In this document: one piece after another, positions 1 through 64,000 of the stretch
How positions within the stretch are numbered: position 1 is the stretch's first letter
How the letters are laid out: every line of letters starts with the position of its first letter
Origin: Burkholderiales bacterium 39-55-53
GTDB taxonomy: Bacteria; Pseudomonadota; Gammaproteobacteria; Burkholderiales; Burkholderiaceae_C
Length of the DNA stretch: 64,000 nt
Reading direction: 5' to 3'
Assembly: GCA_002282445.1 (NCBI GenBank)
Contig: NCJK01000007.1
Coordinates: forward strand, 106,332-170,331
The notes under the pieces: generated by a model
The model's input: the letters and a program-made list of their open reading frames with translations, nothing else
The model's database searches: none
What the model was told of the DNA's origin: nothing
Position numbers and translations under genes: made by a program

Positions 1-1
1 A

Positions 2-2374
2 TGGCTCTTCTTGAAGATGCTCGAAAAAGGCATCGCCTACCGCAAAACCCAAGTGGTGAACTGGGACCCAGTCGACCAAACCGTGTTGGCCAACGAACAA
101 GTGATTGACGGCCGAGGTTGGCGCACTGGCGCTTTGGTGGAAAAGCGCGAGATTCCTGGCTACTACCTCGACATCACCAGCTACGCACAAGAATTGCTCG
201 AGCACGTGCAAATGGGCAACGACAAAGCCACTTTGAACGGCTGGCCCGACAAAGTGCGCTTGATGCAAGAGAACTGGATTGGCAAATCTGAAGGCGTGCG
301 CTTTGCGTTCACCCACGACATTACTGGTGCAGACGGTGCGTTGATTGGTGACGGCAAGATGTATGTGTTTACCACGCGTGCCGACACCATCATGGGCGTT
401 ACATTCTGTGCAGTGGCTGCTGAGCATCCGCTGGCACTGCATGCTGCTGCGAGCAACCCCGCAATGGTCGCCTTCCTCGAAGAATGCAAGAGTGGCGGCA
501 CGACCGAAGCTGAACTGGCTACGCAAGAGAAAAAGGGCATGCCCACGGGCTTGTTTGTCACGCACCCATTGACCGGCGCGAAGGTCGAGGTGTGGGTGGG
601 CAACTACGTGCTCATGTCTTACGGCGATGGCGCGGTCATGGGCGTGCCTGCGCACGACGAGCGTGACTTTGCGTTTGCTTTGAAATACGACTTGCCGATC
701 AAGCCTGTGGTTGCGCGCAATGACGAGGTTCTCGTTCATGAGTACAAAGACACAGTCAGTGGTCATGCGCATCGTGAATTAAAAGATGTCCATACGGGTG
801 AGGTGCTTGTTGATGTTGGTAGCCGCTTCTTTGATGCGACCCAATGGCATGAGCGCTATGGGCTCAAAGATGGCGTGTGCATCAACTCTGGTGAGCTCGA
901 TGGCCTAAATCAAAAAGCTGCTGTTAACAAAGTAGCCGAATTGCTCGCCGCCAAAGGCCTAGGCGAGAAGAAAACCACATGGCGTTTGCGCGACTGGGGT
1001 ATCAGCCGCCAGCGCTATTGGGGTACACCGATTCCAATCATTCATTGCGTCGAACACGGCGCAGTGCCCGTGCCCGAAAAAGATTTGCCTGTGGTGTTGC
1101 CGCAAGACTGTATCCCTGATGGTTCGGGTAACCCGTTGCACAAGCACGAGGGTTTCCATGCGGGTGTGACTTGCCCCGTGTGCGGCAAGCCCGCACGCCG
1201 CGAGACCGACACGATGGACACGTTTGTGGATTCGTCGTGGTACTTCATGCGCTATTGCGACCCGACCAACACCGACGCGATGGTGGCCGATGGCGCGCAG
1301 TACTGGGCACCGATGGACCAATACATTGGCGGCATTGAGCATGCCATCCTGCACTTGCTCTACGCCCGTTTCTGGACCAAGGTCATGCGCGATATGGGGC
1401 TGGTCAAAGTGGACGAGCCATTCACCAAGTTGCTCACACAGGGCATGGTGCTTAACCACATCTATTCACGTCGCACCGCCAAAGGTGGCAAAGACTATTT
1501 CTGGCCACACGATGTCGAGCACGTCCTCGACGACGCAGGCAAAGTGGTGGGCGCCAAGCTCAAGAACGAAGCCGACAGCAGCGACGGCAAATTGCCAGTG
1601 GGCACAGCCATCGACTACGAGGGCGTGGGCACCATGTCCAAGTCCAAGAACAACGGTGTAGACCCGCAAGACCTGATCGAGCGCTACGGCGCAGACACCG
1701 CGCGTCTGTACACCATGTTCACTGCGCCGCCCGAAGCCACGCTGGAGTGGAACGATGCGGCGGTGGAAGGCAGCTACCGTTTCTTGCGCCGCGTGTGGAA
1801 CTTTGCGCACAAGCACGAAGTCACGCTCAAAGCAGCCACGGCTGGCAACTTGAGCGCTGCCAAGCCACGCAAAGAAGCCGCCGATCTGCGTCGCGAAATG
1901 CACGTGGTGTTGAAGCAGGTGAGTTACGACTACGACCGCATGCAATACAACACCGTGGTGTCGGGCTGCATGAAATTGCTCAATGCCTTGGAAGATTTCA
2001 AGGCCGATGGCAGGGATGGCGACAACGCTGTGCTGTGCGAAGGCGTGTCTGTTTTGTTGCGCATGCTCTACCCCGCCTGCCCGCACATCACGGCCAACTT
2101 ATGGGCTGAGCTGGGTTACGCTGCACGCTTAGGTGATTTGTTAGACACCGCTTGGCCTGAGGTGGATGAAAGCGCCTTGCAACGCGATGAGTTAGAGCTG
2201 ATGCTGCAAATCAACGGCAAGCTGCGTGGTTCTGTTTTGGTCAGCGCCACCGCGAGCAAAGAGCAAATCGAGCAAGCAGCTTTGGCAACGGAGGCCTTCA
2301 TCAAGCAAGCCAATGGCGCTGCACCTAAGAAAGTCATCGTTGTGCCCGGCCGTTTGGTCAACATCGTTGTTTAA
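2..2374 (+). CDS. leuS: Leucyl-tRNA synthetase, 5' end outside window
   Basis: Class I aminoacyl-tRNA synthetase that charges tRNA-Leu in the cytoplasm. The reading frame is open to the left edge, so the start and the HIGH motif lie outside. Visible are the CP1 editing domain (TTRADTIMG near 380 and the [12 protein letters not shown] motif near 635-670), the DSSWYFMRY stretch before the catalytic half, the KMSKS loop as MSKSK at 1634-1648, the anticodon-binding helical region and the C-terminal domain beginning with INGKLRG. An ATG at position 1 is in another frame and irrelevant. The stop is followed after 8 nt by lptE, so leuS-lptE-holA form one transcription unit, the usual order in Burkholderiales. 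Assignment is certain; only the N-terminus is missing. Confidence 0.97.
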
Positions 2375-2382
2375 AGGCTGAT

Positions 2383-2889
2383 ATGCAAACCACACGCCGC
2401 TCTTGGTTGATGTTCACCGCTTTCTCTGCGGGGCTGGCGGGGTGCGGTTTTGAGTTACGCAAGCCACCGAGCTATGCGTTTCGTACGCTGTTCAACAGCA
2501 TCCCCATCGTTTCACCGTTTGGTGTCAAACTCACGCGTAGCTTGGAGTCGTCGGGGCAGGTCGAAGTCATTACTGACGCGCGCCAAATCGAACGTGCTGA
2601 AGTCATCTTTGATCAGTTGTTTGAGCTGCGCGACAAAGTGATTGTGGGTCGCACATCGACGGGCGCGATCCGTGAATTTCAATTACGCCTGCGTTATCGA
2701 TTTCGCGTGCGTTCACGCAACGGCATAGAGCTCATTCCGGATACGGAAATCTTGTTGACACGCGACATCAACTTCAATGAAACCGGCGCCTTGTCCAAAG
2801 AGTCGGAAGAGGCTTTGCTCTACAAAGACATGGAAAACGATTTGGTGCTTCAATTGCAACGCCGCTTGGCAGCCATTCGCAAAATTTAA
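2383..2889 (+). CDS. lptE: LPS-assembly lipoprotein LptE
   Basis: Outer-membrane lipoprotein that plugs the LptD barrel in the final step of lipopolysaccharide export. The 168-residue product starts with a basic n-region (TTRRSW) and a hydrophobic stretch ending in a lipobox LAGC, so Cys21 should be lipidated. The rest (ELRKPPSYAFRTLF, then beta-rich sequence with LRYRFRVRS) matches the LptE/RlpB fold, and the length is usual. It lies between leuS and holA with gaps of 8 and 3 nt, the conserved leuS-lptE-holA order that supports the call because LptE sequences diverge widely. Confidence 0.92.
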   Translation: MQTTRRSWLMFTAFSAGLAGCGFELRKPPSYAFRTLFNSIPIVSPFGVKLTRSLESSGQVEVITDARQIERAEVIFDQLFELRDKVIVGRTSTGAIREFQLRLRYRFRVRSRNGIELIPDTEILLTRDINFNETGALSKESEEALLYKDMENDLVLQLQRRLAAIRKI

Positions 2890-2892
2890 GTC

Positions 2893-3963
2893 ATGCAAGT
2901 CGCCAGCGTTCAATTTGCCAACCACTTGCAAGCGCAGGCGAGCAAGGGGTTGCGCAGCCTTTACGTCTTTCATGGCGATGAGCCGCTGCTGCAGCAAGAG
3001 GCATTAGACGCTTTGCGTAACACCGCTCGCGCTCAGGGCTACACCGAGCGTAGCGTCTACACCGTGGCGGGCGCTCACTTTGATTGGGGTGAAGTGTTAG
3101 CCGCAGGCGGCTCGATGAGTTTGTTTGCTGATAAGCAACTGATTGAAATTCGTATTCCCTCAGGCAAGCCCGGCAAAGAAGGCAGCACAGCCTTGCAACA
3201 GATCGCTGAGTTGGCCGTGGGCAACGACAGCACGCTCACCGTGGTGCTGTTGCCGCGTCTCGACAAAGCCACCAAAAGCTCGGCCTGGTTCAGCGCCTTA
3301 GAGAACAACGGCATCAGCGTGCAGATCGACCCGATTGAGCGCCATGCCTTGCCCACGTGGATTGCGCAGCGTTTGGCTGCACAGCAACAACGCGTCGCTG
3401 CGGGTGAAGCGGGTCAACACACCTTGCAGTTTTTTGCAGAGCGTGTGGAAGGCAACTTGTTAGCGGCCCACCAAGAAATTCAAAAGCTCGCGCTTTTGTA
3501 TCCAGAAGGCGAGCTGAGCTTTGAGCAAGTGGAGCGCGCCGTGCTGAACGTGGCGCGTTACGACGTGTTCAAACTATCCGAAGCAGTGCTTAGTGGTCAG
3601 CCCTTGCGTGTGCAGCGCATGCTCGACGGGTTAAAAGCCGAGGGCGAAGCCGAGGTGCTGGTGCATTACACACTGGCCGAAGAAATCCGCGCTTTGAAGC
3701 GCGTCAAAGATGCCGTGGCTGCTGGCAAAGCGTTGCCCATGGCCTTGCGCGAGCAGCGCATATGGGGGCCGCGTGAGCGGTTGTTTGAACGCGTGCTGCC
3801 GCGCTTGAGCTTAGGCATGCTTGAAAAATTGTTGCAGTCGGCCCATCAGGTCGACGGCATTGTCAAAGGTTTGAAAACGCCAGAATGGCCTGCCGACAAC
3901 TGGCAGGCCCTGCAGCGTTTGGCCATGCGTTTGTGCCGCGCTTGTATGCCGCGCAACGCTTAA
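2893..3963 (+). CDS. holA: DNA polymerase III delta subunit
   Basis: Clamp-loader subunit that opens the beta sliding clamp during replication. The 356-residue protein shows the N-terminal AAA+-like delta fold ([19 protein letters not shown], where the P-loop is degenerate as is normal for delta), the loop [18 protein letters not shown] that contacts the clamp, and an all-helical C-terminal collar domain ending in LAMRLCR. The ATG follows the lptE stop by 3 nt. Length and order are typical. Confidence 0.95.
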
Positions 3964-3977
3964 TTAGGATCACACAC

Positions 3978-5258
3978 ATGAAGACTCTCAACGTTGCCGA
4001 TCACATGCAGGCGCTAGGCGCACAAGCCAAAGCCGCGTCTGCGCAAATGGCCAAAGCCTCAGCGGCCGTCAAAAGCACGGCACTGCGCAAGCTTGCGGCT
4101 TTGCTGCGCGCGAACATCGACGCCTTGCAAATCGACAATGCCAAAGACATCGAGCGCGCGATGGTTGCTGGCCTAGATGCCCCCATGGTCGACCGCTTGA
4201 AGCTCACGCCCAAAGTGCTGGAAACCTGCGCGCAAGGCTGCGAACAGCTCGCCACCATGCCTGATGTGATTGGTGAAATCATTGGCATGAAGCAGCAGCC
4301 CAGCGGCATTCGCGTGGGTCAAATGCGTGTGCCCTTGGGCGTGTTCGGCATGATTTTTGAAAGCCGCCCCAACGTGACGATTGAAGCTGCTTCGCTCTCT
4401 ATCAAGAGTGGCAACGCGTGTATCTTGCGTGGCGGTTCTGAGGCGATTGACTCTAACAAAGCCTTGGCCAAGTTGGTGCAACAAGCCTTGAGCGAAAGCG
4501 GCTTGCCCACAGACGCGGTGCAACTGGTGCAAACCACCGACCGCGAAGCTGTGGGCCACCTCATTGCCATGCCCGAGTTTGTGGATGTCATCATCCCGCG
4601 CGGCGGCAAAGGTTTGATCGAGCGGATCAGCCGTGAGGCCAAAGTGCCCGTCATCAAACATTTGGATGGCAACTGCCACACTTATGTGGACGACCCTTGT
4701 GACATGGCTATGGCGGTGACTGTGGCCGACAACGCCAAGACCCAAAAGTACAGCCCATGTAACGCCAGCGAAAGCTTGGTGGTGGCGCGTGGCGTGGCAG
4801 CAGAGTTCTTGCCCAAGATTGGCGCGATCTACGCCGCCAAAGGCGTAGAGATGCGTTGCTGCCCAGTGGCCAAAGCTATCCTCACGCAAGTCAAAGGCGC
4901 CAACCTTAAAGACGCGACTGAGCAAGATTGGTTTGAAGAATATTTGGGCCCTATCATCAGCATCAAAGTGGTTGAAGGTTTGGATGCGGCGATTGCGCAC
5001 ATCAACCACTATTCCAGTCACCACACCGAATCCATCCTCACGCGTGACCACATGCACGCCCAACGCTTTTTGCGCGAGGTGGATTCATCGAGTGTGATGG
5101 TCAACGCCAGCACCCGTTTTGCAGATGGTTTTGAATACGGTTTGGGGGCTGAAATAGGCATTTCCACCGACAAATTCCATGCGCGTGGCCCTGTGGGCAT
5201 CGAAGGCTTGACCTCCTTGAAATACGTGGTGCTGGGCCAGGGCGAAATTCGCGTTTAA
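3978..5258 (+). CDS. proA: Gamma-glutamyl phosphate reductase
   Basis: NADPH-dependent reduction of gamma-glutamyl phosphate to glutamate semialdehyde, second step of proline synthesis. I place the start at the ATG at 3978 ([15 protein letters not shown] at 3966-3969), giving 426 residues; the frame is open further back into holA but that would add 31 residues the family lacks. An aldehyde-dehydrogenase-like fold is seen, with the family motifs [32 protein letters not shown], the catalytic cysteine in [10 protein letters not shown], and the C-terminal [16 protein letters not shown]. It ends at a strong inverted repeat (5266-5291). Confidence 0.96.
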
Positions 5259-5265
5259 ACCACAC

Positions 5266-5291
5266 TTTTTAGAGAGTTCCCTCTCTAAAAA
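5266..5291 (+). terminator. Hairpin terminator after proA
   Basis: A perfect 11-bp inverted repeat (TTTTTAGAGAG, 4-nt loop TTCC, CTCTCTAAAAA) sits 7 nt after the proA stop and 48 nt before gshA. The A/T arms give a U-tract in either direction. The stem has only five G-C or C-G pairs, so efficiency is uncertain. Confidence 0.6.
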
Positions 5292-5339
5292 ATGCGTGGG
5301 CCATAGGTCCTAAAATGATCCTTCACTTTTTGAGACACC

Positions 5340-6635
5340 ATGGTTCCACACCTCATCACGGCCCTCAATGGCCCCATCAACGAGCTTGAGCAACGCATCC
5401 TCGATTCCATGCCCGCCATCGAGCGCTGGTTTCGTTTGGAGTGGATGGAGCACACGCCTCCGTTCTATACCTCGGTTGATATTCGCAACGCAGGCTTCAA
5501 GCTCGCACCGGTAGACACCAACCTCTACCCTGGCGGCTGGAACAACCTCACGCCTGAGATGCTGCCCCTCGCAGTGCAAGCCGCCATGGCCGCGATTGAA
5601 AAGATCTGCCCTGAAGCGCGCAACCTGCTGTTGATTCCAGAGAACCACACACGCAACACCTTCTACTTGTCGAACGTGGCGCAGTTGCAGCGCATCTTCC
5701 ACATGGCGGGTTTGAATGTGCGCGTGGGTTCCATCAATCCCGAGATCAAAGAAAACACCACGATTGATTTGCCGAATGGCGACAGCGTGACGTTGGAGCC
5801 GGTCATTCGCAGCAAGTACCGTTTGGGCTTGAAAGACTTTGACCCATGCACCATCTTGCTCAACAACGATCTAAGCGCCGGCATTCCCGGCATCTTGGAA
5901 GACTTGCACGAACAGCATTTGTTACCACCGCTACACGCAGGCTGGAGCGTGCGCCGCAAGAGCAAACACTTTGAGTGCTACGAAGAAGTGGCCAAACGCT
6001 TTGGCAAGTTGCTGGGCATTGACCCATGGCTGATCAACCCCATGTTCAACCAGTGCGGCGAAGTCAACTTTGCCGAAGGCACAGGCATGGAATGTTTGCA
6101 AACCAATGTGGATGCCTTGCTCACCAAGATCAAGCGCAAATACAAAGAGTACGGCATCAACGAAAAGCCTTTCGTCATCGTCAAGGCCGACAACGGTACT
6201 TACGGCATGGGCATCATGACGGTGCGCGATGTCAAAGACTTGGATGCACTCAACCGTAAGACCCGCAACAAAATGAGCGTGGTCAAAGACGGTCAAGAGG
6301 TGAGTCAAGTCATCATTCAAGAAGGCGTGCTCACGCACGAGCGCTTGAACGATGCCGTGGCTGAACCCGTGGTCTACATGATGGACCGCTATGTGGTGGG
6401 CGGCTTCTACCGCGTGCATGCTGACCGTGGCGTGGACGAGAACTTGAACGCACCTGGCGCGAGCTTTGTACCGCTGGCTTTCGAGCAAAGCGCGCACACG
6501 CCGCAGCCTGGCATGAAACCCGGTGCAAGTGCACCGAACCGTTTTTACATGTATGGCGTCATCGGTCGTTTGGCCATGTTGGCAGCGAGCTATGAGCTAG
6601 AAGCCACTGACCCTGAAGCAGAAAACTACGACTGA
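5340..6635 (+). CDS. gshA: Glutamate-cysteine ligase, betaproteobacterial type
   Basis: Joins glutamate and cysteine with ATP, the first and limiting step of glutathione synthesis. The 431-residue protein belongs to the family first typed on Acidithiobacillus ferrooxidans, unrelated in sequence to E. coli GshA; I recognise [42 protein letters not shown] and the nucleotide-binding stretch [15 protein letters not shown] (near residue 280). The ATG at 5340 follows a hairpin terminator, so this gene probably begins a new transcript. Only 8 nt separate its stop from kup, which is followed by gshB, so both glutathione genes appear co-transcribed with a potassium transporter. Confidence 0.93.
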
Positions 6636-6643
6636 GGTCAGTG

Positions 6644-8515
6644 ATGGAACAACACGGCAAATCGTCGCTTGCGGCGCTCACCTTGGGCGCGATTGGCGTT
6701 GTGTACGGCGACATCGGCACCAGTGTGCTGTACGCGATGAAGGAAGTGTTTGGCTCCGGCCATGTGGCGTTCACGCCCGACAACGTGTTTGGCATTTTGT
6801 CGATCTTCTTTTGGACGCTGACCACCATCGTTTCCGTGAAGTACGTGTTGTTGGTTTTGCGTGCCGACAACAACGGAGAGGGCGGTTTGGTTGCCATGCT
6901 GGCCTTGGCATCGATGGCGGTCAAAGACAAACCCGCGTTGCGTAACAAGATGATGCTGGTGGGTATTTTTGGGACCTGCTTGTTTTATGGCGATGGTGTT
7001 ATCACGCCCGCCATTTCTGTGCTGTCGGCGGTGGAAGGTTTAGAGGTGGTGTCGCCCGGCCTCAAGCGTTATGTGATCCCGCTGACCTTGTTTATTTTGT
7101 TTGGTTTGTTCTTTGTGCAAAAAAACGGTACCAGCGGCATTGGTAAGTTTTTTGGGCCTATTACTTTGGTGTGGTTTGGCGTCATTGCCGCGTTGGGCGT
7201 TTATCACATCGTTGACCATCCAGAAATTTTGTGGGCCTTGAGCCCGCACCATGCTTTGCGTTTCATGTTCACCGAGCCTGAGGTGACCTTCTTGATTTTG
7301 GGTGCTGTGGTGTTGTGTGTGACGGGCGGCGAAGCCTTGTACGCAGACATGGGGCACTTTGGAAAGAAGCCCATTCGGTTGGCTTGGTTTGCAGTGGTCA
7401 TGCCTTGTTTGGTGTTGAACTACTTTGGCCAAGGCGCTTTGTTGTTGGCAGAGCCTGAAGCTGTGAAAAATCCTTTTTACATGATGGCCCCCGATTGGCT
7501 TCTCGTGCCTTTGGTGTGTTTGGCCACAGCCGCGACCGTGATCGCGTCACAGGCGCTGATCACAGGTGCTTTCAGTGTGACCAAGCAAGTGGTTCAAATG
7601 GGTTTCTTGCCACGTTTGCAAGTGCTGCACACCAGCGTGCGAGACACGGGCCAAATTTATATTCCGTTGGTGAACTGGGGCTTGTTTGCCATCATCGTGT
7701 TGGCTGTAGCCATGTTCAAGTCGTCTAGCAACTTGGCCGCTGCTTATGGCATTGCGGTGTGTACCGACATGCTTATTACCACCGTGCTGACATTCTTTGT
7801 GATTCGTTACAGCTGGAAATACCCACTGTGGTTGTGTTTGGTTTCTACGGGATTTTTCTTTGTGGTTGACATCACCTTTTGGGCGTCAAACTTGCTCAAG
7901 CTGGTCGAAGGCGGGTGGTTCCCCTTGTTGATTGCTTCCGTCATCATGCTGCTCATGCTCACATGGCGTGACGGTCGTGCCATCCTCTACGAAAAGCGTC
8001 AAGCAGATGCTTTGGAGTTGCGTAGCTTTTTAGAAGCTGTGTTCATAGCTCCGCCACTGCGCGTGGAAGGCTCGGCCGTGTTCTTGACCAGTGGCAAAGG
8101 CTCTGTGCCCAATGCGATGCTGCACAACCTCAAACACAACAAAGTGCTTCATAAGCAAAACCTCTTTGTGAATGTGCAAAACCACGAAGTTCCTTGGATT
8201 GAAGAAGATAAGCGCTTAGAGGTTGAAGCCTTGGGCAATGACTGTTGGCAAGTGGTGGTGCATTACGGATTCAAAGATGATCCAGATGTGCCGGGTGCGT
8301 TGTCAATGTTGGGCGATATGGGCTGCAAGTTGGAGCCCATGAGCACCAGCTATTTCTTGTCTCGCGACAGCATCGTGCCCACCGTGGGTGCAGCCATGTC
8401 TGAGTGGAGAGAGAAGCTGTTTTCTCAGATGCACCTCAACGCCAGCTCTGCTGCCGACTTCTTGAACTTGCCTAGCAACTCCGTGGTGGAGCTGGGCAGC
8501 AAAATTGAAATCTAA
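6644..8515 (+). CDS. kup: Low-affinity potassium transporter Kup
   Basis: Inner-membrane H+/K+ symporter of the KUP/HAK/KT family. GTG 6641 and ATG 6644 are both possible starts; the GAGG at 6634-6637 is spaced best for ATG 6644 (623 residues). The N-terminal signature [20 protein letters not shown] is present, with Val where many members have Pro. About 12 membrane segments follow up to residue 430, including the conserved DNNGEGG and [15 protein letters not shown] stretches, then a cytoplasmic tail of about 190 residues ending before gshB. It sits 8 nt after gshA and 4 nt before gshB. Confidence 0.95.
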
Positions 8516-8519
8516 TCCT

Positions 8520-9470
8520 ATGCACATCCTCTTCGTCGCAGACCCGCTGTCGTCCTTCAAGATTTACAAGGACACCACGTTTGCGATGATGCGTGAAGCG
8601 CAACGCCGCGGTCACCAACTCATGGCTTGCAAGCCGCAAGACATCGTGTGGCAAAGCGGCCAGCAAGTGTCGGCGCGCGTGCAACACGTGCATCTGACGG
8701 GTGATGCAAAAGATTGGTTTGAAGTGCAAAGTGTGGACGACCACTACGCACTCAAAAGTGCCGATGCCATCGTCATGCGCAAAGACCCACCGTTTGACAG
8801 CGAGTACTTTTACGCCACGCACTTGCTAGAGCAAGCTGAGCGTGAAGGTGCGAAGGTATTCAACAAACCCGCTGCCTTGCGTGACCATCCTGAGAAGTTG
8901 GCCATTTTGGAATTCGCCCAATTCATCAGCCCCACGCTGGTGACGCGCAGTGCCGATGCGATTCGGGCATTTCATGCACAGCACCGAGACATCATCTTGA
9001 AGCCGCTCGACGGCATGGGCGGTATGGGCATCTTCCGTGTGAAGGACGATGGATTGAACCTGGGCGCAATTACAGAGACCCTCAACCGTGATGGTGCACA
9101 AACCGTGATGGTGCAAAAGTTCATTCCCGCCATCGACAAAGGCGACAAGCGCGTGCTCGTCATCGGTGGCAAAGTCGTGCCCTATTGCTTGGCCCGCATC
9201 CCGCAAGGTGGCGAAGTGCGCGGTAACTTGGCTGCAGGCGGCAAAGGTGTGGCCCAGCCCATCTCTGCACGTGACCAAGAAATCGCAGAAGACCTTGGCC
9301 CCATCCTTGCCAAGCGTGGTTTATTGTTGGTCGGCTTGGATGTGATTGGTGACTGCCTCACCGAGGTGAACGTGACCAGCCCTACGTGTTTTCAAGAGAT
9401 CTTTGATCAGACTGGCTTCGATGTGGCGGCTATGTTTATTGACGCGCTTGAGGCTGCGGCTAAAAAGTAA
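8520..9470 (+). CDS. gshB: Glutathione synthetase
   Basis: ATP-grasp ligase that adds glycine to gamma-glutamylcysteine. I use the ATG at 8520 (MHILFVADPLSSFKIYKDTT, 316 residues), which matches the family N-terminus; an in-frame start 15 nt earlier would overlap kup. Motifs: MRKDPPFDSEYFYAT, NKPAALRDHPEKL, the ATP-grasp loop KPLDGMGGMGIF, RGNLAAGGKG, and the Mg-binding EVNVTSPTCFQE near the end. Its end is 1 nt from the end of the convergent amidotransferase gene. Confidence 0.97.
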   Translation: MHILFVADPLSSFKIYKDTTFAMMREAQRRGHQLMACKPQDIVWQSGQQVSARVQHVHLTGDAKDWFEVQSVDDHYALKSADAIVMRKDPPFDSEYFYATHLLEQAEREGAKVFNKPAALRDHPEKLAILEFAQFISPTLVTRSADAIRAFHAQHRDIILKPLDGMGGMGIFRVKDDGLNLGAITETLNRDGAQTVMVQKFIPAIDKGDKRVLVIGGKVVPYCLARIPQGGEVRGNLAAGGKGVAQPISARDQEIAEDLGPILAKRGLLLVGLDVIGDCLTEVNVTSPTCFQEIFDQTGFDVAAMFIDALEAAAKK

Positions 9471-9471
9471 T

Positions 9472-10248
9472 TCAGTCTCGCAGCTGCCCATCCACAAACA
9501 CCTTTAACTCGCCCGAAGCAAATGGTGTCCACACCTCATTGGTTGTCAGAGGCGCAGTGACAACAACAGCCACACGGTCATCGGGTGACGCGTGTTCAGC
9601 AAAGTTAATGCTCATATCTTGATCACTCAAAGTCGCCTTTGAAAACGGATGTTTGCGTTCGATGTAGCAAAGGTTGGTCGAAGCATGTGCCCACAATGCC
9701 TGACCGTTCGACAACAAAAAGTTAAATGTTCCGTGCTTGGCAATTTGTGGCACGAGCTCTTGCAGGGTGAGTGTCAACTCATAAATAGGGGGCATGTCTG
9801 CATGAGACTTGGCCAGCTCTTGCATCAACCAACAAAAAGCCAATTCGCTATCGGTGTCGCCCACAGGCTTAAAGCCGCCGTGCAAGCGCGGGGCGAAGTT
9901 CTCTAAGTTTCCGTTGTGGGCAAACACCCAGTAGCGGCCCCACAATTCACGCACAAACGGGTGGCAGTTCTCCAGCGACACCACACCTTGCGTGGCCTTG
10001 CGGATGTGTGATATCACATTGCGGCTTTTGATCGGATACTTGCGGATCAATTCGGCCACGGGCGATGTGCTGGCTGGCAAGTGGTCAATGAAATGGCGTA
10101 AACCACGGTCTTCTTCAGACCCTTCAAAAAAGGCAATGCCCCAGCCGTCTGCATGGTGGTCCGTCACGCCTGCGCGTTGGGCGAATCCACTGAAGCTAAA
10201 GGTCGCGTCTGTGGGGTTTTTGCAGTTCAGTCCGAGCAGTTGGCACAT
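9472..10248 (-). CDS. Class II glutamine amidotransferase, YafJ-like
   Basis: N-terminal-nucleophile glutamine amidotransferase domain that hydrolyses glutamine to give ammonia; the acceptor substrate is unknown. After removal of Met1, Cys2 (MCQLLGLN) is the nucleophile. The family motifs HHADGWGIAFF, SRNVISHIRKATQG, NCHPFVRELWGRYWVFAHNGNL and GDTDSELAFCW are all present, and the 258-residue length equals stand-alone YafJ-type enzymes with no synthetase domain. A small CWC protein gene lies 4 nt upstream on the same strand, suggesting joint transcription. Confidence 0.9.
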   Translation of the reverse strand: MCQLLGLNCKNPTDATFSFSGFAQRAGVTDHHADGWGIAFFEGSEEDRGLRHFIDHLPASTSPVAELIRKYPIKSRNVISHIRKATQGVVSLENCHPFVRELWGRYWVFAHNGNLENFAPRLHGGFKPVGDTDSELAFCWLMQELAKSHADMPPIYELTLTLQELVPQIAKHGTFNFLLSNGQALWAHASTNLCYIERKHPFSKATLSDQDMSINFAEHASPDDRVAVVVTAPLTTNEVWTPFASGELKVFVDGQLRD

Positions 10249-10252
10249 GGTC

Positions 10253-10480
10253 TTAGTCGGGCGAGTTGAATGAGGTGGCGCAGGCTTGGCAAATGCAAGC
10301 CTTGTTTTGTGCGGCGGCAGGTACCTTGGCCAGTAACTCGGGGGAGAACGCCATGTTCACACACCAACACACGTTCATCGGTTGACCTGTTGATTTGGCC
10401 AATTCCATGGCACAAAGATTAGGCTGGCCACACAAAGGGCAAGCGCAGGGATCAACTGGGGCCGATAGGGGTTTGGGCAT
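10253..10480 (-). CDS. Small cysteine-rich CWC-family protein
   Basis: 75-residue protein with ten cysteines arranged as CACPLCGQPNLC, CWC and CICQAC. The central CWC triplet and flanking CxxC pairs match the bacterial cysteine-rich CWC family, likely a small metal-binding (zinc-ribbon-like) protein of unknown role. It ends 4 nt before the amidotransferase gene on the same strand. The divergent photolyase-like gene begins about 45 nt away, so the promoters must be packed in the short gap between them. Confidence 0.8.
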   Translation of the reverse strand: MPKPLSAPVDPCACPLCGQPNLCAMELAKSTGQPMNVCWCVNMAFSPELLAKVPAAAQNKACICQACATSFNSPD

Positions 10481-10525
10481 GCCTCAAAGTGTAGCGAAGC
10501 GAACAAGGCACAATTGCAAAATCTT

Positions 10526-11722
10526 ATGTACGAATTCCCGCCAACGCCTGAAGCCGCCCAGTTGCGGCTTGACCATGTCAGCCCCAAAGACTATGCACAC
10601 ACGCGCAATGCCTTGGATGGTGCGGTCACACATTTGTCGCCGTACCTGACGCATGGGTTTTTGAGCGTGACCGATGTGGCCAGTGCCATGTACCACCAGT
10701 ATCGCGTGGGCGTGCAGCACAAGCTGATTTACGAGCTGGGTTGGCGTGAGTATTTTCAGCACATGCATCAGCATTTGGGCGATGGCATTGGTGAGTCGTT
10801 GCGCGAAGGTGTGTTGCCGGATGCGGAGTACAGCACCGAGTTGCCTGAAGACGTGCGCCATGCGTGCACCCGTGTGCCAGTGATCGACAACGCCATTCGC
10901 ATGCTCTACACCACGGGCTATTTGCACAACCATGCGCGCCTGTGGGTCGCTAGCTATATCGTGCACTTGCGCAAAGTGCATTGGCGCGTCGCTGCAGATT
11001 GGATGTACAGCCATTTGTTAGATGGTGACATTGCCAGTAATTACCTCAGCTGGCAGTGGGTGGCGGCTACCGGTAGTCATAAGCCGTATTTATTCAATGC
11101 GGATACGGTTGAAAAATTTGCCCCAGAAATTTGGTACAGCCGTGGCACGTCGATTGACGTGAGTTATGAGCTGATGGAAATTCTGGCCACCAGTCAGGCG
11201 ACCGTCGCGCAAGTGCGCAAGAACGAATTAGCTTGGGATGAGCCAGCTGTGTTTGCTGAACCGCCAGCTGAATTAGGCTTTACAAAACCTGTCGCCGCTG
11301 ACGTGACAGGCAAGCATGTGTGGCTGGTGCATCCTTGGGTACTGGCCGATTTGCCAGAGGACTTGCCAGACGACGTGATGTGCGTAGCCGTGGTCTTTGC
11401 AGAACACACACATGCGCATCCGTGGAATGCTTTGCGCTGGAATTTTGTGGGTGAGCGCATGGCAGCGCTCACGTCGCATCGCTGGTTTGGCTCAGCTGAA
11501 GCCGTGTTGCAGGCATTGACTGGTGCGCAGAGCGTGCAAACTGTGGCGCATCTGTGTTTGCCAGACTTGGCTGAGAGCAATGTTCAGTTAAGGCCTGCGC
11601 CGCGCTTGTTCCGTCAACTCGACAAGCCCATGGACTCGTTCAGCAAATGGTGGGTGCAGGTGAACAAAAACGTGCGCCATTTGCAGCAACTGGTCTACCC
11701 ATTGCCGACACGCACGCCTTAA
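10526..11722 (+). CDS. Photolyase-like FAD-binding protein without N-terminal antenna domain
   Basis: The first 260 or so residues are the helical FAD-binding half of the photolyase/cryptochrome family: RNALDGAVTHLSPYLTHG, LGWREYFQ, IDNAIRMLYTTGYLHNHARLW, and the flavin/DNA motif DGDIASNYLSWQWVAATGSHKPYLFNADTVEKF. The usual N-terminal alpha/beta antenna domain is absent. A C-terminal part of about 130 residues (HVWLVHPWVL, VAVVFAE, ALRWNFVGERMAAL, then a beta-alpha pattern) looks like a Rossmann-type unit. I start at ATG 10526; a TTG 12 nt earlier is possible and neither has a clear ribosome site. Repair activity cannot be judged from sequence. Confidence 0.8.
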   Translation: MYEFPPTPEAAQLRLDHVSPKDYAHTRNALDGAVTHLSPYLTHGFLSVTDVASAMYHQYRVGVQHKLIYELGWREYFQHMHQHLGDGIGESLREGVLPDAEYSTELPEDVRHACTRVPVIDNAIRMLYTTGYLHNHARLWVASYIVHLRKVHWRVAADWMYSHLLDGDIASNYLSWQWVAATGSHKPYLFNADTVEKFAPEIWYSRGTSIDVSYELMEILATSQATVAQVRKNELAWDEPAVFAEPPAELGFTKPVAADVTGKHVWLVHPWVLADLPEDLPDDVMCVAVVFAEHTHAHPWNALRWNFVGERMAALTSHRWFGSAEAVLQALTGAQSVQTVAHLCLPDLAESNVQLRPAPRLFRQLDKPMDSFSKWWVQVNKNVRHLQQLVYPLPTRTP

Positions 11723-11739
11723 ACGTGCGTTGGTGCGCC

Positions 11740-12135
11740 TTATTCTCCCGGCGCAGGTGTGACCTTGGTGATGAAGTATTCGGTTTCGCCAAAGCAGCTT
11801 GGTAGCCCTTTGTGCTGTTCATACTCAATCACCACTTTCTGTCCAATGCGTGCGTTGATTTGGTCGGCGATCGCATCATCGCGGACAGTGAAAGCAAATT
11901 TCTCGGGTACGGCTGGCAACGTAGCTAAAGCGCGAATTTGCTCGCCCTCCCACGTTTTGCAAATCCAACCCTTGTAAGAGAGCTTTTGCACAAAGCCAAC
12001 GCTGTCACCCTTGGAGTAAGTGAAGTGGTACGAAAACAGCAGGTAGACGCCAACGCCAATGACCACTGTCAATACCAGTCCAATCACGGTGCGCAAGGCA
12101 AAGCGAAGGGTGGCGCTAATCAAGGGATGTGTCAT
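11740..12135 (-). CDS. Membrane-anchored protein of unknown function
   Basis: 131 residues. One strong membrane segment (about residues 14-34, TVIGLVLTVVIGVGVYLLF) is followed by a soluble domain of about 95 residues with two cysteines (GWICKTW and PSCFGE) that could pair in the periplasm. No family is recognised with certainty. It is convergent with the photolyase-like gene and lies after the glcB terminator on the same strand, so it needs its own promoter in the short gap at 12136-12186. Confidence 0.65.
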   Translation of the reverse strand: MTHPLISATLRFALRTVIGLVLTVVIGVGVYLLFSYHFTYSKGDSVGFVQKLSYKGWICKTWEGEQIRALATLPAVPEKFAFTVRDDAIADQINARIGQKVVIEYEQHKGLPSCFGETEYFITKVTPAPGE

Positions 12136-12186
12136 GGGAATGGTTCAATCAAAATATGCAATGGTTGAATCATAGTTCGCTGAGTG

Positions 12187-12214
12187 AAAAAAAACGGCTC
12201 CCAAAGGAGCCGTT
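12187..12214 (-). terminator. Rho-independent terminator of glcB
   Basis: Read on the minus strand: a 9-bp stem AACGGCTCC/GGAGCCGTT with a 4-nt loop followed by eight T residues, 48 nt after the glcB stop. A textbook intrinsic terminator. Confidence 0.9.
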
Positions 12215-12261
12215 CTCTTTTTGTTTCACCTAGCGATGATTAAGCTTGACCAGCCTTCACT

Positions 12262-14481
12262 TTAGGCGTTGCCCGCCTTGACCTTCAAGCGCCAGGCGTG
12301 CAGCAATGGCTCGGTGTAGCCGCTAGGCTGCTCTTTACCTTTGAACACCAAGTCGAGGGCGGCTTGGTAAGCCGCGCCTTTGGCAAAGCGGCCCGCCATT
12401 TTTTGGTAAGCCTTGTCGCCAGCGTTTTGCTTGTCCACCACGGAAGCCATGCGCTTGAAAGTCTCTTTGACTTCAGCGGGGGTCACCACACCGTGGTGCA
12501 ACCAGTTGGCGATGTGTTGGCTAGAAATGCGCAGCGTGGCACGGTCTTCCATCAGGCCCACGTTGTGGATGTCTGGAACTTTGGAGCAGCCCACGCCTTG
12601 GTCAATCCAGCGCACGACATAGCCCAAGATGCCTTGCACGTTGTTGTCCAACTCTTGCTGCTTCTCAGCTGGTTTCCAGTTGGGCTTGTTCGTCACAGGT
12701 ATTTGCAACAAGTCGTTCAAGATGCTGTCACGCACTTTGGTGTAGTTGACCTTTTCCAATTCTTTCTGCACGTCCACCACTCTGACTTGGTGGTAGTGCA
12801 TGGCGTGCAACACAGCGGCTGTGGGGCTTGGCACCCAAGCAGTGTTGGCACCCGCTTTGGGGTGACCAATTTTTTGTTTCAACATTTCGGCCATCAGGTC
12901 GGGCATGGCCCACATGCCTTTGCCGATTTGTGCTTTGCCGCGCAAGCCGCATGACAAACCTGCCAATACGTTGTTCTTTTCGTAGGCTTGAATCCATGCG
13001 CTGGTCTTCATATCGCCTTTGCGCAACATGGGGCCAGCTTGCATGGCGGTGTGCATTTCGTCGCCGGTACGGTCCAAGAAGCCGGTATTGATGAACGCCA
13101 CGCGGCTGGCCGCTGCGGCGATACAGGCTTTCAAGTTCACGCTGGTGCGACGCTCTTCGTCCATGATGCCAAGCTTGACGGTGCTGTCAGCCAAGCCCAA
13201 AACTTTCTCGACACGGCCAAACAACTCGCAGGCAAACGCCACTTCGGTGGGGCCGTGCATTTTGGGTTTGACGATGTAGACAGAACCCGTGCGTGAGTTG
13301 CGAATGCCTTTTTTACCGTGGCCTTGCAGGTCGTGCAAAGCGATGGTTGTGGTGATGACCGCGTCCATGATGCCTTCTGGGATTTCGTGCATCGCGCCGT
13401 CTTTACCTTTGTAAAGAATGGCGGGGTTGGTCATCAAGTGGCCCACGTTGCGAAGGAACAGCAATGAACGGCCGTGCAATTTGACGGGCTGGCCGTCTTT
13501 GCCTTTGTATTCGCGGTCTGCATTCAAACCACGTGTGAAGGTCTTGCCTGCCTTTTCAACGGTTTCGGTCAAGGTGCCCTTGACGATGCCCAACCAGTTG
13601 CCGTAGGCCAACACTTTGTCGTCCGCGTCCACCACTGCCACCGAGTCTTCCAAGTCGAGGATGGTGGACAAAGCGGCCTCCACGATCAGGTCGCTCACCC
13701 CGGCTGGGTCAGTTGCGCCGATGGCGGTGTTGCGGTTGATTTGCAAGTCGAGGTGCAAGCCGTTGTGCACGAACAGCACAGACGATGGCTCAGACATCTT
13801 GCCTTGGAAGCCAACAAACTGAGCGGCTTTGGCCAGCTTGGTGGTCTTGCCACCTTTGAGCGTGACGACCAACTCACCGTTCACTACGGCGTAGCCGGTG
13901 GAGTCGATGTGTGAACCGCTCTTCAAGGGCACGGTACGGTCCAGTACGAAGCGTGCATATTGAATAACCTTCGCGCCACGCTTGGGGTTGTAAGCACCTG
14001 CTTTTTCGCAGCCGTGGGCTTCAGAAATAGCGTCCGTGCCATACAAAGCGTCATACAAAGAACCCCAACGTGCGTTGGCTGCGTTCAAGGCGTAACGTGC
14101 ATTGAGCACAGGCACCACGAGTTGTGGGCCAGCTTGCAAGGCCAATTCGGCGTCGACGTTTTTGGTGGTGGCTTTGACCTTCTCGGGTTGTGGCACGAGG
14201 TAGCCAATTTTTTCCAAGAACTTGCGGTAGGCCTTCATGTTCTTGATGGGGCCTGGGTTGGCGCTGTGCCAAGTGTCCATCTCAGTTTGCAGGCGGTCAC
14301 GCTCTGCCAACAAGGCGATGTTCTTAGGTGCCAAGTCTTGCACGATGGCGTCGAAACCCTTCCAGAATTTATCGCTGCTCACGCCGGTGTCGGGCAACAC
14401 TTTGGTCTCGATGAATTTGTGCAAATTGGTGGCAACTTGCAAGTTGTGCACGGCAGTGCGCTTGGTGGTGTCTTGGCTCAT
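12262..14481 (-). CDS. glcB: Malate synthase G
   Basis: Condenses glyoxylate and acetyl-CoA to malate, closing the glyoxylate bypass needed for growth on acetate and other C2 compounds. The 739-residue length is that of isoform G. Visible motifs include [18 protein letters not shown], the active-site strand [36 protein letters not shown], the [15 protein letters not shown] stretch, and [17 protein letters not shown]. The ATG is preceded by GAGAG. It is monocistronic with a strong terminator. C2 assimilation links it functionally to the alcohol/aldehyde oxidation genes at 29-49 kb, though no shared regulation is visible here. Confidence 0.97.
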
Positions 14482-14609
14482 GATGAGGTCTCTCTGGATA
14501 AATCAAAAACGGGAAATCAATACGAATCTTATTGGATTGCGGTGGGTGGATTGCATCGCCAGCTTTTGGGCTGTCGTGACAAATAGGGTGGTAATCGCTC
14601 GGTTGGCGT

Positions 14610-15641
14610 TTATTTCTCGGGCACCAGCAAATGGCCGTGACGCAAGCCGCGCCAAGTTTGCAGGGTTAATCCAAGAATCAGCAACGAGGTCAAGGCCAGC
14701 ATCACGGTGGCTGGCAGCTCCAGCCATGCGCCACCAGACTCTTGCGACATGCGCAACGTGAAGGCGGTGAAGGCGGCGCTTGGGAAGCTTGTTGCCCAAT
14801 ATGGCATGCCAAATGCGTGCTCACGGATGGTGTGAATTTTGGTGAGGACCAAAGCCAAGAAGAAAGCGCCAATGCCCCAAACAGACCAAACGAGAGCGAT
14901 GGGCGCATCCAACTGCAACAAACTCAAGCCAACCAAGGAGGGTGGGACCAACGCGATGAACCATGTAGGTGCCATGCGTGCCGGCAGCGGGCCGGCTTGT
15001 CCCACACGCACAAACAGCATCGTTTGCAAAATAGGCCAAAAGAACAGGCCCACACCAAACTGTGCTGTCGCCCAGTTTTCTAAACCGATGGGTACACCAC
15101 CAATGGGGGCGAGCACATTCCCGACAACTGGGATAAAAAATACAGGCGTGAAGGTGGCCCATTGAAAGCCGCCGTTTTCAGCGCTGTTGAGCCAGCGTCC
15201 AACCACCCAAACTGTGGCAGCGATTTCCAAGATAGAGCCCACGCACCACGCAAACGTCAACAATGTGTTGAGCGTGCTGGAAGTGCCCCAAAACAAATGA
15301 ACGCCCAAGCTGACCAACAACCAAATTGAAATGGGCAAGGTGGCCATGAAAGCGTGACGCACAGGATGACGCAAATCCGCAGCCACGGCATGGGGATGTG
15401 CGCTGAGTCGAATCACACAAGCGATGCACAGCAACACAAAGACGAACAAAGAAAACGCAGCACCGACCAAGCCAAGGCCAAGCGCCATGTCGCCAAAAAT
15501 ATCGGAGGCTTTTAGCCATGCTTGTGACAAACCACACCAACCCATGACCAAGGCAAACCACGCTGGTGCGAGGTACTCCAAAGATGCGATGGTGCGGGTT
15601 GTTCGGCTAGGGGTGTGGTGTGGGGATTCAGGTGTAGTCAT
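14610..15641 (-). CDS. TDT/SLAC1-family anion or C4-dicarboxylate transporter
   Basis: 343-residue integral membrane protein with about ten hydrophobic segments. The pattern YLAPAWFALVMGWCGLS at the start, FTPVFFIPVVGNVLAPIGG in the middle, and LPARMAPTWFIALVPPSL resembles the tellurite-resistance/dicarboxylate transporter (TehA, Mae1, SLAC1) fold, a trimeric anion channel. The substrate cannot be told from sequence. It is divergent from the LysR gene at 15694, whose product may control it. Confidence 0.8.
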   Translation of the reverse strand: MTTPESPHHTPSRTTRTIASLEYLAPAWFALVMGWCGLSQAWLKASDIFGDMALGLGLVGAAFSLFVFVLLCIACVIRLSAHPHAVAADLRHPVRHAFMATLPISIWLLVSLGVHLFWGTSSTLNTLLTFAWCVGSILEIAATVWVVGRWLNSAENGGFQWATFTPVFFIPVVGNVLAPIGGVPIGLENWATAQFGVGLFFWPILQTMLFVRVGQAGPLPARMAPTWFIALVPPSLVGLSLLQLDAPIALVWSVWGIGAFFLALVLTKIHTIREHAFGMPYWATSFPSAAFTAFTLRMSQESGGAWLELPATVMLALTSLLILGLTLQTWRGLRHGHLLVPEK

Positions 15642-15693
15642 CCTCTAATTTTAGGTCTTAGCTCAATCACTTGGGTGTGTGGATAATTGCCTC

Positions 15694-16635
15694 ATGGACA
15701 AACTCAAAGCCTTTGAGTCTTTTGTGTCGGTGGCCTTGAAAGGCAGCTTGACCGCTGCAGCCAAAGCCGAGGGCGTAGCCCCCGCCATCATGGGGCGACG
15801 CTTAGACAGCTTGGAAGCGCACTTGGGCGTCAAGCTCTTGGTGCGCACCACACGACGCATCACGCTCACCCACGAAGGCACTGCATTCCTCGAAGACTGT
15901 CAACGCTTGCTGGCCGAAGTGGCCAACGCCGAGGCGAGCGTCAGTGCGGGCGGCCTCAAAGCCAGTGGGCACTTGCGCATTACCGCGCCAGCGGGTTTTG
16001 GTCGGCGTCATGTTGCGCCCTTGGTCCCCAAATTTCACAGCATGCACCCTGATGTGACGGTGTCGCTCAACCTGAGCGATCGCGTGGTGGATTTGGCCGC
16101 TGAAGGCTTTGACTGCGCCGTGCGCGTGGGCGATTTGCCCGACTCATCCTTGGTGAGTGTGCGCATGGCTGACAACCGCCGCTTGTGTGTGGCCACCCCT
16201 GAATTTTTAAAGCGCTACGGCACACCCAAAGTTCCAAGCGATTTGATGCGGTTTCAATGCTTAACGCTCTCCAGCGACGCATCCCAAACACGCGGTTGGG
16301 CATTTCGCGTGCCCGTCAATGGCAAAGGCCAAGAGGGTCAAACACACGAAGTAATTCACCTTCGCCCTAGCGGCCCGATGGACTGCTCGGACGGTCAAGT
16401 TCTGCATGATTGGTGTTTGGCGGGCCACGGCATTGCATGGCGCAGCACATGGGAGGTCGAGGCAGAAATCACCAGCGGCAAACTTGTCCCTGTGTTGGAA
16501 GAGTTTGCTGCGTCACCCAATGGCATTTATGCCGTGTTCTCACAGCGCAAGCACTTGCCTCTGCGATTGCGCTTGTGGATTGACTTTCTCAAAGATCATT
16601 ACGGTCATGCCAACTACTGGAGTGCGGCTGCATGA
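15694..16635 (+). CDS. LysR-family transcriptional regulator
   Basis: 313 residues from ATG 15694 (MDKLKAFESFVSVALKG). The N-terminal winged helix has the typical LTAAAKAEGVAPAIMGRRLDSLEAHLGVKLLVRTTRRITLTHEG, followed by an effector-binding domain (LRITAPAGFGRRHVAPLVPKF...). It diverges from the TDT transporter gene with a 52-nt gap, the classic arrangement for a LysR regulator and its target. Its stop overlaps the next gene by 4 nt (ATGA), so it is translated together with the ChbG-like deacetylase. Confidence 0.9.
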   Translation: MDKLKAFESFVSVALKGSLTAAAKAEGVAPAIMGRRLDSLEAHLGVKLLVRTTRRITLTHEGTAFLEDCQRLLAEVANAEASVSAGGLKASGHLRITAPAGFGRRHVAPLVPKFHSMHPDVTVSLNLSDRVVDLAAEGFDCAVRVGDLPDSSLVSVRMADNRRLCVATPEFLKRYGTPKVPSDLMRFQCLTLSSDASQTRGWAFRVPVNGKGQEGQTHEVIHLRPSGPMDCSDGQVLHDWCLAGHGIAWRSTWEVEAEITSGKLVPVLEEFAASPNGIYAVFSQRKHLPLRLRLWIDFLKDHYGHANYWSAAA

Positions 16636-17423
16636 CACAACATCAAATCAAAGAAGTGGTGCTGTGTGCCGACGACTACGCACTCAACGCACCTGTGTCG
16701 CAAGGCATCGTGGCTTTGGCAGTGTTGGGCCGCTTAAGCGCCACCAGTGTGATGAGCCTCTCTCCTCGTTGGGCGGAAGATGTGGTGGCTTTGCGCGATG
16801 TGCGCGAGCGTTTGGACGTGGGGGTGCATCTTGATTGGACGAGTAGTTTTGCAGTTGACTTGGCGGATGGCCGAGGTTTGACAGCGACCAAATTGCGTGC
16901 TGCTTTGCGCCTGTGTGATCAACAAAACATTGAGGATCAAATTGAACGTCAACTCGATGCCTTTGAAGCCCAATGGCAAGCACCGCCAGACCACATTGAC
17001 AGTCATCAGCATGTTCACCAATTGCCTGTATTTCGCCAAGCATTGATGCATGTGTTGGTGCGGCGCTACGGCACGATTGCGCATCGTCCTTGGTTGCGAG
17101 TGTCATCTGGCATTGCGCCGTTGGAGAAAATGGCGCGTAGTTACGCATGGCCATCTGTCGGTCCAGTATTGGGTACCTATGGCTTTAACGCCAGCATGGA
17201 TGACTTCGCCCGCCACATGCAAGGCTGGCTGGCCAGTACGCCCGCAGACAAACCTGCGCTCATCATGTGCAACCCCGCCGTCTCGGCCCAAGCCGATGAT
17301 CCGCTGGGCAACACTCGCAAGCGTGAGTTTGCTTACCTGGCTGGCCACGACTTTGTGCAGCATTTGGTGGATGCCAGCGTGCGCGTGGTGCGGGGCAGTG
17401 GAAAACCGATGCTTCCGGTTTAA
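16632..17423 (+). CDS. ChbG/HpnK (YdjC)-family carbohydrate deacetylase
   Basis: Predicted metal-dependent deacetylase of N-acetylated sugars (family includes chitooligosaccharide deacetylase ChbG and hopanoid HpnK). The metal-site motifs are clear: VLCADDYALN at the N-terminus, VGVHLDWTS, and DHIDSHQHVHQLPVF. The 263-residue length is usual. ATG 16632 overlaps the LysR stop. The true substrate is unknown; there are no chitin or hopanoid genes nearby. Confidence 0.85.
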   Translation: MTQHQIKEVVLCADDYALNAPVSQGIVALAVLGRLSATSVMSLSPRWAEDVVALRDVRERLDVGVHLDWTSSFAVDLADGRGLTATKLRAALRLCDQQNIEDQIERQLDAFEAQWQAPPDHIDSHQHVHQLPVFRQALMHVLVRRYGTIAHRPWLRVSSGIAPLEKMARSYAWPSVGPVLGTYGFNASMDDFARHMQGWLASTPADKPALIMCNPAVSAQADDPLGNTRKREFAYLAGHDFVQHLVDASVRVVRGSGKPMLPV

Positions 17424-17464
17424 TTGAGATGGCTTGAGGGTCTTGTGCCCCGTAAAATCTAGCC

Positions 17465-19174
17465 ATGCTCCAAGTTAAACAAGAATTGCTGGCCGCTCTG
17501 AGCCAAGCCCTCGACGGTTTGTTGCCCGGTTCCGGCAACAAGGCTGCTTTTGAATCTCCCAAGGTCGCCGCGCATGGCGACTACGCCATTACTGCCGCCA
17601 TGCAGCTGGCCAAGCCCCTCAAGCTCAACCCTCGTCAGCTCGGCGAACAGCTGCGCGACGCGCTGCTGGCTGCGCCCGTGTACCAACAGTGGGTGCAAGA
17701 CATCGAAATTGCTGGCCCCGGCTTTATCAACATCCGTTTGAAGCCTGCTGCCAAGCAACAAATCGTGCGTGAGGTGTTGGCTGCCAAAGAGCGATTCGGC
17801 TTTCAAGCTGACAACGGTCAGCGCGTGTTGGTCGAGTTCGTTTCTGCCAACCCCACCGGACCGCTGCACGTGGGCCACGGCCGCCAAGCGGCATTGGGTG
17901 ACGCGATTTGTAACTTGTTTGCCACGCAAGGCTTCAACGTGTACCGCGAGTTTTATTACAACGACGCGGGCGTGCAGATCAACACTTTGGCCAAGAGCAC
18001 GCACTTCCGTGCCCAAGGCATCAAGCCCGGTGATGCGAGTTGGCCTGTGGACCCCGAAAATCCAGAGAGCAAAGCGTTCTACAACGGCGACTACATCCAA
18101 GACATAGCCACTGATTTCTTGGCTGGCAAAACCGTCAAGTCCGATGACCGCGAATTCACTGCCAGCGGCGATGTGAACGATGTGGACGGCATGCGCGAAT
18201 TTGCCGTGGCCTATCTGCGTCACGAGCAAGACCTCGACTTGAAAGCCTTTGACGTCAAGTTCGACAACTACTACTTGGAAAGCAGTCTGTACACCAGCGG
18301 CAAAGTGGCCGATGCGGTGAGCCGCTTGCAAGCAGCAGGCAAGACCTACGAGCAAGACGGCGCGTTGTGGCTCAAGTCAACCGACTACGGCGACGACAAA
18401 GACCGTGTGATGAAAAAAACAGACGGCACGTACACCTACTTTGTGCCTGATGTGGCGTACCACATCACCAAGTGGGAGCGCGGCTTCACCAAGGTGGTGA
18501 ACATCCAAGGTACTGACCACCACGGCACGATTGCCCGCGTGCGCGCAGGCTTGCAAGCCGCCAATGTGGGCATCCCCGAGGGCTACCCCGACTACGTGTT
18601 GCACACCATGGTGCGCGTGATGCGCGGTGGCGAAGAGGTGAAAATTTCTAAGCGCGCCGGCAGCTACGTGACATTGCGCGATTTGATCGAGTGGACGAGC
18701 AAAGACGCGGTGCGTTTCTTCTTGCTGAGTCGTAAGCCCGACACCGAGTACACCTTCGACGTGGACTTGGCCGTGCAAAAGAACAACGACAACCCCGTGT
18801 ACTACGTGCAATACGCACACGCCCGCATTTGTTCGGTGCTGCGTGCGTGGGCCGACAAAGACGGTGGCGATGTGGCTTCGCTACAAGACGTGGACTTGTC
18901 TGCGCTCGAAAGCCCACAAGCGCAAGCCCTGATGCTGCAACTGGCCAAGTACCCTGCGATGTTGACCGCCGCATCGGCCGACTTTGCACCGCATGACGTG
19001 ACTTTCTACTTGCGCGATCTCGCAGCCAGCTACCACAGCTATTACGATGCCGAGCGCATCTTGGTGGACGACGAAGCAGTGAAAAAAGCGCGACTGGCAC
19101 TCGTCGCTGCCACCGCACAGGTGCTGCACAATGGCTTGGCGGTATTGGGTGTGTCAGCCCCCGCCAGCATGTAA
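17465..19174 (+). CDS. argS: Arginyl-tRNA synthetase
   Basis: Class I synthetase that charges tRNA-Arg. The 569-residue protein has the N-terminal additional domain (Add1), the HIGH-type site in [20 protein letters not shown] (about residues 129-147), the KMSKS-equivalent region [17 protein letters not shown], and the anticodon-binding C-terminal helices starting [16 protein letters not shown]. The long opposite-strand frame at 17459-18355 is a codon-bias shadow. SPOR and dsbA genes follow closely on the same strand. Confidence 0.97.
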
Positions 19175-19194
19175 TTAGGACGGAGATTTTGAGC

Positions 19195-19896
19195 ATGAAT
19201 CAGCAACGCGGCAGCACTTTGGTGGGCTTCATCATTGGTTTGGTGGTGGGCTTGGCCGTGGCTTTGGGGGTCGCGATTTACGTCACCAAAGTGCCGATTC
19301 CGTTCATGAGCAAAGGCCCAGCACGCTCTGCGGATTCGGATGCTGCCGAAGCTGAAAAAAACAAAGACTGGGATCCGAATGCTCCGCTTTACAGCAAGAA
19401 AGCAGGCAAGTCTGGGGATAAGGCGGAAGAATCAAGCACAGACGCCGCAGCCAAGGTTGATCCCAAGAGTGCAGATCCCTTAGGTGATTTGGCCAAAGTG
19501 AAATCAGCCGAGCCCAAGCCAGAAGTGAAAGCCAAAGCTGAAACTAAAACGCCTGAGGCTAAACCCGTAGAGGCAAAGCCCGCTGAGGCAAAGCCCGCTG
19601 AGGCCAAGATGCCCGAGGTCAAGCCTGCAGATGCCAAAGCCGCTGAGCCTGCCAATGCAGACCCCTTTATTTACTTTGTACAAGCGGGCGCTTACCGCAG
19701 CAACGAAGAAGCCCAGGCTCAACGTGCCAAAACCGCCATGCTGGGTTTGGATACCAAAATCAGCGAACGTGATCAAGGCGGGCGGTCTGTTTACAGAGTC
19801 CGTGTGGGCCCGATGGACAAAGCCGAGGCCGAGCGCGTGCGTGCCAAACTAGAAGCCGCTCACATTGATTCCGCCATGGTGCGGGTGCAACGTTAA
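19195..19896 (+). CDS. SPOR-domain cell-envelope protein
   Basis: 233 residues from ATG 19195 (GGAG at 19182-19185, 9-nt spacing). A single membrane anchor (about residues 7-30, STLVGFIIGLVVGLAVALGVAIYV) is followed by a low-complexity periplasmic linker rich in Ala, Lys, Pro and Glu, including tandem EAKPA units coded by near-identical 15-bp repeats at about 19570-19611. The C-terminal SPOR domain (about residues 156-233, YFVQAGAYRSNEEAQAQRAKTAMLG ... YRVRVGPM) binds denuded peptidoglycan at the division septum. This FtsN-like build is common right after argS in this order. Confidence 0.88.
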   Translation: MNQQRGSTLVGFIIGLVVGLAVALGVAIYVTKVPIPFMSKGPARSADSDAAEAEKNKDWDPNAPLYSKKAGKSGDKAEESSTDAAAKVDPKSADPLGDLAKVKSAEPKPEVKAKAETKTPEAKPVEAKPAEAKPAEAKMPEVKPADAKAAEPANADPFIYFVQAGAYRSNEEAQAQRAKTAMLGLDTKISERDQGGRSVYRVRVGPMDKAEAERVRAKLEAAHIDSAMVRVQR

Positions 19897-19913
19897 ACAC
19901 CAAGAGGTAACCC

Positions 19914-20564
19914 ATGAAACGTCGTGATTTTTCTTTAGCTGCCGCTGCCACTGTGGCAGGTTTGCCATTGGCTGCACAGGCCCAAGGTCCTGCCGCTGCC
20001 AAGCCTGTAGAAGGCAAAGACTATTTGTCACTCGACAAGCGTGTGCCGACCGACGTTGGCACAGGCAAGATCGAAGTCTTGGAATTCTTTTGGTACAGCT
20101 GCCCACATTGCCACTCTTTTGAGCCACAGTTTGCTGCGTGGGTCAAAGCAGCCCCCAAAGACGTGGTGGTGCAGCGTGTGCCTGTGCGTTTCCGAGATGA
20201 CTTTGAAGCACAACAACGTGCGTACTATGTGTTCGAGTCACTCAATATGGTTGACGCCATGCACGGCAAGTTGTTTCACGCGATTCACACCGAGCGTCAG
20301 CAGCTCAACAACGCGCAAGCCTTGGCCGCATGGGCCAATAAAAACGGTTTGCCCGAGAAGAAGTTCATGGACACGTTCAACAGCTTTGGTGTCGCCACCA
20401 AATCGCGACGCGCCACACAGCTGCAAGACGCGTTCAAAGTGCAGGGCGTGCCTGCCCTTGGCATCGCCGGTCGTTTCTACACTGATGGCGGCTTGGCCCA
20501 GACGATGGACCGTGCCCTGCAAGTGGCTGACTATTTGATTGGCGAAGTGCGCCGCGGCCGTTAA
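19914..20564 (+). CDS. dsbA: Periplasmic thiol:disulfide oxidoreductase DsbA
   Basis: Introduces disulfide bonds into exported proteins. The 216-residue precursor begins MKRRDFSLAAAATVAGLPLAAQAQG, a signal peptide with a twin-arginine-like start. The thioredoxin fold carries the redox motif Cys63-Pro-His-Cys66 (WYSCPHCHSF) and the cis-proline loop VQGVPALGIAG. It is relevant to the c-type cytochromes and the PQQ dehydrogenase (vicinal disulfide) encoded later in the window. It sits 17 nt after the SPOR gene. Confidence 0.94.
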   Translation: MKRRDFSLAAAATVAGLPLAAQAQGPAAAKPVEGKDYLSLDKRVPTDVGTGKIEVLEFFWYSCPHCHSFEPQFAAWVKAAPKDVVVQRVPVRFRDDFEAQQRAYYVFESLNMVDAMHGKLFHAIHTERQQLNNAQALAAWANKNGLPEKKFMDTFNSFGVATKSRRATQLQDAFKVQGVPALGIAGRFYTDGGLAQTMDRALQVADYLIGEVRRGR

Positions 20565-20663
20565 GCAATTGGTGGTTTCAGCCCCACAGGCTGTGCGTCA
20601 GCACGAAAATTGCTTCCTTTAGATGGTTAGAATGCCATCAACTCAACGAGCAATATTCGTGCC

Positions 20664-21218
20664 TTGACTTCATTTGCTTCATTCTCTCTCGCTCTCTTGA
20701 TGGCCGTTGTGCCGGTAGCGGCGTCGGCGGAAAAAGCAGACCGAGAAAAACCCACCAACATCGAAGCCGATAACCTGGTGCATGACGAACTCAAGCAAGT
20801 CAGTATTTTTACCGGCCGTGCCGTACTGACCCGAGGCACGATGGTCATGCGTGGTGCACGCATTGAAATGCGTGAAGATGCCGATGGCTACCAATCTGGC
20901 GTCATCCTTCCTGAACCCAACAAACGCGCTTTCTTTCGCCAAAAGCGTGAAGGTAATGATGAGTTCATGGAAGGTGAAGCCTTGCGAATTGAGTTTGATG
21001 GCAAGAACGATCGCATCAAGCTCATCAATTCTGCGGAAGCTCGGCGCTATCGCGGCGCAGTGCTGACAGACCAGATGACCGGCAACCTGATCATTTACGA
21101 CAATTTGGCCGATGTATTGAGCATTGACGGCCAAGCCGCCAAAGACGGTAGCAGTGGAAGTTCGGGGCGAGTCAAAGCTGTGCTCGTGCCGCGCAAAAAA
21201 GCATTGGAACCACAGTGA
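20664..21218 (+). CDS. lptA: LPS transport periplasmic protein LptA, non-ATG start
   Basis: Periplasmic bridge protein carrying lipopolysaccharide from LptC to LptD. The sequence has a signal peptide ([28 protein letters not shown]), then the OstA-type beta-jellyroll ([33 protein letters not shown]). There is no in-frame ATG or GTG between the upstream stop (TAG 20628) and the signal peptide. The candidates are TTG 20664 (used here) or ATT 20655, which would add Met-Arg-Ala and so the positive charge a signal peptide normally has. GTG of lptB overlaps its stop. lptC, usually just upstream, is not here. Confidence 0.88.
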
Positions 21219-21997
21219 CCGAAACCCTATCCCCAACCCATAGCCCTGATAAGACAGAAAGCCGTCTGGAAGCGCGCCACCTGCAAAAAGCATATGGCAG
21301 CCGCAAAGTGGTGCACGATGTGTCTATCGCTGTGAACAAAGGCGAAGTGGTGGGTTTGCTAGGGCCTAACGGTGCAGGCAAGACCACGTCTTTCTACATG
21401 ATCGTGGGCTTGGTGCGCGCCGATGGTGGCAGCATCACCATCGACGGCCAACCTGTCGCGCATTTGCCGATCCACCGCCGTTCGCGTTTAGGTCTGAGCT
21501 ATTTGCCGCAAGAAGCATCCATCTTTCGCAAGCTCAATGTGGAAGACAACGTGCGTGCCGTGTTGGAGTTGCAGCGGGACGAAGACGGTAAGCCCTTGAA
21601 GAGTGACGACATTGAAAAGCGCCTGACCTCCTTGTTGCAAGAATTGCGCGTCGATCACTTGCGCATGTCACCTTCGGTGGCCCTATCAGGTGGCGAGCGA
21701 CGCCGTGTCGAGATTGCACGCGCCTTGGCTACTGACCCGCGCTTCATCTTGCTAGACGAGCCTTTTGCGGGCATTGACCCCATTGCGGTGATTGAGATTC
21801 AACGCATCATCGGTTTCTTGAAAGCGCGCGGCATGGGGGTGCTCATCACCGACCACAACGTGCGTGAAACGCTGGGCATTTGTGATCACGCGTGCATCAT
21901 CAGTGACGGCCGCGTGCTGGCGCAGGGCACGCCGCATGAAATCATCGAGAACGCGGACGTGCGCCGTGTTTATCTTGGCGAACATTTCCGAATGTGA
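21215..21997 (+). CDS. lptB: LPS export ABC transporter ATPase LptB
   Basis: Cytoplasmic ATPase of the LptBFG exporter that pulls lipopolysaccharide from the inner membrane. 260 residues, GTG start overlapping the lptA stop (GTGA). Walker A is [11 protein letters not shown], the signature is [16 protein letters not shown], Walker B is [13 protein letters not shown], and the switch His lies in [18 protein letters not shown]. The C-terminal [11 protein letters not shown] is typical. The rpoN gene starts 2 nt later. Confidence 0.97.
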
Positions 21998-21999
21998 TC

Positions 22000-23571
22000 A
22001 TGAAGCAAGGCTTATCACTCCGCGTATCTCAACATCTGGCGCTCACGCCCCAGTTGCAGCAGTCGATCCGACTGTTGCAGTTGTCGACACTGGAGTTGAG
22101 CCAAGAAATTGAGCAAATGCTCGACGAGAACCCGTTTCTCGACAAAGAATTTGAAGAAGCCCCGCGCGAAGAGTTTGGTCTTGACAAAGCCGATACACCT
22201 GCACGTGACGAAGAGGTGGAACCCGTGCGCGAAGTGCCATCGCTCGATGGCGGCATGTCTGAAATCACCGTGGACAACACGGCCAGCGATACCGAGCCCA
22301 GCGTCGACGGCGTGGCCGAAAGCTGGGATGGCGACGGCAGCGTTGAGTTTTCTGCCGACGACTCTGAATGGGGCGGCGACGCACCTGCGAGCAATAACAA
22401 CAACACCGCCGACAGTGACACGGCAGACGCCACCGAGCTGGCGCGCATGCAAGAGTCGCTCACTTCGCACTTACACCGCCAAGCCTTGGCCCTGCGTCTG
22501 AGCCCGACCGATCAAGCGGCCTTGCGCTACTTGATTGAAAACCTGAACGACGACGGTTACCTTGAAGATACGCTGCGTAGTTTGGCCGAAGGTTTGGGCG
22601 GTGACGACGAAGAACAAATCGAAGAACTCGAACACCGCTTCCAAGTGGCCTTGTCGCTGCTGCAAAGCCTAGAGCCTGTGGGCGTGGGTGCTCGCGACTT
22701 GGCAGAGTGTTTGACGCTGCAGCTCAAAGCGCTTGAGCCCAAAGGCGAAGAAGCTTTGCAAATTCGCGACACCGCCATTCGCATGTGCAAGCAACCGATG
22801 GAGATGTTGGCCAAGCGCGACTTCAAACGCTTGGCGGTCATCGTGGGTGACAGTGAAGCCAATGTGAAAGTGGCGATTGCGCTGATTGGCCGCTTAGAGC
22901 CCAAGCCCGGTCGCCGCTTTGCCGATGTCGAGCGCAATGTGGTGGTCCCCGATGTGTTGGTGACGCGGGTGGGCAAGTCCACCACCGCGCCAAAGTTCAA
23001 GGTCGCATTGAACCCCGATGTGATGCCGCGTTTGCGCGTGCACGATATTTACGCCAACGCCCTCAAAGGCGGCAAAGGCGAAGCGCACGCAGGTTTGCAA
23101 CAACGTTTGCAAGAAGCGCGTTGGTTCATCAAGAACATCCAGCAGCGCTTTGACACCATCTTGCGCGTGAGCAACGCGATTGCTGAGCGCCAGAAGAACT
23201 TCTTCATCCACGGCGAACTCGCCATGCGCCCCATGGTGCTACGCGAGATTGCCGAGGAGCTGGGGTTGCACGAGTCCACCATCAGCCGTGTGACGACCAA
23301 CAAATACATGAGCACGCCCTACGGCACGTTTGAACTCAAGTATTTCTTTGGTTCTGGCTTGGAGACTGACAGTGGCAACAACGCTTCTAGTACGGCGGTG
23401 CGCGCGCTGATCAAGCAATTTGTGGCGAGCGAGAACCCCAAAAAGCCGCTGTCGGATAATCAGCTCTCCGAAATGCTCAAAGAGCAAGGCATTGAGTGCG
23501 CACGCCGCACCGTGGCCAAATACCGTGAGGCGCTGCGGATTGCGCCCACGACATTGCGCAAAGCGCTTTAA
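22000..23571 (+). CDS. rpoN: RNA polymerase sigma-54 factor
   Basis: Sigma factor for GG-N10-GC promoters, which needs AAA+ activators. 523 residues from ATG 22000 ([29 protein letters not shown], region I). A long acidic region II follows (about residues 45-145, with a run of Asn), then the core-binding domain, the HTH ([24 protein letters not shown] type sequence near 23240-23310) and the RpoN box [12 protein letters not shown] near the end. The lptB-rpoN order is conserved in proteobacteria. It is the cognate factor for the sigma54-type promoters and the AcoR-like activator at 36-48 kb. Confidence 0.97.
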   Translation: [523 protein letters not shown]

Positions 23572-23579
23572 AGAATCCT

Positions 23580-25007
23580 ATGAATCAATTACATCTCTTC
23601 TTGCCCTGTGCGGCAGGCGTCGAATCCTATTTGGCCGAGGAAGTGCGTCGCATCACTGGCGTGGGCGACGACGACATTCGCGCGTTTCGTGCGGGTGTGA
23701 TGGTGCGCACCTCGTGGCGCGATGTGTTGCAGCTCAATTTGCACAGCCGTTTGGCTCAACGCGTGCTGGTGGAGTTGTCGCACACACAGTACCGTCAAGA
23801 GCAAGACCTGTATCGCGCTGCGGGTGAGGTGGCGTGGGAGCTGTGGTTCTCGCCCAAAGAAACCTTCAAGATTGAAATCACCGCGCAGCACAGCCCGCTC
23901 AAAAGCTTGAACTTTGCGGCGCTCAAAATCAAAGATGCGGTGGCTGACCGATTCCGTCACAAATTTGGTGTGCGCCCTGACGTCAACACGCAGTGGCCCG
24001 ATGCGCGTATCTACGCCCACTTGACCACCGAGGAATGCACGCTCTACATCGACACCTCGGGTGAGCCCTTGTTCAAGCGTGGCTGGCGCGCTGACAAAGG
24101 CGATGCGCCGTTGAAAGAAACGTTGGCTGCCGCCATGTTGGCAGCCAGCGGTTGGAGTCAAGGCGATGGCACAGCGGCCAATCCCGAAGGCTGGGTGGCG
24201 CAAGGTGTGCCTTTGTATGACCCATGCTGCGGCAGCGGCACGATCGCGGTGGAAGCAGCGCAAATCGCTTGCAACATCGCGCCGGGCTCGATGCGCAAAT
24301 TTGGTTTCCAAAAACTCATTCCTTACCAAGAGCACGTGTGGAACGGCTTGCTAGACAATGCCCGCGCTCAAGAGTGCGAGCCTCGTGCCCAAGTGTTTGG
24401 CAGTGATGTGGCTTTCCGTATGGTCGACTTCGCGCAACGCAACGCCGAGCGCGGTGGCGTAGCCCACGCCGTGCAGCTGCGCGGTGGTGATGCCCTGCAG
24501 CGTATGCCCCCCAGCGAAGTGCCCGGCGTGATGCTGGTCAACCCTCCTTATGGCGAACGTATCGAAGCCGCTGGTATTGCGGGTGCAGCCCGCCGCGCGC
24601 GTTATTCGCCGCCCACCGAATATGTGTCGCCCTATGAAGACGTTAATCAAAATGGCGATGCCGGTTTTGATGACGAAGCGCTTGGTGGTGGAAATAGCAA
24701 CGGCATGCTGCGCGACGACGTGCCTCGCTTTGGCGCACGCGACATTGCACAGACTGAAGACGGCGGCGATTTCTTTGCGCAGCTGGCCAGCCACTGGAAG
24801 AAAAACTACGCCGGTTGGTCTGCATGGATGTTGACCCCAGACCTCAAGTTGCCAAGCCGCATGCGCTTCAAAGAATCGCGCCGCGTCCCCATGTGGAACG
24901 GCCCGATTGAGTGCCGCATGTTCCGCTTTGACTTGCGTGCAGGTTCGATGCGCAACAAACCCAACGATGCTCAGCCCACCGAGGGCAACGGGCCAGCGCA
25001 GTCGTGA
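23580..25007 (+). CDS. RlmL-like 23S rRNA guanine-N2 methyltransferase
   Basis: SAM-dependent RNA methyltransferase related to the N-terminal half of E. coli RlmL (m2G2445). 475 residues: N-terminal ferredoxin-like and THUMP domain (to about residue 155, ending TSGEPLFKRGWR), SAM motif LYDPCCGSGTIAVEAA (near 218), catalytic NPPYGERIEA (near 320). Between that motif and the conserved tail (FFAQLASHWKKNYAGWSAWML ...) lies an unusual insertion of about 60 residues rich in Gly, Asp, Asn and Tyr (nt 24575-24775). Its stop overlaps the PIN gene by 4 nt. Confidence 0.88.
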   Translation: MNQLHLFLPCAAGVESYLAEEVRRITGVGDDDIRAFRAGVMVRTSWRDVLQLNLHSRLAQRVLVELSHTQYRQEQDLYRAAGEVAWELWFSPKETFKIEITAQHSPLKSLNFAALKIKDAVADRFRHKFGVRPDVNTQWPDARIYAHLTTEECTLYIDTSGEPLFKRGWRADKGDAPLKETLAAAMLAASGWSQGDGTAANPEGWVAQGVPLYDPCCGSGTIAVEAAQIACNIAPGSMRKFGFQKLIPYQEHVWNGLLDNARAQECEPRAQVFGSDVAFRMVDFAQRNAERGGVAHAVQLRGGDALQRMPPSEVPGVMLVNPPYGERIEAAGIAGAARRARYSPPTEYVSPYEDVNQNGDAGFDDEALGGGNSNGMLRDDVPRFGARDIAQTEDGGDFFAQLASHWKKNYAGWSAWMLTPDLKLPSRMRFKESRRVPMWNGPIECRMFRFDLRAGSMRNKPNDAQPTEGNGPAQS

Positions 25008-25462
25008 GTGCTGAGCTGAGTGCGGGTGTCACCGCAGCACCCGTGCGTGTGGTGCTCGACACCAACATCGTGCTCGATCTGTGGCTTTACCAAGACGCAG
25101 CCACGCCCACGTTGTTGGCTGCGCTGGAAAACAAATCGGTGCAATGGCTGGCCACGCAAGTGATGCGAGACGAGCTTGAGCGCGTGCTGGCCTACACCCA
25201 CATCGTCAAACGCTTGGCGTTCAGCCAGCTCACTGCTGAAGACATCTTGGCGCAGTTTGATGCGCACGCGCAACTGATGCCCATTGCGGGTAAAGCGCTG
25301 TATGTGTGCAAAGACGGCGATGACCAAAAGTTCATCGACTTAGCGGCACAACACAAAACCCAACTCATCAGCAAAGACAAAGCGGTGTTGACCATGCGCA
25401 ACCGCATGGCGCGTTTGGGTGTGGCGGTGGGTAAGGTGTTTCCTGCGGCGTTGCCCGCTTAG
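25004..25462 (+). CDS. PIN-domain protein, putative toxin-type RNase
   Basis: 152 residues, GTG start overlapping the methyltransferase stop. The PIN nuclease fold is shown by VVLDTNIVLDLWL (first acidic residues), MRDELERVLAYTHI, and the C-terminal CKDGDDQKFIDLAAQHKTQLISKDKAVL, where the acidic triad closes. It resembles the family annotated as a putative toxin-antitoxin component, but no antitoxin gene flanks it: the neighbours are an RNA methyltransferase and cinA. A role as a housekeeping RNase coupled to rRNA or tRNA metabolism is equally possible. Confidence 0.82.
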   Translation: MSAELSAGVTAAPVRVVLDTNIVLDLWLYQDAATPTLLAALENKSVQWLATQVMRDELERVLAYTHIVKRLAFSQLTAEDILAQFDAHAQLMPIAGKALYVCKDGDDQKFIDLAAQHKTQLISKDKAVLTMRNRMARLGVAVGKVFPAALPA

Positions 25463-25469
25463 AACCGGC

Positions 25470-25985
25470 TTAGTGCTGTTCGAGTAAATCTAGCAAAGTT
25501 TTCAGCGCATGTTGCGCCGCAGCTTCACGCACCGCTGCCCGGTCACCGCTGAAGTGCATCAACTCAGTTTTGACCCACGCTGTTTCCGCGCCTAGCGTAG
25601 GGCCTGCATCACTGGGAGTGGCCCATGCAAACCAAACTGTGCCCACAGGTTTGTCGGCAGAGCCACCCGTGGGGCCAGCTATGCCAGTAACAGCCAATGT
25701 CACTTGCGCATGAGAGCGGCGCATTGCACCCAGCGTCATGGCTTGCGCCACGGCTTCGCTGACTGCGCCATGCTCCGCAATCAAGGCCGAGTCCACGCCC
25801 AACATTTCGTGCTTTGATTCGTTGGAGTAGGTGACAAATCCGCGTTCAAACCAATTGCTAGAACCTGACAAGTCTGTGCAGTTGGCGGCGATCATGCCGC
25901 CGGTGCAGCTCTCTGCTGTGGCCAGCATCCAACCGTGTTGTTGCAGCACTTCGGCCAGTTGCTCCGTCAAAGTAAGTGAACTCAT
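25470..25985 (-). CDS. pncC: Nicotinamide-nucleotide amidase (CinA C-terminal domain, PncC)
   Basis: Deamidates NMN to nicotinate mononucleotide in the pyridine-nucleotide salvage cycle. I start at ATG 25985 (MSSLTLTEQLAEVLQQ, 171 residues), which has GGAGG five bases upstream and overlaps the pgpA stop (ATGA). Motifs: ATAESCTGGMIAANCTDLSGSSNWFERGFVTYSN, HGAVSEAVAQAM, AVTGIAGPTGGSADKPVGTVWFA. It is the single-domain form; the N-terminal CinA domain is absent, as usual in this order. Confidence 0.92.
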   Translation of the reverse strand: MSSLTLTEQLAEVLQQHGWMLATAESCTGGMIAANCTDLSGSSNWFERGFVTYSNESKHEMLGVDSALIAEHGAVSEAVAQAMTLGAMRRSHAQVTLAVTGIAGPTGGSADKPVGTVWFAWATPSDAGPTLGAETAWVKTELMHFSGDRAAVREAAAQHALKTLLDLLEQH

Positions 25986-26488
25986 AGCGACCTCCAAATG
26001 GCGATGACCAACAAAGTACAAAACGCTGCCACCAAGTCATCAAAGATGATGCCCCAGCCCCCGCGCCAACCAAAACCTTTGAACAAGCTGTCGGCCCAGC
26101 GAACAGGGCCAGGCTTGGCTGCATCAAAGTAGCGGAACAAAACAAACGCGGCCAGTTGGCCCCAAACCGTGGTGGGGGTGACCAACCACAGGACCAACCA
26201 AAACGCAATCACCTCGTCCCACACAATCGCGCCAGGATCTGCCACGCCCATGTGCTGCGCGGTGACGGTGCAAGCCCACCAACCAACCAACGTGGATGCG
26301 GCAATCAGTACGCCCATTTGTAACGGGCTGAGCCACATTTGCAAGAGGGCAAACACGGCCCATGCCCAAAGCGTGCCCGCAGTGCCCGGTGCCAAGCGAC
26401 TCAGGCCTGAGCCTGCGCCGAGCGCAATGAAATGCGCAGGGTGCGACATCAAAAAGCGGCGGTTGAGCTGGGGAATGAAGTCAGTCAT
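25982..26488 (-). CDS. pgpA: Phosphatidylglycerophosphatase A
   Basis: Inner-membrane enzyme that removes the phosphate from phosphatidylglycerol phosphate to give phosphatidylglycerol. 168 residues with four hydrophobic segments; the family motifs are GSGLSRLAPGTAGTLWAW, IVWDEVIAFWLVLW, RYFDAAKPGPVRW and GWRGGWGIIFDDLVAAF, with the Asp pairs that form the active site. It lies between thiL (12 nt upstream) and cinA (4-nt overlap), the conserved thiL-pgpA-cinA order. Confidence 0.95.
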   Translation of the reverse strand: MTDFIPQLNRRFLMSHPAHFIALGAGSGLSRLAPGTAGTLWAWAVFALLQMWLSPLQMGVLIAASTLVGWWACTVTAQHMGVADPGAIVWDEVIAFWLVLWLVTPTTVWGQLAAFVLFRYFDAAKPGPVRWADSLFKGFGWRGGWGIIFDDLVAAFCTLLVIAIWRSL

Positions 26489-26500
26489 ACGGTTTACGCT

Positions 26501-27490
26501 CTATGCGAAGTGGTCAAACGACGCAAAGCGTTTGGCAATGGGCTGGCCTTGTGGGTCGAGCACGACCAAGCCTTGTTCTTGCGTGATGCGGCCAATGCGG
26601 GTGACAGGTGTGTTGGTTTCCCACGCAGCAGCGTGCACCAGTTCGCGTTGGTTCACGGGCGCGGTGAAGCACAGCTCGTAGTCGTCGCCACCCGACAGCG
26701 CAAACTCTAGGCGCTTGTTCCAAGGCAAGTCAGCCATGACAGTGGTGATGCCTGCGGCTAAGCGTGCTTCGCCAAAGTGGCCGGCAGCCTGCAGCCAGGC
26801 TGTGTCAATCTGCGCGCCCACGCCCGAGCGTTTGAGGATGTGGCCAAGGTCGCCGAGCAAACCATCGCTCACATCAATGGCAGCATTGGCCACGGCGCGA
26901 AGTGCAGTGCCTAGTGCTACGCGTGGCGTGGGTTGTTCCATGCGCAATCGGGCTTGCTCAAAGGCCTCGCCCGAAATGCAGTGCGTGCCACGAAACACTT
27001 CGAGTGCCAAGCGCGCATCGCCCACCGTGCCGCTGATGTAAATGTCGTCACCCACTTGCGCGTTTTGGCGCAGCAACGCGTCGCCCGGCGGTACTTCGCC
27101 AAACACGGTGATGCAAATATTCAGTGGTCCTTGCGTGGTGTCGCCGCCCACCAGTTCACAGCCATGGGCATCGGCCAAGCGCAACAAACCCATTGAAAAA
27201 CCAGCCAGCCAAGTTTCGTCCACGCGGGGCAAAGACAGGGCCAACGTGAAGCCCAAGGGCTCTGCGCCCACGGCGGCTAAGTCGCTCAGGTTCACTGCCA
27301 AGGCTTTGTGGCCCAAGCGGGTTGGGTCAACCGTGCTTAAGAAGTGGCGGCCTTCCACCAACATGTCGCTGGACACAGCGAGCTGCATGCCTTCGGTAGG
27401 GCGGAGCAGCGCACAGTCATCGCCCACGCCCATTGCTGCTTTGTGTGTGGGGCGCTTGAAGTAGCGCTCGATCAGGTCAAATTCACCCAT
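26501..27490 (-). CDS. thiL: Thiamine-monophosphate kinase
   Basis: Phosphorylates thiamine monophosphate to the active cofactor. The true start is ATG 27490 (MGEFDLIERYFKRP, 329 residues); the frame is open 71 codons further but that stretch is the reverse of apaG. Motifs: AMGVGDDCALL, LAVSSDMLVEGRHF, LAVNLSDLAAVGAEP, ELVGGDTTQGPLN, and DVSDGLLGDLGHIL, all from the PurM/ThiL ATP-binding fold. Only 10 nt separate it from apaG, so apaG-thiL-pgpA-cinA form one operon. Confidence 0.96.
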   Translation of the reverse strand: MGEFDLIERYFKRPTHKAAMGVGDDCALLRPTEGMQLAVSSDMLVEGRHFLSTVDPTRLGHKALAVNLSDLAAVGAEPLGFTLALSLPRVDETWLAGFSMGLLRLADAHGCELVGGDTTQGPLNICITVFGEVPPGDALLRQNAQVGDDIYISGTVGDARLALEVFRGTHCISGEAFEQARLRMEQPTPRVALGTALRAVANAAIDVSDGLLGDLGHILKRSGVGAQIDTAWLQAAGHFGEARLAAGITTVMADLPWNKRLEFALSGGDDYELCFTAPVNQRELVHAAAWETNTPVTRIGRITQEQGLVVLDPQGQPIAKRFASFDHFA

Positions 27491-27500
27491 GGTTTTAGCC

Positions 27501-27893
27501 TTAGTGCAGGTTACGGCTGCCTGGCGTATCGCTGAGCGCGTCGAGCACAAACATGGGGATGTCCACATCAAACTTCTCACCGTCTTCGGCCACGCAAAAG
27601 TAGCTGCCGTGCATGGTGCCCGTAGGCGTGCGCAGGCGTGTGCCGCTGGTGTATTCAAACTGTTCGCCGGGCTTGAGAAATGGCTGGTGGCCCACCACGC
27701 CAAGACCCCGGATCTTTTCGTGCATGCCCTCAGAATCGTTCACATTCCAAGTGCGTGAAATCAGTTGAGCCGCGATGTTGCCAACGTTTGTGATGGTGAT
27801 CGTGTAGGCAAACATGTACAAGCCGCCGTCAGGGTCGGACTGCTCAGACAGGTATTGCGGGTGGACTTCGACTTGGAATTTGTAACGCAGCAT
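27501..27893 (-). CDS. apaG: ApaG protein (DUF525)
   Basis: 130-residue immunoglobulin-like protein of the ApaG family, linked genetically to cobalt/magnesium resistance in Salmonella; its biochemical role is unsettled. Motifs: YMFAYTITITNVG, AQLISRTWNVND, KIRGLGVVGHQPFLKPGEQFEYTSGT, GTMHGSYFCVAEDGEKFDVDIPMF. It is first in the apaG-thiL-pgpA-cinA operon. The ATG is immediately preceded by TCACCCC and has no Shine-Dalgarno sequence, exactly like the divergent rpe. Confidence 0.93.
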   Translation of the reverse strand: MLRYKFQVEVHPQYLSEQSDPDGGLYMFAYTITITNVGNIAAQLISRTWNVNDSEGMHEKIRGLGVVGHQPFLKPGEQFEYTSGTRLRTPTGTMHGSYFCVAEDGEKFDVDIPMFVLDALSDTPGSRNLH

Positions 27894-27948
27894 GGGGTGA
27901 TTTTGGCCTAAGCCGAAAACCCTGCTGAAGGGGTGAAATAATCACCCC
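27894..27948. promoter_or_regulatory. Divergent apaG/rpe spacer with three GGGGTGA copies
   Basis: The 55-nt spacer carries GGGGTGA at 27894-27900 and 27930-27936 and its complement TCACCCC at 27942-27948. The last two form a 7-bp hairpin with a 5-nt loop ending directly at the rpe ATG; the first abuts the apaG ATG. Both genes therefore begin TCACCCC-ATG with no ribosome site, suggesting very short or absent leaders and possibly a shared operator or a translational hairpin. Confidence 0.5.
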
Positions 27949-28638
27949 ATGACCAGCCCACGCACCCCATTCAATATCGCTCCTTCCATCTTGTCTGCCG
28001 ACTTCGCCCGATTGGGTGACGAGGTGAAAAACGTCATCGCCGCTGGCGCTGATTGGATTCACTTTGACGTGATGGACAACCACTATGTGCCCAACCTCAC
28101 GTTCGGCCCGATGGTGTGCCAAGCCCTGAAACCACACGCAAAAACACCCGCTGGCGTGGCTGTGCCGATCGACGTGCATTTGATGATTTCGCCGGTCGAC
28201 GCTTTGGCCGCTTCGTTTGCCGAAGCTGGCGCGGACTACATCAGCTTTCACCCCGACGCGAGCGCGCATGTGCACCGCAGCATCCAAGCCATCAAGAGCA
28301 AGGGCGTGAAAGCCGGTTTGGTGTTCAACCCGGCCGAGCCACTGGACGTGTTGGAGTGGACGATTGACGAGATTGACCTCATCCTCATCATGAGCGTGAA
28401 CCCCGGCTTTGGTGGCCAAAGCTTCATTGACTCCGCCCTGCGCAAAGTCGAGTTGGCGCGCCAGTGGATCGAGCGCAGTGGCAAAGACATTCGCCTTGAG
28501 GTGGATGGCGGCATCAAGCCCGACAACATCCGCCAAGTGGCCGATGCCGGCGCAGACACGTTTGTGGCGGGCAGTGCAATTTTTGGCAAGCCTGACTACA
28601 AGGCGGTGATTGACCAGATGCGTGTGGCGTTAGCCTAA
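27949..28638 (+). CDS. rpe: Ribulose-phosphate 3-epimerase
   Basis: Interconverts ribulose-5-phosphate and xylulose-5-phosphate in the pentose phosphate pathway. 229-residue TIM barrel with [41 protein letters not shown] (metal-site His and Asp), [15 protein letters not shown], and the phosphate-binding [28 protein letters not shown]. Start ATG 27949 lies at the edge of a hairpin and lacks a ribosome-binding site. Confidence 0.97.
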
Positions 28639-28666
28639 GCCCAAGGCATTCACACGCATTGTTGAT

Positions 28667-29062
28667 ATGACTGATACAGCGCCACCACAAGCTTCGGTTG
28701 TCAGTCGGCTGAAGACATGGGCGCGTGGCATCAAACGCGATGTGGTGACGGTGTACTTTGCTGCTCGCGATCCTCAAGCCCCCATGCTGGTGCGTATCTT
28801 GGCGGGCTTGGTCGCGGCCTATGCGCTCAGCCCGATAGACCTGATTCCAGACTTCATCCCCGTTCTAGGTTATTTGGATGATTTGCTCATCGTGCCATTG
28901 GGCTTACTCTTGGTCATGCGACTGATGCCAGAAGAGGTGATGATGAATGCTCGAGCTAAAGCCGACACCTTGTTGGCCAAGCCGCGCAGCTGGCTGGCGG
29001 CTGTGTGCTTTGTGGCAATTTGGTTAGTGCTCGGGTTTTACCTAGTGCTTTTGCTGTGGTGA
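28667..29062 (+). CDS. YkvA-like DUF1232 membrane protein
   Basis: 131 residues. The DUF1232 core is evident as YALSPIDLIPDFIPVLGYLDDLLIVPLGL, a short amphipathic/hydrophobic unit found in many bacteria; the C-terminus has a second clear membrane segment (residues 108-130). The function of the family is unknown. It starts 28 nt after rpe and is probably co-transcribed. The following gap to the TonB receptor has no obvious terminator. Confidence 0.85.
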   Translation: MTDTAPPQASVVSRLKTWARGIKRDVVTVYFAARDPQAPMLVRILAGLVAAYALSPIDLIPDFIPVLGYLDDLLIVPLGLLLVMRLMPEEVMMNARAKADTLLAKPRSWLAAVCFVAIWLVLGFYLVLLLW

Positions 29063-29121
29063 GCGGGATTTATTCCCTACGAATTTTGAGTCGAACTGTC
29101 TAAATTAAGAACCATGTTTTG

Positions 29122-29136
29122 AAGGTGCATCACCTT
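29122..29136. promoter_or_regulatory. Short palindrome in leader of TonB receptor gene
   Basis: AAGGTG-CAT-CACCTT, a 6-bp inverted repeat about 30 nt before the receptor start, in an AT-rich 105-nt spacer. It could be an operator or a small leader hairpin. It does not match a Fur box, and no riboswitch fold was recognised. Confidence 0.3.
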
Positions 29137-29167
29137 TCCTGTTTGGTTTCGATTTTGAAAAGTTCGT

Positions 29168-31519
29168 ATGCAAAAGCTTCGCCCCACATTAGTTTCATTG
29201 GCAGTTCTGGCTGTCTGTACAAGTACAGGAGCCCTGGCGCAAGCCGTTGATCAGCTGCCAGTGGTCACGGTTGTTGGCGCGATGCCAATTCCTGCCATTT
29301 CTCAGCCTTTGTCGGAGATTCCATCGGCCGTTCAAACAGCCAACAGCACGGATCTCGCGAATAGCCAAGCTTTGGATTTGTCTAGTTTCATGAACCAGCG
29401 CATGGGCGGTGTGTATGTGAACGAGGTGCAAGGAAACCCACATCAAATGGATGTGAACTACCGTGGCTTCACAGCCTCCCCTTTGCTTGGCACGCCTCAA
29501 GGCCTGTCTGTGTACATGGACGGTGTGCGCATGAACCAACCCTTTGGCGACGTGGTGAGCTGGGACTTAATTCCAAGATCCGCCATCAGCAACATGACTT
29601 TGATGCCTGGTTCTAACCCGTTGTTTGGCCTTAACACGCTGGGCGGCGCATTGGCTGTTCAAACTAAGTCCGGTCTCACGCATGCGGGTACTTCCATGCA
29701 AACCACGATCGGTTCGCACCAACGTCGTGCTGTCGAGTTGGAGCACGGCGGGCGCAATGACAAAGGCTTGCATTGGTTTGTCACGGGTAATGGGTTTAAC
29801 GAAGATGGCTGGCGCGATGCTTCGCCCTCACGCGTACGCCAAACCTTTGGCAAGCTGGGCTGGAAAGATGGCCCGACCGATGTCGCTTTGACGCTGAGCC
29901 ATGCCAACAACGCACTCACCGGAAACGGTCTGCAAGAACAGCGAATGCTCGCCAACGACTACCGCAGCATCTACACCAAACCCGACGAAACGCATAACCG
30001 GTCTACGTTGCTTAACCTCACGGGTAAGCATGTGATCAATGACAACACCTTGTTTGCTGGCAATGCGTATTACCGCTCGATCAGCACGCGAACGCTTAAT
30101 GGCGATGTGAATGACGACGCGTTGGAAACCGCTCAGGGCCTGTTGGGCGGCGGCGCATTTCCAAATTCCGCATGCCTTGCTGCTGCGGATGATGACGATG
30201 CAGAACCAGTTTGTACTGGCTTGCTCAATCGCAGCACAACCAAGCAAAAAAACTATGGTTTCTCAGGTCAAGTCACGTTGCTCGAAAAATTGGCGGGATA
30301 CAAGAATCAGTTCACCACGGGCCTTGCCTATGACACCAACCGCACTGACTTTAAACAGTCCAGTGAGTTTGGCTACATCAATCCAGACCGAAGCGTGACT
30401 GGCACACAAGTGTTTGCTGACGAGTTGGATCCGAATGTTCACTTGAAGGGCAAAGCCAGCACCTGGAGTGTGTTTGCCACGGACACCATTTCTTTGCATG
30501 ACCGTTGGCATGTGACGATGTCTGGGCGTTACAACCGCTCGCGCATCATCAACGAAGATCAAATTCTGCCAGGGGGTGGTGCGGGCTCATTAGATGGCAA
30601 CCATGTGTTCCAACGCTTCAATCCAGCAATCGGAACCACTTACGCTTGGACACCCGCACTCACAGCTTACCTGGGCTATAACGAAGGTAACCGCACGCCT
30701 ACCTCTATCGAGTTGGGTTGTGCCGACCCCGCCAATCCATGCAAACTGCCGAATGCAATGGCGGGCGATCCACCATTAAAGCAAGTGGTCACAAAAACAT
30801 GGGAAGCGGGTTTGCGTGGCGCACTATCTAAGCAAACGCATTGGACAGCTGGCCTGTTTCACGCACAAAGCACAGATGACATTTTGTTTGTCGCCGCGCC
30901 AGATGTCAGCTCATTTGGCTATTTCAAGAACTTCGGCAAGACACAGCGACAAGGCATAGAGCTGGGCTTGAATAGCCAGCAAGGGGCTTTCAAGTTTGCA
31001 ACTCACTACACATGGCTGCAAGCAACGTATCAAAGTAGTGAGGTGTTGGGTGGTGATTCAAACAGCACGAATACGGGTGGCAATATCGCTATTCAGCCAG
31101 GCAACACGATTCAGTTGACGCCTAAACACATTTTGAAAATTCATGCTGATTACGCTTGGTCGCCAGCGTGGAGCACAGGTCTGGGCATGACGGCGTTTAG
31201 CGGCGTGTATGCCCGTGGCAATGAGAACAACCAACACCAACCCGATGGTGATGAGCACTTAGGTTCGGGAAGAACGGCAGGTTATGCCGTGTTCAATGCG
31301 AACGCACGCTACGCCTCTAGCAAAAATACGCAATGGATGTTGAACGTGATGAACTTGTTCGATCGTCGTTATTCGACTGCCGGCCAGTTGGGGCCTGCTG
31401 CATTCAGCGCTAACGGGCAACAGTTTGTATCAAGCTCAACACGCGAGCAGCATTCGATGTCAGTCGCGCCCGGTGCACCACGCAGTGTGTGGCTGAGCAT
31501 GCGTCACAGTTTTAATTAA
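29168..31519 (+). CDS. TonB-dependent outer-membrane receptor
   Basis: 783 residues. Signal peptide MQKLRPTLVSLAVLAVCTSTGALAQ is followed by a plug domain (VDQLPVVTVVGAMPIPAISQPLSEIPSAVQ resembling a TonB box region, then LSSFMNQRMGGVYVNEVQGNPHQMDVNYRGFTASPLLGTPQGLSVYMDGVRMNQPFGD, GSNPLFGLNTLGGALAVQTKSG) and a 22-strand-type barrel. The ligand is not evident. It stands at the left edge of the PQQ/lanthanide locus and converges with the response regulator, their 3' ends overlapping by 8 nt. A siderophore-like or lanthanophore receptor is a reasonable guess, not shown by sequence. A short leader palindrome precedes it. Confidence 0.88.
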   Translation: MQKLRPTLVSLAVLAVCTSTGALAQAVDQLPVVTVVGAMPIPAISQPLSEIPSAVQTANSTDLANSQALDLSSFMNQRMGGVYVNEVQGNPHQMDVNYRGFTASPLLGTPQGLSVYMDGVRMNQPFGDVVSWDLIPRSAISNMTLMPGSNPLFGLNTLGGALAVQTKSGLTHAGTSMQTTIGSHQRRAVELEHGGRNDKGLHWFVTGNGFNEDGWRDASPSRVRQTFGKLGWKDGPTDVALTLSHANNALTGNGLQEQRMLANDYRSIYTKPDETHNRSTLLNLTGKHVINDNTLFAGNAYYRSISTRTLNGDVNDDALETAQGLLGGGAFPNSACLAAADDDDAEPVCTGLLNRSTTKQKNYGFSGQVTLLEKLAGYKNQFTTGLAYDTNRTDFKQSSEFGYINPDRSVTGTQVFADELDPNVHLKGKASTWSVFATDTISLHDRWHVTMSGRYNRSRIINEDQILPGGGAGSLDGNHVFQRFNPAIGTTYAWTPALTAYLGYNEGNRTPTSIELGCADPANPCKLPNAMAGDPPLKQVVTKTWEAGLRGALSKQTHWTAGLFHAQSTDDILFVAAPDVSSFGYFKNFGKTQRQGIELGLNSQQGAFKFATHYTWLQATYQSSEVLGGDSNSTNTGGNIAIQPGNTIQLTPKHILKIHADYAWSPAWSTGLGMTAFSGVYARGNENNQHQPDGDEHLGSGRTAGYAVFNANARYASSKNTQWMLNVMNLFDRRYSTAGQLGPAAFSANGQQFVSSSTREQHSMSVAPGAPRSVWLSMRHSFN

Positions 31520-32153
31520 GCACAGCATCAATCAACTGATGGCGTTGGGCCATATGGACCAACGCCGCTGTGTTGTTGACAGCAAGCTTTTCTTTGATTT
31601 GCGTTTGGTTATTGGCTACCGTTTTGAGGCTGATGTTCAAACGCTCAGCGCATTCCGCTGGCGTACAGCCTCGGGCCAGCAAGCGCCAAATTTCTAACTC
31701 GCGCAAAGTGAGTTGGGCAATGCGCTCGGCTTCGTCATCCGCCGCATGTTCGAATTGGTTGAGCGACAAGTCGTCGCTCAAATAGTGTTGCCCGTTGTGT
31801 GCGAACTTCACACCAGTGACCAAATTTTCGGGCGGAGAGTTTTTGGTCACAAACCCAATCGCCCCACCATCTAAAGCGCTGCGAACCAAGTTGCGGCCGT
31901 CGTACATGCTGCACATCAATACTTTGGCCTTGGCATCGCGCAGTTTGATTTTGCGTAGCAACTCAAGCCCCCCCACTGTGGGCATGGAAATGTCAGAGAT
32001 TGTTACGTCGGGTTGATGCTGCAAGTACGAGATGTAACCAGAGGTGGCGCAGCCTGCTTCGGCCACAACGGTGATGTCACCTTCTTGCTCTAGAAAGCGA
32101 GCGTAGCCTGCACGAACGACTGGGTGGTCATCGACCAATAAGACACGAATCAT
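31512..32153 (-). CDS. NarL/LuxR-type response regulator
   Basis: 213 residues: receiver domain (MIRVLLVDDHPVVRAGY, phospho-acceptor Asp54 in TISDISMPTVGG, Lys104 in GFVTKNS) and a C-terminal LuxR helix-turn-helix (LTLRELEIWRLLARGCTPAECAERLNISLKTVANNQTQIKEKL). Its start overlaps the sensor kinase stop by 4 nt. By context it resembles the ExaE/AgmR/PedR regulators that control PQQ-dependent alcohol oxidation in Pseudomonas, but which promoters it binds is not visible. Confidence 0.92.
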   Translation of the reverse strand: MIRVLLVDDHPVVRAGYARFLEQEGDITVVAEAGCATSGYISYLQHQPDVTISDISMPTVGGLELLRKIKLRDAKAKVLMCSMYDGRNLVRSALDGGAIGFVTKNSPPENLVTGVKFAHNGQHYLSDDLSLNQFEHAADDEAERIAQLTLRELEIWRLLARGCTPAECAERLNISLKTVANNQTQIKEKLAVNNTAALVHMAQRHQLIDAVLN

Positions 32154-33034
32154 GAAGTCACCTGCGTGATTGGAAGTTGTACGTGAATGCGAAGTCCGGG
32201 CTGTGCGTCTTCAAAATGAATGTGACCTTGCAAGCTGGCAATGCGTTCGCGCATGCCTGTGAGGCCAAGGCCGTGTGAGCCGCTTGGCGTTGGATGCAGA
32301 CCTTGCCCGTTGTCGGAGATGGAAAGAGTCAGCACATCCTGGCTGCCATTAAGACTGATCCAGACCTGGCTGGCGTTGGCATGTTTGGCGATGTTGGTCA
32401 ACGCCTCTTGGGTGACACGGTAAATGGTGGTGCTGAGTGCGTCTGGCAGATCATGCGGCAGCGCATTGATCAGTGTGTGACATTGGATGTGGCAGTGCTG
32501 TTCCCAACTGCTGCAAAGTTCTTTCAGACTTTCCTCAAGACCCAAACTGTCAAGGTTTGGGGGACGGAGGCGCTTGAGCATGTCACGCGCAAGGCTATGC
32601 ATGCGCAGCGAAGATTGGTCAATTCGCTTAGCGGATTCAAGTGCTGCGTTGGGGTTGTTGTGAATGGCTTTGCCAATATAGGCAGCCTCAATGCGGAGTG
32701 CTGTGCAGGCTTGACCTACTTCGTCATGCAACTCTTGGGCAAGGATGCGACGTTCATCTTCTTGTGCGCTGATCAAGCGCTGTGTGAGATGGCGGTTGGC
32801 TTCGAGTAGTGCAGACACTTCGTGCATGCGCTGAAATGCAAACCAAGCCAAGCCGAGAGACAAGGCCAACAGAGTCAAGGGGATTTCGTCCAACTGAAAA
32901 CGTTCATAACTTTGTAGCCAGTGTGCAAGCTTTTCTGATAGCTCCCACTGCATTGCCATAGTCCAAAACAACGCGACCACCACCAACACGCGAAGCAAGT
33001 CGCGCCAGGCGGGCGTTGTTATTTTGGGTGTCAT
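32150..33034 (-). CDS. NarX/UhpB-type sensor histidine kinase
   Basis: 294 residues. Two membrane segments (about residues 12-29 and 51-68) enclose a short periplasmic loop of about 22 residues rich in Glu and Asp (WELSEKLAHWLQSYERFQLDE). A HisKA_3 dimerisation domain follows with the phospho-accepting His103 in ERRILAQELHDEVGQACTALRIEA, and then the ATPase domain with ALTNIAKHANAS (N box), ISDNGQGL and GLGLTGMRERIASL. It has no large sensing domain, so the signal may come through the membrane segments, the acidic loop, or the co-transcribed cytochrome b561, whose gene overlaps this one by 4 nt. Confidence 0.9.
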   Translation of the reverse strand: MTPKITTPAWRDLLRVLVVVALFWTMAMQWELSEKLAHWLQSYERFQLDEIPLTLLALSLGLAWFAFQRMHEVSALLEANRHLTQRLISAQEDERRILAQELHDEVGQACTALRIEAAYIGKAIHNNPNAALESAKRIDQSSLRMHSLARDMLKRLRPPNLDSLGLEESLKELCSSWEQHCHIQCHTLINALPHDLPDALSTTIYRVTQEALTNIAKHANASQVWISLNGSQDVLTLSISDNGQGLHPTPSGSHGLGLTGMRERIASLQGHIHFEDAQPGLRIHVQLPITQVTS

Positions 33035-33594
33035 GGCAGCATTCGTTTGGCAATGCCATCTCGTCGCATCATGTGCAACACAGCTGCCAAGATGTGCACG
33101 GCAATCATCAGCATGAACAGGTAGCTACATGCCGTATGGATGCCACTAAATATCTCTTTCAAATCAGCCGAGGCTTCCCATAGTCTAGGGAGCGGTGTGC
33201 CAAAAAACTTGATAGGGTAGGCCGTGAAGCTAGACCCCAAAAATCCGCTCAAAGGCATAGCCACCATGCAGATGTAGAGCACGGCATGGCTGGTGTTTGC
33301 AGCCCATGTTTGCCACAGAGGCATGGAGTCTGGGAGTTCTGGGGGGCGATGCGTCAAACGCCAAAGTCCGCGCAACACAATGAGCAAGCCCAACACAATG
33401 CCAACAGATTTATGCCAGTTGAACCACTCCGCACGCAAGCCAGGTGGCGTTTTGGGGATGTCGCCCATCCACACGCCTAACCAGAGTTGGTAAATCAGGC
33501 CGATGGCCAGCAGCCAATGCAGGGCAATGGCAAGGCTTGTGTAGCGCGTAGGTGTCTCGACTGATTCAGCGACTTCTGCGTTGTTCTCTTCCAT
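33031..33594 (-). CDS. Cytochrome b561-type membrane protein
   Basis: 187 residues with four membrane segments and the histidines expected for two b-type hemes: IALHWLLAIGLIYQLWLG, FNWHKSVGIVLGLLIVLRGLWRLTHRPPELP, NTSHAVLYICMVAMPLSGFLGSSF, and HTACSYLFMLMIAVHILAAVLHMMRRDG. Such proteins pass electrons between the quinone pool and periplasmic partners. Here it is in an operon with a beta-propeller protein and a two-component system, which suggests an electron link or redox input for the alcohol-oxidation locus. Confidence 0.9.
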   Translation of the reverse strand: MEENNAEVAESVETPTRYTSLAIALHWLLAIGLIYQLWLGVWMGDIPKTPPGLRAEWFNWHKSVGIVLGLLIVLRGLWRLTHRPPELPDSMPLWQTWAANTSHAVLYICMVAMPLSGFLGSSFTAYPIKFFGTPLPRLWEASADLKEIFSGIHTACSYLFMLMIAVHILAAVLHMMRRDGIAKRMLP

Positions 33595-33607
33595 GAGTTG
33601 CTTTCGT

Positions 33608-34555
33608 TCAGTTGGCAGCAGCGCCCCAAGGCAGCTTGCCTACCGGCACGGTGCTGATAGGCGTAAAGGTATGGGCGTCCACGACGGTCACGGCATGGCT
33701 GCGACCTGCAGCCACATACAGTTTGCTGCCATCAGGTGTGATGGCCATGTTCCATGGGCGCAAACCTACAGGCACTTTGGTGTGAACGGTGAAGCTTTGC
33801 GTGTCGATGACAGCCACATTGGCATCGCCCCCGTTGCTGGCAAACAACCACTTGCCGTTGGGGTGCATGGCCAAGCCGTTGGTGCGTGCGCCAACCGCCA
33901 GCGTCGATTTGACAGTGAGTTTTTGCATATCAATGGCAGCCAGCAAGCTGTCGTTTTCAACAGCGACATAAGCCATGTTGCCATCGGGGCTGAACGCGAT
34001 ACCGCGCGGACGATTCCCCACGCGAATGCTGGCAATTTGTTTGCGAGTTTTGAGGTCAAGTACGTCAACTTGATCGGCTTCTTCGGCGGACACCAACATG
34101 CGTTGGCCGTCAGGGCTGAACACCGCATGCTCTGGGTTCTTGCCTGAGACCACGATGTCAAACATCAGCTTCCACTCCGCGACAGAAACAAAGCTCACGC
34201 TGTTGCTGCCCTCATTGGCAATGGCCAGCCATGCGCCATCGGGTGAGCAATACACGGCCTCGGGCGAGTCGCCGAGTGTCAGCGTCTTGGCGATGTTGCC
34301 GGAGCGTGTGTGGATGGCTTGCAGTTGCGCGTCTTTTTGGTTGCTCACATACAAGTGCACATCGTTCTTGCACAAAGCCAAACCGCGTGGCTTGCCGCCC
34401 GTGACGATGGTTTGACTCACGACCTGCGTCTTTGCATCGATGACAGAAATATCAGCGCTGCCTTCGTTGGTGACAAAAACTTGGTCTGCACCAAACGCTG
34501 AAGATGCGACTGCGGCAAACAGACATAGGCTGGCAACACGGAGATGGATTTTCAT
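33608..34555 (-). CDS. Secreted YVTN-type beta-propeller protein
   Basis: 315 residues from ATG 34555 (MKIHLRVASLCLFAAVASSAFGADQ, a signal peptide). The mature part is made of about seven blades of 40 residues, each with the pattern VFVTNEGSADISVIDAKT, LYVSNQKDAQLQ, AYVAVENDSLLAAIDMQK, LFASNGGDANVAVIDTQS, LYVAAGRSHAVTVVDAHT. Proteins of this family occur in PQQ-dependent catabolic loci, where their role is unknown (perhaps a partner or chaperone of the quinoprotein). It sits between the PqqU-like receptor (35 nt upstream) and cytochrome b561 on the same strand. Confidence 0.88.
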   Translation of the reverse strand: MKIHLRVASLCLFAAVASSAFGADQVFVTNEGSADISVIDAKTQVVSQTIVTGGKPRGLALCKNDVHLYVSNQKDAQLQAIHTRSGNIAKTLTLGDSPEAVYCSPDGAWLAIANEGSNSVSFVSVAEWKLMFDIVVSGKNPEHAVFSPDGQRMLVSAEEADQVDVLDLKTRKQIASIRVGNRPRGIAFSPDGNMAYVAVENDSLLAAIDMQKLTVKSTLAVGARTNGLAMHPNGKWLFASNGGDANVAVIDTQSFTVHTKVPVGLRPWNMAITPDGSKLYVAAGRSHAVTVVDAHTFTPISTVPVGKLPWGAAAN

Positions 34556-34590
34556 GGGCGAATGAACTTCAGATGAAACGTATGAAACGC

Positions 34591-36723
34591 TTAGAGTGGA
34601 ATTTGACTTTGCACACCAATCACCCAAGAGCGGGGCAGGCCGGGTTCGAAGTATTGTTTAGAAAATTGGTTAATGATGACTGAGCCAACCGTGTCCTTGT
34701 CGGTTAAGTTGTCTACGCCCACAAAGGCTTCAACACGAGCGGAGCCGATTTGGTAGCGTTGACGAACGCGTGCATTAAGCAAGGTATGGCTAGGAGCCAA
34801 AGCGTAGTTTGCGCTGGTGGCAGTGTTCAAATCATTGGCCCACATACTCGACCGGTACACCACATCTAAGCCAGCCTCCAAGCCCATCTTGGGTTTTTGG
34901 CCTGCTTGCGCAAAACCTTTTTCAGACCATTGCACCGAGGCGAAGAGTTGCTGTTTTGGGATTGCAGGCAGGCTGTTGCCATTAGGTGGGCTGTAGCTTG
35001 CGCTCCCAGCTTGGTAGGTGGCATTGATCACTGAAGCCGAAGCTTGTGAACGCCAGTTGGATGTGTGTTGGTTGCGAATCGCCAACTCAAAACCGTCGCG
35101 TTTGGTTTGCGCGGCGTTGTCGTAGGCGGTTTTACCGTTGGAAGACAATGCCGCAACGATTTCGTTGGTCGTGTCAATTTGAAACCAAGCGGCATCAATT
35201 CTTGTGCTGGGTGTTGCCAACCATTTGGAGCCTATCTCTAAGTGCTTGCTGCGGGAAGCTTGCAAATTAGGATTGAACTTCTCAACAAAATTGTTGCTGC
35301 TGTCACGGGAGTAAGCGGCCTCAACCATGGTGGGCGTTTCAAAACCTTTACCTTGGTTGACGTACAGGTTTAGGTTGTCTTGTGCATGCCAAGTCAGGCC
35401 CAATACAGGACTGGTGGCTTTGTAGGTGACAGAGCCTGAACCATCAACTGGCGTGGGCAAGTCGTCTCGGCTTTTCAGTGTGACTTCGCTTTGGCGTGCG
35501 CCGGTGGTTAAGGTGTAGCGCTCGCTCAATGACCAGTTGGCTTGCGCAAAGTAATCGCGGTTGCTGGCTTCGTTGAGCTCGTTACGAGTGGGTGCGCCAG
35601 ATTTCTCGCCGGCTGAAGCAGTGCCTGCTTGGCGCTGTTCTTGCGCGTGATCAATGTCTGCGCCCACTACCCAGTTCATGGCTCGGCCATTTAATACAGA
35701 AGTTTTGCCATTCGCTTGCAAGCCGAAGCCTTCATACCTGCGCTCAAGTCCTGTCCAAGCATTGGTGGCTTGGTATTGCAAGTTACTGCGCGTGCCGCCG
35801 TAAATTCTGGCTTGTAGCTTGAGGTCGCTGTTCACGCGGTGCTCAGCCACAGCTCCAACTTGTTCTTGCTTGACCGTTTTACGTGTTCTGCGTTCAATCG
35901 CATTAGTTCCAGCTCGTGAAGGATCTAATGCCAGTTGTGCCGCAGTCAGCCCCAGAGGATCGTTCGCGATGGGCATATCAAAAATATTCACGATGAACTT
36001 GAAGCGCGTGTCGGGCTTGGCATCAACCGTAATAACGCTGTTGAGCTGCTTGCGTTCAGCCGAGCTATTGGCCCGATAGCCATCAATTGAGAAAGTACTG
36101 TAGTCAGCCACTAGTCCAACATTGCCAGAGCGTTGGCTAATTTGCCAATCAGTGCGTTGTAATCCAAACGAGCCCGAGTACAAACTTACCTGCGCTTCTG
36201 GTTTGTCACCGGCTTCACGCGTAAAGGTTTGAATCACACCACCGGAGGCATTGCCATACAGCTGCGCTAGTGGGCCAGTCAGAACTTCCATGCGGTCAGC
36301 AGAAGTCATGCTCACGGTCGATGCTTGGCCTTGACCATCAGGCATCGATGCTGGAATGCCATCGGTAATGAGGCGGATGCCGCGCATGCCAAACGCAGCG
36401 CGTGACCCAAACCCACGAATTGAAATTTGCACATCTTGTGCATAGTTGTTGCGGTTGAGCGCCACCACGCCTGGTGCGCGGTTAAGCACATCGGAAATGT
36501 TCACTTGCGGACCCGAGTTGCGCAGGGTGTCAGCATCGATGGTGTAGACCGATGCTGGCGCATCAAATTGCTTTTGTTCCAAACGCCCGCTTTGCACAAT
36601 GATTTCTTTCAAATCATTGCTGGTAGTTTGCGCATACAGGCCCGAGCTAGGGAAAACGCTGAGGCAAAGAAGCGCGCCGACGGTCAGTGCGTGATGGGGG
36701 GTGTTGCTTTTGTGAAATTTCAT
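34591..36723 (-). CDS. TonB-dependent receptor, YncD/PqqU-like (probable PQQ importer)
   Basis: 710 residues from ATG 36723 (MKFHKSNTPHHALTVGALLC, signal peptide). The plug includes DLKEIIVQSGRLEQKQFDAP (TonB box region), ISDVLNRAPGVVALNRNN, and the stretch GIRLITDGIPASMPDGQGQAST, which closely resembles, from memory, E. coli YncD (PqqU), the outer-membrane importer of pyrroloquinoline quinone; QLYGNASGGVIQTFTREAG continues the likeness. A 22-strand barrel follows. It heads the operon receptor - beta-propeller - cytochrome b561 - kinase - regulator, with a sigma54-like element upstream (36775-36790). No pqq biosynthesis genes are in the window. An alignment to YncD and other receptors would settle the ligand. 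Confidence 0.85.
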   Translation of the reverse strand: MKFHKSNTPHHALTVGALLCLSVFPSSGLYAQTTSNDLKEIIVQSGRLEQKQFDAPASVYTIDADTLRNSGPQVNISDVLNRAPGVVALNRNNYAQDVQISIRGFGSRAAFGMRGIRLITDGIPASMPDGQGQASTVSMTSADRMEVLTGPLAQLYGNASGGVIQTFTREAGDKPEAQVSLYSGSFGLQRTDWQISQRSGNVGLVADYSTFSIDGYRANSSAERKQLNSVITVDAKPDTRFKFIVNIFDMPIANDPLGLTAAQLALDPSRAGTNAIERRTRKTVKQEQVGAVAEHRVNSDLKLQARIYGGTRSNLQYQATNAWTGLERRYEGFGLQANGKTSVLNGRAMNWVVGADIDHAQEQRQAGTASAGEKSGAPTRNELNEASNRDYFAQANWSLSERYTLTTGARQSEVTLKSRDDLPTPVDGSGSVTYKATSPVLGLTWHAQDNLNLYVNQGKGFETPTMVEAAYSRDSSNNFVEKFNPNLQASRSKHLEIGSKWLATPSTRIDAAWFQIDTTNEIVAALSSNGKTAYDNAAQTKRDGFELAIRNQHTSNWRSQASASVINATYQAGSASYSPPNGNSLPAIPKQQLFASVQWSEKGFAQAGQKPKMGLEAGLDVVYRSSMWANDLNTATSANYALAPSHTLLNARVRQRYQIGSARVEAFVGVDNLTDKDTVGSVIINQFSKQYFEPGLPRSWVIGVQSQIPL

Positions 36724-36774
36724 GGTTCGCGCAGTTTGCAAAGTTTGATGAATCAGTTGTCTCTTAAATTGGAT

Positions 36775-36790
36775 AGCAAAACCCATTCCA
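36775..36790 (-). promoter_or_regulatory. Possible sigma54 promoter of the PqqU-like operon
   Basis: Minus strand TGGAATGGGTTTTGCT has GG-N10-GC and the TTGC -12 box, about 50 nt from the receptor ATG. Such a match is expected by chance about once per few hundred bases, so it is only suggestive. Confidence 0.35.
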
Positions 36791-36812
36791 CCCAAAAGTG
36801 TTCCATGGACGA

Positions 36813-36828
36813 TGGCATCGTTCGTGCT
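36813..36828 (+). promoter_or_regulatory. Possible sigma54 promoter of nosR-like/apbE
   Basis: TGGCATCGTTCGTGCT keeps TGGCA and GG-N10-GC, but the -12 box is GTGC rather than TTGC. It lies about 47 nt before the NosR-like start in the divergent spacer 36724-36874. Confidence 0.4.
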
Positions 36829-36874
36829 ACTTCAGTTCTATTCAGAAACTAGGTGTACCAAGGTTGATCAATTG

Positions 36875-39010
36875 ATGGTTCGTGTGATGACGCATCTTCT
36901 AACAAGCGTGATGGTGTTTCTCTCAGGGTTGTTCCTGATGAGCGCCCATGCCGGCGTGATGACTCGTGAGGCGATGGAGCAGGTGTTCCCAGCGCCTTTG
37001 GTGGTGGGTGAGAAAGACCGCGATTTGCCTGTGTGGCCGATTTTTCGGCAAGAGCTCACGTCCACCACGATTGCTGCCTATGCCTTTGAATCACAAGACT
37101 TCGCCAGCATTCCCGGCTTTTCAGGCACGCCATTTAATTTGCTGATTGCGTTGGACCCCAATGGGCAGTTCATGGATGTGCGTGTGCTGTCACATCATGA
37201 GCCAGTTTTTTTGGAGGGGTTGGGCGAGAAACCGTTGTTTGCATTTGTTGAGCAGTACAAAGACTTGTCTTTGAAGCAGAGCATCAAGATCGGTACTGGT
37301 CAAAGCAAGAGTGGCAAAGAGACGGGGGCCAATGTCTATATTGATGGCGTGACCAAGGCCACAGCCTCTGTGCGCATCCTGAACCAGACGCTGTTGGCGG
37401 CTTCGCTGAAGGTGGCACGTGCCAAGTTGGGTTACAGCGAAGGACGCGACCCAGACCAGATTGCTAAAGTTCGGCCCGATGTGTTTAAGTCCATGGATTG
37501 GGCTGGCTTGCGCAAAGCAGGCTTGATACATCAAGCGACATTCAAGAACCGTGATGTCGAGAAAGCTTTCAAAGACACGGCCGGTGAGGGTGTGGACGAC
37601 CAAGCTTTACAGCAGCCCAACGAGGTGTTTGCCGATGTGTATGTCGCCCACTTAAGCGTGCCAACGGTTGGTAAAAACCTGTTGTCCGCCGACAAATGGG
37701 CTTATTTGCAGCAACGACTTGACCCGGGGGACCATGCCCTGCTGATTCTGGCCAAAGGCAGGTACGCATTGATGGGGGAGGACTTTGTACGCGGCACGGT
37801 CCCTGATCGTGTGTCGCTGAATCAGCAAAAGTTACCCATCGAAATACGCGATCTAGATTTGGACGTGGCTCTGAATTTGCCGCCCGAATTGGCTGATGCG
37901 CAATGGTTGGCGGTGCGCGTGATCGCCCCCGCAGGCCTAGACCCCGCACAGGCGTTGAGCTATGAATTGCATGTCACGCGCAGCAAAGGCATGTTGTTTC
38001 CGGAGTTGGTGACCAAGAGTTTTGCCATCGCGGCTGAGCTGCCACACGACTATGTGGAGATGGCAGAGTCAGATCAAAAGACTTGGCATGGCATTTGGTT
38101 GGATCGTTGGTGGGAGCTGGCCGTGTTGCTCTGTGCCTTGGCCGTGTTGGTGTGGGCGTTGCGTGAACCGCCTTGGCTGGTGAAACATCCGCAGCGCATG
38201 GCTTGGTTTCGGCGTGGTTATTTGTTGTTCACTTTGTGTTTCATCGGCTGGTTTGCGCAGGGACAGTTGTCTATCGTGAACCTGACGGCGGTGGTGCAGG
38301 CTGCTGTGGCGGGGCAGAGCCTTGAGTTTTTCATGTACGACCCCATGACGGTGGTGTTGTGGGTGTTTGTGGCCTTCACCTTTTTTGCGTGGGGTCGTGG
38401 CACTTTTTGCGGATGGCTCTGCCCGTTTGGTGCGTTGCAAGAGTTGATCAGCCAGATCACCCAGCGCTTGGGCTTGGCTTGGCGGCGGGTCCCGCAGCGT
38501 TGGGACACGCAGCTGAAAAAGTTGAAATACGTCGTACTTGCTGGTCTGCTCATGAGTGCTGCCGTGTCAGTGACTTGGACCGACCGACTGGTCGAAATTG
38601 AGCCCTTCAAAACCAGCATCACGCTTAATTTTGTGCGTGCTTGGCCGTTTGTGCTGTGGGCTGTGGCGATGGTGTTTTTAAGCGCATTTGTGTACAAGGG
38701 CTATTGCCGTTATCTGTGTCCCTTGGGGGCAGGTATGGGCGTCTTGGGCAAACTGCGCCGTTGGGATTGGATTACGCGTCGCAGCGAATGTGGACAGCCT
38801 TGTCAGCGCTGCCGCAACGATTGCGCGTATCAGGCCATCGACAAGCAAGGCGCGGTGGATTACGACGAGTGTTTCCAGTGCATGGATTGCGTGGTGATTT
38901 ACGAGAGTGACAGTTTGTGTGTCCCACGTATTCTGGAGGCGCGAGAGCAACGCGCCGTCATTCCAATTCAAGCGGTCGTCGCTGATGCGGCAGACAAGGG
39001 GCAGAAATGA
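36875..39010 (+). CDS. NosR/NirI-like flavinylated membrane protein with 4Fe-4S clusters
   Basis: 711 residues from ATG 36875 (ATG 36887 is an alternative). After a signal/membrane anchor comes a periplasmic FMN-binding domain with the ApbE target site DGVTKATAS, in which Thr163 should carry FMN covalently. A further periplasmic domain ends near residue 400; about five membrane segments carry two CxxxCP motifs (FCGWLCPFGALQE, YCRYLCPLGAG), and the C-terminus holds polyferredoxin motifs CGQPCQRCRNDC and CFQCMDC. The family moves electrons from quinol or cytoplasmic donors to periplasmic acceptors; NosR serves nitrous-oxide reductase. No nos genes are here; the neighbours are apbE and a PQQ alcohol dehydrogenase. 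Confidence 0.9.
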   Translation: MVRVMTHLLTSVMVFLSGLFLMSAHAGVMTREAMEQVFPAPLVVGEKDRDLPVWPIFRQELTSTTIAAYAFESQDFASIPGFSGTPFNLLIALDPNGQFMDVRVLSHHEPVFLEGLGEKPLFAFVEQYKDLSLKQSIKIGTGQSKSGKETGANVYIDGVTKATASVRILNQTLLAASLKVARAKLGYSEGRDPDQIAKVRPDVFKSMDWAGLRKAGLIHQATFKNRDVEKAFKDTAGEGVDDQALQQPNEVFADVYVAHLSVPTVGKNLLSADKWAYLQQRLDPGDHALLILAKGRYALMGEDFVRGTVPDRVSLNQQKLPIEIRDLDLDVALNLPPELADAQWLAVRVIAPAGLDPAQALSYELHVTRSKGMLFPELVTKSFAIAAELPHDYVEMAESDQKTWHGIWLDRWWELAVLLCALAVLVWALREPPWLVKHPQRMAWFRRGYLLFTLCFIGWFAQGQLSIVNLTAVVQAAVAGQSLEFFMYDPMTVVLWVFVAFTFFAWGRGTFCGWLCPFGALQELISQITQRLGLAWRRVPQRWDTQLKKLKYVVLAGLLMSAAVSVTWTDRLVEIEPFKTSITLNFVRAWPFVLWAVAMVFLSAFVYKGYCRYLCPLGAGMGVLGKLRRWDWITRRSECGQPCQRCRNDCAYQAIDKQGAVDYDECFQCMDCVVIYESDSLCVPRILEAREQRAVIPIQAVVADAADKGQK

Positions 39011-40008
39011 AGCGCCGTCAATTCATTCAGTCCAGTCTGGGTAGCGGTTTGCTATTTGCGGCCCATGACGCCGTACAGGGTGCTATGCCTGCCAGCAGCC
39101 TGCATTGGAGGGACACCATATTTGCCGGTTTGGGTACAACCTTGTCGATTCGTGCGGCACATGCTGATGCCCAAGCTTTGGCGCTGGCGCTGCAGCGTGC
39201 TCGGCAGGTGGTTGCGCATGTAGAAGATGAAATGAGTTTGTTCCGCCCCAACAGCAAGCTTAGCCAACTCAATCAAACCGGTGTGTTGCACCGTCCATCG
39301 CCAGCGTTGTTGCACGTGTTGCAACTGAGCCAGCGTGTCGCGCAGCAAAGTCGCGGTGCTTTTGATGTGACCGTGCAGCCGCTGTGGCAGCTCTACGCAC
39401 AGGCAAATCAAGGTGGCCGGTTGCCTCGGCCCGAGGAGGTGGCCAAGGCGCAGAGATCCGTGGGGTGGCAACATCTACAAGTTAACGAGACTCAGGTCAC
39501 TCTGGCCAAGCCCGGGATGGGCGTGTCTTTGAATGGCGTGGCCCAAGGTTATGCCGCAGATTTGGTGCGTGCGAGTTTGAGCCGCGATGGTGTGGCGCAC
39601 GCCTTGATTAACACGGGAGAGTGGTCATCGATTGGATCAGCCGATGGCCAGCGCCCATGGATTTTGGGTGTTTCCGATCCCCGTGCAGCAGACCAATGGC
39701 TGGCGCGGGTGGTCATGAACGGTTTGAGTATTGCCACATCGGCGGATGACCAATGCACTTTCAGTGATGACCGCAAGCACCATCACATTTTCAATCCTCA
39801 CACAGGCTATTCGCCGCTAGACATTGCCAGTGTCACCGTGGCCGCCTCGACCTGTGCGATGGCAGATGCTTTGACCAAGGTGCTATTTGTAGGCGGGTAC
39901 GAGCGTTCGTTACAGATTGCCAAGAGCTGGGGCGTTTCCGCACTGGTTGTTCATAAGAACGGGGAATGGAAGGCATCTCATTCGTTCCCTCGTGTTGCAG
40001 GGTCATGA
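39007..40008 (+). CDS. apbE: FAD:protein FMN transferase (ApbE/NosX-like)
   Basis: Periplasmic enzyme that attaches FMN to a Thr of target proteins; the target is surely the NosR-like protein whose stop it overlaps (ATGA). 333 residues with signal sequence MKRRQFIQSSLGSGLLFAAHDAVQG (twin-arginine-like). Motifs: VEDEMSLFRPNSKLSQLN, GAFDVTVQPLWQLYA, VSLNGVAQGYAADLV. Two departures: the usual Asn-x-Gly-Gly-Asp region reads LINTGEWSSIG, and the usual H-x-x-D-P-x-T-G metal-site motif reads HIFNPHTGYSP, with Asn for Asp. Activity is still likely, since the target site and gene coupling are intact. Confidence 0.9.
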   Translation: MKRRQFIQSSLGSGLLFAAHDAVQGAMPASSLHWRDTIFAGLGTTLSIRAAHADAQALALALQRARQVVAHVEDEMSLFRPNSKLSQLNQTGVLHRPSPALLHVLQLSQRVAQQSRGAFDVTVQPLWQLYAQANQGGRLPRPEEVAKAQRSVGWQHLQVNETQVTLAKPGMGVSLNGVAQGYAADLVRASLSRDGVAHALINTGEWSSIGSADGQRPWILGVSDPRAADQWLARVVMNGLSIATSADDQCTFSDDRKHHHIFNPHTGYSPLDIASVTVAASTCAMADALTKVLFVGGYERSLQIAKSWGVSALVVHKNGEWKASHSFPRVAGS

Positions 40009-40023
40009 TGTGCAACAACGCAC

Positions 40024-40040
40024 TGTTCCAAAAGTGAACA
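40024..40040. promoter_or_regulatory. 17-bp dyad upstream of PQQ dehydrogenase (candidate activator site)
   Basis: TGTTCCAAAAGTGAACA; with two further bases on each side the arms ACTGTTC and GAACAGT are perfect complements. It lies 116 nt upstream of the sigma54 -24 element, a normal enhancer distance. Related 17-mers occur at 43299 and 47933. It could alternatively act as the apbE terminator, but there is no T-run. Confidence 0.5.
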
Positions 40041-40156
40041 GTTGTCACAGTTGCATGTCACATGCTTGGGTTGATATGCCCAGCTTAAGCAAGGGTAATT
40101 ACTGAGATTGGGATGAATTCCCGTGATGAATTTAAGGAGTCTCATTGGTGACGAGT

Positions 40157-40172
40157 TGGCATGTGTATTGCA
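40157..40172 (+). promoter_or_regulatory. Sigma54 promoter of the PQQ alcohol dehydrogenase
   Basis: TGGCATGTGTATTGCA differs from the consensus TGGCACG-N4-TTGCA at one position. It lies 110 nt before the GTG start; transcription should begin near 40184. The 273-nt gap 40009-40281 also holds direct repeats TGTCACA at 40044 and 40056 and the dyad at 40024. Confidence 0.75.
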
Positions 40173-40281
40173 CACACGTTTTGTACGGATATGGGGACAT
40201 GGAAATGACCACTGTTTCCGCAACGATTCAAGTGACGTGCGCGCACGTTGGTTTATTAATTGAAATTACAGGAGAAAAGCT

Positions 40282-42021
40282 GTGAAAAGAAAACTTCTAA
40301 GCGTGCTCGTCATACTCGCCACGGCGGATGCAACGGCCCAAGTTACCGACGCCATGATTGCCAAGGATGCAGCCGATACAGAATCTGTGTTGAGCTGGGG
40401 TATGGGCACACAAGGTCAGCGTTTTTCGCCCTTGAGCACCATCAACACCAAAAACGTCAACAAACTCGTGCCCGTGTGGTCGATGTCCTTTGGTGGCGAG
40501 AAACAGCGCGGCCAAGAATCTCAGCCCTTGGTTCACAAAGGCAAGATGTTTGTCACGGCTTCCTATTCACGCATTTTTGCAGTGGACGTGAAGACTGGTC
40601 AAAAGCTGTGGAAGTATGAACACCGTCTGCCAGAAGGCATCATGCCTTGCTGCGACGTGATTAACCGTGGCGCTGCCCTGTATGACAACTTGGTGATCTT
40701 CGGTACTTTGGATGCGCAGTTGGTCGCCTTGGATCAAAACACCGGCAAAGTGGTGTGGCGTGAAAAAATTGAAGACTACACCGCAGGTTACAGCTACACA
40801 GCTGCACCTTTGATTGCTGAAGGCATGTTGCTCACCGGCGTTTCAGGTGGCGAATTTGGTGTGGTGGGTCGTGTGGATGCGCGCGATCCAAAGACCGGCA
40901 AGTTGCTGTGGACACGTCCTACCGTTGAAGGCCACATGGGCTACAAAGACGGCAAAGAAAACGGCATCAGTGGCACAACCAACGCCACATGGCCGGGTGA
41001 GACATGGAAGACCGGTGGTGCTTCTACTTGGTTGGGCGGCTCATATGATGCCTCCACTGGCTTGGCTTACTTCGGTACAGGCAACCCCGGCCCATGGAAC
41101 AGCCACGTGCGTAAAGGCGACAACTTGTATTCATCGTCCACCGTGGCGATCGATGTCAAGACTGGCAAGATTGCATGGAGCTACCAAAACACGCCCAACG
41201 ACGCTTGGGACTTTGATGGTGTGAACGAGTTCGTGACCTTCGACATGGACGGCAAGCGCGTCGGTGGCAAGGCTGACCGCAACGGCTTCTTCTACGTCAA
41301 CGATGCCAAGACCGGCAAGCTCATCAATGCCTTCCCATTTGTGAAGAAAGTCACATGGGCTTCGAGCATTGACATCAAAACAGGTCGCCCTGTATTTGAT
41401 CCGGCCAACCGTCCTGGCGATCCAACGGCAAGCGCCGATGGCAAGAAGGGTTCATCAGTCTTTGCAGCTCCTGGCTTCTTGGGTGGCAAGAACCAAATGC
41501 CAATGGCCTACAGCCCCAAGACACAAATGTTCTACGTGCCTACCAACGAGTGGGGCATGGACATTTGGAACGAACCCATCAGCTACAAAAAAGGCGCTGC
41601 CTACTTGGGCGCTGGCTTCACTATGAAGCCTTTGTTTGACGATCACATTGGCTCCTTGCGCGCCATCGATCCAAAGACAGGCAAAGTGGCTTGGGAAGTT
41701 AAGAACAACGCACCTTTGTGGGGTGGTGTGCTGACAACCGCTGGCGATTTGGTGTTCTGGGGTACGCCTGAGGGTTACCTCAAAGCAGCAGATGCTAAAA
41801 CAGGCAAAGTGTTGTGGCAGTTCCAAACAGGTTCTGGTGTGGTGGCTCCTCCCATCACTTGGAACGATGGCGCTGACCAATACGTGAGCGTTGTTTCTGG
41901 CTGGGGCGGTGCTGTGCCACTGTGGGGTGGTGAAGTGGCCAAAAAAGTCAACTTCCTCGAACAAGGTGGTTCTGTTTGGACTTTCAAAATCCCATCGTCA
42001 ACCAATGTGGCTTCCAAGTAA
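40282..42021 (+). CDS. PQQ-dependent alcohol dehydrogenase, lanthanide-type (ExaF/PedH/XoxF-like)
   Basis: Periplasmic quinoprotein that oxidises primary alcohols and passes electrons to cytochrome c. 579 residues, GTG start with AGGAG 7 nt upstream, signal peptide ending near TATAQ. The eight-bladed propeller shows its tryptophan-docking repeats ([40 protein letters not shown]). Active-site features: vicinal disulfide Cys123-Cys124 (IMPCCDV), metal ligands Glu191 (SGGEFG) and Asn268 (GTGNPGPWN), catalytic Asp310, and Asp312 in WDFDGVNE. The second Asp is diagnostic of lanthanide rather than calcium enzymes (Ala or Ser there). No heme domain is fused; cytochromes are encoded downstream. XoxF versus ExaF/PedH cannot be decided without a tree. 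Confidence 0.93.
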
Positions 42022-42052
42022 TGGCTTAACTTTGGTTTAGTCAATCCTTGAA

Positions 42053-42091
42053 GGGGTTTCGGATGGCGCAAGCCCTCTGAAGCCCCTTTTT
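42053..42091 (+). terminator. Terminator/attenuator after the PQQ dehydrogenase
   Basis: GGGGTTTC pairs with GAAGCCCC (8 bp, one G-U), enclosing a small GGC-GCAA-GCC hairpin, followed by TTTTT. It would reduce transcription into the cytochrome gene 18 nt on, giving more dehydrogenase than cytochrome. Confidence 0.75.
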
Positions 42092-42108
42092 AAATCAAGG
42101 CAAACTTT

Positions 42109-42447
42109 ATGAAAAAAATCACATTCTTATTAATGATGTCTGCAGCGCATGTGGCGTTTGCATCCCCCGCGCTCAGCGCAAAAGAAGCAGCGGCAGCTGC
42201 AGAATTGGCCAAAAGCAGCGGTTGTATGAGTTGTCATGCACTCGATGAAAAAATCGTAGGCCCCGCCTATTCCAAAGTGGCCGCCAAGTACAGCGCAGAT
42301 GCTGATGCCGCCGTGTCATTGGCGCAATCCATCCGCAATGGTTCAGCTGGCAAATGGGGTCGTATTCCGATGCCTGCTCATGGAACGATGAATCAAGAAG
42401 ACATCAACTTACTGGCGCGTTGGGTGTTAACGATCAAAGGTAATTGA
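42109..42447 (+). CDS. Small periplasmic cytochrome c (c551/c552-like)
   Basis: 112 residues with signal peptide MKKITFLLMMSAAHVAFASPALS. Class I cytochrome c: heme site CMSCH, then VGPAYSKVAAKYSADADAAVSLAQSIRNGSAGKWG, axial Met in RIPMPAHG, and C-terminal helix NLLARWVLTI. Its position right after the dehydrogenase makes it the likely direct electron acceptor, as XoxG or ExaB are for their enzymes. Its TGA shares one base with the next ATG. Confidence 0.92.
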   Translation: MKKITFLLMMSAAHVAFASPALSAKEAAAAAELAKSSGCMSCHALDEKIVGPAYSKVAAKYSADADAAVSLAQSIRNGSAGKWGRIPMPAHGTMNQEDINLLARWVLTIKGN

Positions 42448-43265
42448 TGAATTTAAAGCGCTTGGTCCAGCGACACCTTGCATGGTTGTTAGGTGTGATC
42501 GTTGCATCAAGTGCTTTTGCGCAAGACAGTGATCGCCAAGACTGGCTGCGCAATCCTGCTATGGGCAACTACAAGGCTTATGCAGAATTCAAAATGACGA
42601 ATTACGCCAAGGCCCGTGAGGTCTGGGAAACCTTGGCTGAAGTTGGCAATGGCGATGCCTTATTTAACTTGGGTGTCATGGCCGAAGATGGCTTGGGTGA
42701 GCCAAGAAACATGGCCAAAGCCGAAGCGCTTTACACCAGTGCAGCCAATGGCAATAACTTCAAGGCGCAATACCGCTTGGGTCTGCTTTACAGCGCCGGT
42801 GGTTTGCTTAATAAAGATGTTCAAAAAGCGCGTGTGTATTTGAGTCAAGCTGCGCGTCATGGTGACAAAGATGCCGTGTCGTTGTTGGCGCAGCTCAGTG
42901 ATGTATCACAACCACCTACGCCACTACAGCAAGCAGATTTACTCAGCGCACAAGGACAGCATATAGATGCGGCCAAGCTCTACAGCGCGCTGGCTGATAC
43001 AGGAGATGCCACAGCACAAACCCGTTTGGCATGGATGTATGAGGCCGGCCGAGGTGTGCCCCAGGACTTGGGTGAGGCTGCGAGACGCTTTGAAATTGCA
43101 GCCAACTCAGGCCATGCAGAAGCGCAGTATGCGCTGGCTGTGATGTTGCGCACAGGCCGTGGACGCGTGCGTGATGATGCACAAAGTTTGATGTGGCTTA
43201 AACGTTCTGCGGAACAAAACTATCCATCTGCAGTTGCCGCGGCACATTCATTGCAAGACCTATGA
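42447..43265 (+). CDS. Periplasmic Sel1-repeat protein
   Basis: 272 residues from ATG 42447 with signal peptide MNLKRLVQRHLAWLLGVIVASSAFAQ. At least five Sel1-like repeats of about 36 residues are seen (ALFNLGVMAEDGLGEPRNMAKAEALYTSAA, AQYRLGLLYSAGGLLNKDVQKARVYLSQAA, AQTRLAWMYEAGRGVPQDLGEAARRFEIAA, AQYALAVMLRTGRGRVRDDAQSLMWLKRSA). These alpha-solenoids bind other proteins; a role as scaffold or maturation helper of the dehydrogenase is an inference from the translationally coupled cytochrome gene. Confidence 0.85.
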   Translation: MNLKRLVQRHLAWLLGVIVASSAFAQDSDRQDWLRNPAMGNYKAYAEFKMTNYAKAREVWETLAEVGNGDALFNLGVMAEDGLGEPRNMAKAEALYTSAANGNNFKAQYRLGLLYSAGGLLNKDVQKARVYLSQAARHGDKDAVSLLAQLSDVSQPPTPLQQADLLSAQGQHIDAAKLYSALADTGDATAQTRLAWMYEAGRGVPQDLGEAARRFEIAANSGHAEAQYALAVMLRTGRGRVRDDAQSLMWLKRSAEQNYPSAVAAAHSLQDL

Positions 43266-43298
43266 AATGAATTTCATATTGTGACAAGTTGGAGCATG

Positions 43299-43315
43299 TG
43301 TGACCTTGCGGAACA
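43299..43315. promoter_or_regulatory. 17-bp dyad-like site upstream of aldehyde dehydrogenase
   Basis: TGTGACCTTGCGGAACA fits the TGT-N2-C-N6-R-AACA pattern of the sites at 40024 and 47933. A second, weaker copy TGTGACAAGTTGGAGCA starts at 43280. Both are upstream of the sigma54 element at 43357. Confidence 0.4.
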
Positions 43316-43356
43316 GTCGAGTGTGGCAAGACGATACGAAATCGCAGATATAGGCC

Positions 43357-43372
43357 TGGTACAGCTATTGCG
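43357..43372 (+). promoter_or_regulatory. Sigma54 promoter of the aldehyde dehydrogenase
   Basis: TGGTACAGCTATTGCG, with GG-N10-GC and a perfect TTGC -12 box, 53 nt before the ATG. Start of transcription expected near 43384. The Sel1 gene ends at 43265, so this is an independent promoter. Confidence 0.7.
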
Positions 43373-43425
43373 AAATCAGAAATACCCGAGTGGGAAATTC
43401 TTGATGTTCAAAAAATGGAGATGAC

Positions 43426-44946
43426 ATGATTTACGCAAACCCAGGCGCTGCTGGCGCAAAAGTGCAATACAAAGCTCACTACGACAACTTCATCGGTGGC
43501 AAATTTGTGGCCCCAGTAGATGGGCAATATTTTGATGTGATCACGCCGATCACGGGTAAGGTCTACACCAAGGCCGCTCGCTCAGGCGCAAAAGACATTG
43601 ACTTGGCTTTGGATGCTGCACACAAAGCAGCTGATGCATGGGGTAAGACATCTCCCACAGAGCGCGCCAACATTTTGTTGAAAATCGCAGACCGCATCGA
43701 AGCCAACCTCGAAATGTTGGCTTACGCTGAAACCGTGGACAACGGCAAAGCCATTCGCGAAACACTCAATGCCGACATTCCATTGACTGTGGACCACTTC
43801 CGTTACTTCGCTGGCTGCGTGCGCGCACAAGAAGGCGCGTTGTCAGATATCGACGAAAACACCGTGGCTTACCACTACCACGAGCCTCTGGGCGTGGTCG
43901 GTCAAATCATTCCTTGGAACTTCCCCATTTTGATGGCCGCATGGAAATTGGCCCCTGCTTTGGGCGCTGGTAATTGCGTGGTGTTGAAGCCCGCGGAGTC
44001 CACACCTATTTCCATCTTGGTGATGGCTGAGCTGATCGCCGACTTGCTGCCACCAGGTGTCTTGAACATCGTGAACGGATATGGTCGTGAAGCCGGCATG
44101 CCATTGGCCACCAGCAAGCGCATCGCCAAGATCGCGTTCACAGGCTCCACCACCACAGGCCGCGTGATTGCACAAGCTGCTGCAAACAATCTGATTCCTG
44201 CCACACTGGAATTGGGCGGCAAGTCGCCCAACATCTTCTTTGCCGACATCATGGACAAGGACGATGGTTTCTTTGACAAAGCCATTGAAGGCTTGGTGCT
44301 ATTTGCATTCAACCAGGGCGAGGTGTGTACATGCCCATCACGCGCCTTGATTCAAGAAAGCATCTATGACAAGTTTATGGAGCGCGTGCTGAAGCGCGTG
44401 GCTGCCATCAAGCACCAAAACCCATTGGATACGGACAGCATGATGGGAGCACAGGCTTCTAAAGAACAGCTGACCAAAATCTTGTCCTATCTCGAATTGG
44501 GCAAAGAAGAAGGGGCGGAAGTATTGGCCGGTGGCGCACAAGCCCATCTGGGTGGTGACCTCGAAGGCGGCTACTACGTGCAGCCCACCATGTTCAAGGG
44601 CCACAACAAAATGCGCATCTTCCAAGAAGAAATCTTCGGCCCCGTGTTGGCTGTGACGACCTTCAAAGACGAAGCCGAAGCCTTGGCTATCGCCAACGAC
44701 ACGCTCTACGGTTTGGGTGCTGGTGTGTGGAGCCGTAACGGCAACGTGGCCTACCGTATGGGTCGCGCCATCAAGGCAGGTCGCGTATGGACCAATTGCT
44801 ACCACGCCTACCCAGCACATGCTGCGTTCGGCGGCTACAAAGAGTCTGGCATTGGCCGTGAAACACACAAAGTCATGCTCGACCACTACCAACAAACCAA
44901 GAACTTGTTGGTCAGCTACAGCGAAAGCAAGTTGGGTTTCTTCTAA
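43426..44946 (+). CDS. NAD-dependent acetaldehyde-type aldehyde dehydrogenase (AcoD/ExaC/PedI-like)
   Basis: Oxidises the aldehyde made by the alcohol dehydrogenase to the acid in the cytoplasm. 506 residues with the ALDH motifs [48 protein letters not shown] (catalytic Glu), the nucleophile Cys in [13 protein letters not shown], and [13 protein letters not shown]. The N-terminus ([31 protein letters not shown]) and tail ([13 protein letters not shown]) are those of the acetaldehyde dehydrogenase group found next to DUF779 genes and an AcoR-type activator, precisely the layout here. Confidence 0.95.
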
Positions 44947-44974
44947 TTTGTAATTCGTAAACGAAACTGAAATA

Positions 44975-45000
44975 GGGGCGAAGCAATTCGCCCCATTTTT
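44975..45000 (+). terminator. Intrinsic terminator between aldehyde dehydrogenase and DUF779
   Basis: 8-bp stem GGGGCGAA/TTCGCCCC closed by a GCAA (GNRA) tetraloop and followed by ATTTTT. With only 18 nt to the DUF779 ATG and no new promoter seen, it probably acts as a partial terminator that lowers DUF779 expression. Confidence 0.85.
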
Positions 45001-45018
45001 AATTACAAGGAGCATGTC

Positions 45019-45396
45019 ATGGTTGAACGTGTCGTCGCTACGCCAGAGGCTTTGGCTCTCATTGAAGAGATGAAGTCTCTACATGGAGAGGTTCTGTTTC
45101 ATCAGTCAGGTGGCTGCTGCGATAACAGTGCTGCTAACTGTTATCTTCCTTCCGATCTCACGATTGGCCCTTATGACGTGAACCTCGGTGACGTAGGTGG
45201 CGTGCCTTTTTACATTGGCAAACTGCAATACGAGTATTGGAAACATACGCAGCTGATATTGGATGTGATTGAAGGAACGGGTGGAACCTTTTCATTAGAA
45301 GGGAACACAGGGAAAGCTTTTCATACGAGATCAAGGCTGTTTACTGATGATGAGTGGGCGCAAATCGAGCATCTTGTGGAGAAAGATCTTTCTTGA
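45019..45396 (+). CDS. DUF779 protein, copy 1
   Basis: 125 residues, good ribosome site AAGGAG. DUF779 proteins are small, of unknown function, and typically adjacent to acetaldehyde/alcohol dehydrogenases. The conserved cysteine cluster GGCCDNSAANCYLP suggests metal or redox binding. The second copy downstream is the same length and about 71% identical by an ungapped count. Read-through from the aldehyde dehydrogenase promoter is the only evident source of transcript. Confidence 0.9.
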   Translation: MVERVVATPEALALIEEMKSLHGEVLFHQSGGCCDNSAANCYLPSDLTIGPYDVNLGDVGGVPFYIGKLQYEYWKHTQLILDVIEGTGGTFSLEGNTGKAFHTRSRLFTDDEWAQIEHLVEKDLS

Positions 45397-45418
45397 TACT
45401 TAATCGAACGGAGCACAT

Positions 45419-45796
45419 ATGGTTGAACGTGTAGTGGCCACAGACGCAACACTGGCTTTGATTGAACAGCTCAAGAATGAACATGGTGACATGTTGTTCC
45501 ATCAGTCGGGTGGGTGTTGCGATGGCAGCGCGCCCAATTGTTTTCTACCCAATGAAATCATGATTGGGGCCCAAGATGTCAAGCTTGGTGAAATCGGTGG
45601 TGTGCCGTTTTACATCAGCAAATCACAATACGACTATTGGAAACATACCCAACTCATCATTGATGTGATCGAGGGGCAAGGGGGTAACTTTTCACTTGAG
45701 AGCGCGACAGGCAAGGGCTTTCTTACCCGATCGCGGCTCTTCACGGATGATGAATGGGCAACTATCGAAAAGGTCGTTGAAGCAGATTTGAATTAA
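45419..45796 (+). CDS. DUF779 protein, copy 2
   Basis: 125 residues, CGGAG 9 nt before the ATG. It keeps the cysteine cluster (GGCCDGSAPNCFLP) and all invariant blocks of copy 1 (LFHQSGGCCD, GGVPFYI, YWKHTQLI, TRSRLFTDDEWA), with changes concentrated in residues 9-24 and 46-57. A tandem duplication retained without decay suggests both are useful, perhaps as a hetero-oligomer or with different partners. Its 3' end overlaps that of the convergent activator gene by 4 nt inside a palindrome. Confidence 0.9.
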   Translation: MVERVVATDATLALIEQLKNEHGDMLFHQSGGCCDGSAPNCFLPNEIMIGAQDVKLGEIGGVPFYISKSQYDYWKHTQLIIDVIEGQGGNFSLESATGKGFLTRSRLFTDDEWATIEKVVEADLN

Positions 45797-45802
45797 TTCA
45801 AA
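45787..45802. repeat. 16-bp perfect palindrome spanning two convergent stop codons
   Basis: TTTGAATTAATTCAAA supplies ...Leu-Asn-TAA to both DUF779 copy 2 (plus strand) and the AcoR-like gene (minus strand). There is no room for a terminator between them, so the two transcripts must overlap. Confidence 0.8.
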
Positions 45803-47823
45803 GCCTCATTGGGCAAGAGGTGCTTTTTGCGATAAATCGTGTTGCGTGACACGCCAAGCAGTTTGGCTGCAGCAGAGACATTGCCATTGGATGTGCGCAG
45901 GGCTTGCGCAATGGCTTCGATAGCGACATTCTCCAAGTTCAAGGCTTGTGAGGGGCGTGATTCAAAAGTGGGTGCTGCTGCCTGTGCTTGCGATGGCATC
46001 TGTGACGCAGAGGCCGGCACATCAGCAGTCATCTGTATGGGCGCAAGTTGGTGGATTTCAGAGATGAAATCATCAGGCAAATGGTGCAACTGAATGTCGC
46101 CTTCGCATTCGGCCATGACCACGGCAGTGCGCAGCAAGTTGTAAAGCTGGCGGAAGTTGCCAGGCCAAGCGTAGCGATGAAATACTTCCATGACATCTGG
46201 AGCGATGCCAATGATTTTTTCTGCGCTGCATAAACTTACCAAGATTTTCTTGGTCACTACTTCTAGATCTTTGCGGTCACGCAAAGCGGGCAACTTGACC
46301 ACGAGGCCGTTGAGTCGGTAATACAAGTCCTCTCTGAATGTGCCGTTGGCAATCATTTCTTTGAGGTTTTTGTTGGTGGCGCAGACGACTGTGATATCGA
46401 CATCAACTTCACGTCCCGAGCCCAGTGGATTGACTTTGCGCTCTTGCAGCACGCGCAACAAGCGGGCTTGCAGGTGCAAAGGCATATCGCCAATTTCGTC
46501 CAAGAACAAAGTGCCTTCGTGGGCAAACAAAATCTTGCCTGTTGAGCCTTTGCGTTTGGCTCCCGTGAACGCACCTTCCTCGTAACCAAACAACTCTGAC
46601 TCGATGAGGTTTTCAGGAATAGAGGCGCAGTTCACAGACACAAAGTTTTTATGGCTGCGCGAGGAGTCGTTGTGGATAGCTTGAGCCAACAAGTCTTTGC
46701 CCGTGCCAGTCTCGCCCAAAATCATGATGGGAATGTCGCGCCCCTGAATGATGCGCAGTTTTTGTACGACGCTTGCGACTTGTGGATCCCCAGTGTCCAG
46801 ATAACGCAAGCTGGAGAGAGGGATCTTTTCTTCCTTTCGTCTCTTGTAAGCAGGATTGGGCTGTTTCAAGTCCCCGCCTAGGTGTGACAGTTGTGAAATA
46901 GTGCTGTTGAATTTGAGTTCACTTTTGCAACATACGCTCACGCCATCGTGCAGACACAGTCGAAAGTGTTGGCCGTTTGCGGATCGTGCATAGTCAAAAA
47001 ACTGCGAGATGCCAATGCCAAAGAGCGATGAGAACGTGTGTGCACGAAGCGCGTTGATGGACATCCCGAATTGGAATTGAGCGCTTCGGTTAGCAGATAA
47101 AAATCGACCGTCAGTGGTGAAAACGGCAATACCTTCAACTATCGTGCCCATGAACTCTGGCCGCGCATGAAAGTGGATGCGCACCTCAGTGGGGAACACA
47201 TCAGCAAACATATGGTTTTCAATCATCTGCGCTGACATGCGTGCCAAGGCCATGGTGTGTTGGTGGTAACTGCGGTAGTCGCCCGTTACGTCTAGGGCTC
47301 CTATGACATCACCGTGAGGGTCAAGAATAGGTGTGCAAGAGCAAGTGAGGAATTGATTGGCTTGCAAAAAATGCTGACTGCCATGCACCACCAGCGCTTG
47401 GCCTTCTTTCAATGCCGTGCCGATGGCATTGGTGCCTTTGCTCTTTTCGGACCAGTCCACGCCTGGCGCTAAGGCAATTTGAGATGCCTTTTCTAAAAAG
47501 TCTGTGTCACCAAGAGAGTGAAGAATCGTGCCAGTACGTGTGGTGAGCAGCACCATGCTTTGCGTGTTTGCAATTTGTTCGTACAGCGTTTCCATGACTG
47601 GCGCTGCATGTTGGTACAAAAAGTGGTTTTCCTCGAGAAGCGCGCTCACGCAAGCCGCTGATGTGCCGCTGTAGTCCTGTGCATTGTTGGGGGTTAACCC
47701 GTATCCGCGAGAGCGCTCCTGAGATGACGCAATGATGGCGACGTGCTCTGGGCTGTTGTAAGAGGCGCTGAGTGCGTTCGCATTCATCACGCCACGGTGA
47801 ATTGGTTGGCTGGGATTCATCAT
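45793..47823 (-). CDS. AcoR-like sigma54-dependent activator
   Basis: 676 residues. N-terminal GAF-type sensor (about 55-210, TSAACVSALLEENHFLYQHA ... WSEKSKGTNAIGTALKEGQALVVHGSQHFLQANQFLTCSCTPI) and a PAS-like segment; AAA+ domain with Walker A GETGTGKDLLAQAIH, sigma54-contact loop EGAFTGAKRKGS, Walker B GTLFLDEIGDMPL; C-terminal Fis helix-turn-helix NGNVSAAAKLLGVSRNTIYRKK. AcoR-type activators respond to acetoin or acetaldehyde-like signals and drive aldehyde dehydrogenase operons. The candidate targets are the GG-N10-GC promoters at 40157, 43357 and 47968. It is divergent from pedF. Confidence 0.94.
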   Translation of the reverse strand: MMNPSQPIHRGVMNANALSASYNSPEHVAIIASSQERSRGYGLTPNNAQDYSGTSAACVSALLEENHFLYQHAAPVMETLYEQIANTQSMVLLTTRTGTILHSLGDTDFLEKASQIALAPGVDWSEKSKGTNAIGTALKEGQALVVHGSQHFLQANQFLTCSCTPILDPHGDVIGALDVTGDYRSYHQHTMALARMSAQMIENHMFADVFPTEVRIHFHARPEFMGTIVEGIAVFTTDGRFLSANRSAQFQFGMSINALRAHTFSSLFGIGISQFFDYARSANGQHFRLCLHDGVSVCCKSELKFNSTISQLSHLGGDLKQPNPAYKRRKEEKIPLSSLRYLDTGDPQVASVVQKLRIIQGRDIPIMILGETGTGKDLLAQAIHNDSSRSHKNFVSVNCASIPENLIESELFGYEEGAFTGAKRKGSTGKILFAHEGTLFLDEIGDMPLHLQARLLRVLQERKVNPLGSGREVDVDITVVCATNKNLKEMIANGTFREDLYYRLNGLVVKLPALRDRKDLEVVTKKILVSLCSAEKIIGIAPDVMEVFHRYAWPGNFRQLYNLLRTAVVMAECEGDIQLHHLPDDFISEIHQLAPIQMTADVPASASQMPSQAQAAAPTFESRPSQALNLENVAIEAIAQALRTSNGNVSAAAKLLGVSRNTIYRKKHLLPNEALN

Positions 47824-47932
47824 TTAAAAATCCGTGAAGTGCGGCTGGCCATTTAATCCTTAACTTTCAAATATTTTCAGCCCCCGACCTTCGTCAACAA
47901 GATAGTTATTTCCCTAGGGTGTCTCAAAAAAG

Positions 47933-47949
47933 TGTTTCAAATTGAAACA
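47933..47949. promoter_or_regulatory. 17-bp perfect dyad in the activator/pedF spacer
   Basis: TGTTTCA-AAT-TGAAACA, a perfect inverted repeat of the same 17-bp length as TGTTCCAAAAGTGAACA at 40024. It lies 18 nt upstream of the pedF -24 element, closer than usual for an enhancer, so it may also serve autoregulation of the divergent activator gene. Confidence 0.5.
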
Positions 47950-47967
47950 ATTGAGCATCAATATCTA

Positions 47968-47983
47968 TGGCTTGGTAATTGCT
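47968..47983 (+). promoter_or_regulatory. Sigma54 promoter of pedF/xoxJ-like genes
   Basis: TGGCTTGGTAATTGCT: GG-N10-GC with a perfect TTGCT -12 box, 50 nt before the pedF ATG. Transcription start expected near 47995. Confidence 0.65.
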
Positions 47984-48033
47984 TAGTGCAATAACACCAT
48001 TTATTCACTCCACAAATCGAGGCCCTGTAAGTT

Positions 48034-48525
48034 ATGTTTATCGATCGCCAATCTTCCCAACGTCCACTGATTGCCTTTTGTTTCGCGCTATTGCTGACGC
48101 TTGCTGCACAGCAAAGCTGGGCGCATGGCGATGTTGTGCCTCAATCTGTTGATACATCCACCTTGCCACAGCTCGGTGCAAAGTGGCTAGATAACAACCC
48201 GTACTCAAGTGGCGCAGCGAACAAGGAAGCGTTGCGAATTGGTACATCGGCCTATAACCAAAATTGCGCGCGTTGCCATGGTCTTGAGGCCATATCTGGT
48301 GGCATCTCACCCGATTTACGCAAAATTGACAATGACTGTGCTGATTTGGCGGATGCCGCCAAAAAGAATGCTTGTTACCAAGAAATCAGCGAATATTTTG
48401 TAGCCACCGTGCGTCGTGGTCGCGTACGCGATGGCCGCGTTTACATGCCTCCATTTGAAGGCACACTGTCACAAGAAGCTATTTGGTCAATCAAGACCTA
48501 CCTCGAAACACGCCGTGAGCGTTAA
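48034..48525 (+). CDS. pedF: Cytochrome c-550 PedF-type
   Basis: 163 residues: signal peptide (ending near QQSWAHG), then a class I cytochrome with heme site CARCH (YNQNCARCHGLEAISGGISPDLRKID), a Cys pair (NDCADLADAAKKNACYQE) that may form a disulfide, and axial Met in RVYMPPFEGTLSQEAIWSIKTYLE. The layout is that of PedF of Pseudomonas ethanol oxidation, the second cytochrome of the PQQ electron chain. It is in an operon with the XoxJ-like gene, 10 nt downstream. Confidence 0.9.
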   Translation: MFIDRQSSQRPLIAFCFALLLTLAAQQSWAHGDVVPQSVDTSTLPQLGAKWLDNNPYSSGAANKEALRIGTSAYNQNCARCHGLEAISGGISPDLRKIDNDCADLADAAKKNACYQEISEYFVATVRRGRVRDGRVYMPPFEGTLSQEAIWSIKTYLETRRER

Positions 48526-48535
48526 GGAGCACACT

Positions 48536-49417
48536 TTGAAAGTTCTCAATTCGACCAAGCAAGCAGGTCTGTCCCGCCGACAAGTGTTGGCGGCTGCGCC
48601 ACTGATGCTGGGCGTTCATGGAATGGTTGGCGCGCAAGAGCCGAGCCCCATGGAGAAGATCAAGTCTAGGGGCGTGCTCAAGGTCGCGGTTTACAAAGAC
48701 AACGCGCCATATTCCAGCGGGCCTAATGCCGACATTCAAGGCTTAGACGTTGCACTTGCCAAAGCGCTGGCGGCTAAGTTGAATCTGCAGTTGGCGTTGC
48801 TCCCGTTTGATGCGGGCGAAAACATGAATGACGATTTGCGCAACATGGTTTGGAAAGGTCATTACCTAGGATATGGACCAGCCGATGTCATGATCCATGT
48901 ACCTGTGGACCGCTACTTGATGAACGAGAACAAACAAGTGTTGATTTTTGGCTCGTATGTGCGAGAGCATTTGGTGGTCTTGCACAACCAATCCAAGTTG
49001 TCCCGTGTAGACAATCCAGAGGATCTCCAAGGGAAAACGATAGCTGTTGAAAAAGGCAGCGGTGCGGCCAGTGCTTTGATGGGATATCGCGGCGGTATGT
49101 TGCGCGAAAAGATTTCTATATTTAAAGATGGTGTTGATGCTGCCAAGATGGTCACGACCGGCCAATTTGATGCAGCTTATGTCAGCCGTGCCCAAGCCGA
49201 ATCGGCTGTGCATATGACTTCCGATAAGTCGGCATGGGTCTTATCTTCGGTTCCATTGCCTGGCGTCATGCCCGCAGGCTGGCCGTTGGGGATGGCGGTT
49301 AAAGCCGATAACAAAGAGTTGGCCAGTGCATTGGACGGCGCTTTGTCAGCATTGCGTCAGAGTGGAGAATTGTTGAAGTTATTTCAGTCGCACGGATTGA
49401 CGCTGGCGGCTCCTTAA
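48536..49417 (+). CDS. XoxJ-like periplasmic substrate-binding protein of quinoprotein loci
   Basis: 293 residues from TTG 48536, chosen because AAGGAG lies 7 nt upstream and the product then begins with a twin-arginine-like signal (KQAGLSRRQVLAAAPLMLGVHGMVGAQ). The fold is that of solute-binding protein family 3 (GVLKVAVYKDNAPYSS, GLDVALAKALAAKLNLQLALLPF), but with the quinoprotein-associated signature GYGPADVMIHVPVDRYLM. Relatives (MoxJ/XoxJ) do not import solutes; XoxJ is thought to help activate the dehydrogenase. No permease or ATPase genes accompany it, which agrees. Confidence 0.88.
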   Translation: MKVLNSTKQAGLSRRQVLAAAPLMLGVHGMVGAQEPSPMEKIKSRGVLKVAVYKDNAPYSSGPNADIQGLDVALAKALAAKLNLQLALLPFDAGENMNDDLRNMVWKGHYLGYGPADVMIHVPVDRYLMNENKQVLIFGSYVREHLVVLHNQSKLSRVDNPEDLQGKTIAVEKGSGAASALMGYRGGMLREKISIFKDGVDAAKMVTTGQFDAAYVSRAQAESAVHMTSDKSAWVLSSVPLPGVMPAGWPLGMAVKADNKELASALDGALSALRQSGELLKLFQSHGLTLAAP

Positions 49418-49444
49418 AGGCATACTACGCCCTCTTTAATAAGT

Positions 49445-49468
49445 CATGACTGATTAAGGTCAGTCGTG
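49445..49468. promoter_or_regulatory. Inverted repeat upstream of pntA
   Basis: CATGACTGA-TTAAGG-TCAGTCGTG: a 9-bp stem with one T-G pair, ending 17 nt before the pntA ATG. It has no T-run and could be an operator or a leader hairpin between the xoxJ-like gene and the pnt operon. Confidence 0.4.
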
Positions 49469-49485
49469 TTATCTAGGCTTTGCTC

Positions 49486-50634
49486 ATGGAAAATCGAAAA
49501 TCACTGGTCATCGGTGTACCTGCCGAGACTGCAGCAGGTGAGTCGCGCGTTTCAATAACGCCTGAAACAGCTAAAAAATTAATCGCGCAAGGCCATGTGG
49601 TCCGCATGCAATCAGGTGCTGGCGTTGCTGCTAGCGTGCCAGATGATGCTTATGCGGCTGTGGGTGTTGAGCTGGTAGGTGCACAAGCTGCATGGGCGAG
49701 CGATTTGGTGCTCAAGGTGCGTGCGCCTGAGGCTGCAGAAGCTTCCAACATCAAAGCAGGCAGCACCGTGGTCGGCATGTTGGAGCCGTTCAATGCCGAA
49801 GGTTTGCAACGTTTGGCCTCTGCCGGTGCGACTGGTTTTGCGCTTGAAGCTGCGCCGCGCACCACCCGTGCCCAAAGCATGGATGTGTTGTCTTCCCAGG
49901 CCAACATCGCCGGCTACAAAGCTGTCATGCTGGCCGCTGATAAATACCAACGCTTCTTCCCCATGCTGATGACGGCTGCGGGTACCGTTAAAGCTGCACG
50001 CGTGGTCATCCTGGGTGTGGGCGTGGCTGGTTTGCAAGCCATTGCGACCGCTAAACGTTTAGGCGCTGTGATTGAGGCCACCGATGTGCGCCCCAGCGTG
50101 AAAGAGCAAGTCGAGTCACTCGGCGCGAAGTTCATCGACGTGCCGTTTGAAAGCCAAGACGAAAAAGATGCGGCCGAAGGTGTGGGCGGTTACGCCCGCC
50201 CCATGCCGCAAAGCTGGCTCGACCGTCAAAAGGTCGAAGTGGCCAAGCGCGTGGCGTTGGCAGACATCGTCATCACCACAGCGCTCATCCCCGGCCGCGC
50301 AGCGCCTGTGCTCGTGACCGAAGACATGGTCAAGGCCATGAAGCCAGGTGCAGTCATCATCGACATTGCTGCAGGCAAAGGTGCTGATGGCGTCGGCGGT
50401 AACTGTCCTTTGACTGAAGCTGGCAAGACTGTCATCAAGCATGGCGTGACCATTGTGGGTGAGACCAACTTACCCGCATTGGTGGCCGCAGATGCAAGCG
50501 CACTGTATGCGCGCAATGTGTTGGACTTTTTAAAGCTCGTCATCAACAAAGAAGGTGCTTTGCACATTGACATGGAAGATGACATCGTTGCCGCATGCTT
50601 AGTCACCCGCGACGGCGCGGTTGTGAAGAAATAA
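49486..50634 (+). CDS. pntA: NAD(P) transhydrogenase alpha subunit, part 1
   Basis: NAD(H)-binding domain I of proton-translocating transhydrogenase, which makes NADPH from NADH using the proton gradient. 382 residues from ATG 49486 (MENRKSLVIGVPAETAAGESRVSITP). Motifs: the Rossmann stretch VVILGVGVAGLQAIATAKRLGAVIEATDVRP and PGAVIIDIAAGKGADGVGGN. As in many Burkholderiales, the membrane part of alpha is encoded by a separate gene, which follows 13 nt on. Confidence 0.95.
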   Translation: MENRKSLVIGVPAETAAGESRVSITPETAKKLIAQGHVVRMQSGAGVAASVPDDAYAAVGVELVGAQAAWASDLVLKVRAPEAAEASNIKAGSTVVGMLEPFNAEGLQRLASAGATGFALEAAPRTTRAQSMDVLSSQANIAGYKAVMLAADKYQRFFPMLMTAAGTVKAARVVILGVGVAGLQAIATAKRLGAVIEATDVRPSVKEQVESLGAKFIDVPFESQDEKDAAEGVGGYARPMPQSWLDRQKVEVAKRVALADIVITTALIPGRAAPVLVTEDMVKAMKPGAVIIDIAAGKGADGVGGNCPLTEAGKTVIKHGVTIVGETNLPALVAADASALYARNVLDFLKLVINKEGALHIDMEDDIVAACLVTRDGAVVKK

Positions 50635-50647
50635 ACGAGATATAAAA

Positions 50648-50971
50648 ATGGATGCAGTTTCCCCCACCCTCGTCAACCTGATTATTTTTGTACTGGCCAT
50701 CTACGTGGGTTACCACGTGGTCTGGACGGTCACGCCCGCACTGCACACGCCTCTGATGGCGGTGACCAATGCGATTTCTGCCATCGTGATCGTGGGGGCT
50801 ATGTTGGCCGCTGCGATGACTGAAACCACTTTGGGTAAAACCATGGGTGTGCTCGCTGTGGCTTTGGCCGCAGTGAACGTGTTTGGTGGCTTCATGGTCA
50901 CGCGTCGCATGTTGGAAATGTTTAGAAAAAAAGAGAAGCCAGCTAAAGCAGCTGCAGGAGACAAAGCATGA
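50648..50971 (+). CDS. pntAb: NAD(P) transhydrogenase alpha subunit, part 2
   Basis: 107-residue membrane domain with three hydrophobic segments (LVNLIIFVLAIYVGYHVVWTV, AVTNAISAIVIVGAMLAAAM, MGVLAVALAAVNVFGGFMVTRRML), forming half of the proton channel (domain II). Its stop overlaps the pntB ATG by 4 nt. Confidence 0.95.
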   Translation: MDAVSPTLVNLIIFVLAIYVGYHVVWTVTPALHTPLMAVTNAISAIVIVGAMLAAAMTETTLGKTMGVLAVALAAVNVFGGFMVTRRMLEMFRKKEKPAKAAAGDKA

Positions 50972-52419
50972 ACTTAGACTTTGTTTCTATGAATTTGGTC
51001 ACCTTGTTGTACTTGGTGGCGAGCGTGTGTTTCATTCAAGCGCTCAAAGGCTTGAGCCATCCCACCACATCCATTCGCGGCAACGTGTTTGGCATGACAG
51101 GTATGACGATTGCTGTCATCACCACCGCGGCCTTGATCGTCAAGTTGTCCGGCTCAGGCATGGGTATGAGCTGGGTGTTGCTCGGCCTCGTGATCGGCGG
51201 CGGCGCTGGCACGATCATGGCGCAACGCGTCGAGATGACCAAGATGCCAGAGCTGGTGGCTTTCATGCACAGCATGATTGGCTTGGCTGCGGTGTTTATC
51301 GCCATTGCCGCCACGGTTGAACCAGCGGCCTTCCAAATTGTTCAGAAAGCAGCTGATGGCACAGTGCCCGCGATCCCAGCTGGAAACCGTTTAGAACTGT
51401 TCTTGGGCGCTGCGATTGGTGCGATCACTTTCAGTGGCTCTGTCATTGCGTTTGGCAAGTTGTCTGGCAAGTACAAATTCCGCTTGTTCCAAGGCGCACC
51501 GGTGACGTTTGCAGGTCAGCATCAATTCAACTTGGTGTTGGGCTTGGCTACTTTGGGCCTGGGCCTGGTCTATACCGTCACGCAAGACATGAACGCGTTT
51601 TACGCCATGTTGGCACTCTCGTTTGTGATGGGTGTGCTCATCATCATCCCAATTGGCGGTGCAGACATGCCCGTGGTGGTGTCCATGCTCAACAGCTATT
51701 CAGGCTGGGCGGCAGCTGGCATTGGTTTCTCACTCAACAACAGCATGCTCATCATTGCAGGCTCGTTGGTGGGTAGCTCGGGCGCGATCCTGAGTTACAT
51801 CATGTGCAAGGCGATGAACCGTTCGTTCTTCAGCGTGATCTTGGGTGGCTTTGGTGCTGAGGCCGTCACGGCTGTTGGCGGCTCACAAGAGCAACGCCCA
51901 GTGAAGAGCGGCAGTGCCGATGACGCCGCCTACATCTTGGCTAACGCCGAGACCGTGGTGATCGTGCCTGGCTACGGCTTGGCCGTGGCGCGTGCGCAGC
52001 ATGCGGTGAACGAGTTGGCTGAGAAGTTGATGCACAAAGGCATCAGCGTGAAGTACGCCATTCACCCTGTGGCTGGCCGCATGCCTGGCCATATGAACGT
52101 GTTGTTGGCGGAGGCCGAAGTACCTTACGACCAAGTGTTCGAGATGGAAGACATCAACGGCGAATTCGGCCAAGTCGATGTGGCCATCGTCTTGGGTGCG
52201 AACGACGTGGTAAACCCCGCAGCTTTGGAAAAAGGCAGCTCGATTTACGGCATGCCGATTTTGGAAGCCTACAAAGCCAAGACGGTCATCGTGAACAAGC
52301 GTTCTATGGCTTCAGGTTATGCAGGTTTGGACAACGAACTGTTCTACATGGACAAAACCATGATGGTGTTTGGCGACGCCAAAAAGGTCGTCGAGGATAT
52401 GGTCAAGGCGGTTGATTGA
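50968..52419 (+). CDS. pntB: NAD(P) transhydrogenase beta subunit
   Basis: 483 residues: nine or so membrane segments (domain II) followed by the NADP(H)-binding domain III from about residue 310, with VVIVPGYGLAVARAQHAVNELAEKL, VKYAIHPVAGRMPGHMNVLLAEA, VDVAIVLGANDVVNPAA and KTVIVNKRSMASGYAGLDN. It completes the three-gene pnt operon and is the last core gene before the island; a recombinase gene starts 94 nt after its stop. Confidence 0.96.
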   Translation: MNLDFVSMNLVTLLYLVASVCFIQALKGLSHPTTSIRGNVFGMTGMTIAVITTAALIVKLSGSGMGMSWVLLGLVIGGGAGTIMAQRVEMTKMPELVAFMHSMIGLAAVFIAIAATVEPAAFQIVQKAADGTVPAIPAGNRLELFLGAAIGAITFSGSVIAFGKLSGKYKFRLFQGAPVTFAGQHQFNLVLGLATLGLGLVYTVTQDMNAFYAMLALSFVMGVLIIIPIGGADMPVVVSMLNSYSGWAAAGIGFSLNNSMLIIAGSLVGSSGAILSYIMCKAMNRSFFSVILGGFGAEAVTAVGGSQEQRPVKSGSADDAAYILANAETVVIVPGYGLAVARAQHAVNELAEKLMHKGISVKYAIHPVAGRMPGHMNVLLAEAEVPYDQVFEMEDINGEFGQVDVAIVLGANDVVNPAALEKGSSIYGMPILEAYKAKTVIVNKRSMASGYAGLDNELFYMDKTMMVFGDAKKVVEDMVKAVD

Positions 52420-52439
52420 GTGGCTGCAAAGCCAGCCAC
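52420..52439 (+). terminator. Hairpin after pntB (weak terminator candidate)
   Basis: GTGGCTG-CAAAGC-CAGCCAC, a perfect 7-bp GC-rich stem directly after the pntB stop. No T-run follows, so it may stop transcription only with Rho or may mark the end of the core genome next to the island. The gap then holds a short direct repeat TGTCCCATTT twice near 52485-52505. Confidence 0.4.
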
Positions 52440-52513
52440 CGTCTAGGAAAGGCCGTCTGCTGAGGTCCTGCATCTGAGGTTTGTCCCATTTCTGTCCCAT
52501 TTTTGGAATAGTC

Positions 52514-53497
52514 ATGGCATCCTTCAGACATCGCGGCAATCGCTGGCAAGCTCGAGTTAGGCGTCAAGGTCACCCAGATGAAGTGAAAAGCTTTGTCAAT
52601 CGGCAAGATGCCGAGCGTTGGGCCCGTTCGGTCGAGATAGAAATCGATCGGGGTTCGTTCATCAGTACAGTCGAGGCGCAGAAATACACTTTCGCCGACC
52701 TGATCGAACGCTACCTCCTAGAAGTCCTGCGAGGGCATAAGCACGAAAAAACCCACTCGTTTCGATTTAGAGCGATGGCACGAAGCTCAATTGGACGGGT
52801 CAATATGGCTGTATTCACGGCCCAAGTTGTCGCTAGGTATCGTGATGAAAGACTTCAGTCGGTATCTCCCGCCGCCGTGATACGTGAGCTGGCATGCATC
52901 AGCTCGGTCATCAACATTGCGCGCAAGGAGTGGGGCATCAGCATGACGAACCCCGTTCAATCCGTTCGTAAACCTTCCTCACCCAAGGGGAGAGAACGCA
53001 TGGCCAGTGATGTTGAGATGACACGGTTGCTGGCGGTCCTTGAGCCTGTAGGTAAGCGCAGCATTTGGATGAAGCCCTTAGTGCTGCTGGCCGTTGAAAC
53101 TGCGATGCGCCGTGGTGAGCTGCTCTCGTTGAGATGGAGCGACATCGACTTAGCTCAGCGTACAGCGACACTTTGGGAAACCAAGAATGGACAGACAAGA
53201 GTCGTTCCACTGAGTACGCAAGCCATCAAAATTTTGAAAGAGCTCCCCAGATGTATCGACGGTCGTGTCTTCTCAATCAATGGGTGCGCCGTGTCAAAGG
53301 CATGGGATACAGCGCTTGAGCGAGCTCAAATATCGGATTTCCATTTCCACGACCTGCGGCACATGGCCATTACTCAAATGGCGCAGAAGCTACCAAACAT
53401 CATCGAACTCTCGGCCGTCTCGGGCCACAAGAGTTTGGCGATGCTCAAGAGGTACTACCACCCCAAGGCCGCAGATCTAGCAAGAAAGCTAGGCTAG
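52514..53497 (+). CDS. Tyrosine recombinase 1 (site-specific integrase)
   Basis: 327 residues from ATG 52514 (MASFRHRGNRWQARVRRQGH). A core-binding domain is followed by the catalytic domain with Arg in ETAMRRGELLSLRWSDID, the box FHDLRHMAITQM, SGHKSLAMLKRYYHP with the nucleophilic Tyr. It is not closely related to the other two integrases in the window and lacks their N-terminal arm-binding domain. Its position 94 nt after pntB suggests the left end of an inserted element. It converges on integrase 2. Confidence 0.9.
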   Translation: MASFRHRGNRWQARVRRQGHPDEVKSFVNRQDAERWARSVEIEIDRGSFISTVEAQKYTFADLIERYLLEVLRGHKHEKTHSFRFRAMARSSIGRVNMAVFTAQVVARYRDERLQSVSPAAVIRELACISSVINIARKEWGISMTNPVQSVRKPSSPKGRERMASDVEMTRLLAVLEPVGKRSIWMKPLVLLAVETAMRRGELLSLRWSDIDLAQRTATLWETKNGQTRVVPLSTQAIKILKELPRCIDGRVFSINGCAVSKAWDTALERAQISDFHFHDLRHMAITQMAQKLPNIIELSAVSGHKSLAMLKRYYHPKAADLARKLG

Positions 53498-53528
53498 CGG
53501 GTCCCTGAATTGGGGCTTAAGCGATATT

Positions 53529-54689
53529 TCAGATCACAAGCGGGACCGACTCCACTGCCTCTTGCAACCGATCGCGGCTGAGGTGGGCGTATCTGGTCGT
53601 GGTGCGGCTGTCGGCATGGCCCAATATTTCTTGCACCTCATACAGGCTGCGTCCTGCATTGACCAAGAACGAAGCAAAGCTGTGTCGTAGGTCATGTATG
53701 CGCACATGGTCGAGCCCAGCTCGCATCCTGGCTGCATCCCAACTGTAAAAAATACTCACAAAAGGCAAGCCAGTTTTTTCGTTTGCAAAGATAAACGTAA
53801 ATGCATGCTTGCCATATTTTTCTTTGACTTCGGCTAGCACCTTCACCGCCCCATTAGAGAGGGGCACATGCCTGACCTTGCCAGACTTGGTTTTGGGAAT
53901 TCTCCAAGACCGCTGCTCAATATCAACGTCAGCCCACTTTGCGTCCAAAACCTCGCGTTTGCGAGCGCCTGTGTACAGCAAGTACAACACGATCCATTGC
54001 AGCATTTCGTTTTCGCTTTGGCGAACCTCTACTAGCAAAGTCTGCGTCTGCTGTTTTGATAAAAAGTGCTCGATCTTGTTGTCATTTACGAGGTTCTTGT
54101 AAAGGCGCATGGGGTTGCAATCAGACCCAAACTCACCCCAGCGTACGGCTAGCTCAAAGCCGTAACGCAGTAATACGAGCGCTCGGTTGCAAGTTCCAAT
54201 TGCATAGCCTTTGCCCTTCATATGTTCAATGAAGGCTGCGACATCACGTTCCTTCATCGCCATCATGTGCAGCCGCCCCAGTTGCGGTATCAAGTGCAAA
54301 CGAATCATGCACTCGTCAGTATCCCAGCTGCGCTTGTAGCTTTTGACATAGGGTAAGTACTTTTCGTTGAAGAACTCTTCCACCGTTGGGCCCAGCACAT
54401 GGGGCACGCCCTTCTTTAAGGATGGATCTATGCCCAACCTAACTTGACTGAGCACTTTCAGGGCATGCGTTCTTGCTTGTGCTGCGGTCACATATTTCGC
54501 GTCACCCAAGGTGATCACACGCAATTTGCCGTTTACACGGTAGCGAAGCCTGTAGCTCTTGCGTCCAGAGCGCAATAGGTCGCAATAAAACCCCTTCAGT
54601 TCTGGGTCAAACACCTCGATATGACTGCGCTCTTCAGGACAAACCATACCGCCGACGAAGCTATCTTCAGTCAAATCAGTCTTACTCAT
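53529..54689 (-). CDS. Tyrosine recombinase 2 (phage/island-type integrase)
   Basis: 386 residues with an N-terminal arm-type DNA-binding domain (HIEVFDPELKGFYCDLLRSGRKSYRLRYRVNGKLRVITLGDA), a SAM-like core-binding domain (EEFFNEKYLPYVKSYKRSWDTDE) and a catalytic domain with YTGARKREVLDAKW, HDLRHSFASFLV, LGHADSRTTTRYAHL. It shares this whole architecture with integrase 3 (62640-63839). Its start is next to a cluster of CGTCGTT repeats and the truncated S-layer reading frame, so that junction is a probable att region of its element. Confidence 0.93.
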   Translation of the reverse strand: MSKTDLTEDSFVGGMVCPEERSHIEVFDPELKGFYCDLLRSGRKSYRLRYRVNGKLRVITLGDAKYVTAAQARTHALKVLSQVRLGIDPSLKKGVPHVLGPTVEEFFNEKYLPYVKSYKRSWDTDECMIRLHLIPQLGRLHMMAMKERDVAAFIEHMKGKGYAIGTCNRALVLLRYGFELAVRWGEFGSDCNPMRLYKNLVNDNKIEHFLSKQQTQTLLVEVRQSENEMLQWIVLYLLYTGARKREVLDAKWADVDIEQRSWRIPKTKSGKVRHVPLSNGAVKVLAEVKEKYGKHAFTFIFANEKTGLPFVSIFYSWDAARMRAGLDHVRIHDLRHSFASFLVNAGRSLYEVQEILGHADSRTTTRYAHLSRDRLQEAVESVPLVI

Positions 54690-54743
54690 GAGCTAATTCT
54701 CTGAAAACAAAAAACTGATCTCATTTTTCAGCCTTGCATCTGT

Positions 54744-54781
54744 TGTCGTTCAACGACGTTTTGCGTCGTTATTTCGTCGTT
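54744..54781. repeat. Cluster of CGTCGTT repeats beside integrase 2 (candidate att/arm sites)
   Basis: Four copies of a 7-mer within 38 nt: TGTCGTT 54744-54750, AACGACG (inverted) 54752-54758, CGTCGTT 54764-54770 and 54775-54781. The middle pair forms a perfect 7-bp hairpin. The location between the integrase 2 start and the broken S-layer frame is that expected for recombinase binding sites. No function is proven. Confidence 0.5.
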
Positions 54782-54812
54782 AATGAAATTGGTAAGAAAT
54801 TTTATGATTTAA

Positions 54813-57659
54813 AACAATCACTTACATGATCAATACCTAACGCTCACAACAGGTGCGGATACGCCTTCAAACACAACTGGCAACGATTCATACACTGGTA
54901 CGTTTAACGGTGCTGCTGGTGCTCCAACATTCAACATCGGTGACGTACTCAACGGTGGCGCTGGTACTGACACCTTGGTTCTCAATGACTTGGCTGCAAA
55001 CGCTACTGCTACTTTGGCGTTCCCAGTTGGCGGTGCATTGACAAGCATTGAAACGTTGACTTTGAACGGCGCAGCTGCTATTACTGCTGACACATCTGTT
55101 GCTGGTTTTGCTGGCGTTGCAACACTTAACGTTAATGCCGTTACAAACGCAGTTGCTACCGCTGCTGCTGGTCAAGCAGTCAACGTTGTCGCTACTGCTG
55201 CTCCAGTCGGCGCTAACGCTGGTGCTGCTGGTCTTACTACAGTTAACGGTGGCACAGGCGTTACAGTTCGTACCACAGGCGTAGCACTTGCTACAACTGA
55301 AGTGGGCGCTGCTGTTACTCTCGGCGGTACAACCGCAGTAGCTGGCGCAGTTAACGTGACAGTTGCTAACACATCATCTGCTGGTGCAAACGGCAACACA
55401 GCTACTGGTGGTGCAATTGCTGTAACCGGCGGTTCAACTGTCACTGTTACAGAAACAATGGCTCCAACTGCAGCCGCTGCGACAGCAATCAAAGTTGGTG
55501 CTATTACAGCTACCTACACACAAGGTGCAGTTACTGTTACTGGTACAGCTGATACAACTGCCGTGACTATCAACCAATCAGCCGCTGCAGCTGCCGTTGT
55601 TACTGCTGGTGCTGGAACTGCCGCTATCGTTGCTGGTGCAACAACTGTGAACGACGTGAACCGTGCCTCTGCAACAGCCGCCGGTAAGATCACGACTGTG
55701 ACATTGAACAACTCAGGTGCAGCAACAGTTAACTCTGGCGCTTTGACAACCTTGAACTTGGGTGGCACATTGACAACTGTTGATGCTGGTACTCTGGGTG
55801 CTTTGACAACTCCTGCGAACACTGCATTGACAGTTAACCTAACTGGTGCTGTTAGCACTGGCGCTTTGACTGTCGATACTGACATCACAACAATCAACAT
55901 CACTGGTGCTGGCACGGCTAACACCATTGCAAGTTTGGTTGATGGAAGCGCAACTGCCGTGAACGTTTCTGGTTCAGTTGGCGTGACTATCTCTGCACAA
56001 ACTCTCGCATCTGCTGCTGTTATTACTTCTACTAACACAGCTGGTACTACTTTGACATCCGCACTTGCTACTACCCAACAGTTCGTTGGTGGCGCTGGTG
56101 CTGATAGCGTTTCTCTAGCTGCAACTACCAAGGCCATCAACATGGGCGACGGTAACGACGTCGTGACCATCTCTACTGAAACCCTAGGTACTGGCGGAAC
56201 AATTAACGGCGGCGCAGGCACCAACACTATTGTTGCTAACACCAACGCTTCAACATTGTCTGGCAACTCAAACATCACTAACTTCACAACACTGCGTGTT
56301 GCTGGTGCTGCTGCTCAAGGTGCTCACAACGCAACAGGCTTTACAGCTTTGGAAGTCGGGTCTTTAGCTGGTGCTCAAAGCTTTACCAACGTTGCTGCAG
56401 GTACAACCCTGAAGTACTTGGCCGCTCCTGGTCAAACTACTGCTTACACGTTGGCAAATGCAACTGGTACAAGCGACGTTTTGAATGTCACTATCTCTAG
56501 TGCTGCTGCAGTTGACGCAGGTACATTGACAGCTGCTGGTATTGAGACTGTCAACATCACTACAACAGACACGAACACAACTGCACAGCAAGACACATTG
56601 GCTTTGGTAGCTGTCGATGCGACTCGTATCACAGTAACTGGCAATGCAGGTTTGGCTTACACAAACAACGGTAACGTTAAAGTTGCAACCTTTGACGCTT
56701 CTGGTGTGACTGGTGCTGCTGCTGATGCAGCTTCTTTGGCTGTGACTTATACATCCGTGACTACCACAGCAAACTCTGCTACTACAACCATCACTGGTGG
56801 TTCAGGTAACGACTCATTGACTGGTGGTTCAGCTGCTACAACAAACACAGCTGACACTATCAACGGTGGCGCTGGTAACGACTCAATCGACGGCGGTACA
56901 GGTGCTGACGTGATTGATGGCGGTACAGGTACCAACACATTGTTGACTGCTGGCATGATCGGTACTGACATCGAAGGTCTGAACTCCGGTACATCAACAG
57001 GTGTAGTTGTTAACTTGGGTACAACTGCAATAACTGCAGCAACCATTAACACTGCATTGACAGGCACTGTTGGTATCTCTGCCGCATTGGCAAGCGTTGC
57101 CGCGGGTAAAACTGCATTGGTTTACGCAACTCAAAGCGCTTTGTTCTCAACAGTTCAAGATACCATTACCAACATCCAAAACGTGACTGGTACAACTGGT
57201 GCTGACTACATTGTTGGTAGCGCTGCTGCTAACGTTATTACTGGTGGTGCTGGAGTTGACATTATTAACGGCGGCGCTGGTGCTGACACTATTGTTTTGC
57301 ACACAGGTGCAGCAAACAATGACACCATTACCTTTGTTGCCGCTGATGATTTGTTGGGTTTGTCCGCCATTGCCAATGATTTGGTGGTTGGTACTGCACT
57401 CACTATTCAGACGGTTGCTGCAAATGCATCTGCTGCTAACAGGGTAATTGTTGATACTATTGCAAACCTTGGTGCTGCTGGTGTAACAATCGGTGATCAG
57501 TCTGCCTATGCAAACGATATTCATTATGCGATTGCATCTGATACAGGCGCTGTTTTCTATGACGCTGATGGTAACTGGACTGCTGGCGTGATCGCCGTTG
57601 GTACGATTACACCTGCTGCTGCTGGAGCTTTGACAGTTGCTAACTTCATTGTGGTTTAA
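54813..57659 (+). pseudogene. S-layer/RTX-like repeat protein lacking its N-terminus
   Basis: Open frame of 948 codons bounded on the left by TAA 54810. Its first residues (DQYLTLTTGADTPSN, then GNDSYTGTF) are already the internal start of the Ca-binding/repeat region of secreted bacterial surface proteins; there is no ATG, signal or ribosome site, and the first usable start is a TTG at 54975 inside a repeat. The body is Thr/Ala/Gly/Asn-rich with almost no charged residues. RTX-type GGAGNDSIDGGTGADVIDGG lies near 56866-56925 and a second set near 57240-57290. The C-terminus ends LTVANFIVV, the style of type I secretion signals of RsaA-like S-layer proteins. It is either a 5'-truncated remnant or a promoterless cassette. 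No type I exporter is in the window. Confidence 0.8.
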
Positions 57660-57707
57660 CAACCACACAGGCATAAGCAAATCAAGTTATTAATTTAACT
57701 AACATCG

Positions 57708-57736
57708 CCCCGCTACTCACAAGGTAGCGGGGTTTT
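57708..57736 (+). terminator. Terminator of the S-layer-like frame
   Basis: 9-bp stem CCCCGCTAC/GTAGCGGGG with a 7-nt loop followed by TTTT, 48 nt after the stop. A strong intact terminator after a frame that has lost its start. Confidence 0.88.
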
Positions 57737-57760
57737 ACTTTTTGTGAAAGGTATCAATTT

Positions 57761-57973
57761 ATGACAACAATCAAAATCGACGACAAAGAATACGACTTCG
57801 ACAAACTCTCTGACGAGGCCAAAGCCCAGTTACTCAGCCTCCAGTTCTGCGATCAAGAGCTGCAACGCCTGCAAGCCCAAGCCGCTGCCTATCAAACCGC
57901 ACGTATTGCCTATGCCAAGGCTTTGAATGAAGCACTAACGCCTGCAATGGGCGACAAGATCAGCTTCAACTAA
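57761..57973 (+). CDS. Small DUF6447-like protein
   Basis: 70 residues, MTTIKIDDKEYDFDKLSDEAKAQLLSLQFCDQELQRLQ..., highly charged and predicted to be helical after a short beta hairpin. The start (TIKIDDKEYDFDKLSDEAK) resembles the DUF6447 family, whose function is unknown. GAAAGG lies 11 nt upstream of the ATG. It comes directly after the S-layer terminator and 4 nt before another small frame, and may be linked to the surface protein. Confidence 0.75.
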   Translation: MTTIKIDDKEYDFDKLSDEAKAQLLSLQFCDQELQRLQAQAAAYQTARIAYAKALNEALTPAMGDKISFN

Positions 57974-57977
57974 GTAG

Positions 57978-58154
57978 ATGTTCCCCAACTTCGACCAAGA
58001 GCTCAAAGAGCTAGCAGCCGAGTCCATCGGTTGGCTACCCTTGGAGAATGGCGCCTATCTCCATGTGAGCAGTGAAGGTAAAGAAGACCGTGTGGTGATT
58101 ACCGGTTTGCCTGATGCAGGGTTGGATGGAGAGAACGTGTTGTTGCTAGTGTGA
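57978..58154 (+). CDS. 58-residue hypothetical protein
   Basis: MFPNFDQELKELAAESIGWL ... LLLV, with an acidic N-terminus and a beta-rich second half (GAYLHVSSEGKEDRVVITGL). No family is recognised. It follows the DUF6447-like gene by 4 nt and is closed by a terminator 6 nt after its stop, which together support a two-gene unit. Confidence 0.55.
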   Translation: MFPNFDQELKELAAESIGWLPLENGAYLHVSSEGKEDRVVITGLPDAGLDGENVLLLV

Positions 58155-58160
58155 CCTAGG

Positions 58161-58185
58161 AGCCTCGCTGATGCGGGGCTTTTTT
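58161..58185 (+). terminator. Terminator of the DUF6447-like unit
   Basis: 8-bp stem AGCCTCGC/GCGGGGCT (one T-G pair), 4-nt loop, then a run of six T. It closes the two small genes. Confidence 0.85.
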
Positions 58186-58363
58186 ATGCCCCATGTATTC
58201 AAGGTCAATTGGGGGTACTTTGAACCAAAGAAGAGGAAATGACTGCCTGCCCAGCACTAAAGCACATCGTCTTTATGTTTGAGGGGTGGGCTTTTTTGCA
58301 GGTCACACCCCAATTTTGGGTCCCATCCCAAGTAGGTGCGGTGGCCCCATAGGTGGGGTCAAG
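58186..58363. other. Intergenic stretch without a recognised gene
   Basis: 178 nt with G-rich runs (GGGGTGGG, GGGGTCAAG) and a T6 run at about 58292 after GGGGTGGGC, which could be part of a second weak terminator. A 37-codon frame from 58240 has no support. Confidence 0.4.
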
Positions 58364-58627
58364 TTAGTTAAGTTGCGCAGAAAACGCCTTTGCAGCAGGC
58401 AACGAAACAAACGCGTCTTTGTTCGGTGGCTCCAAGCATTCACCTAGTTGCATCGCCTCTCGTTGCATCCGCATGGTCATACGAACCAATTTGGCACGGT
58501 ACTTAGCCAGCACGTTGGCACTTGTCAGCGATCGAATCAAATAGTCAGAGTTGTCCCAGAGAACGATTGCAAGATTTGCAATGTCTTGGTTGGTTGTCAG
58601 AGTGGATTTAATGTCTGTATTTTTCAT
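58364..58627 (-). CDS. 87-residue island protein of unknown function
   Basis: MKNTDIKSTLTTNQDIANLAIVLWDNSDYLIRSLTSANVLAKYRAKLVRMTMRMQREAMQLGECLEPP...; mostly helical with an arginine/methionine-rich amphipathic segment (residues 43-57). No family is recognised. It lies on the same strand as the primase-helicase, integrase 2 and AbiE. The ribosome site is weak (CGGAATG), so coding status is likely but unproven. Confidence 0.5.
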   Translation of the reverse strand: MKNTDIKSTLTTNQDIANLAIVLWDNSDYLIRSLTSANVLAKYRAKLVRMTMRMQREAMQLGECLEPPNKDAFVSLPAAKAFSAQLN

Positions 58628-58941
58628 GGTTTTTCATTCCGTTCGGTTAACTAAGAGGGGTGTGGGGGCAAAAACGCTGTGAATTGGCCAGTTCGTCTTC
58701 GCGCACGCGTAAGAGCTTTTGGATTCACAGCCCTTGTATAAGTAACTACCCATAAGTTGACCAAAAGGCGCCCCAGTACTTAATTAGAAAAACTGTTCCC
58801 GTTCCCCGCCCTAGTAAATGCCTTCGAGGAATGATCATCCCACCAGAACAGACCAGAGAGAAATGAAATTTCTCTCTCTGGTTTGTGTCATATCTGGCTT
58901 TAATTTAAGAACAGCAATTGCCGGGAACAAGCCGGGAACAG
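58628..58941. other. Non-coding stretch with inverted repeats (possible replication or excision site)
   Basis: 314 nt without a credible gene, on the 3' side of the primase-helicase. It contains a 9-bp hairpin AGAGAGAAA/TTTCTCTCT at 58855-58877; an 11-bp inverted repeat AACTGTTCCCG (58791-58801) and CGGGAACAGTT (58933-58943) that bracket about 130 nt, the right copy overlapping the primase stop; and a second direct copy CCGGGAACA at 58921. The pattern fits a site bound by a replication or excision protein. Confidence 0.4.
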
Positions 58942-61017
58942 TTAAATTGAAAAGTCCCCCCTTGTACATTCCTCCCATAGCGCCCCGTCGCCTTTGAGTA
59001 AGCCATCCTTAGAGTCAAAGAGGTGGCCGTCCGCAAGTAAGGTATTTATGGAATCAGTCACGGTTTGACCTTTACCTGTGACATGCTTCTTGATCGCTGC
59101 CCTCGTAATCTTTAGGCCGGTCTGGCTCAGCATTAAATGCGCTTTAAGGATCTCAATTCGCAGTCGCTGCGTTGATTCCTTTGCACTTTCTTTCGCACGC
59201 TGCAAGATCGCTTCGTCGGAGAGTATGAACGCACTACCAACTCGATATGACCTGTCGACCAGATGACCAAGAGGGTGTTTGACCATAGTCTTGTGAGTCT
59301 CGGTTTTAAAAGTGATCGACCTAAATTCGGCCTCATAGCGAATCTTTCCAAGAGTCATCACGCGCTCGTTGTCAGGACCGTTTTTAGGCTTGCAGACATA
59401 CGCTGTGCCGTGAACATCACCGGTCCATGCGCCAGCCCCCCTTGCACTCAGGTTGGTATCAGCTTCACTGAACACTTTGGCAGTATGGGCAGAGATCCAA
59501 AGCGGTGTTTGTTGCTCAGAGCATGCAAACTTAACAGCTGAAATCGCCCGGCTGACTTGGGAGTTATCTGACTCGTTGTCCAGATCAAACGTTGAGGCTG
59601 CAGTGTCAAACAAGATCAATGGTTGAACTTGAATGGGCTTGCCTTCAGTGCTGTATTGGGTTCGCGTTTTAGTGCGAACCAGTAACCGCACGATGTCTGC
59701 CAATCTATTAGATTCGGTGCGCCGACCTTCCCGAATGGTTAGCCACTCGTTAATTTCTTCTTGTGACTGAGTCATGCCGCCCCATTGCTGCATAGCGTAG
59801 AGCATGTCTGTGGCTTGAACAGGATCTTCGGTGATGTAGACGACGTGACGACGATACAAGGGCTTGAGGGCGTAATCGCTCGGACACAGGTGCGCCACAG
59901 CTGTCGCAAGATGGAAAAGCAAAGATGACTTACCGCTTCCCGGTGCGCCAGCAATGACAAAGATACCTTCAGCAATAAGCCCATCTATGACGTAGTTCAA
60001 AGCCCGAGGCTCTTGCAAGCTCAGATCCGCTCTAGGAAACCAAGCATCAAGCTCATCCTCTGTATGAACTAGCGTGGAAGTTGATAAAACGCTTTCTGAT
60101 AGGTTGGCCAATTGCAATACGGTGCGAAGCGTAATGGAATTGGCCCCCTTTACGTCCTTGATGCTGCGCCACAGATCATTTGTGCCCTGCACTGAGTATT
60201 TCTCTGGGCACATTGAGCTGTACTCATGAAAAAGCTCCAAAGCCTCATCCCCAAACTGATGCTTGAGACCGCACGCTACCTTGAACCAAAGGTCATACGC
60301 ATAAGGTTCTGGCAATCGAGGGATCACCTTCTGCTCAACGCGATCGAGCGTCCACACCAGTAGATCAATTTTGCTGCCTCTATCAAACTCCTCAAACGTC
60401 GGGACTTCTTTTATTGGTTCCGATTGAAACGACTCGTTAAGGACTTGGTGGCGAACTGTAGTTAGCGGATTTGGACTTGAGGGAATCGATCCCCGCTCAT
60501 AACCCTCAAGTAGTTGACCTGTTAACCGCACGAAGCCCGATCCAAAGAAGACTTCCACACCGTCTTTCTTAGACTTAGGTGCGGGCCATAAACCACGGGT
60601 CCAGACATGAACATTGCCGGACATGCTCTGCTCGACCCAGCCCCCATGGGCTTGGATTTCCTTGATCAGTCGATCAACCTCAGGTTTGATATTGTTGTTG
60701 GGGTCACGCGCGTGATCAATGTCGATGCACATCAGACCGTTCGCTTTAGGCATGAAACCGACCCCGTCAAATTGACGTTCAACTTCTGGTTTTTTTAGCT
60801 CTATGGCTAAAAGCTCCCTAACCTCGGTGAATGACCGCCCTTTATCGGGCCAGCCAGCTAGGCTTTGTCCGTAGTTGTCGACAGGACGCTTGGCCTTACA
60901 GAGAATGAACTGAGGCAGGGCCTGCAATTCACTGGGAATGCTATCTATATCAAGGGTTGAATTTGAAGATGAGTGAGACTGTGTCTTGGGTTGAGAGTTA
61001 AACATTGAAATTACCAT
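58942..61017 (-). CDS. Primase-helicase of an integrative element
   Basis: 691 residues from ATG 61017, chosen because GGAG lies 7 nt upstream; an ATG 36 codons earlier lacks a ribosome site. N-terminal archaeo-eukaryotic primase-like domain (DGVGFMPKANGLMCIDIDHARDP with paired acidic residues; SGNVHVWTRGLWP), a PriCT-2-like domain (YDLWFKVACGLKHQFGDEALELFHEYS), then a RepA-type AAA ATPase with Walker A FVIAGAPGSGKSSLLFHL and VVYITEDP, Walker B LILFDTAAST. Such proteins replicate or maintain integrative elements and satellites. A C-terminal helical tail may bind DNA. Confidence 0.85.
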   Translation of the reverse strand: MVISMFNSQPKTQSHSSSNSTLDIDSIPSELQALPQFILCKAKRPVDNYGQSLAGWPDKGRSFTEVRELLAIELKKPEVERQFDGVGFMPKANGLMCIDIDHARDPNNNIKPEVDRLIKEIQAHGGWVEQSMSGNVHVWTRGLWPAPKSKKDGVEVFFGSGFVRLTGQLLEGYERGSIPSSPNPLTTVRHQVLNESFQSEPIKEVPTFEEFDRGSKIDLLVWTLDRVEQKVIPRLPEPYAYDLWFKVACGLKHQFGDEALELFHEYSSMCPEKYSVQGTNDLWRSIKDVKGANSITLRTVLQLANLSESVLSTSTLVHTEDELDAWFPRADLSLQEPRALNYVIDGLIAEGIFVIAGAPGSGKSSLLFHLATAVAHLCPSDYALKPLYRRHVVYITEDPVQATDMLYAMQQWGGMTQSQEEINEWLTIREGRRTESNRLADIVRLLVRTKTRTQYSTEGKPIQVQPLILFDTAASTFDLDNESDNSQVSRAISAVKFACSEQQTPLWISAHTAKVFSEADTNLSARGAGAWTGDVHGTAYVCKPKNGPDNERVMTLGKIRYEAEFRSITFKTETHKTMVKHPLGHLVDRSYRVGSAFILSDEAILQRAKESAKESTQRLRIEILKAHLMLSQTGLKITRAAIKKHVTGKGQTVTDSINTLLADGHLFDSKDGLLKGDGALWEECTRGDFSI

Positions 61018-61149
61018 ATGTGGTCTCCGAAACGCTCGGAGGCGGTAGAAAGTCAGTCCTCCTACATAACGAACTACCCACAAACAGTTAACTTTCCGCC
61101 CTAAGTTCTCTAAATCATTTTTCAAAACTCTTCTGAGCAGGTGTCAGAC

Positions 61150-62001
61150 TCATGCCCTCATCAACGGCCATAACCATACTCTTAAAGTTTGCGTAACTTC
61201 GGCTAATTCAATTGGATTCAGCTGGTTCTTTTTCAAGAATACTTGCCACTGCCGCTGCTTTTGAGCGTCGTTAGCGAATTCATCACTAAGCCCTAAAGGC
61301 AAGCGAGTTGGAATTGAACGCCCGCGTCTATCAAAGGTCGCGGCAATAGCCGAGCGAAGGATTTCTTGATCAAACTCTCCTTGCTCATGCAAAACCCATA
61401 AATCGAAGTAATCTTTCATCCGCGTGTTGGCGATGCCAAGCGTCGTAAGTGTTTCGAGCTTTTCTGCAACCACGGTGTAACGCGGATAGACACGTAGTTC
61501 TGGCGCTGGAAAATCTTTCAGCAATACAGGGTAGATTGCAGTCTCAGGTGCAGGCGTAACGGCATCCCCGTAGCCAATGTCAACTTGAATAGACGTACGT
61601 GCAGTACCTAGTAGACCAATCATTGAAATGCGAATGCCTGCATAGTTCGCTTCTTTGCGAATTTCTTCAGCCTTGATGCTCTCAGCAACGAACACTATGC
61701 CGTCGTTAATAGTGATGCTGCACAGGTCATCAAACACGCCGATGACATGAGGTAACTCAGCCAAGCCGAATCCTAGTAAGTCAATGTCACGAGTAGGTCG
61801 CAGCGGTACATCAAACCAGAGATCAAAGAGCAAAGCACCTTTGAGCAAGAAACTGTCTGCATGCGTTGACTGGCTCAAGCGGTAAAGCAATCGCTCAAGT
61901 GCAAACTTGGTTAACACCTGACCGTAATCACGTCCCTCAGCTTTTGCAATATTGAGCAAACGGGCCTGCACCGAAGCGGCTAAATTTTTGCTATCGTTCA
62001 T
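61150..62001 (-). CDS. abiEii: AbiEii-type nucleotidyltransferase toxin
   Basis: 283 residues from ATG 62001, which overlaps the antitoxin stop (ATGA). Nucleotidyltransferase motif ADSFLLKGALLFDLWFDVPLRPTRDIDLLG with the paired Asp, followed by KLETLTTLGIANTRMKDYFDLWVL, the second conserved motif of the AbiEii family. These enzymes modify tRNA and stop growth, giving abortive phage defence (type IV toxin-antitoxin). Coupled translation with AbiEi keeps toxin and antitoxin in balance. Confidence 0.92.
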   Translation of the reverse strand: MNDSKNLAASVQARLLNIAKAEGRDYGQVLTKFALERLLYRLSQSTHADSFLLKGALLFDLWFDVPLRPTRDIDLLGFGLAELPHVIGVFDDLCSITINDGIVFVAESIKAEEIRKEANYAGIRISMIGLLGTARTSIQVDIGYGDAVTPAPETAIYPVLLKDFPAPELRVYPRYTVVAEKLETLTTLGIANTRMKDYFDLWVLHEQGEFDQEILRSAIAATFDRRGRSIPTRLPLGLSDEFANDAQKQRQWQVFLKKNQLNPIELAEVTQTLRVWLWPLMRA

Positions 62002-62579
62002 GCCAGTGTTTCCATGTAGGGGCGCATTACGTTTTCTACGCGGCATATCTTGGCAAAGTAGTGAAGCTCATCCATGGTGACTTTCTTGGCGTACCAAGCC
62101 TCCTTGAGTGCTTCGATGGCTACATCTAGTCCGATCTTGTTGCGAAATTTAAAGCAGTCGACAATCGTTTTAGCTATTCCCATTACAGGCACTTGAACCA
62201 CGCCGTCCACAGTGATTTGCTCTACGCCCTCGCTTAGTGCAACGCCTGTTGACCGGATGATGTGCAGTGGAGGGTGGTCCATCTTTGGGGTGTTGGCTTT
62301 ATGCTCAATGGCGATCCACACCTCATGTGGGTTTTGAGTGGTCAAGCCATGTAGCCTCAGAGCTGTCAGTAGGCAAAACACGGCCTTCGGGTACTTGATG
62401 GAAACTTGCGCCAGTGATGATTCATCGGTAGGTACGAAGTCCGGCGATGCGTACAGACCACGGTCAATGCGCACAAGCTGGCCGCGTCTGAGCATCACAC
62501 CGATGGCAACACGATTCCAGCCCTGTGCCTCAAGATCGCGTGTTCGCATAAGTTTTTGGGGTGGCGTGAGTGTTTGCAT
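61998..62579 (-). CDS. abiEi: AbiEi antitoxin/repressor
   Basis: 193 residues from ATG 62579. N-terminal winged helix (RTRDLEAQGWNRVAIGVMLRRGQLVRIDRGLYASPD) and the AbiEi C-terminal domain (FCLLTALRLHGLTTQNPHEVWIAI, VQVPVMGIAKTIVDCFKFRNKIGLDVAIEALKEA). AbiEi neutralises the toxin and represses its own operon by binding inverted repeats; the large repeat at 62590-62633, just upstream, is the evident operator. An earlier ATG at 62606 would lie inside that operator, which is why I prefer 62579. Confidence 0.92.
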   Translation of the reverse strand: MQTLTPPQKLMRTRDLEAQGWNRVAIGVMLRRGQLVRIDRGLYASPDFVPTDESSLAQVSIKYPKAVFCLLTALRLHGLTTQNPHEVWIAIEHKANTPKMDHPPLHIIRSTGVALSEGVEQITVDGVVQVPVMGIAKTIVDCFKFRNKIGLDVAIEALKEAWYAKKVTMDELHYFAKICRVENVMRPYMETLA

Positions 62580-62589
62580 AGATGTATTG

Positions 62590-62633
62590 TTACAAATTAC
62601 CGGCAAATGTCAATACATGCCGATAATTTGTAA
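62590..62633 (-). promoter_or_regulatory. AbiE operator, 16-bp inverted repeat
   Basis: Left arm TTACAAATTACCGGCA (62590-62605) and right arm TGCCGATAATTTGTAA (62618-62633) are complementary at 15 of 16 positions, 12 nt apart. It sits between the integrase 3 stop (62640) and the antitoxin start, the place and form of known AbiEi autoregulatory sites. Confidence 0.8.
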
Positions 62634-62639
62634 ATATGA

Positions 62640-63839
62640 CTAAGCCGCCAACCGAACTGGCTCAACTAAGGCTAGGGGAATGAACAAATGCCCTACGGCC
62701 TTGTTTGCTGCGTTTGTGGCATCTAGCAAAGTGTCATGACTCAAGTGGGCATAACGCTGCGTGGTCTTGACCTGTGTGTGGCCAAGAATTTGTTGAACCT
62801 CATAAAGTGTTCGACCAGCGTTGACCAAAAAGCTGGCGTGCGAGTGCCTGAGATCATGAATTCTCACGTCTCCTAGGCCGACCCTGTTTCTTGCGGTATT
62901 CCAAGCGTAATGAATACCAACATATGGCTTTTTCGTGTCTGGATTTGGAAAGGCCCATTCACAACCTTCGTGCCGAGGAACAGTAATCAAAAGATTCAGT
63001 GCGCCATCTGACAGTGGGACATGGCGGGCTTTGCCAGACTTTGTCACAGGAATGCGCCAAAGACGACGTGCCAAATCGAAGTCCTGCCATTTGGCATCCA
63101 GCAATTCGCGTTTTCGAGCACCAGTGAGTATCAGCATTGGCACGATGTACTTCAACATCGTGTTTTCGCTTGTACATACCGCTTCATACAGACGGTGTGC
63201 CTCATCAACGCTTAAATAGCGTTCTTTCTTGTTGTTTTCCTCCATCAATGGCACGCCCTTGGTGGGATTAACTTTGACACCGGGGACTTCCCACTTGATT
63301 GCCAAGTTAAAGATATAGCGCATGGAGATTAAGAGTCGATTGGCAGAACCCGGGGCTGCACCTGATGCACGACGGTCGTGGTGCATCTTGACAATGTCTT
63401 GCCGTGTGATGCTGTCTAGGTGCTTATTTGCAAAGCGCGGAAGCAAGTGGTTTTTCAAAAGGCTGACATCGGTATCCCAGCTACGTTTGTAGTTCTTAAC
63501 GAAGGGCAGGTATTGGTCCTCAATGAACTGAGCAAAAGTTGGCACTTGTCGCATCAAAGCTTTGTCATCACACGGATCTTCACCCATGGCAATTTTGTTT
63601 CGAGCCTTGTCAGCAAGGGTCCTTGCCTGCGACAATGTCACATCCTTTGCGTCTGCAAGTCGCAATTGGCGAGTTTTGCCCCGTTGATTCTGATACCGGA
63701 GGTAGTACGTTTTGCCACCAGATTTGCGAACCTCAAGGATCAGCCCCTTGGTGCTGGTATCGAAGAAGTCAACGCGTTTGGCCTCTGCAGGACAAATGAC
63801 GTTAGAAACAAGGGAGGGAGTCAATGAGAGTTTTGGCAT
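62640..63839 (-). CDS. Tyrosine recombinase 3 (phage/island-type integrase)
   Basis: 399 residues, AGGAG 8 nt upstream of the ATG. Arm-binding domain (RVDFFDTSTKGLILEVRKSGGKTYYLRYQNQRGKTRQLRLADA), core-binding domain (QFIEDQYLPFVKNYKRSWDTD) and catalytic domain with LTGARKRELLDAKW, HDLRHSHASFLV, LGHTQVKTTQRYAHLSHDTL. It matches integrase 2 along its full length and lies on the same strand, with the island cargo between. It reads toward the abiE operon and diverges from an XRE regulator gene. Confidence 0.94.
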   Translation of the reverse strand: MPKLSLTPSLVSNVICPAEAKRVDFFDTSTKGLILEVRKSGGKTYYLRYQNQRGKTRQLRLADAKDVTLSQARTLADKARNKIAMGEDPCDDKALMRQVPTFAQFIEDQYLPFVKNYKRSWDTDVSLLKNHLLPRFANKHLDSITRQDIVKMHHDRRASGAAPGSANRLLISMRYIFNLAIKWEVPGVKVNPTKGVPLMEENNKKERYLSVDEAHRLYEAVCTSENTMLKYIVPMLILTGARKRELLDAKWQDFDLARRLWRIPVTKSGKARHVPLSDGALNLLITVPRHEGCEWAFPNPDTKKPYVGIHYAWNTARNRVGLGDVRIHDLRHSHASFLVNAGRTLYEVQQILGHTQVKTTQRYAHLSHDTLLDATNAANKAVGHLFIPLALVEPVRLAA

Positions 63840-63892
63840 TTTTAGGGCTCCTGAAAAGTTGATGAATGTATTTTAACGTGACTATTAGACAC

Positions 63893-64000
63893 ATGCAAGA
63901 CAAATTAGATGAAATTAAGTTGGTTGTCGGCCTAAGAATGGCTCGCGCGGCGGTGGGTTGGTCGCAGGTTGAGCTAGCCGAGCGGCTAGGGATCGCAAAA
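63893..64000 (+). CDS. XRE-family DNA-binding protein, cut by right edge
   Basis: First 36 residues only: MQDKLDEIKLVVGLRMARAA, then VGWSQVELAERLGIAK. The RMARAAVGWSQVELAERLGIA segment is the start of a classic HTH_3 helix-turn-helix. It diverges from integrase 3 with a 53-nt spacer, an arrangement common for regulators of integrative elements. The rest lies outside the window. Confidence 0.75.
   Translation, partial: MQDKLDEIKLVVGLRMARAAVGWSQVELAERLGIAK

Follow-up and report, generated by a model that had tools for sequence, protein, structure and literature searches.

A distinct clade of NosR-like flavoproteins is linked to lanthanide-type PQQ alcohol oxidation and coexists with the cytochrome PedF

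What does a NosR-like flavoprotein with its own flavin transferase do beside a PQQ-dependent alcohol dehydrogenase? The window analyzed here, a 64,000-nucleotide stretch of contig NCJK01000007.1 from Burkholderiales bacterium 39-55-53, raises this question, since the initial annotation placed such a gene pair between a PqqU-like operon and a lanthanide-type PQQ dehydrogenase, and annotation of the neighbors confirms that placement. We propose, at a probability of roughly 0.55, that the pair forms an accessory transmembrane, quinone-linked flavin/iron-sulphur relay that specifically serves the module of lanthanide-type PQQ dehydrogenase and PedF. The locus comprises the following features:

31512-33034, minus strand: response regulator and histidine kinase (profile match)
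33031-33594, minus strand: cytochrome b561 (profile match)
33608-34627, minus strand: PedA2-like YVTN propeller, similar to the PQQ_ABC type (235 bits, under the model cut-off of 287)
34591-36795, minus strand: PqqU-like TonB-dependent receptor (similarity to the solved YncD/PqqU)
36875-39010, plus strand: NosR-family flavoprotein, with a periplasmic FMN domain, a middle periplasmic domain, a membrane part with two CxxxCP motifs and a C-terminal polyferredoxin (sidedness presumed from NosR)
37361-37363, plus strand: codon of the expected FMN acceptor threonine (residue T184 in the long frame, or T163 when counted from Met22)
38408-38425, plus strand: first CxxxCP (C533, C537; alignment of homologues)
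38705-38722, plus strand: second CxxxCP (C632, C636; alignment of homologues)
38789-38920, plus strand: eight polyferredoxin cysteines, C660-C703 (alignment of homologues)
39007-40008, plus strand: ApbE, FAD:protein FMN transferase (PF02424, 4.8e-65)
40022-40042: inverted repeat ACTGTTC/GAACAGT (read by eye), a possible activator site
40157-40172, plus strand: sigma54-like site with 1 mismatch, beginning 125 bases 5' of the dehydrogenase start
40282-42021, plus strand: PQQ alcohol dehydrogenase, lanthanide type by its W-D-F-D motif (D310, D312)
42109-42447, plus strand: small cytochrome c (profile search)
42444-43265, plus strand: Sel1-repeat protein (profile match)
43426-44946, plus strand: aldehyde dehydrogenase, ALDH (profile match)
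45019-45796, plus strand: two DUF779 genes (45019-45396 by profile match, 45419-45796 a similar sequence by reading)
45793-47823, minus strand: sigma54-dependent activator, AcoR-like, with GAF and Fis domains (profile match)
48034-48525, plus strand: PedF-type cytochrome c (profile match; relatives are annotated PedF)
48416-49417, plus strand: PedG-like periplasmic binding protein (SBP), whose true start is probably further in

The PqqU-like receptor, propeller, cytochrome b561 and two-component pair thus all lie on the minus strand, on one side of the pair. PQQ dehydrogenases of the lanthanide type carry an aspartate two residues after the catalytic aspartate. The window enzyme has it (D310-F-D312), as do 52 of 54 dehydrogenases of the sampled loci, making these lanthanide type by motif.

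The NosR-like gene is intact. Its open frame runs from 36812 to 39010 and encodes 732 residues; Met22, at 36875, is followed by a signal-like stretch and is the better start, in agreement with the annotated one. Pfam detects FMN_bind at 22.6 bits (cut-off 22) and two stretches of Fer4_5 at 57.8 bits. Across 78 aligned homologues in three groups (four short rows, L078, L080, L083 and L084, left out), all twelve cysteines, namely two CxxxC-P motifs and two groups of four, are conserved at 1.00 per group, and the acceptor threonine at no less than 96, 90 and 90%; threonine and cysteines alike are invariant in a separate 52-row alignment. The protein carries the sequence marks of the NosR/NirI superfamily (FMN domain with acceptor threonine, two CxxxCP motifs, eight-cysteine polyferredoxin), and the full NosR design described in the initial annotation is borne out. 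In structural comparisons, phmmer against PDB sequences returned 0 matches at E<=1. The predicted structure is of moderate quality (mean pLDDT 70.9, pTM 0.53), and its best PDB match was RnfG (E 1.3e-3), with none at E<=0.001 and nothing convincing beyond RnfG among the 50 matches shown. The ApbE gene shares 4 bases with the end of the NosR-like gene, and this pairing, together with the motif, predicts covalent FMN on the acceptor threonine.

We reject a function in nitrous oxide reduction. The host genome holds a single NosR homologue and has no TIGR04244 match for NosZ at E<=0.001, which agrees with the earlier claim that nosZ is absent and leaves no NosZ match for the pair to serve as sole NosR. 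Against the NosR equivalog NF046105 the protein scores 604.1 bits, under the 1000-bit cut-off. The propeller at 33608-34627 was likewise dismissed as a clade III L-NosZ (77.5 of 700 bits).

Phylogenetic placement sets the protein apart from its characterized relatives. In quick LG+G4 trees supported by SH-aLRT only, it falls in a clade of its own, 68 of 103 rows with SH-aLRT 100 and no nos-linked member, which excludes both the NosR rows tied to nos genes and the NirI-type rows (SH-aLRT 100). For the 103-row tree, 25 further near-duplicate loci were deliberately dropped, and an 88-row tree omits the same four short rows; L077, L075 and L180 have long branches, and rows L064 and L097 are identical. 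The scan of contigs for homologues used a single protein query and so favors close kin, which is why a phylum sample of 398 genomes was taken as a correction. Among these, 66 have a NosR-family match and 38 were placed on the tree; the 28 unplaced all score below 390 bits, and the 16 lower-scoring placed genomes (15 from 401 bits down, plus G070) all fall on the nos or nir side. G481 and G405 each have one match on the tree and a further one left unplaced. Within a sample drawn with one query, a single clade holds the ped-linked members.

This clade is tightly associated with alcohol oxidation. PedF occurs in 16/16 clade-placed genomes against 19/382 others of the phylum sample (Fisher p 3e-19, a test that ignores kinship) and in all 5 close clade genomes of the family sample. 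A dehydrogenase at 60% identity or more is found in 15/15 clade genomes, the host not counted, versus 1/21 genomes with NosR/NirI-side members only, and those 15 include seven whose fetched flank is free of ped markers. Of 72 clade rows, 62 have one or more such markers in the flank fetched, as do 51/68 after addition of the phylum sample and thinning of near-duplicates, and 46/59 loci with wide flanks, compared with none of 11 canonical NosR controls. Clade genes are often located within the ped cluster itself; in four loci (L057, L060, L066, L076) the clade gene is embedded between PedF and PedB-A2-A1-C. The initial annotation had held that missing co-occurrence with PQQ loci in other genomes would tell against it; the survey found very strong co-occurrence instead, and together with the ped-cluster linkage this makes the pair part of an alcohol-oxidation module.

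Two counts weigh against the proposed relay, namely the 13/59 wide-flank loci that lack a ped marker and the 19/35 PedF genomes of the phylum sample in which no clade member was found. Neighbors at some non-ped loci are unrelated by Pfam, one or two each, with TetR, TauE, MFS, CheW, aminotransferase and CMD among them, and no cytochrome was detected by Pfam among 10 proteins near L098/L102. Because no clade member was found in so many PedF genomes, the clade protein is optional and not needed for turnover in general.

Two rival roles concern regulation and import. A NosR-like protein could be a redox sensor controlling transcription of the alcohol genes, since a regulatory role has also been given to NosR in Paracoccus (PMC7660919, in the excerpt used), and a sigma54 activator marker is present at 38/59 close loci. 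We regard this as unlikely, as profile search found no DNA-binding domain in the protein, the window's kinase and regulator are not constant neighbors, and a chain of twelve cysteines seems, in our opinion, more than sensing needs. The sigma54-like promoter reported earlier corresponds to the site at 40157-40172 and belongs to the dehydrogenase rather than to the NosR-like/ApbE pair. Across the window, matches allowing up to 2 mismatches number 67 where 77.7 would be expected by chance, which leaves position and conservation as the sole support for this site: the closest relatives L032, L033 and L068 have a similar one ahead of the dehydrogenase, as do 7/17 loci scanned with a looser pattern. 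A second site, at 47968-47983, precedes the PedF-type cytochrome. Ahead of the NosR-like gene none was found in the window or in L032, L033 and L068, and the looser pattern gave 1/18 (L081); on this upstream scan we reject a sigma54 promoter for the gene itself.

In the import role, the protein would reduce PQQ or a metal complex in the periplasm after its uptake, in the service of the TonB receptor or a lanthanide transporter. The divergent PqqU-like receptor matches the solved YncD/PqqU at 352-354 bits and falls under the NF041535 cut-off (446 of 1200 bits). It keeps 7 of the 9 PQQ-contact residues examined (K274, R304 and R365 included; R536 is K and N477 is V), out of 11-12 named in the PqqU paper. 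With no PqqE over cut-off, pqqE being the sole PQQ gene sought in whole genomes, the host resembles an organism that scavenges PQQ, and PedB or PedC lies next door to the pair in several loci. This role is nevertheless very improbable: the PqqU-like receptor (28/59) and PedA1 (14/59) are less frequent at close loci than the alcohol dehydrogenase (42) or PedF (37), pqq genes lie close to the pair in several carriers, and PqqE absence is not significantly enriched (4/6 versus 8/29, counted by hand, p 0.15). On the last two results we also reject PQQ scavenging as a common denominator. Reduction of a metal chelator, raised earlier, gained no specific support; the pair may keep PQQ or the enzyme reduced.

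Passage of electrons between membrane and periplasm, as first suggested, stays the best reading. In the proposed relay, ApbE would attach FMN to the threonine of the periplasmic domain, as motif and gene pairing suggest; by likeness to NosR, electrons would pass between the FMN on the periplasmic side and either the quinone pool or 4Fe-4S clusters in the cytosol. Gene linkage and co-occurrence point to the dehydrogenase, PedF or PedG as the probable periplasmic partner.

In which direction would the electrons flow? The initial annotation knew of no described role of this kind, which does not hold: Meheust et al. 2021 (PMC8238504, in the excerpts used here and below) report flavinylated NapH-like clusters with an exaA-type ethanol oxidase in 172 genomes and propose that the flavoprotein takes the role held by cytochrome c in other microbes. 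Electrons would then leave the dehydrogenase, passing from reduced PQQ to FMN and from there into the electron transport chain, replacing cytochrome c or running beside it. Besides the published proposal, outward flow is favored by the dehydrogenase being the marker most often found close to the pair, with 23 same-strand matches at a distance of up to 1.5 kb among 90 clade loci. One sublineage (G019, G092, G110), in which PedF has no match at 1e-15 and the best dehydrogenase match is 43-45%, fits a cytochrome substitute there. As replacement, however, this flow fails in most carriers, where PedF is present throughout (see above), and the redox potentials of 4Fe-4S clusters and covalently bound FMN make the path uphill from PQQH2. 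We consider outward flow possible yet doubtful on the whole; it may act as a second route beside PedF.

Gene content shows the NosR-like protein beside, not instead of, PedF in nearly all carriers. A branch tied to an oxidizing enzyme separates the two models, since a main conduit should replace the cytochrome and a maintenance device should be optional and coexist with it; gene content favors coexistence and optional use. We lean slightly toward the reductive direction, injection into the periplasm with activation or resetting of the PQQ enzyme as the expected effect; the optional nature of the gene and the same direction having been proposed for NosR are our reasons. Against this, we know of no need of an oxidizing enzyme for electron input. 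Only tentatively, therefore, do we suggest that this NosR-family branch evolved as a reductive service unit for lanthanide PQQ dehydrogenases, delivering quinol electrons to the periplasm beside the cytochrome route. If so, NosR, NirI, PceC and the window clade would share low-abundance electron injection that sustains periplasmic cofactor enzymes, and such proteins would not carry the main respiratory current.

The published exaA systems are the closest precedent. By its combination of an FMN-bind and NapH-like protein, apbE and an exaA-type dehydrogenase, the window falls within the cluster definition of Meheust et al. 2021; as the locus also encodes two c-type cytochromes, one of them PedF-type, its flavoprotein does not stand in for cytochrome c. 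The exaA associations are reported to have arisen several times independently, whereas the sampled ped-linked members form one supported clade; the flavoprotein there takes the cytochrome c role, whereas PedF is nearly always present here, and the dehydrogenases here are lanthanide type by motif. That earlier link is computational, and we found no bench test or biochemistry of the clade protein or its tie to alcohol oxidation in the literature. What is new is the coexistence with PedF, against the published cytochrome-c-like picture, and the optional nature of the clade. The lanthanide alcohol-oxidation machinery thereby gains a further component. Much the same neighbor set makes up the Pseudomonas putida ped cluster (PedF, PedG, PedH, PedA1A2BC; PMC12997753, PMC6839425), where the path of electrons after PedF is described as unknown (PMC12997753). 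The word flavin occurs in neither paper, and NosR does not occur in PMC6839425.

Among characterized proteins, NosR shares domain order, acceptor threonine and all twelve cysteines with the window protein, which has 30-33% identity over long matches to canonical NosR of the same family; what NosR does is still called not well understood (PMC7660919, excerpt). It differs in that nos-linked members branch apart and that ApbE follows nosL in the annotated nos loci seen, whereas the window ApbE adjoins the NosR-like gene. NirI belongs to the same family, and L126 and L193 likewise have an ApbE match close by; NirI-type rows (L126, L193-L195; nirS confirmed by Pfam in L195, the others assigned by reading) group with the NosR side, outside the clade. 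PceC/RdhC of organohalide respiration serves a corrinoid reductase, and the likeness is drawn from descriptions rather than alignment; it too is a membrane flavoprotein with FMN on threonine, accessory and optional as in the window clade, 50 times scarcer than PceA and absent from many organohalide-respiring bacteria (PMC10624902, in the excerpt used).

Family searches confirmed the placement made in the initial annotation, which had set the NosR-like/ApbE pair between a PqqU-like operon and a lanthanide dehydrogenase. The genes concerned are as follows.

36812-39010 (likely start 36875), + strand: NosR-like gene, Pfam FMN_bind and two Fer4_5 stretches
39007-40008, + strand: ApbE gene, Pfam PF02424
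left of the NosR-like gene, - strand: two-component pair (family searches)
left of the NosR-like gene, - strand: cytochrome b561 (family searches)
left of the NosR-like gene, - strand: PQQ_ABC-like propeller (235 of 287 bits)
left of the NosR-like gene, - strand: TonB receptor, PqqU-like (family searches)
right of the pair: PQQ dehydrogenase with D310-F-D312, lanthanide type by motif

The NosR-like protein falls short of the NosR equivalog model NF046105, whose cut-off is 1000 bits: its match covers residues 48-710 and scores 604 bits. The absence of nosZ beside the pair extends to the whole host genome (2.56 Mb, completeness rating 100%), where TIGR04244 gave no NosZ match and no NosR homologue was found besides this gene. 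To place the protein in its family we built two trees. In the first, of 88 rows, 72 fell on one side (SH-aLRT 100), with at least one ped marker, i.e., a gene of the Pseudomonas putida-type ped cluster, near 62 of them, and 15 of the 16 rows on the other side were nos-linked. The second, of 103 rows, combined these with 40 loci from an even phylum sample, minus 25 near-duplicates, and recovered a clade of 68 rows holding our protein (SH-aLRT 100), none of them nos-linked and 51 with a ped marker; the 35 rows outside comprised 31 nos-linked and four NirI-type rows, one of which (L195) has NirS confirmed by Pfam. Thr184, the expected FMN acceptor (long-frame numbering), and twelve cysteines are kept in clade and NosR alike (alignment of 78 rows; also 52 clade rows), a conservation that makes a predicted passage of electrons via FMN and iron-sulphur centres the safe reading.

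Co-occurrence of this NosR-like subtype with PQQ loci, which had been put forward as something to survey, was borne out at the genome level. Among 398 genomes sampled across the phylum, 66 had a NosR homologue (threshold 1e-30) and 35 had PedF (1e-8), which occurred in 16/16 genomes placed in the clade vs 19/382 others (Fisher 3e-19, kinship ignored). In the 36 genomes searched further, a dehydrogenase of at least 60% identity was present in 15/15 clade genomes vs 1/21 with NosR/NirI-side genes only, another of these 21 (G338) having a 45% match, and PedF showed the same split (15/15 vs 1/21). These counts include the seven clade genomes without a ped marker in the fetched flank. In the 150-genome family sample, nine genomes had a clade homologue (39-64% identity, plus the own genome); a PQQ dehydrogenase matched at 1e-30 in all nine vs 53/141 others, and PedF was found in 6/9, including 5/5 with a close-type homologue (at least 53% identity). 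G052, also among the nine, carries NosZ together with its own canonical NosR. A sublineage (loci L098, L101 and L102, in genomes G019, G092 and G110) carries the flavoprotein and a PQQ dehydrogenase (best identity 43-45%) with no PedF match at 1e-15, and is the place to ask whether the flavoprotein can replace cytochrome c.

The neighborhood repeats this company. A contig scan with one protein as query gave 53 loci, mostly from Burkholderiales. Markers were then counted by tblastn in 59 close loci, many of which lie on short contigs: ApbE was found in 55, PQQ dehydrogenase in 42, a sigma54 activator in 38, PedF in 37 and PedG in 33, while the PedA2 propeller turned up in 30, a receptor of PqqU type in 28, and PedA1 in 14. 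By the same search, 11 canonical NosR loci of the same family had no ped marker; NosD and NosZ were present in all 11. Four loci (L057, L060, L066, L076) read dehydrogenase, PedG, PedF, NosR-like, ApbE, PedB, PedA2, PedA1 and PedC on one strand, with a PqqU-like receptor heading the array in three and a 156-aa frame separating PedF from the NosR-like gene in L057 and L060. Plasmid records with like neighbors and PedF so annotated come from Variovorax, Methylorubrum, Leisingera, Shinella, Pseudosulfitobacter, Sulfitobacter, Phaeobacter and Ruegeria. In Aquabacterium PedF adjoins the pair and the dehydrogenase lies ~7.5 kb past ApbE; in Azoarcus KH32C neither is close to the pair. Of the 59 clade loci whose flanks were wide (7.5 kb and 5 kb on the two sides), 46 had a ped marker and 13 had none; basal gammaproteobacterial members (L156, L158, L160, L162, L163, L165) have no ped genes nearby. 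Four Roseobacter plasmids (L116, L118, L119, L121) carry a three-gene xanthine-dehydrogenase-family set between the pair and PedG/PedF, with a CoxG-like gene in two; the set possibly serves the aldehyde step.

Lanthanide enzymes are marked by a second Asp at position +2 from the catalytic one, which 52/54 dehydrogenases have (lanthanide type by motif). To the right of the dehydrogenase, further genes in the window encode a small cytochrome c, a Sel1-repeat protein, an aldehyde dehydrogenase (ALDH), DUF779, a sigma54-dependent activator, a cytochrome of PedF type and a binding protein resembling PedG. The sigma54-like promoter first assigned to the pair belongs elsewhere: the NosR-like gene has no such site, and sites start 125 bases upstream of the dehydrogenase and lie 66 bases upstream of PedF, with similar sites before both genes in the relatives L032, L033 and L068. 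Across the loci scanned, sites preceded the dehydrogenase in 7/17, PedF in 8/12 and the NosR-like gene in 1/18 (L081). An inverted repeat, ACTGTTC/GAACAGT (40022-40042), lies ~115 bases upstream of the sigma54-like site of the dehydrogenase and is a possible binding site of the AcoR-like activator.

On the left, the PqqU-like receptor scored 352-354 bits against solved YncD/PqqU. Seven of nine contact residues drawn from part of PMC12124388 are identical, including K274, R304 and R365, with R536 changed to Lys and N477 to Val. PqqE gave no match over cut-off in the own genome, the best weak match (1.1e-11) being by inference probably MoaA; together these make it likely, as judged from sequence, that the receptor imports PQQ into a host whose genome lacks PqqE. 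A second TonB receptor (29168-31519) adjoins the response regulator and is 83% identical in L032 vs just 33-34% in L033 and L068, pointing to faster variation than in the rest of the locus. The alcohol locus occupies a variable site: synteny with the single congener compared (G080), which has no NosR-like, dehydrogenase or PedF match, reaches 29078 and then ends within the stretch fetched (site 29078-29168). Two tyrosine-recombinase-like genes (52481-53497 and 53529-54689; by reading), just past pntAB-like genes, possibly mark an island edge. Beyond them, 54975-57659 reads as a long Ala/Thr/Val-rich protein with GGxGNDxI-like repeats, resembling a calcium-binding surface protein.

The initial annotation knew of no described role of this kind; however, the accessible part of PMC8238504 (2021) already reports the association, in 172 genomes with an ethanol oxidase and with several origins, and proposes a role. 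Among the matches listed in one library, no other paper linked a NosR-type or ApbE protein to lanthanide dehydrogenases. As far as seen in that part, what goes beyond it is a single dedicated clade in our sample rather than several origins, its steady PedF company, dehydrogenases of lanthanide type by motif, and optional use of the clade gene.

In that published picture, as far as the accessible part goes, the flavoprotein holds the role of cytochrome c. The PedF company of the clade speaks against this, as does a one-way dependence: the clade gene nearly always occurs with the dehydrogenase and PedF, yet 19 of the 35 PedF genomes of the phylum sample had no clade member found, an accessory profile. 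The sublineage without PedF matches is perhaps an exception. We therefore favor an accessory relay, a reading drawn from this optional, one-way pattern and from two known systems; as to electron direction, there is no more than a mild lean to reductive upkeep of the periplasmic enzyme. For NosR itself, the portion of PMC7660919 available describes a regulatory role as well as the donation of electrons to NosZ. PceC offers the closest parallel: according to the available portion of PMC10624902 it is low in abundance and missing from many organisms, a scarcity that its authors see as challenging their own earlier model of PceC linking the quinol pool to PceA.
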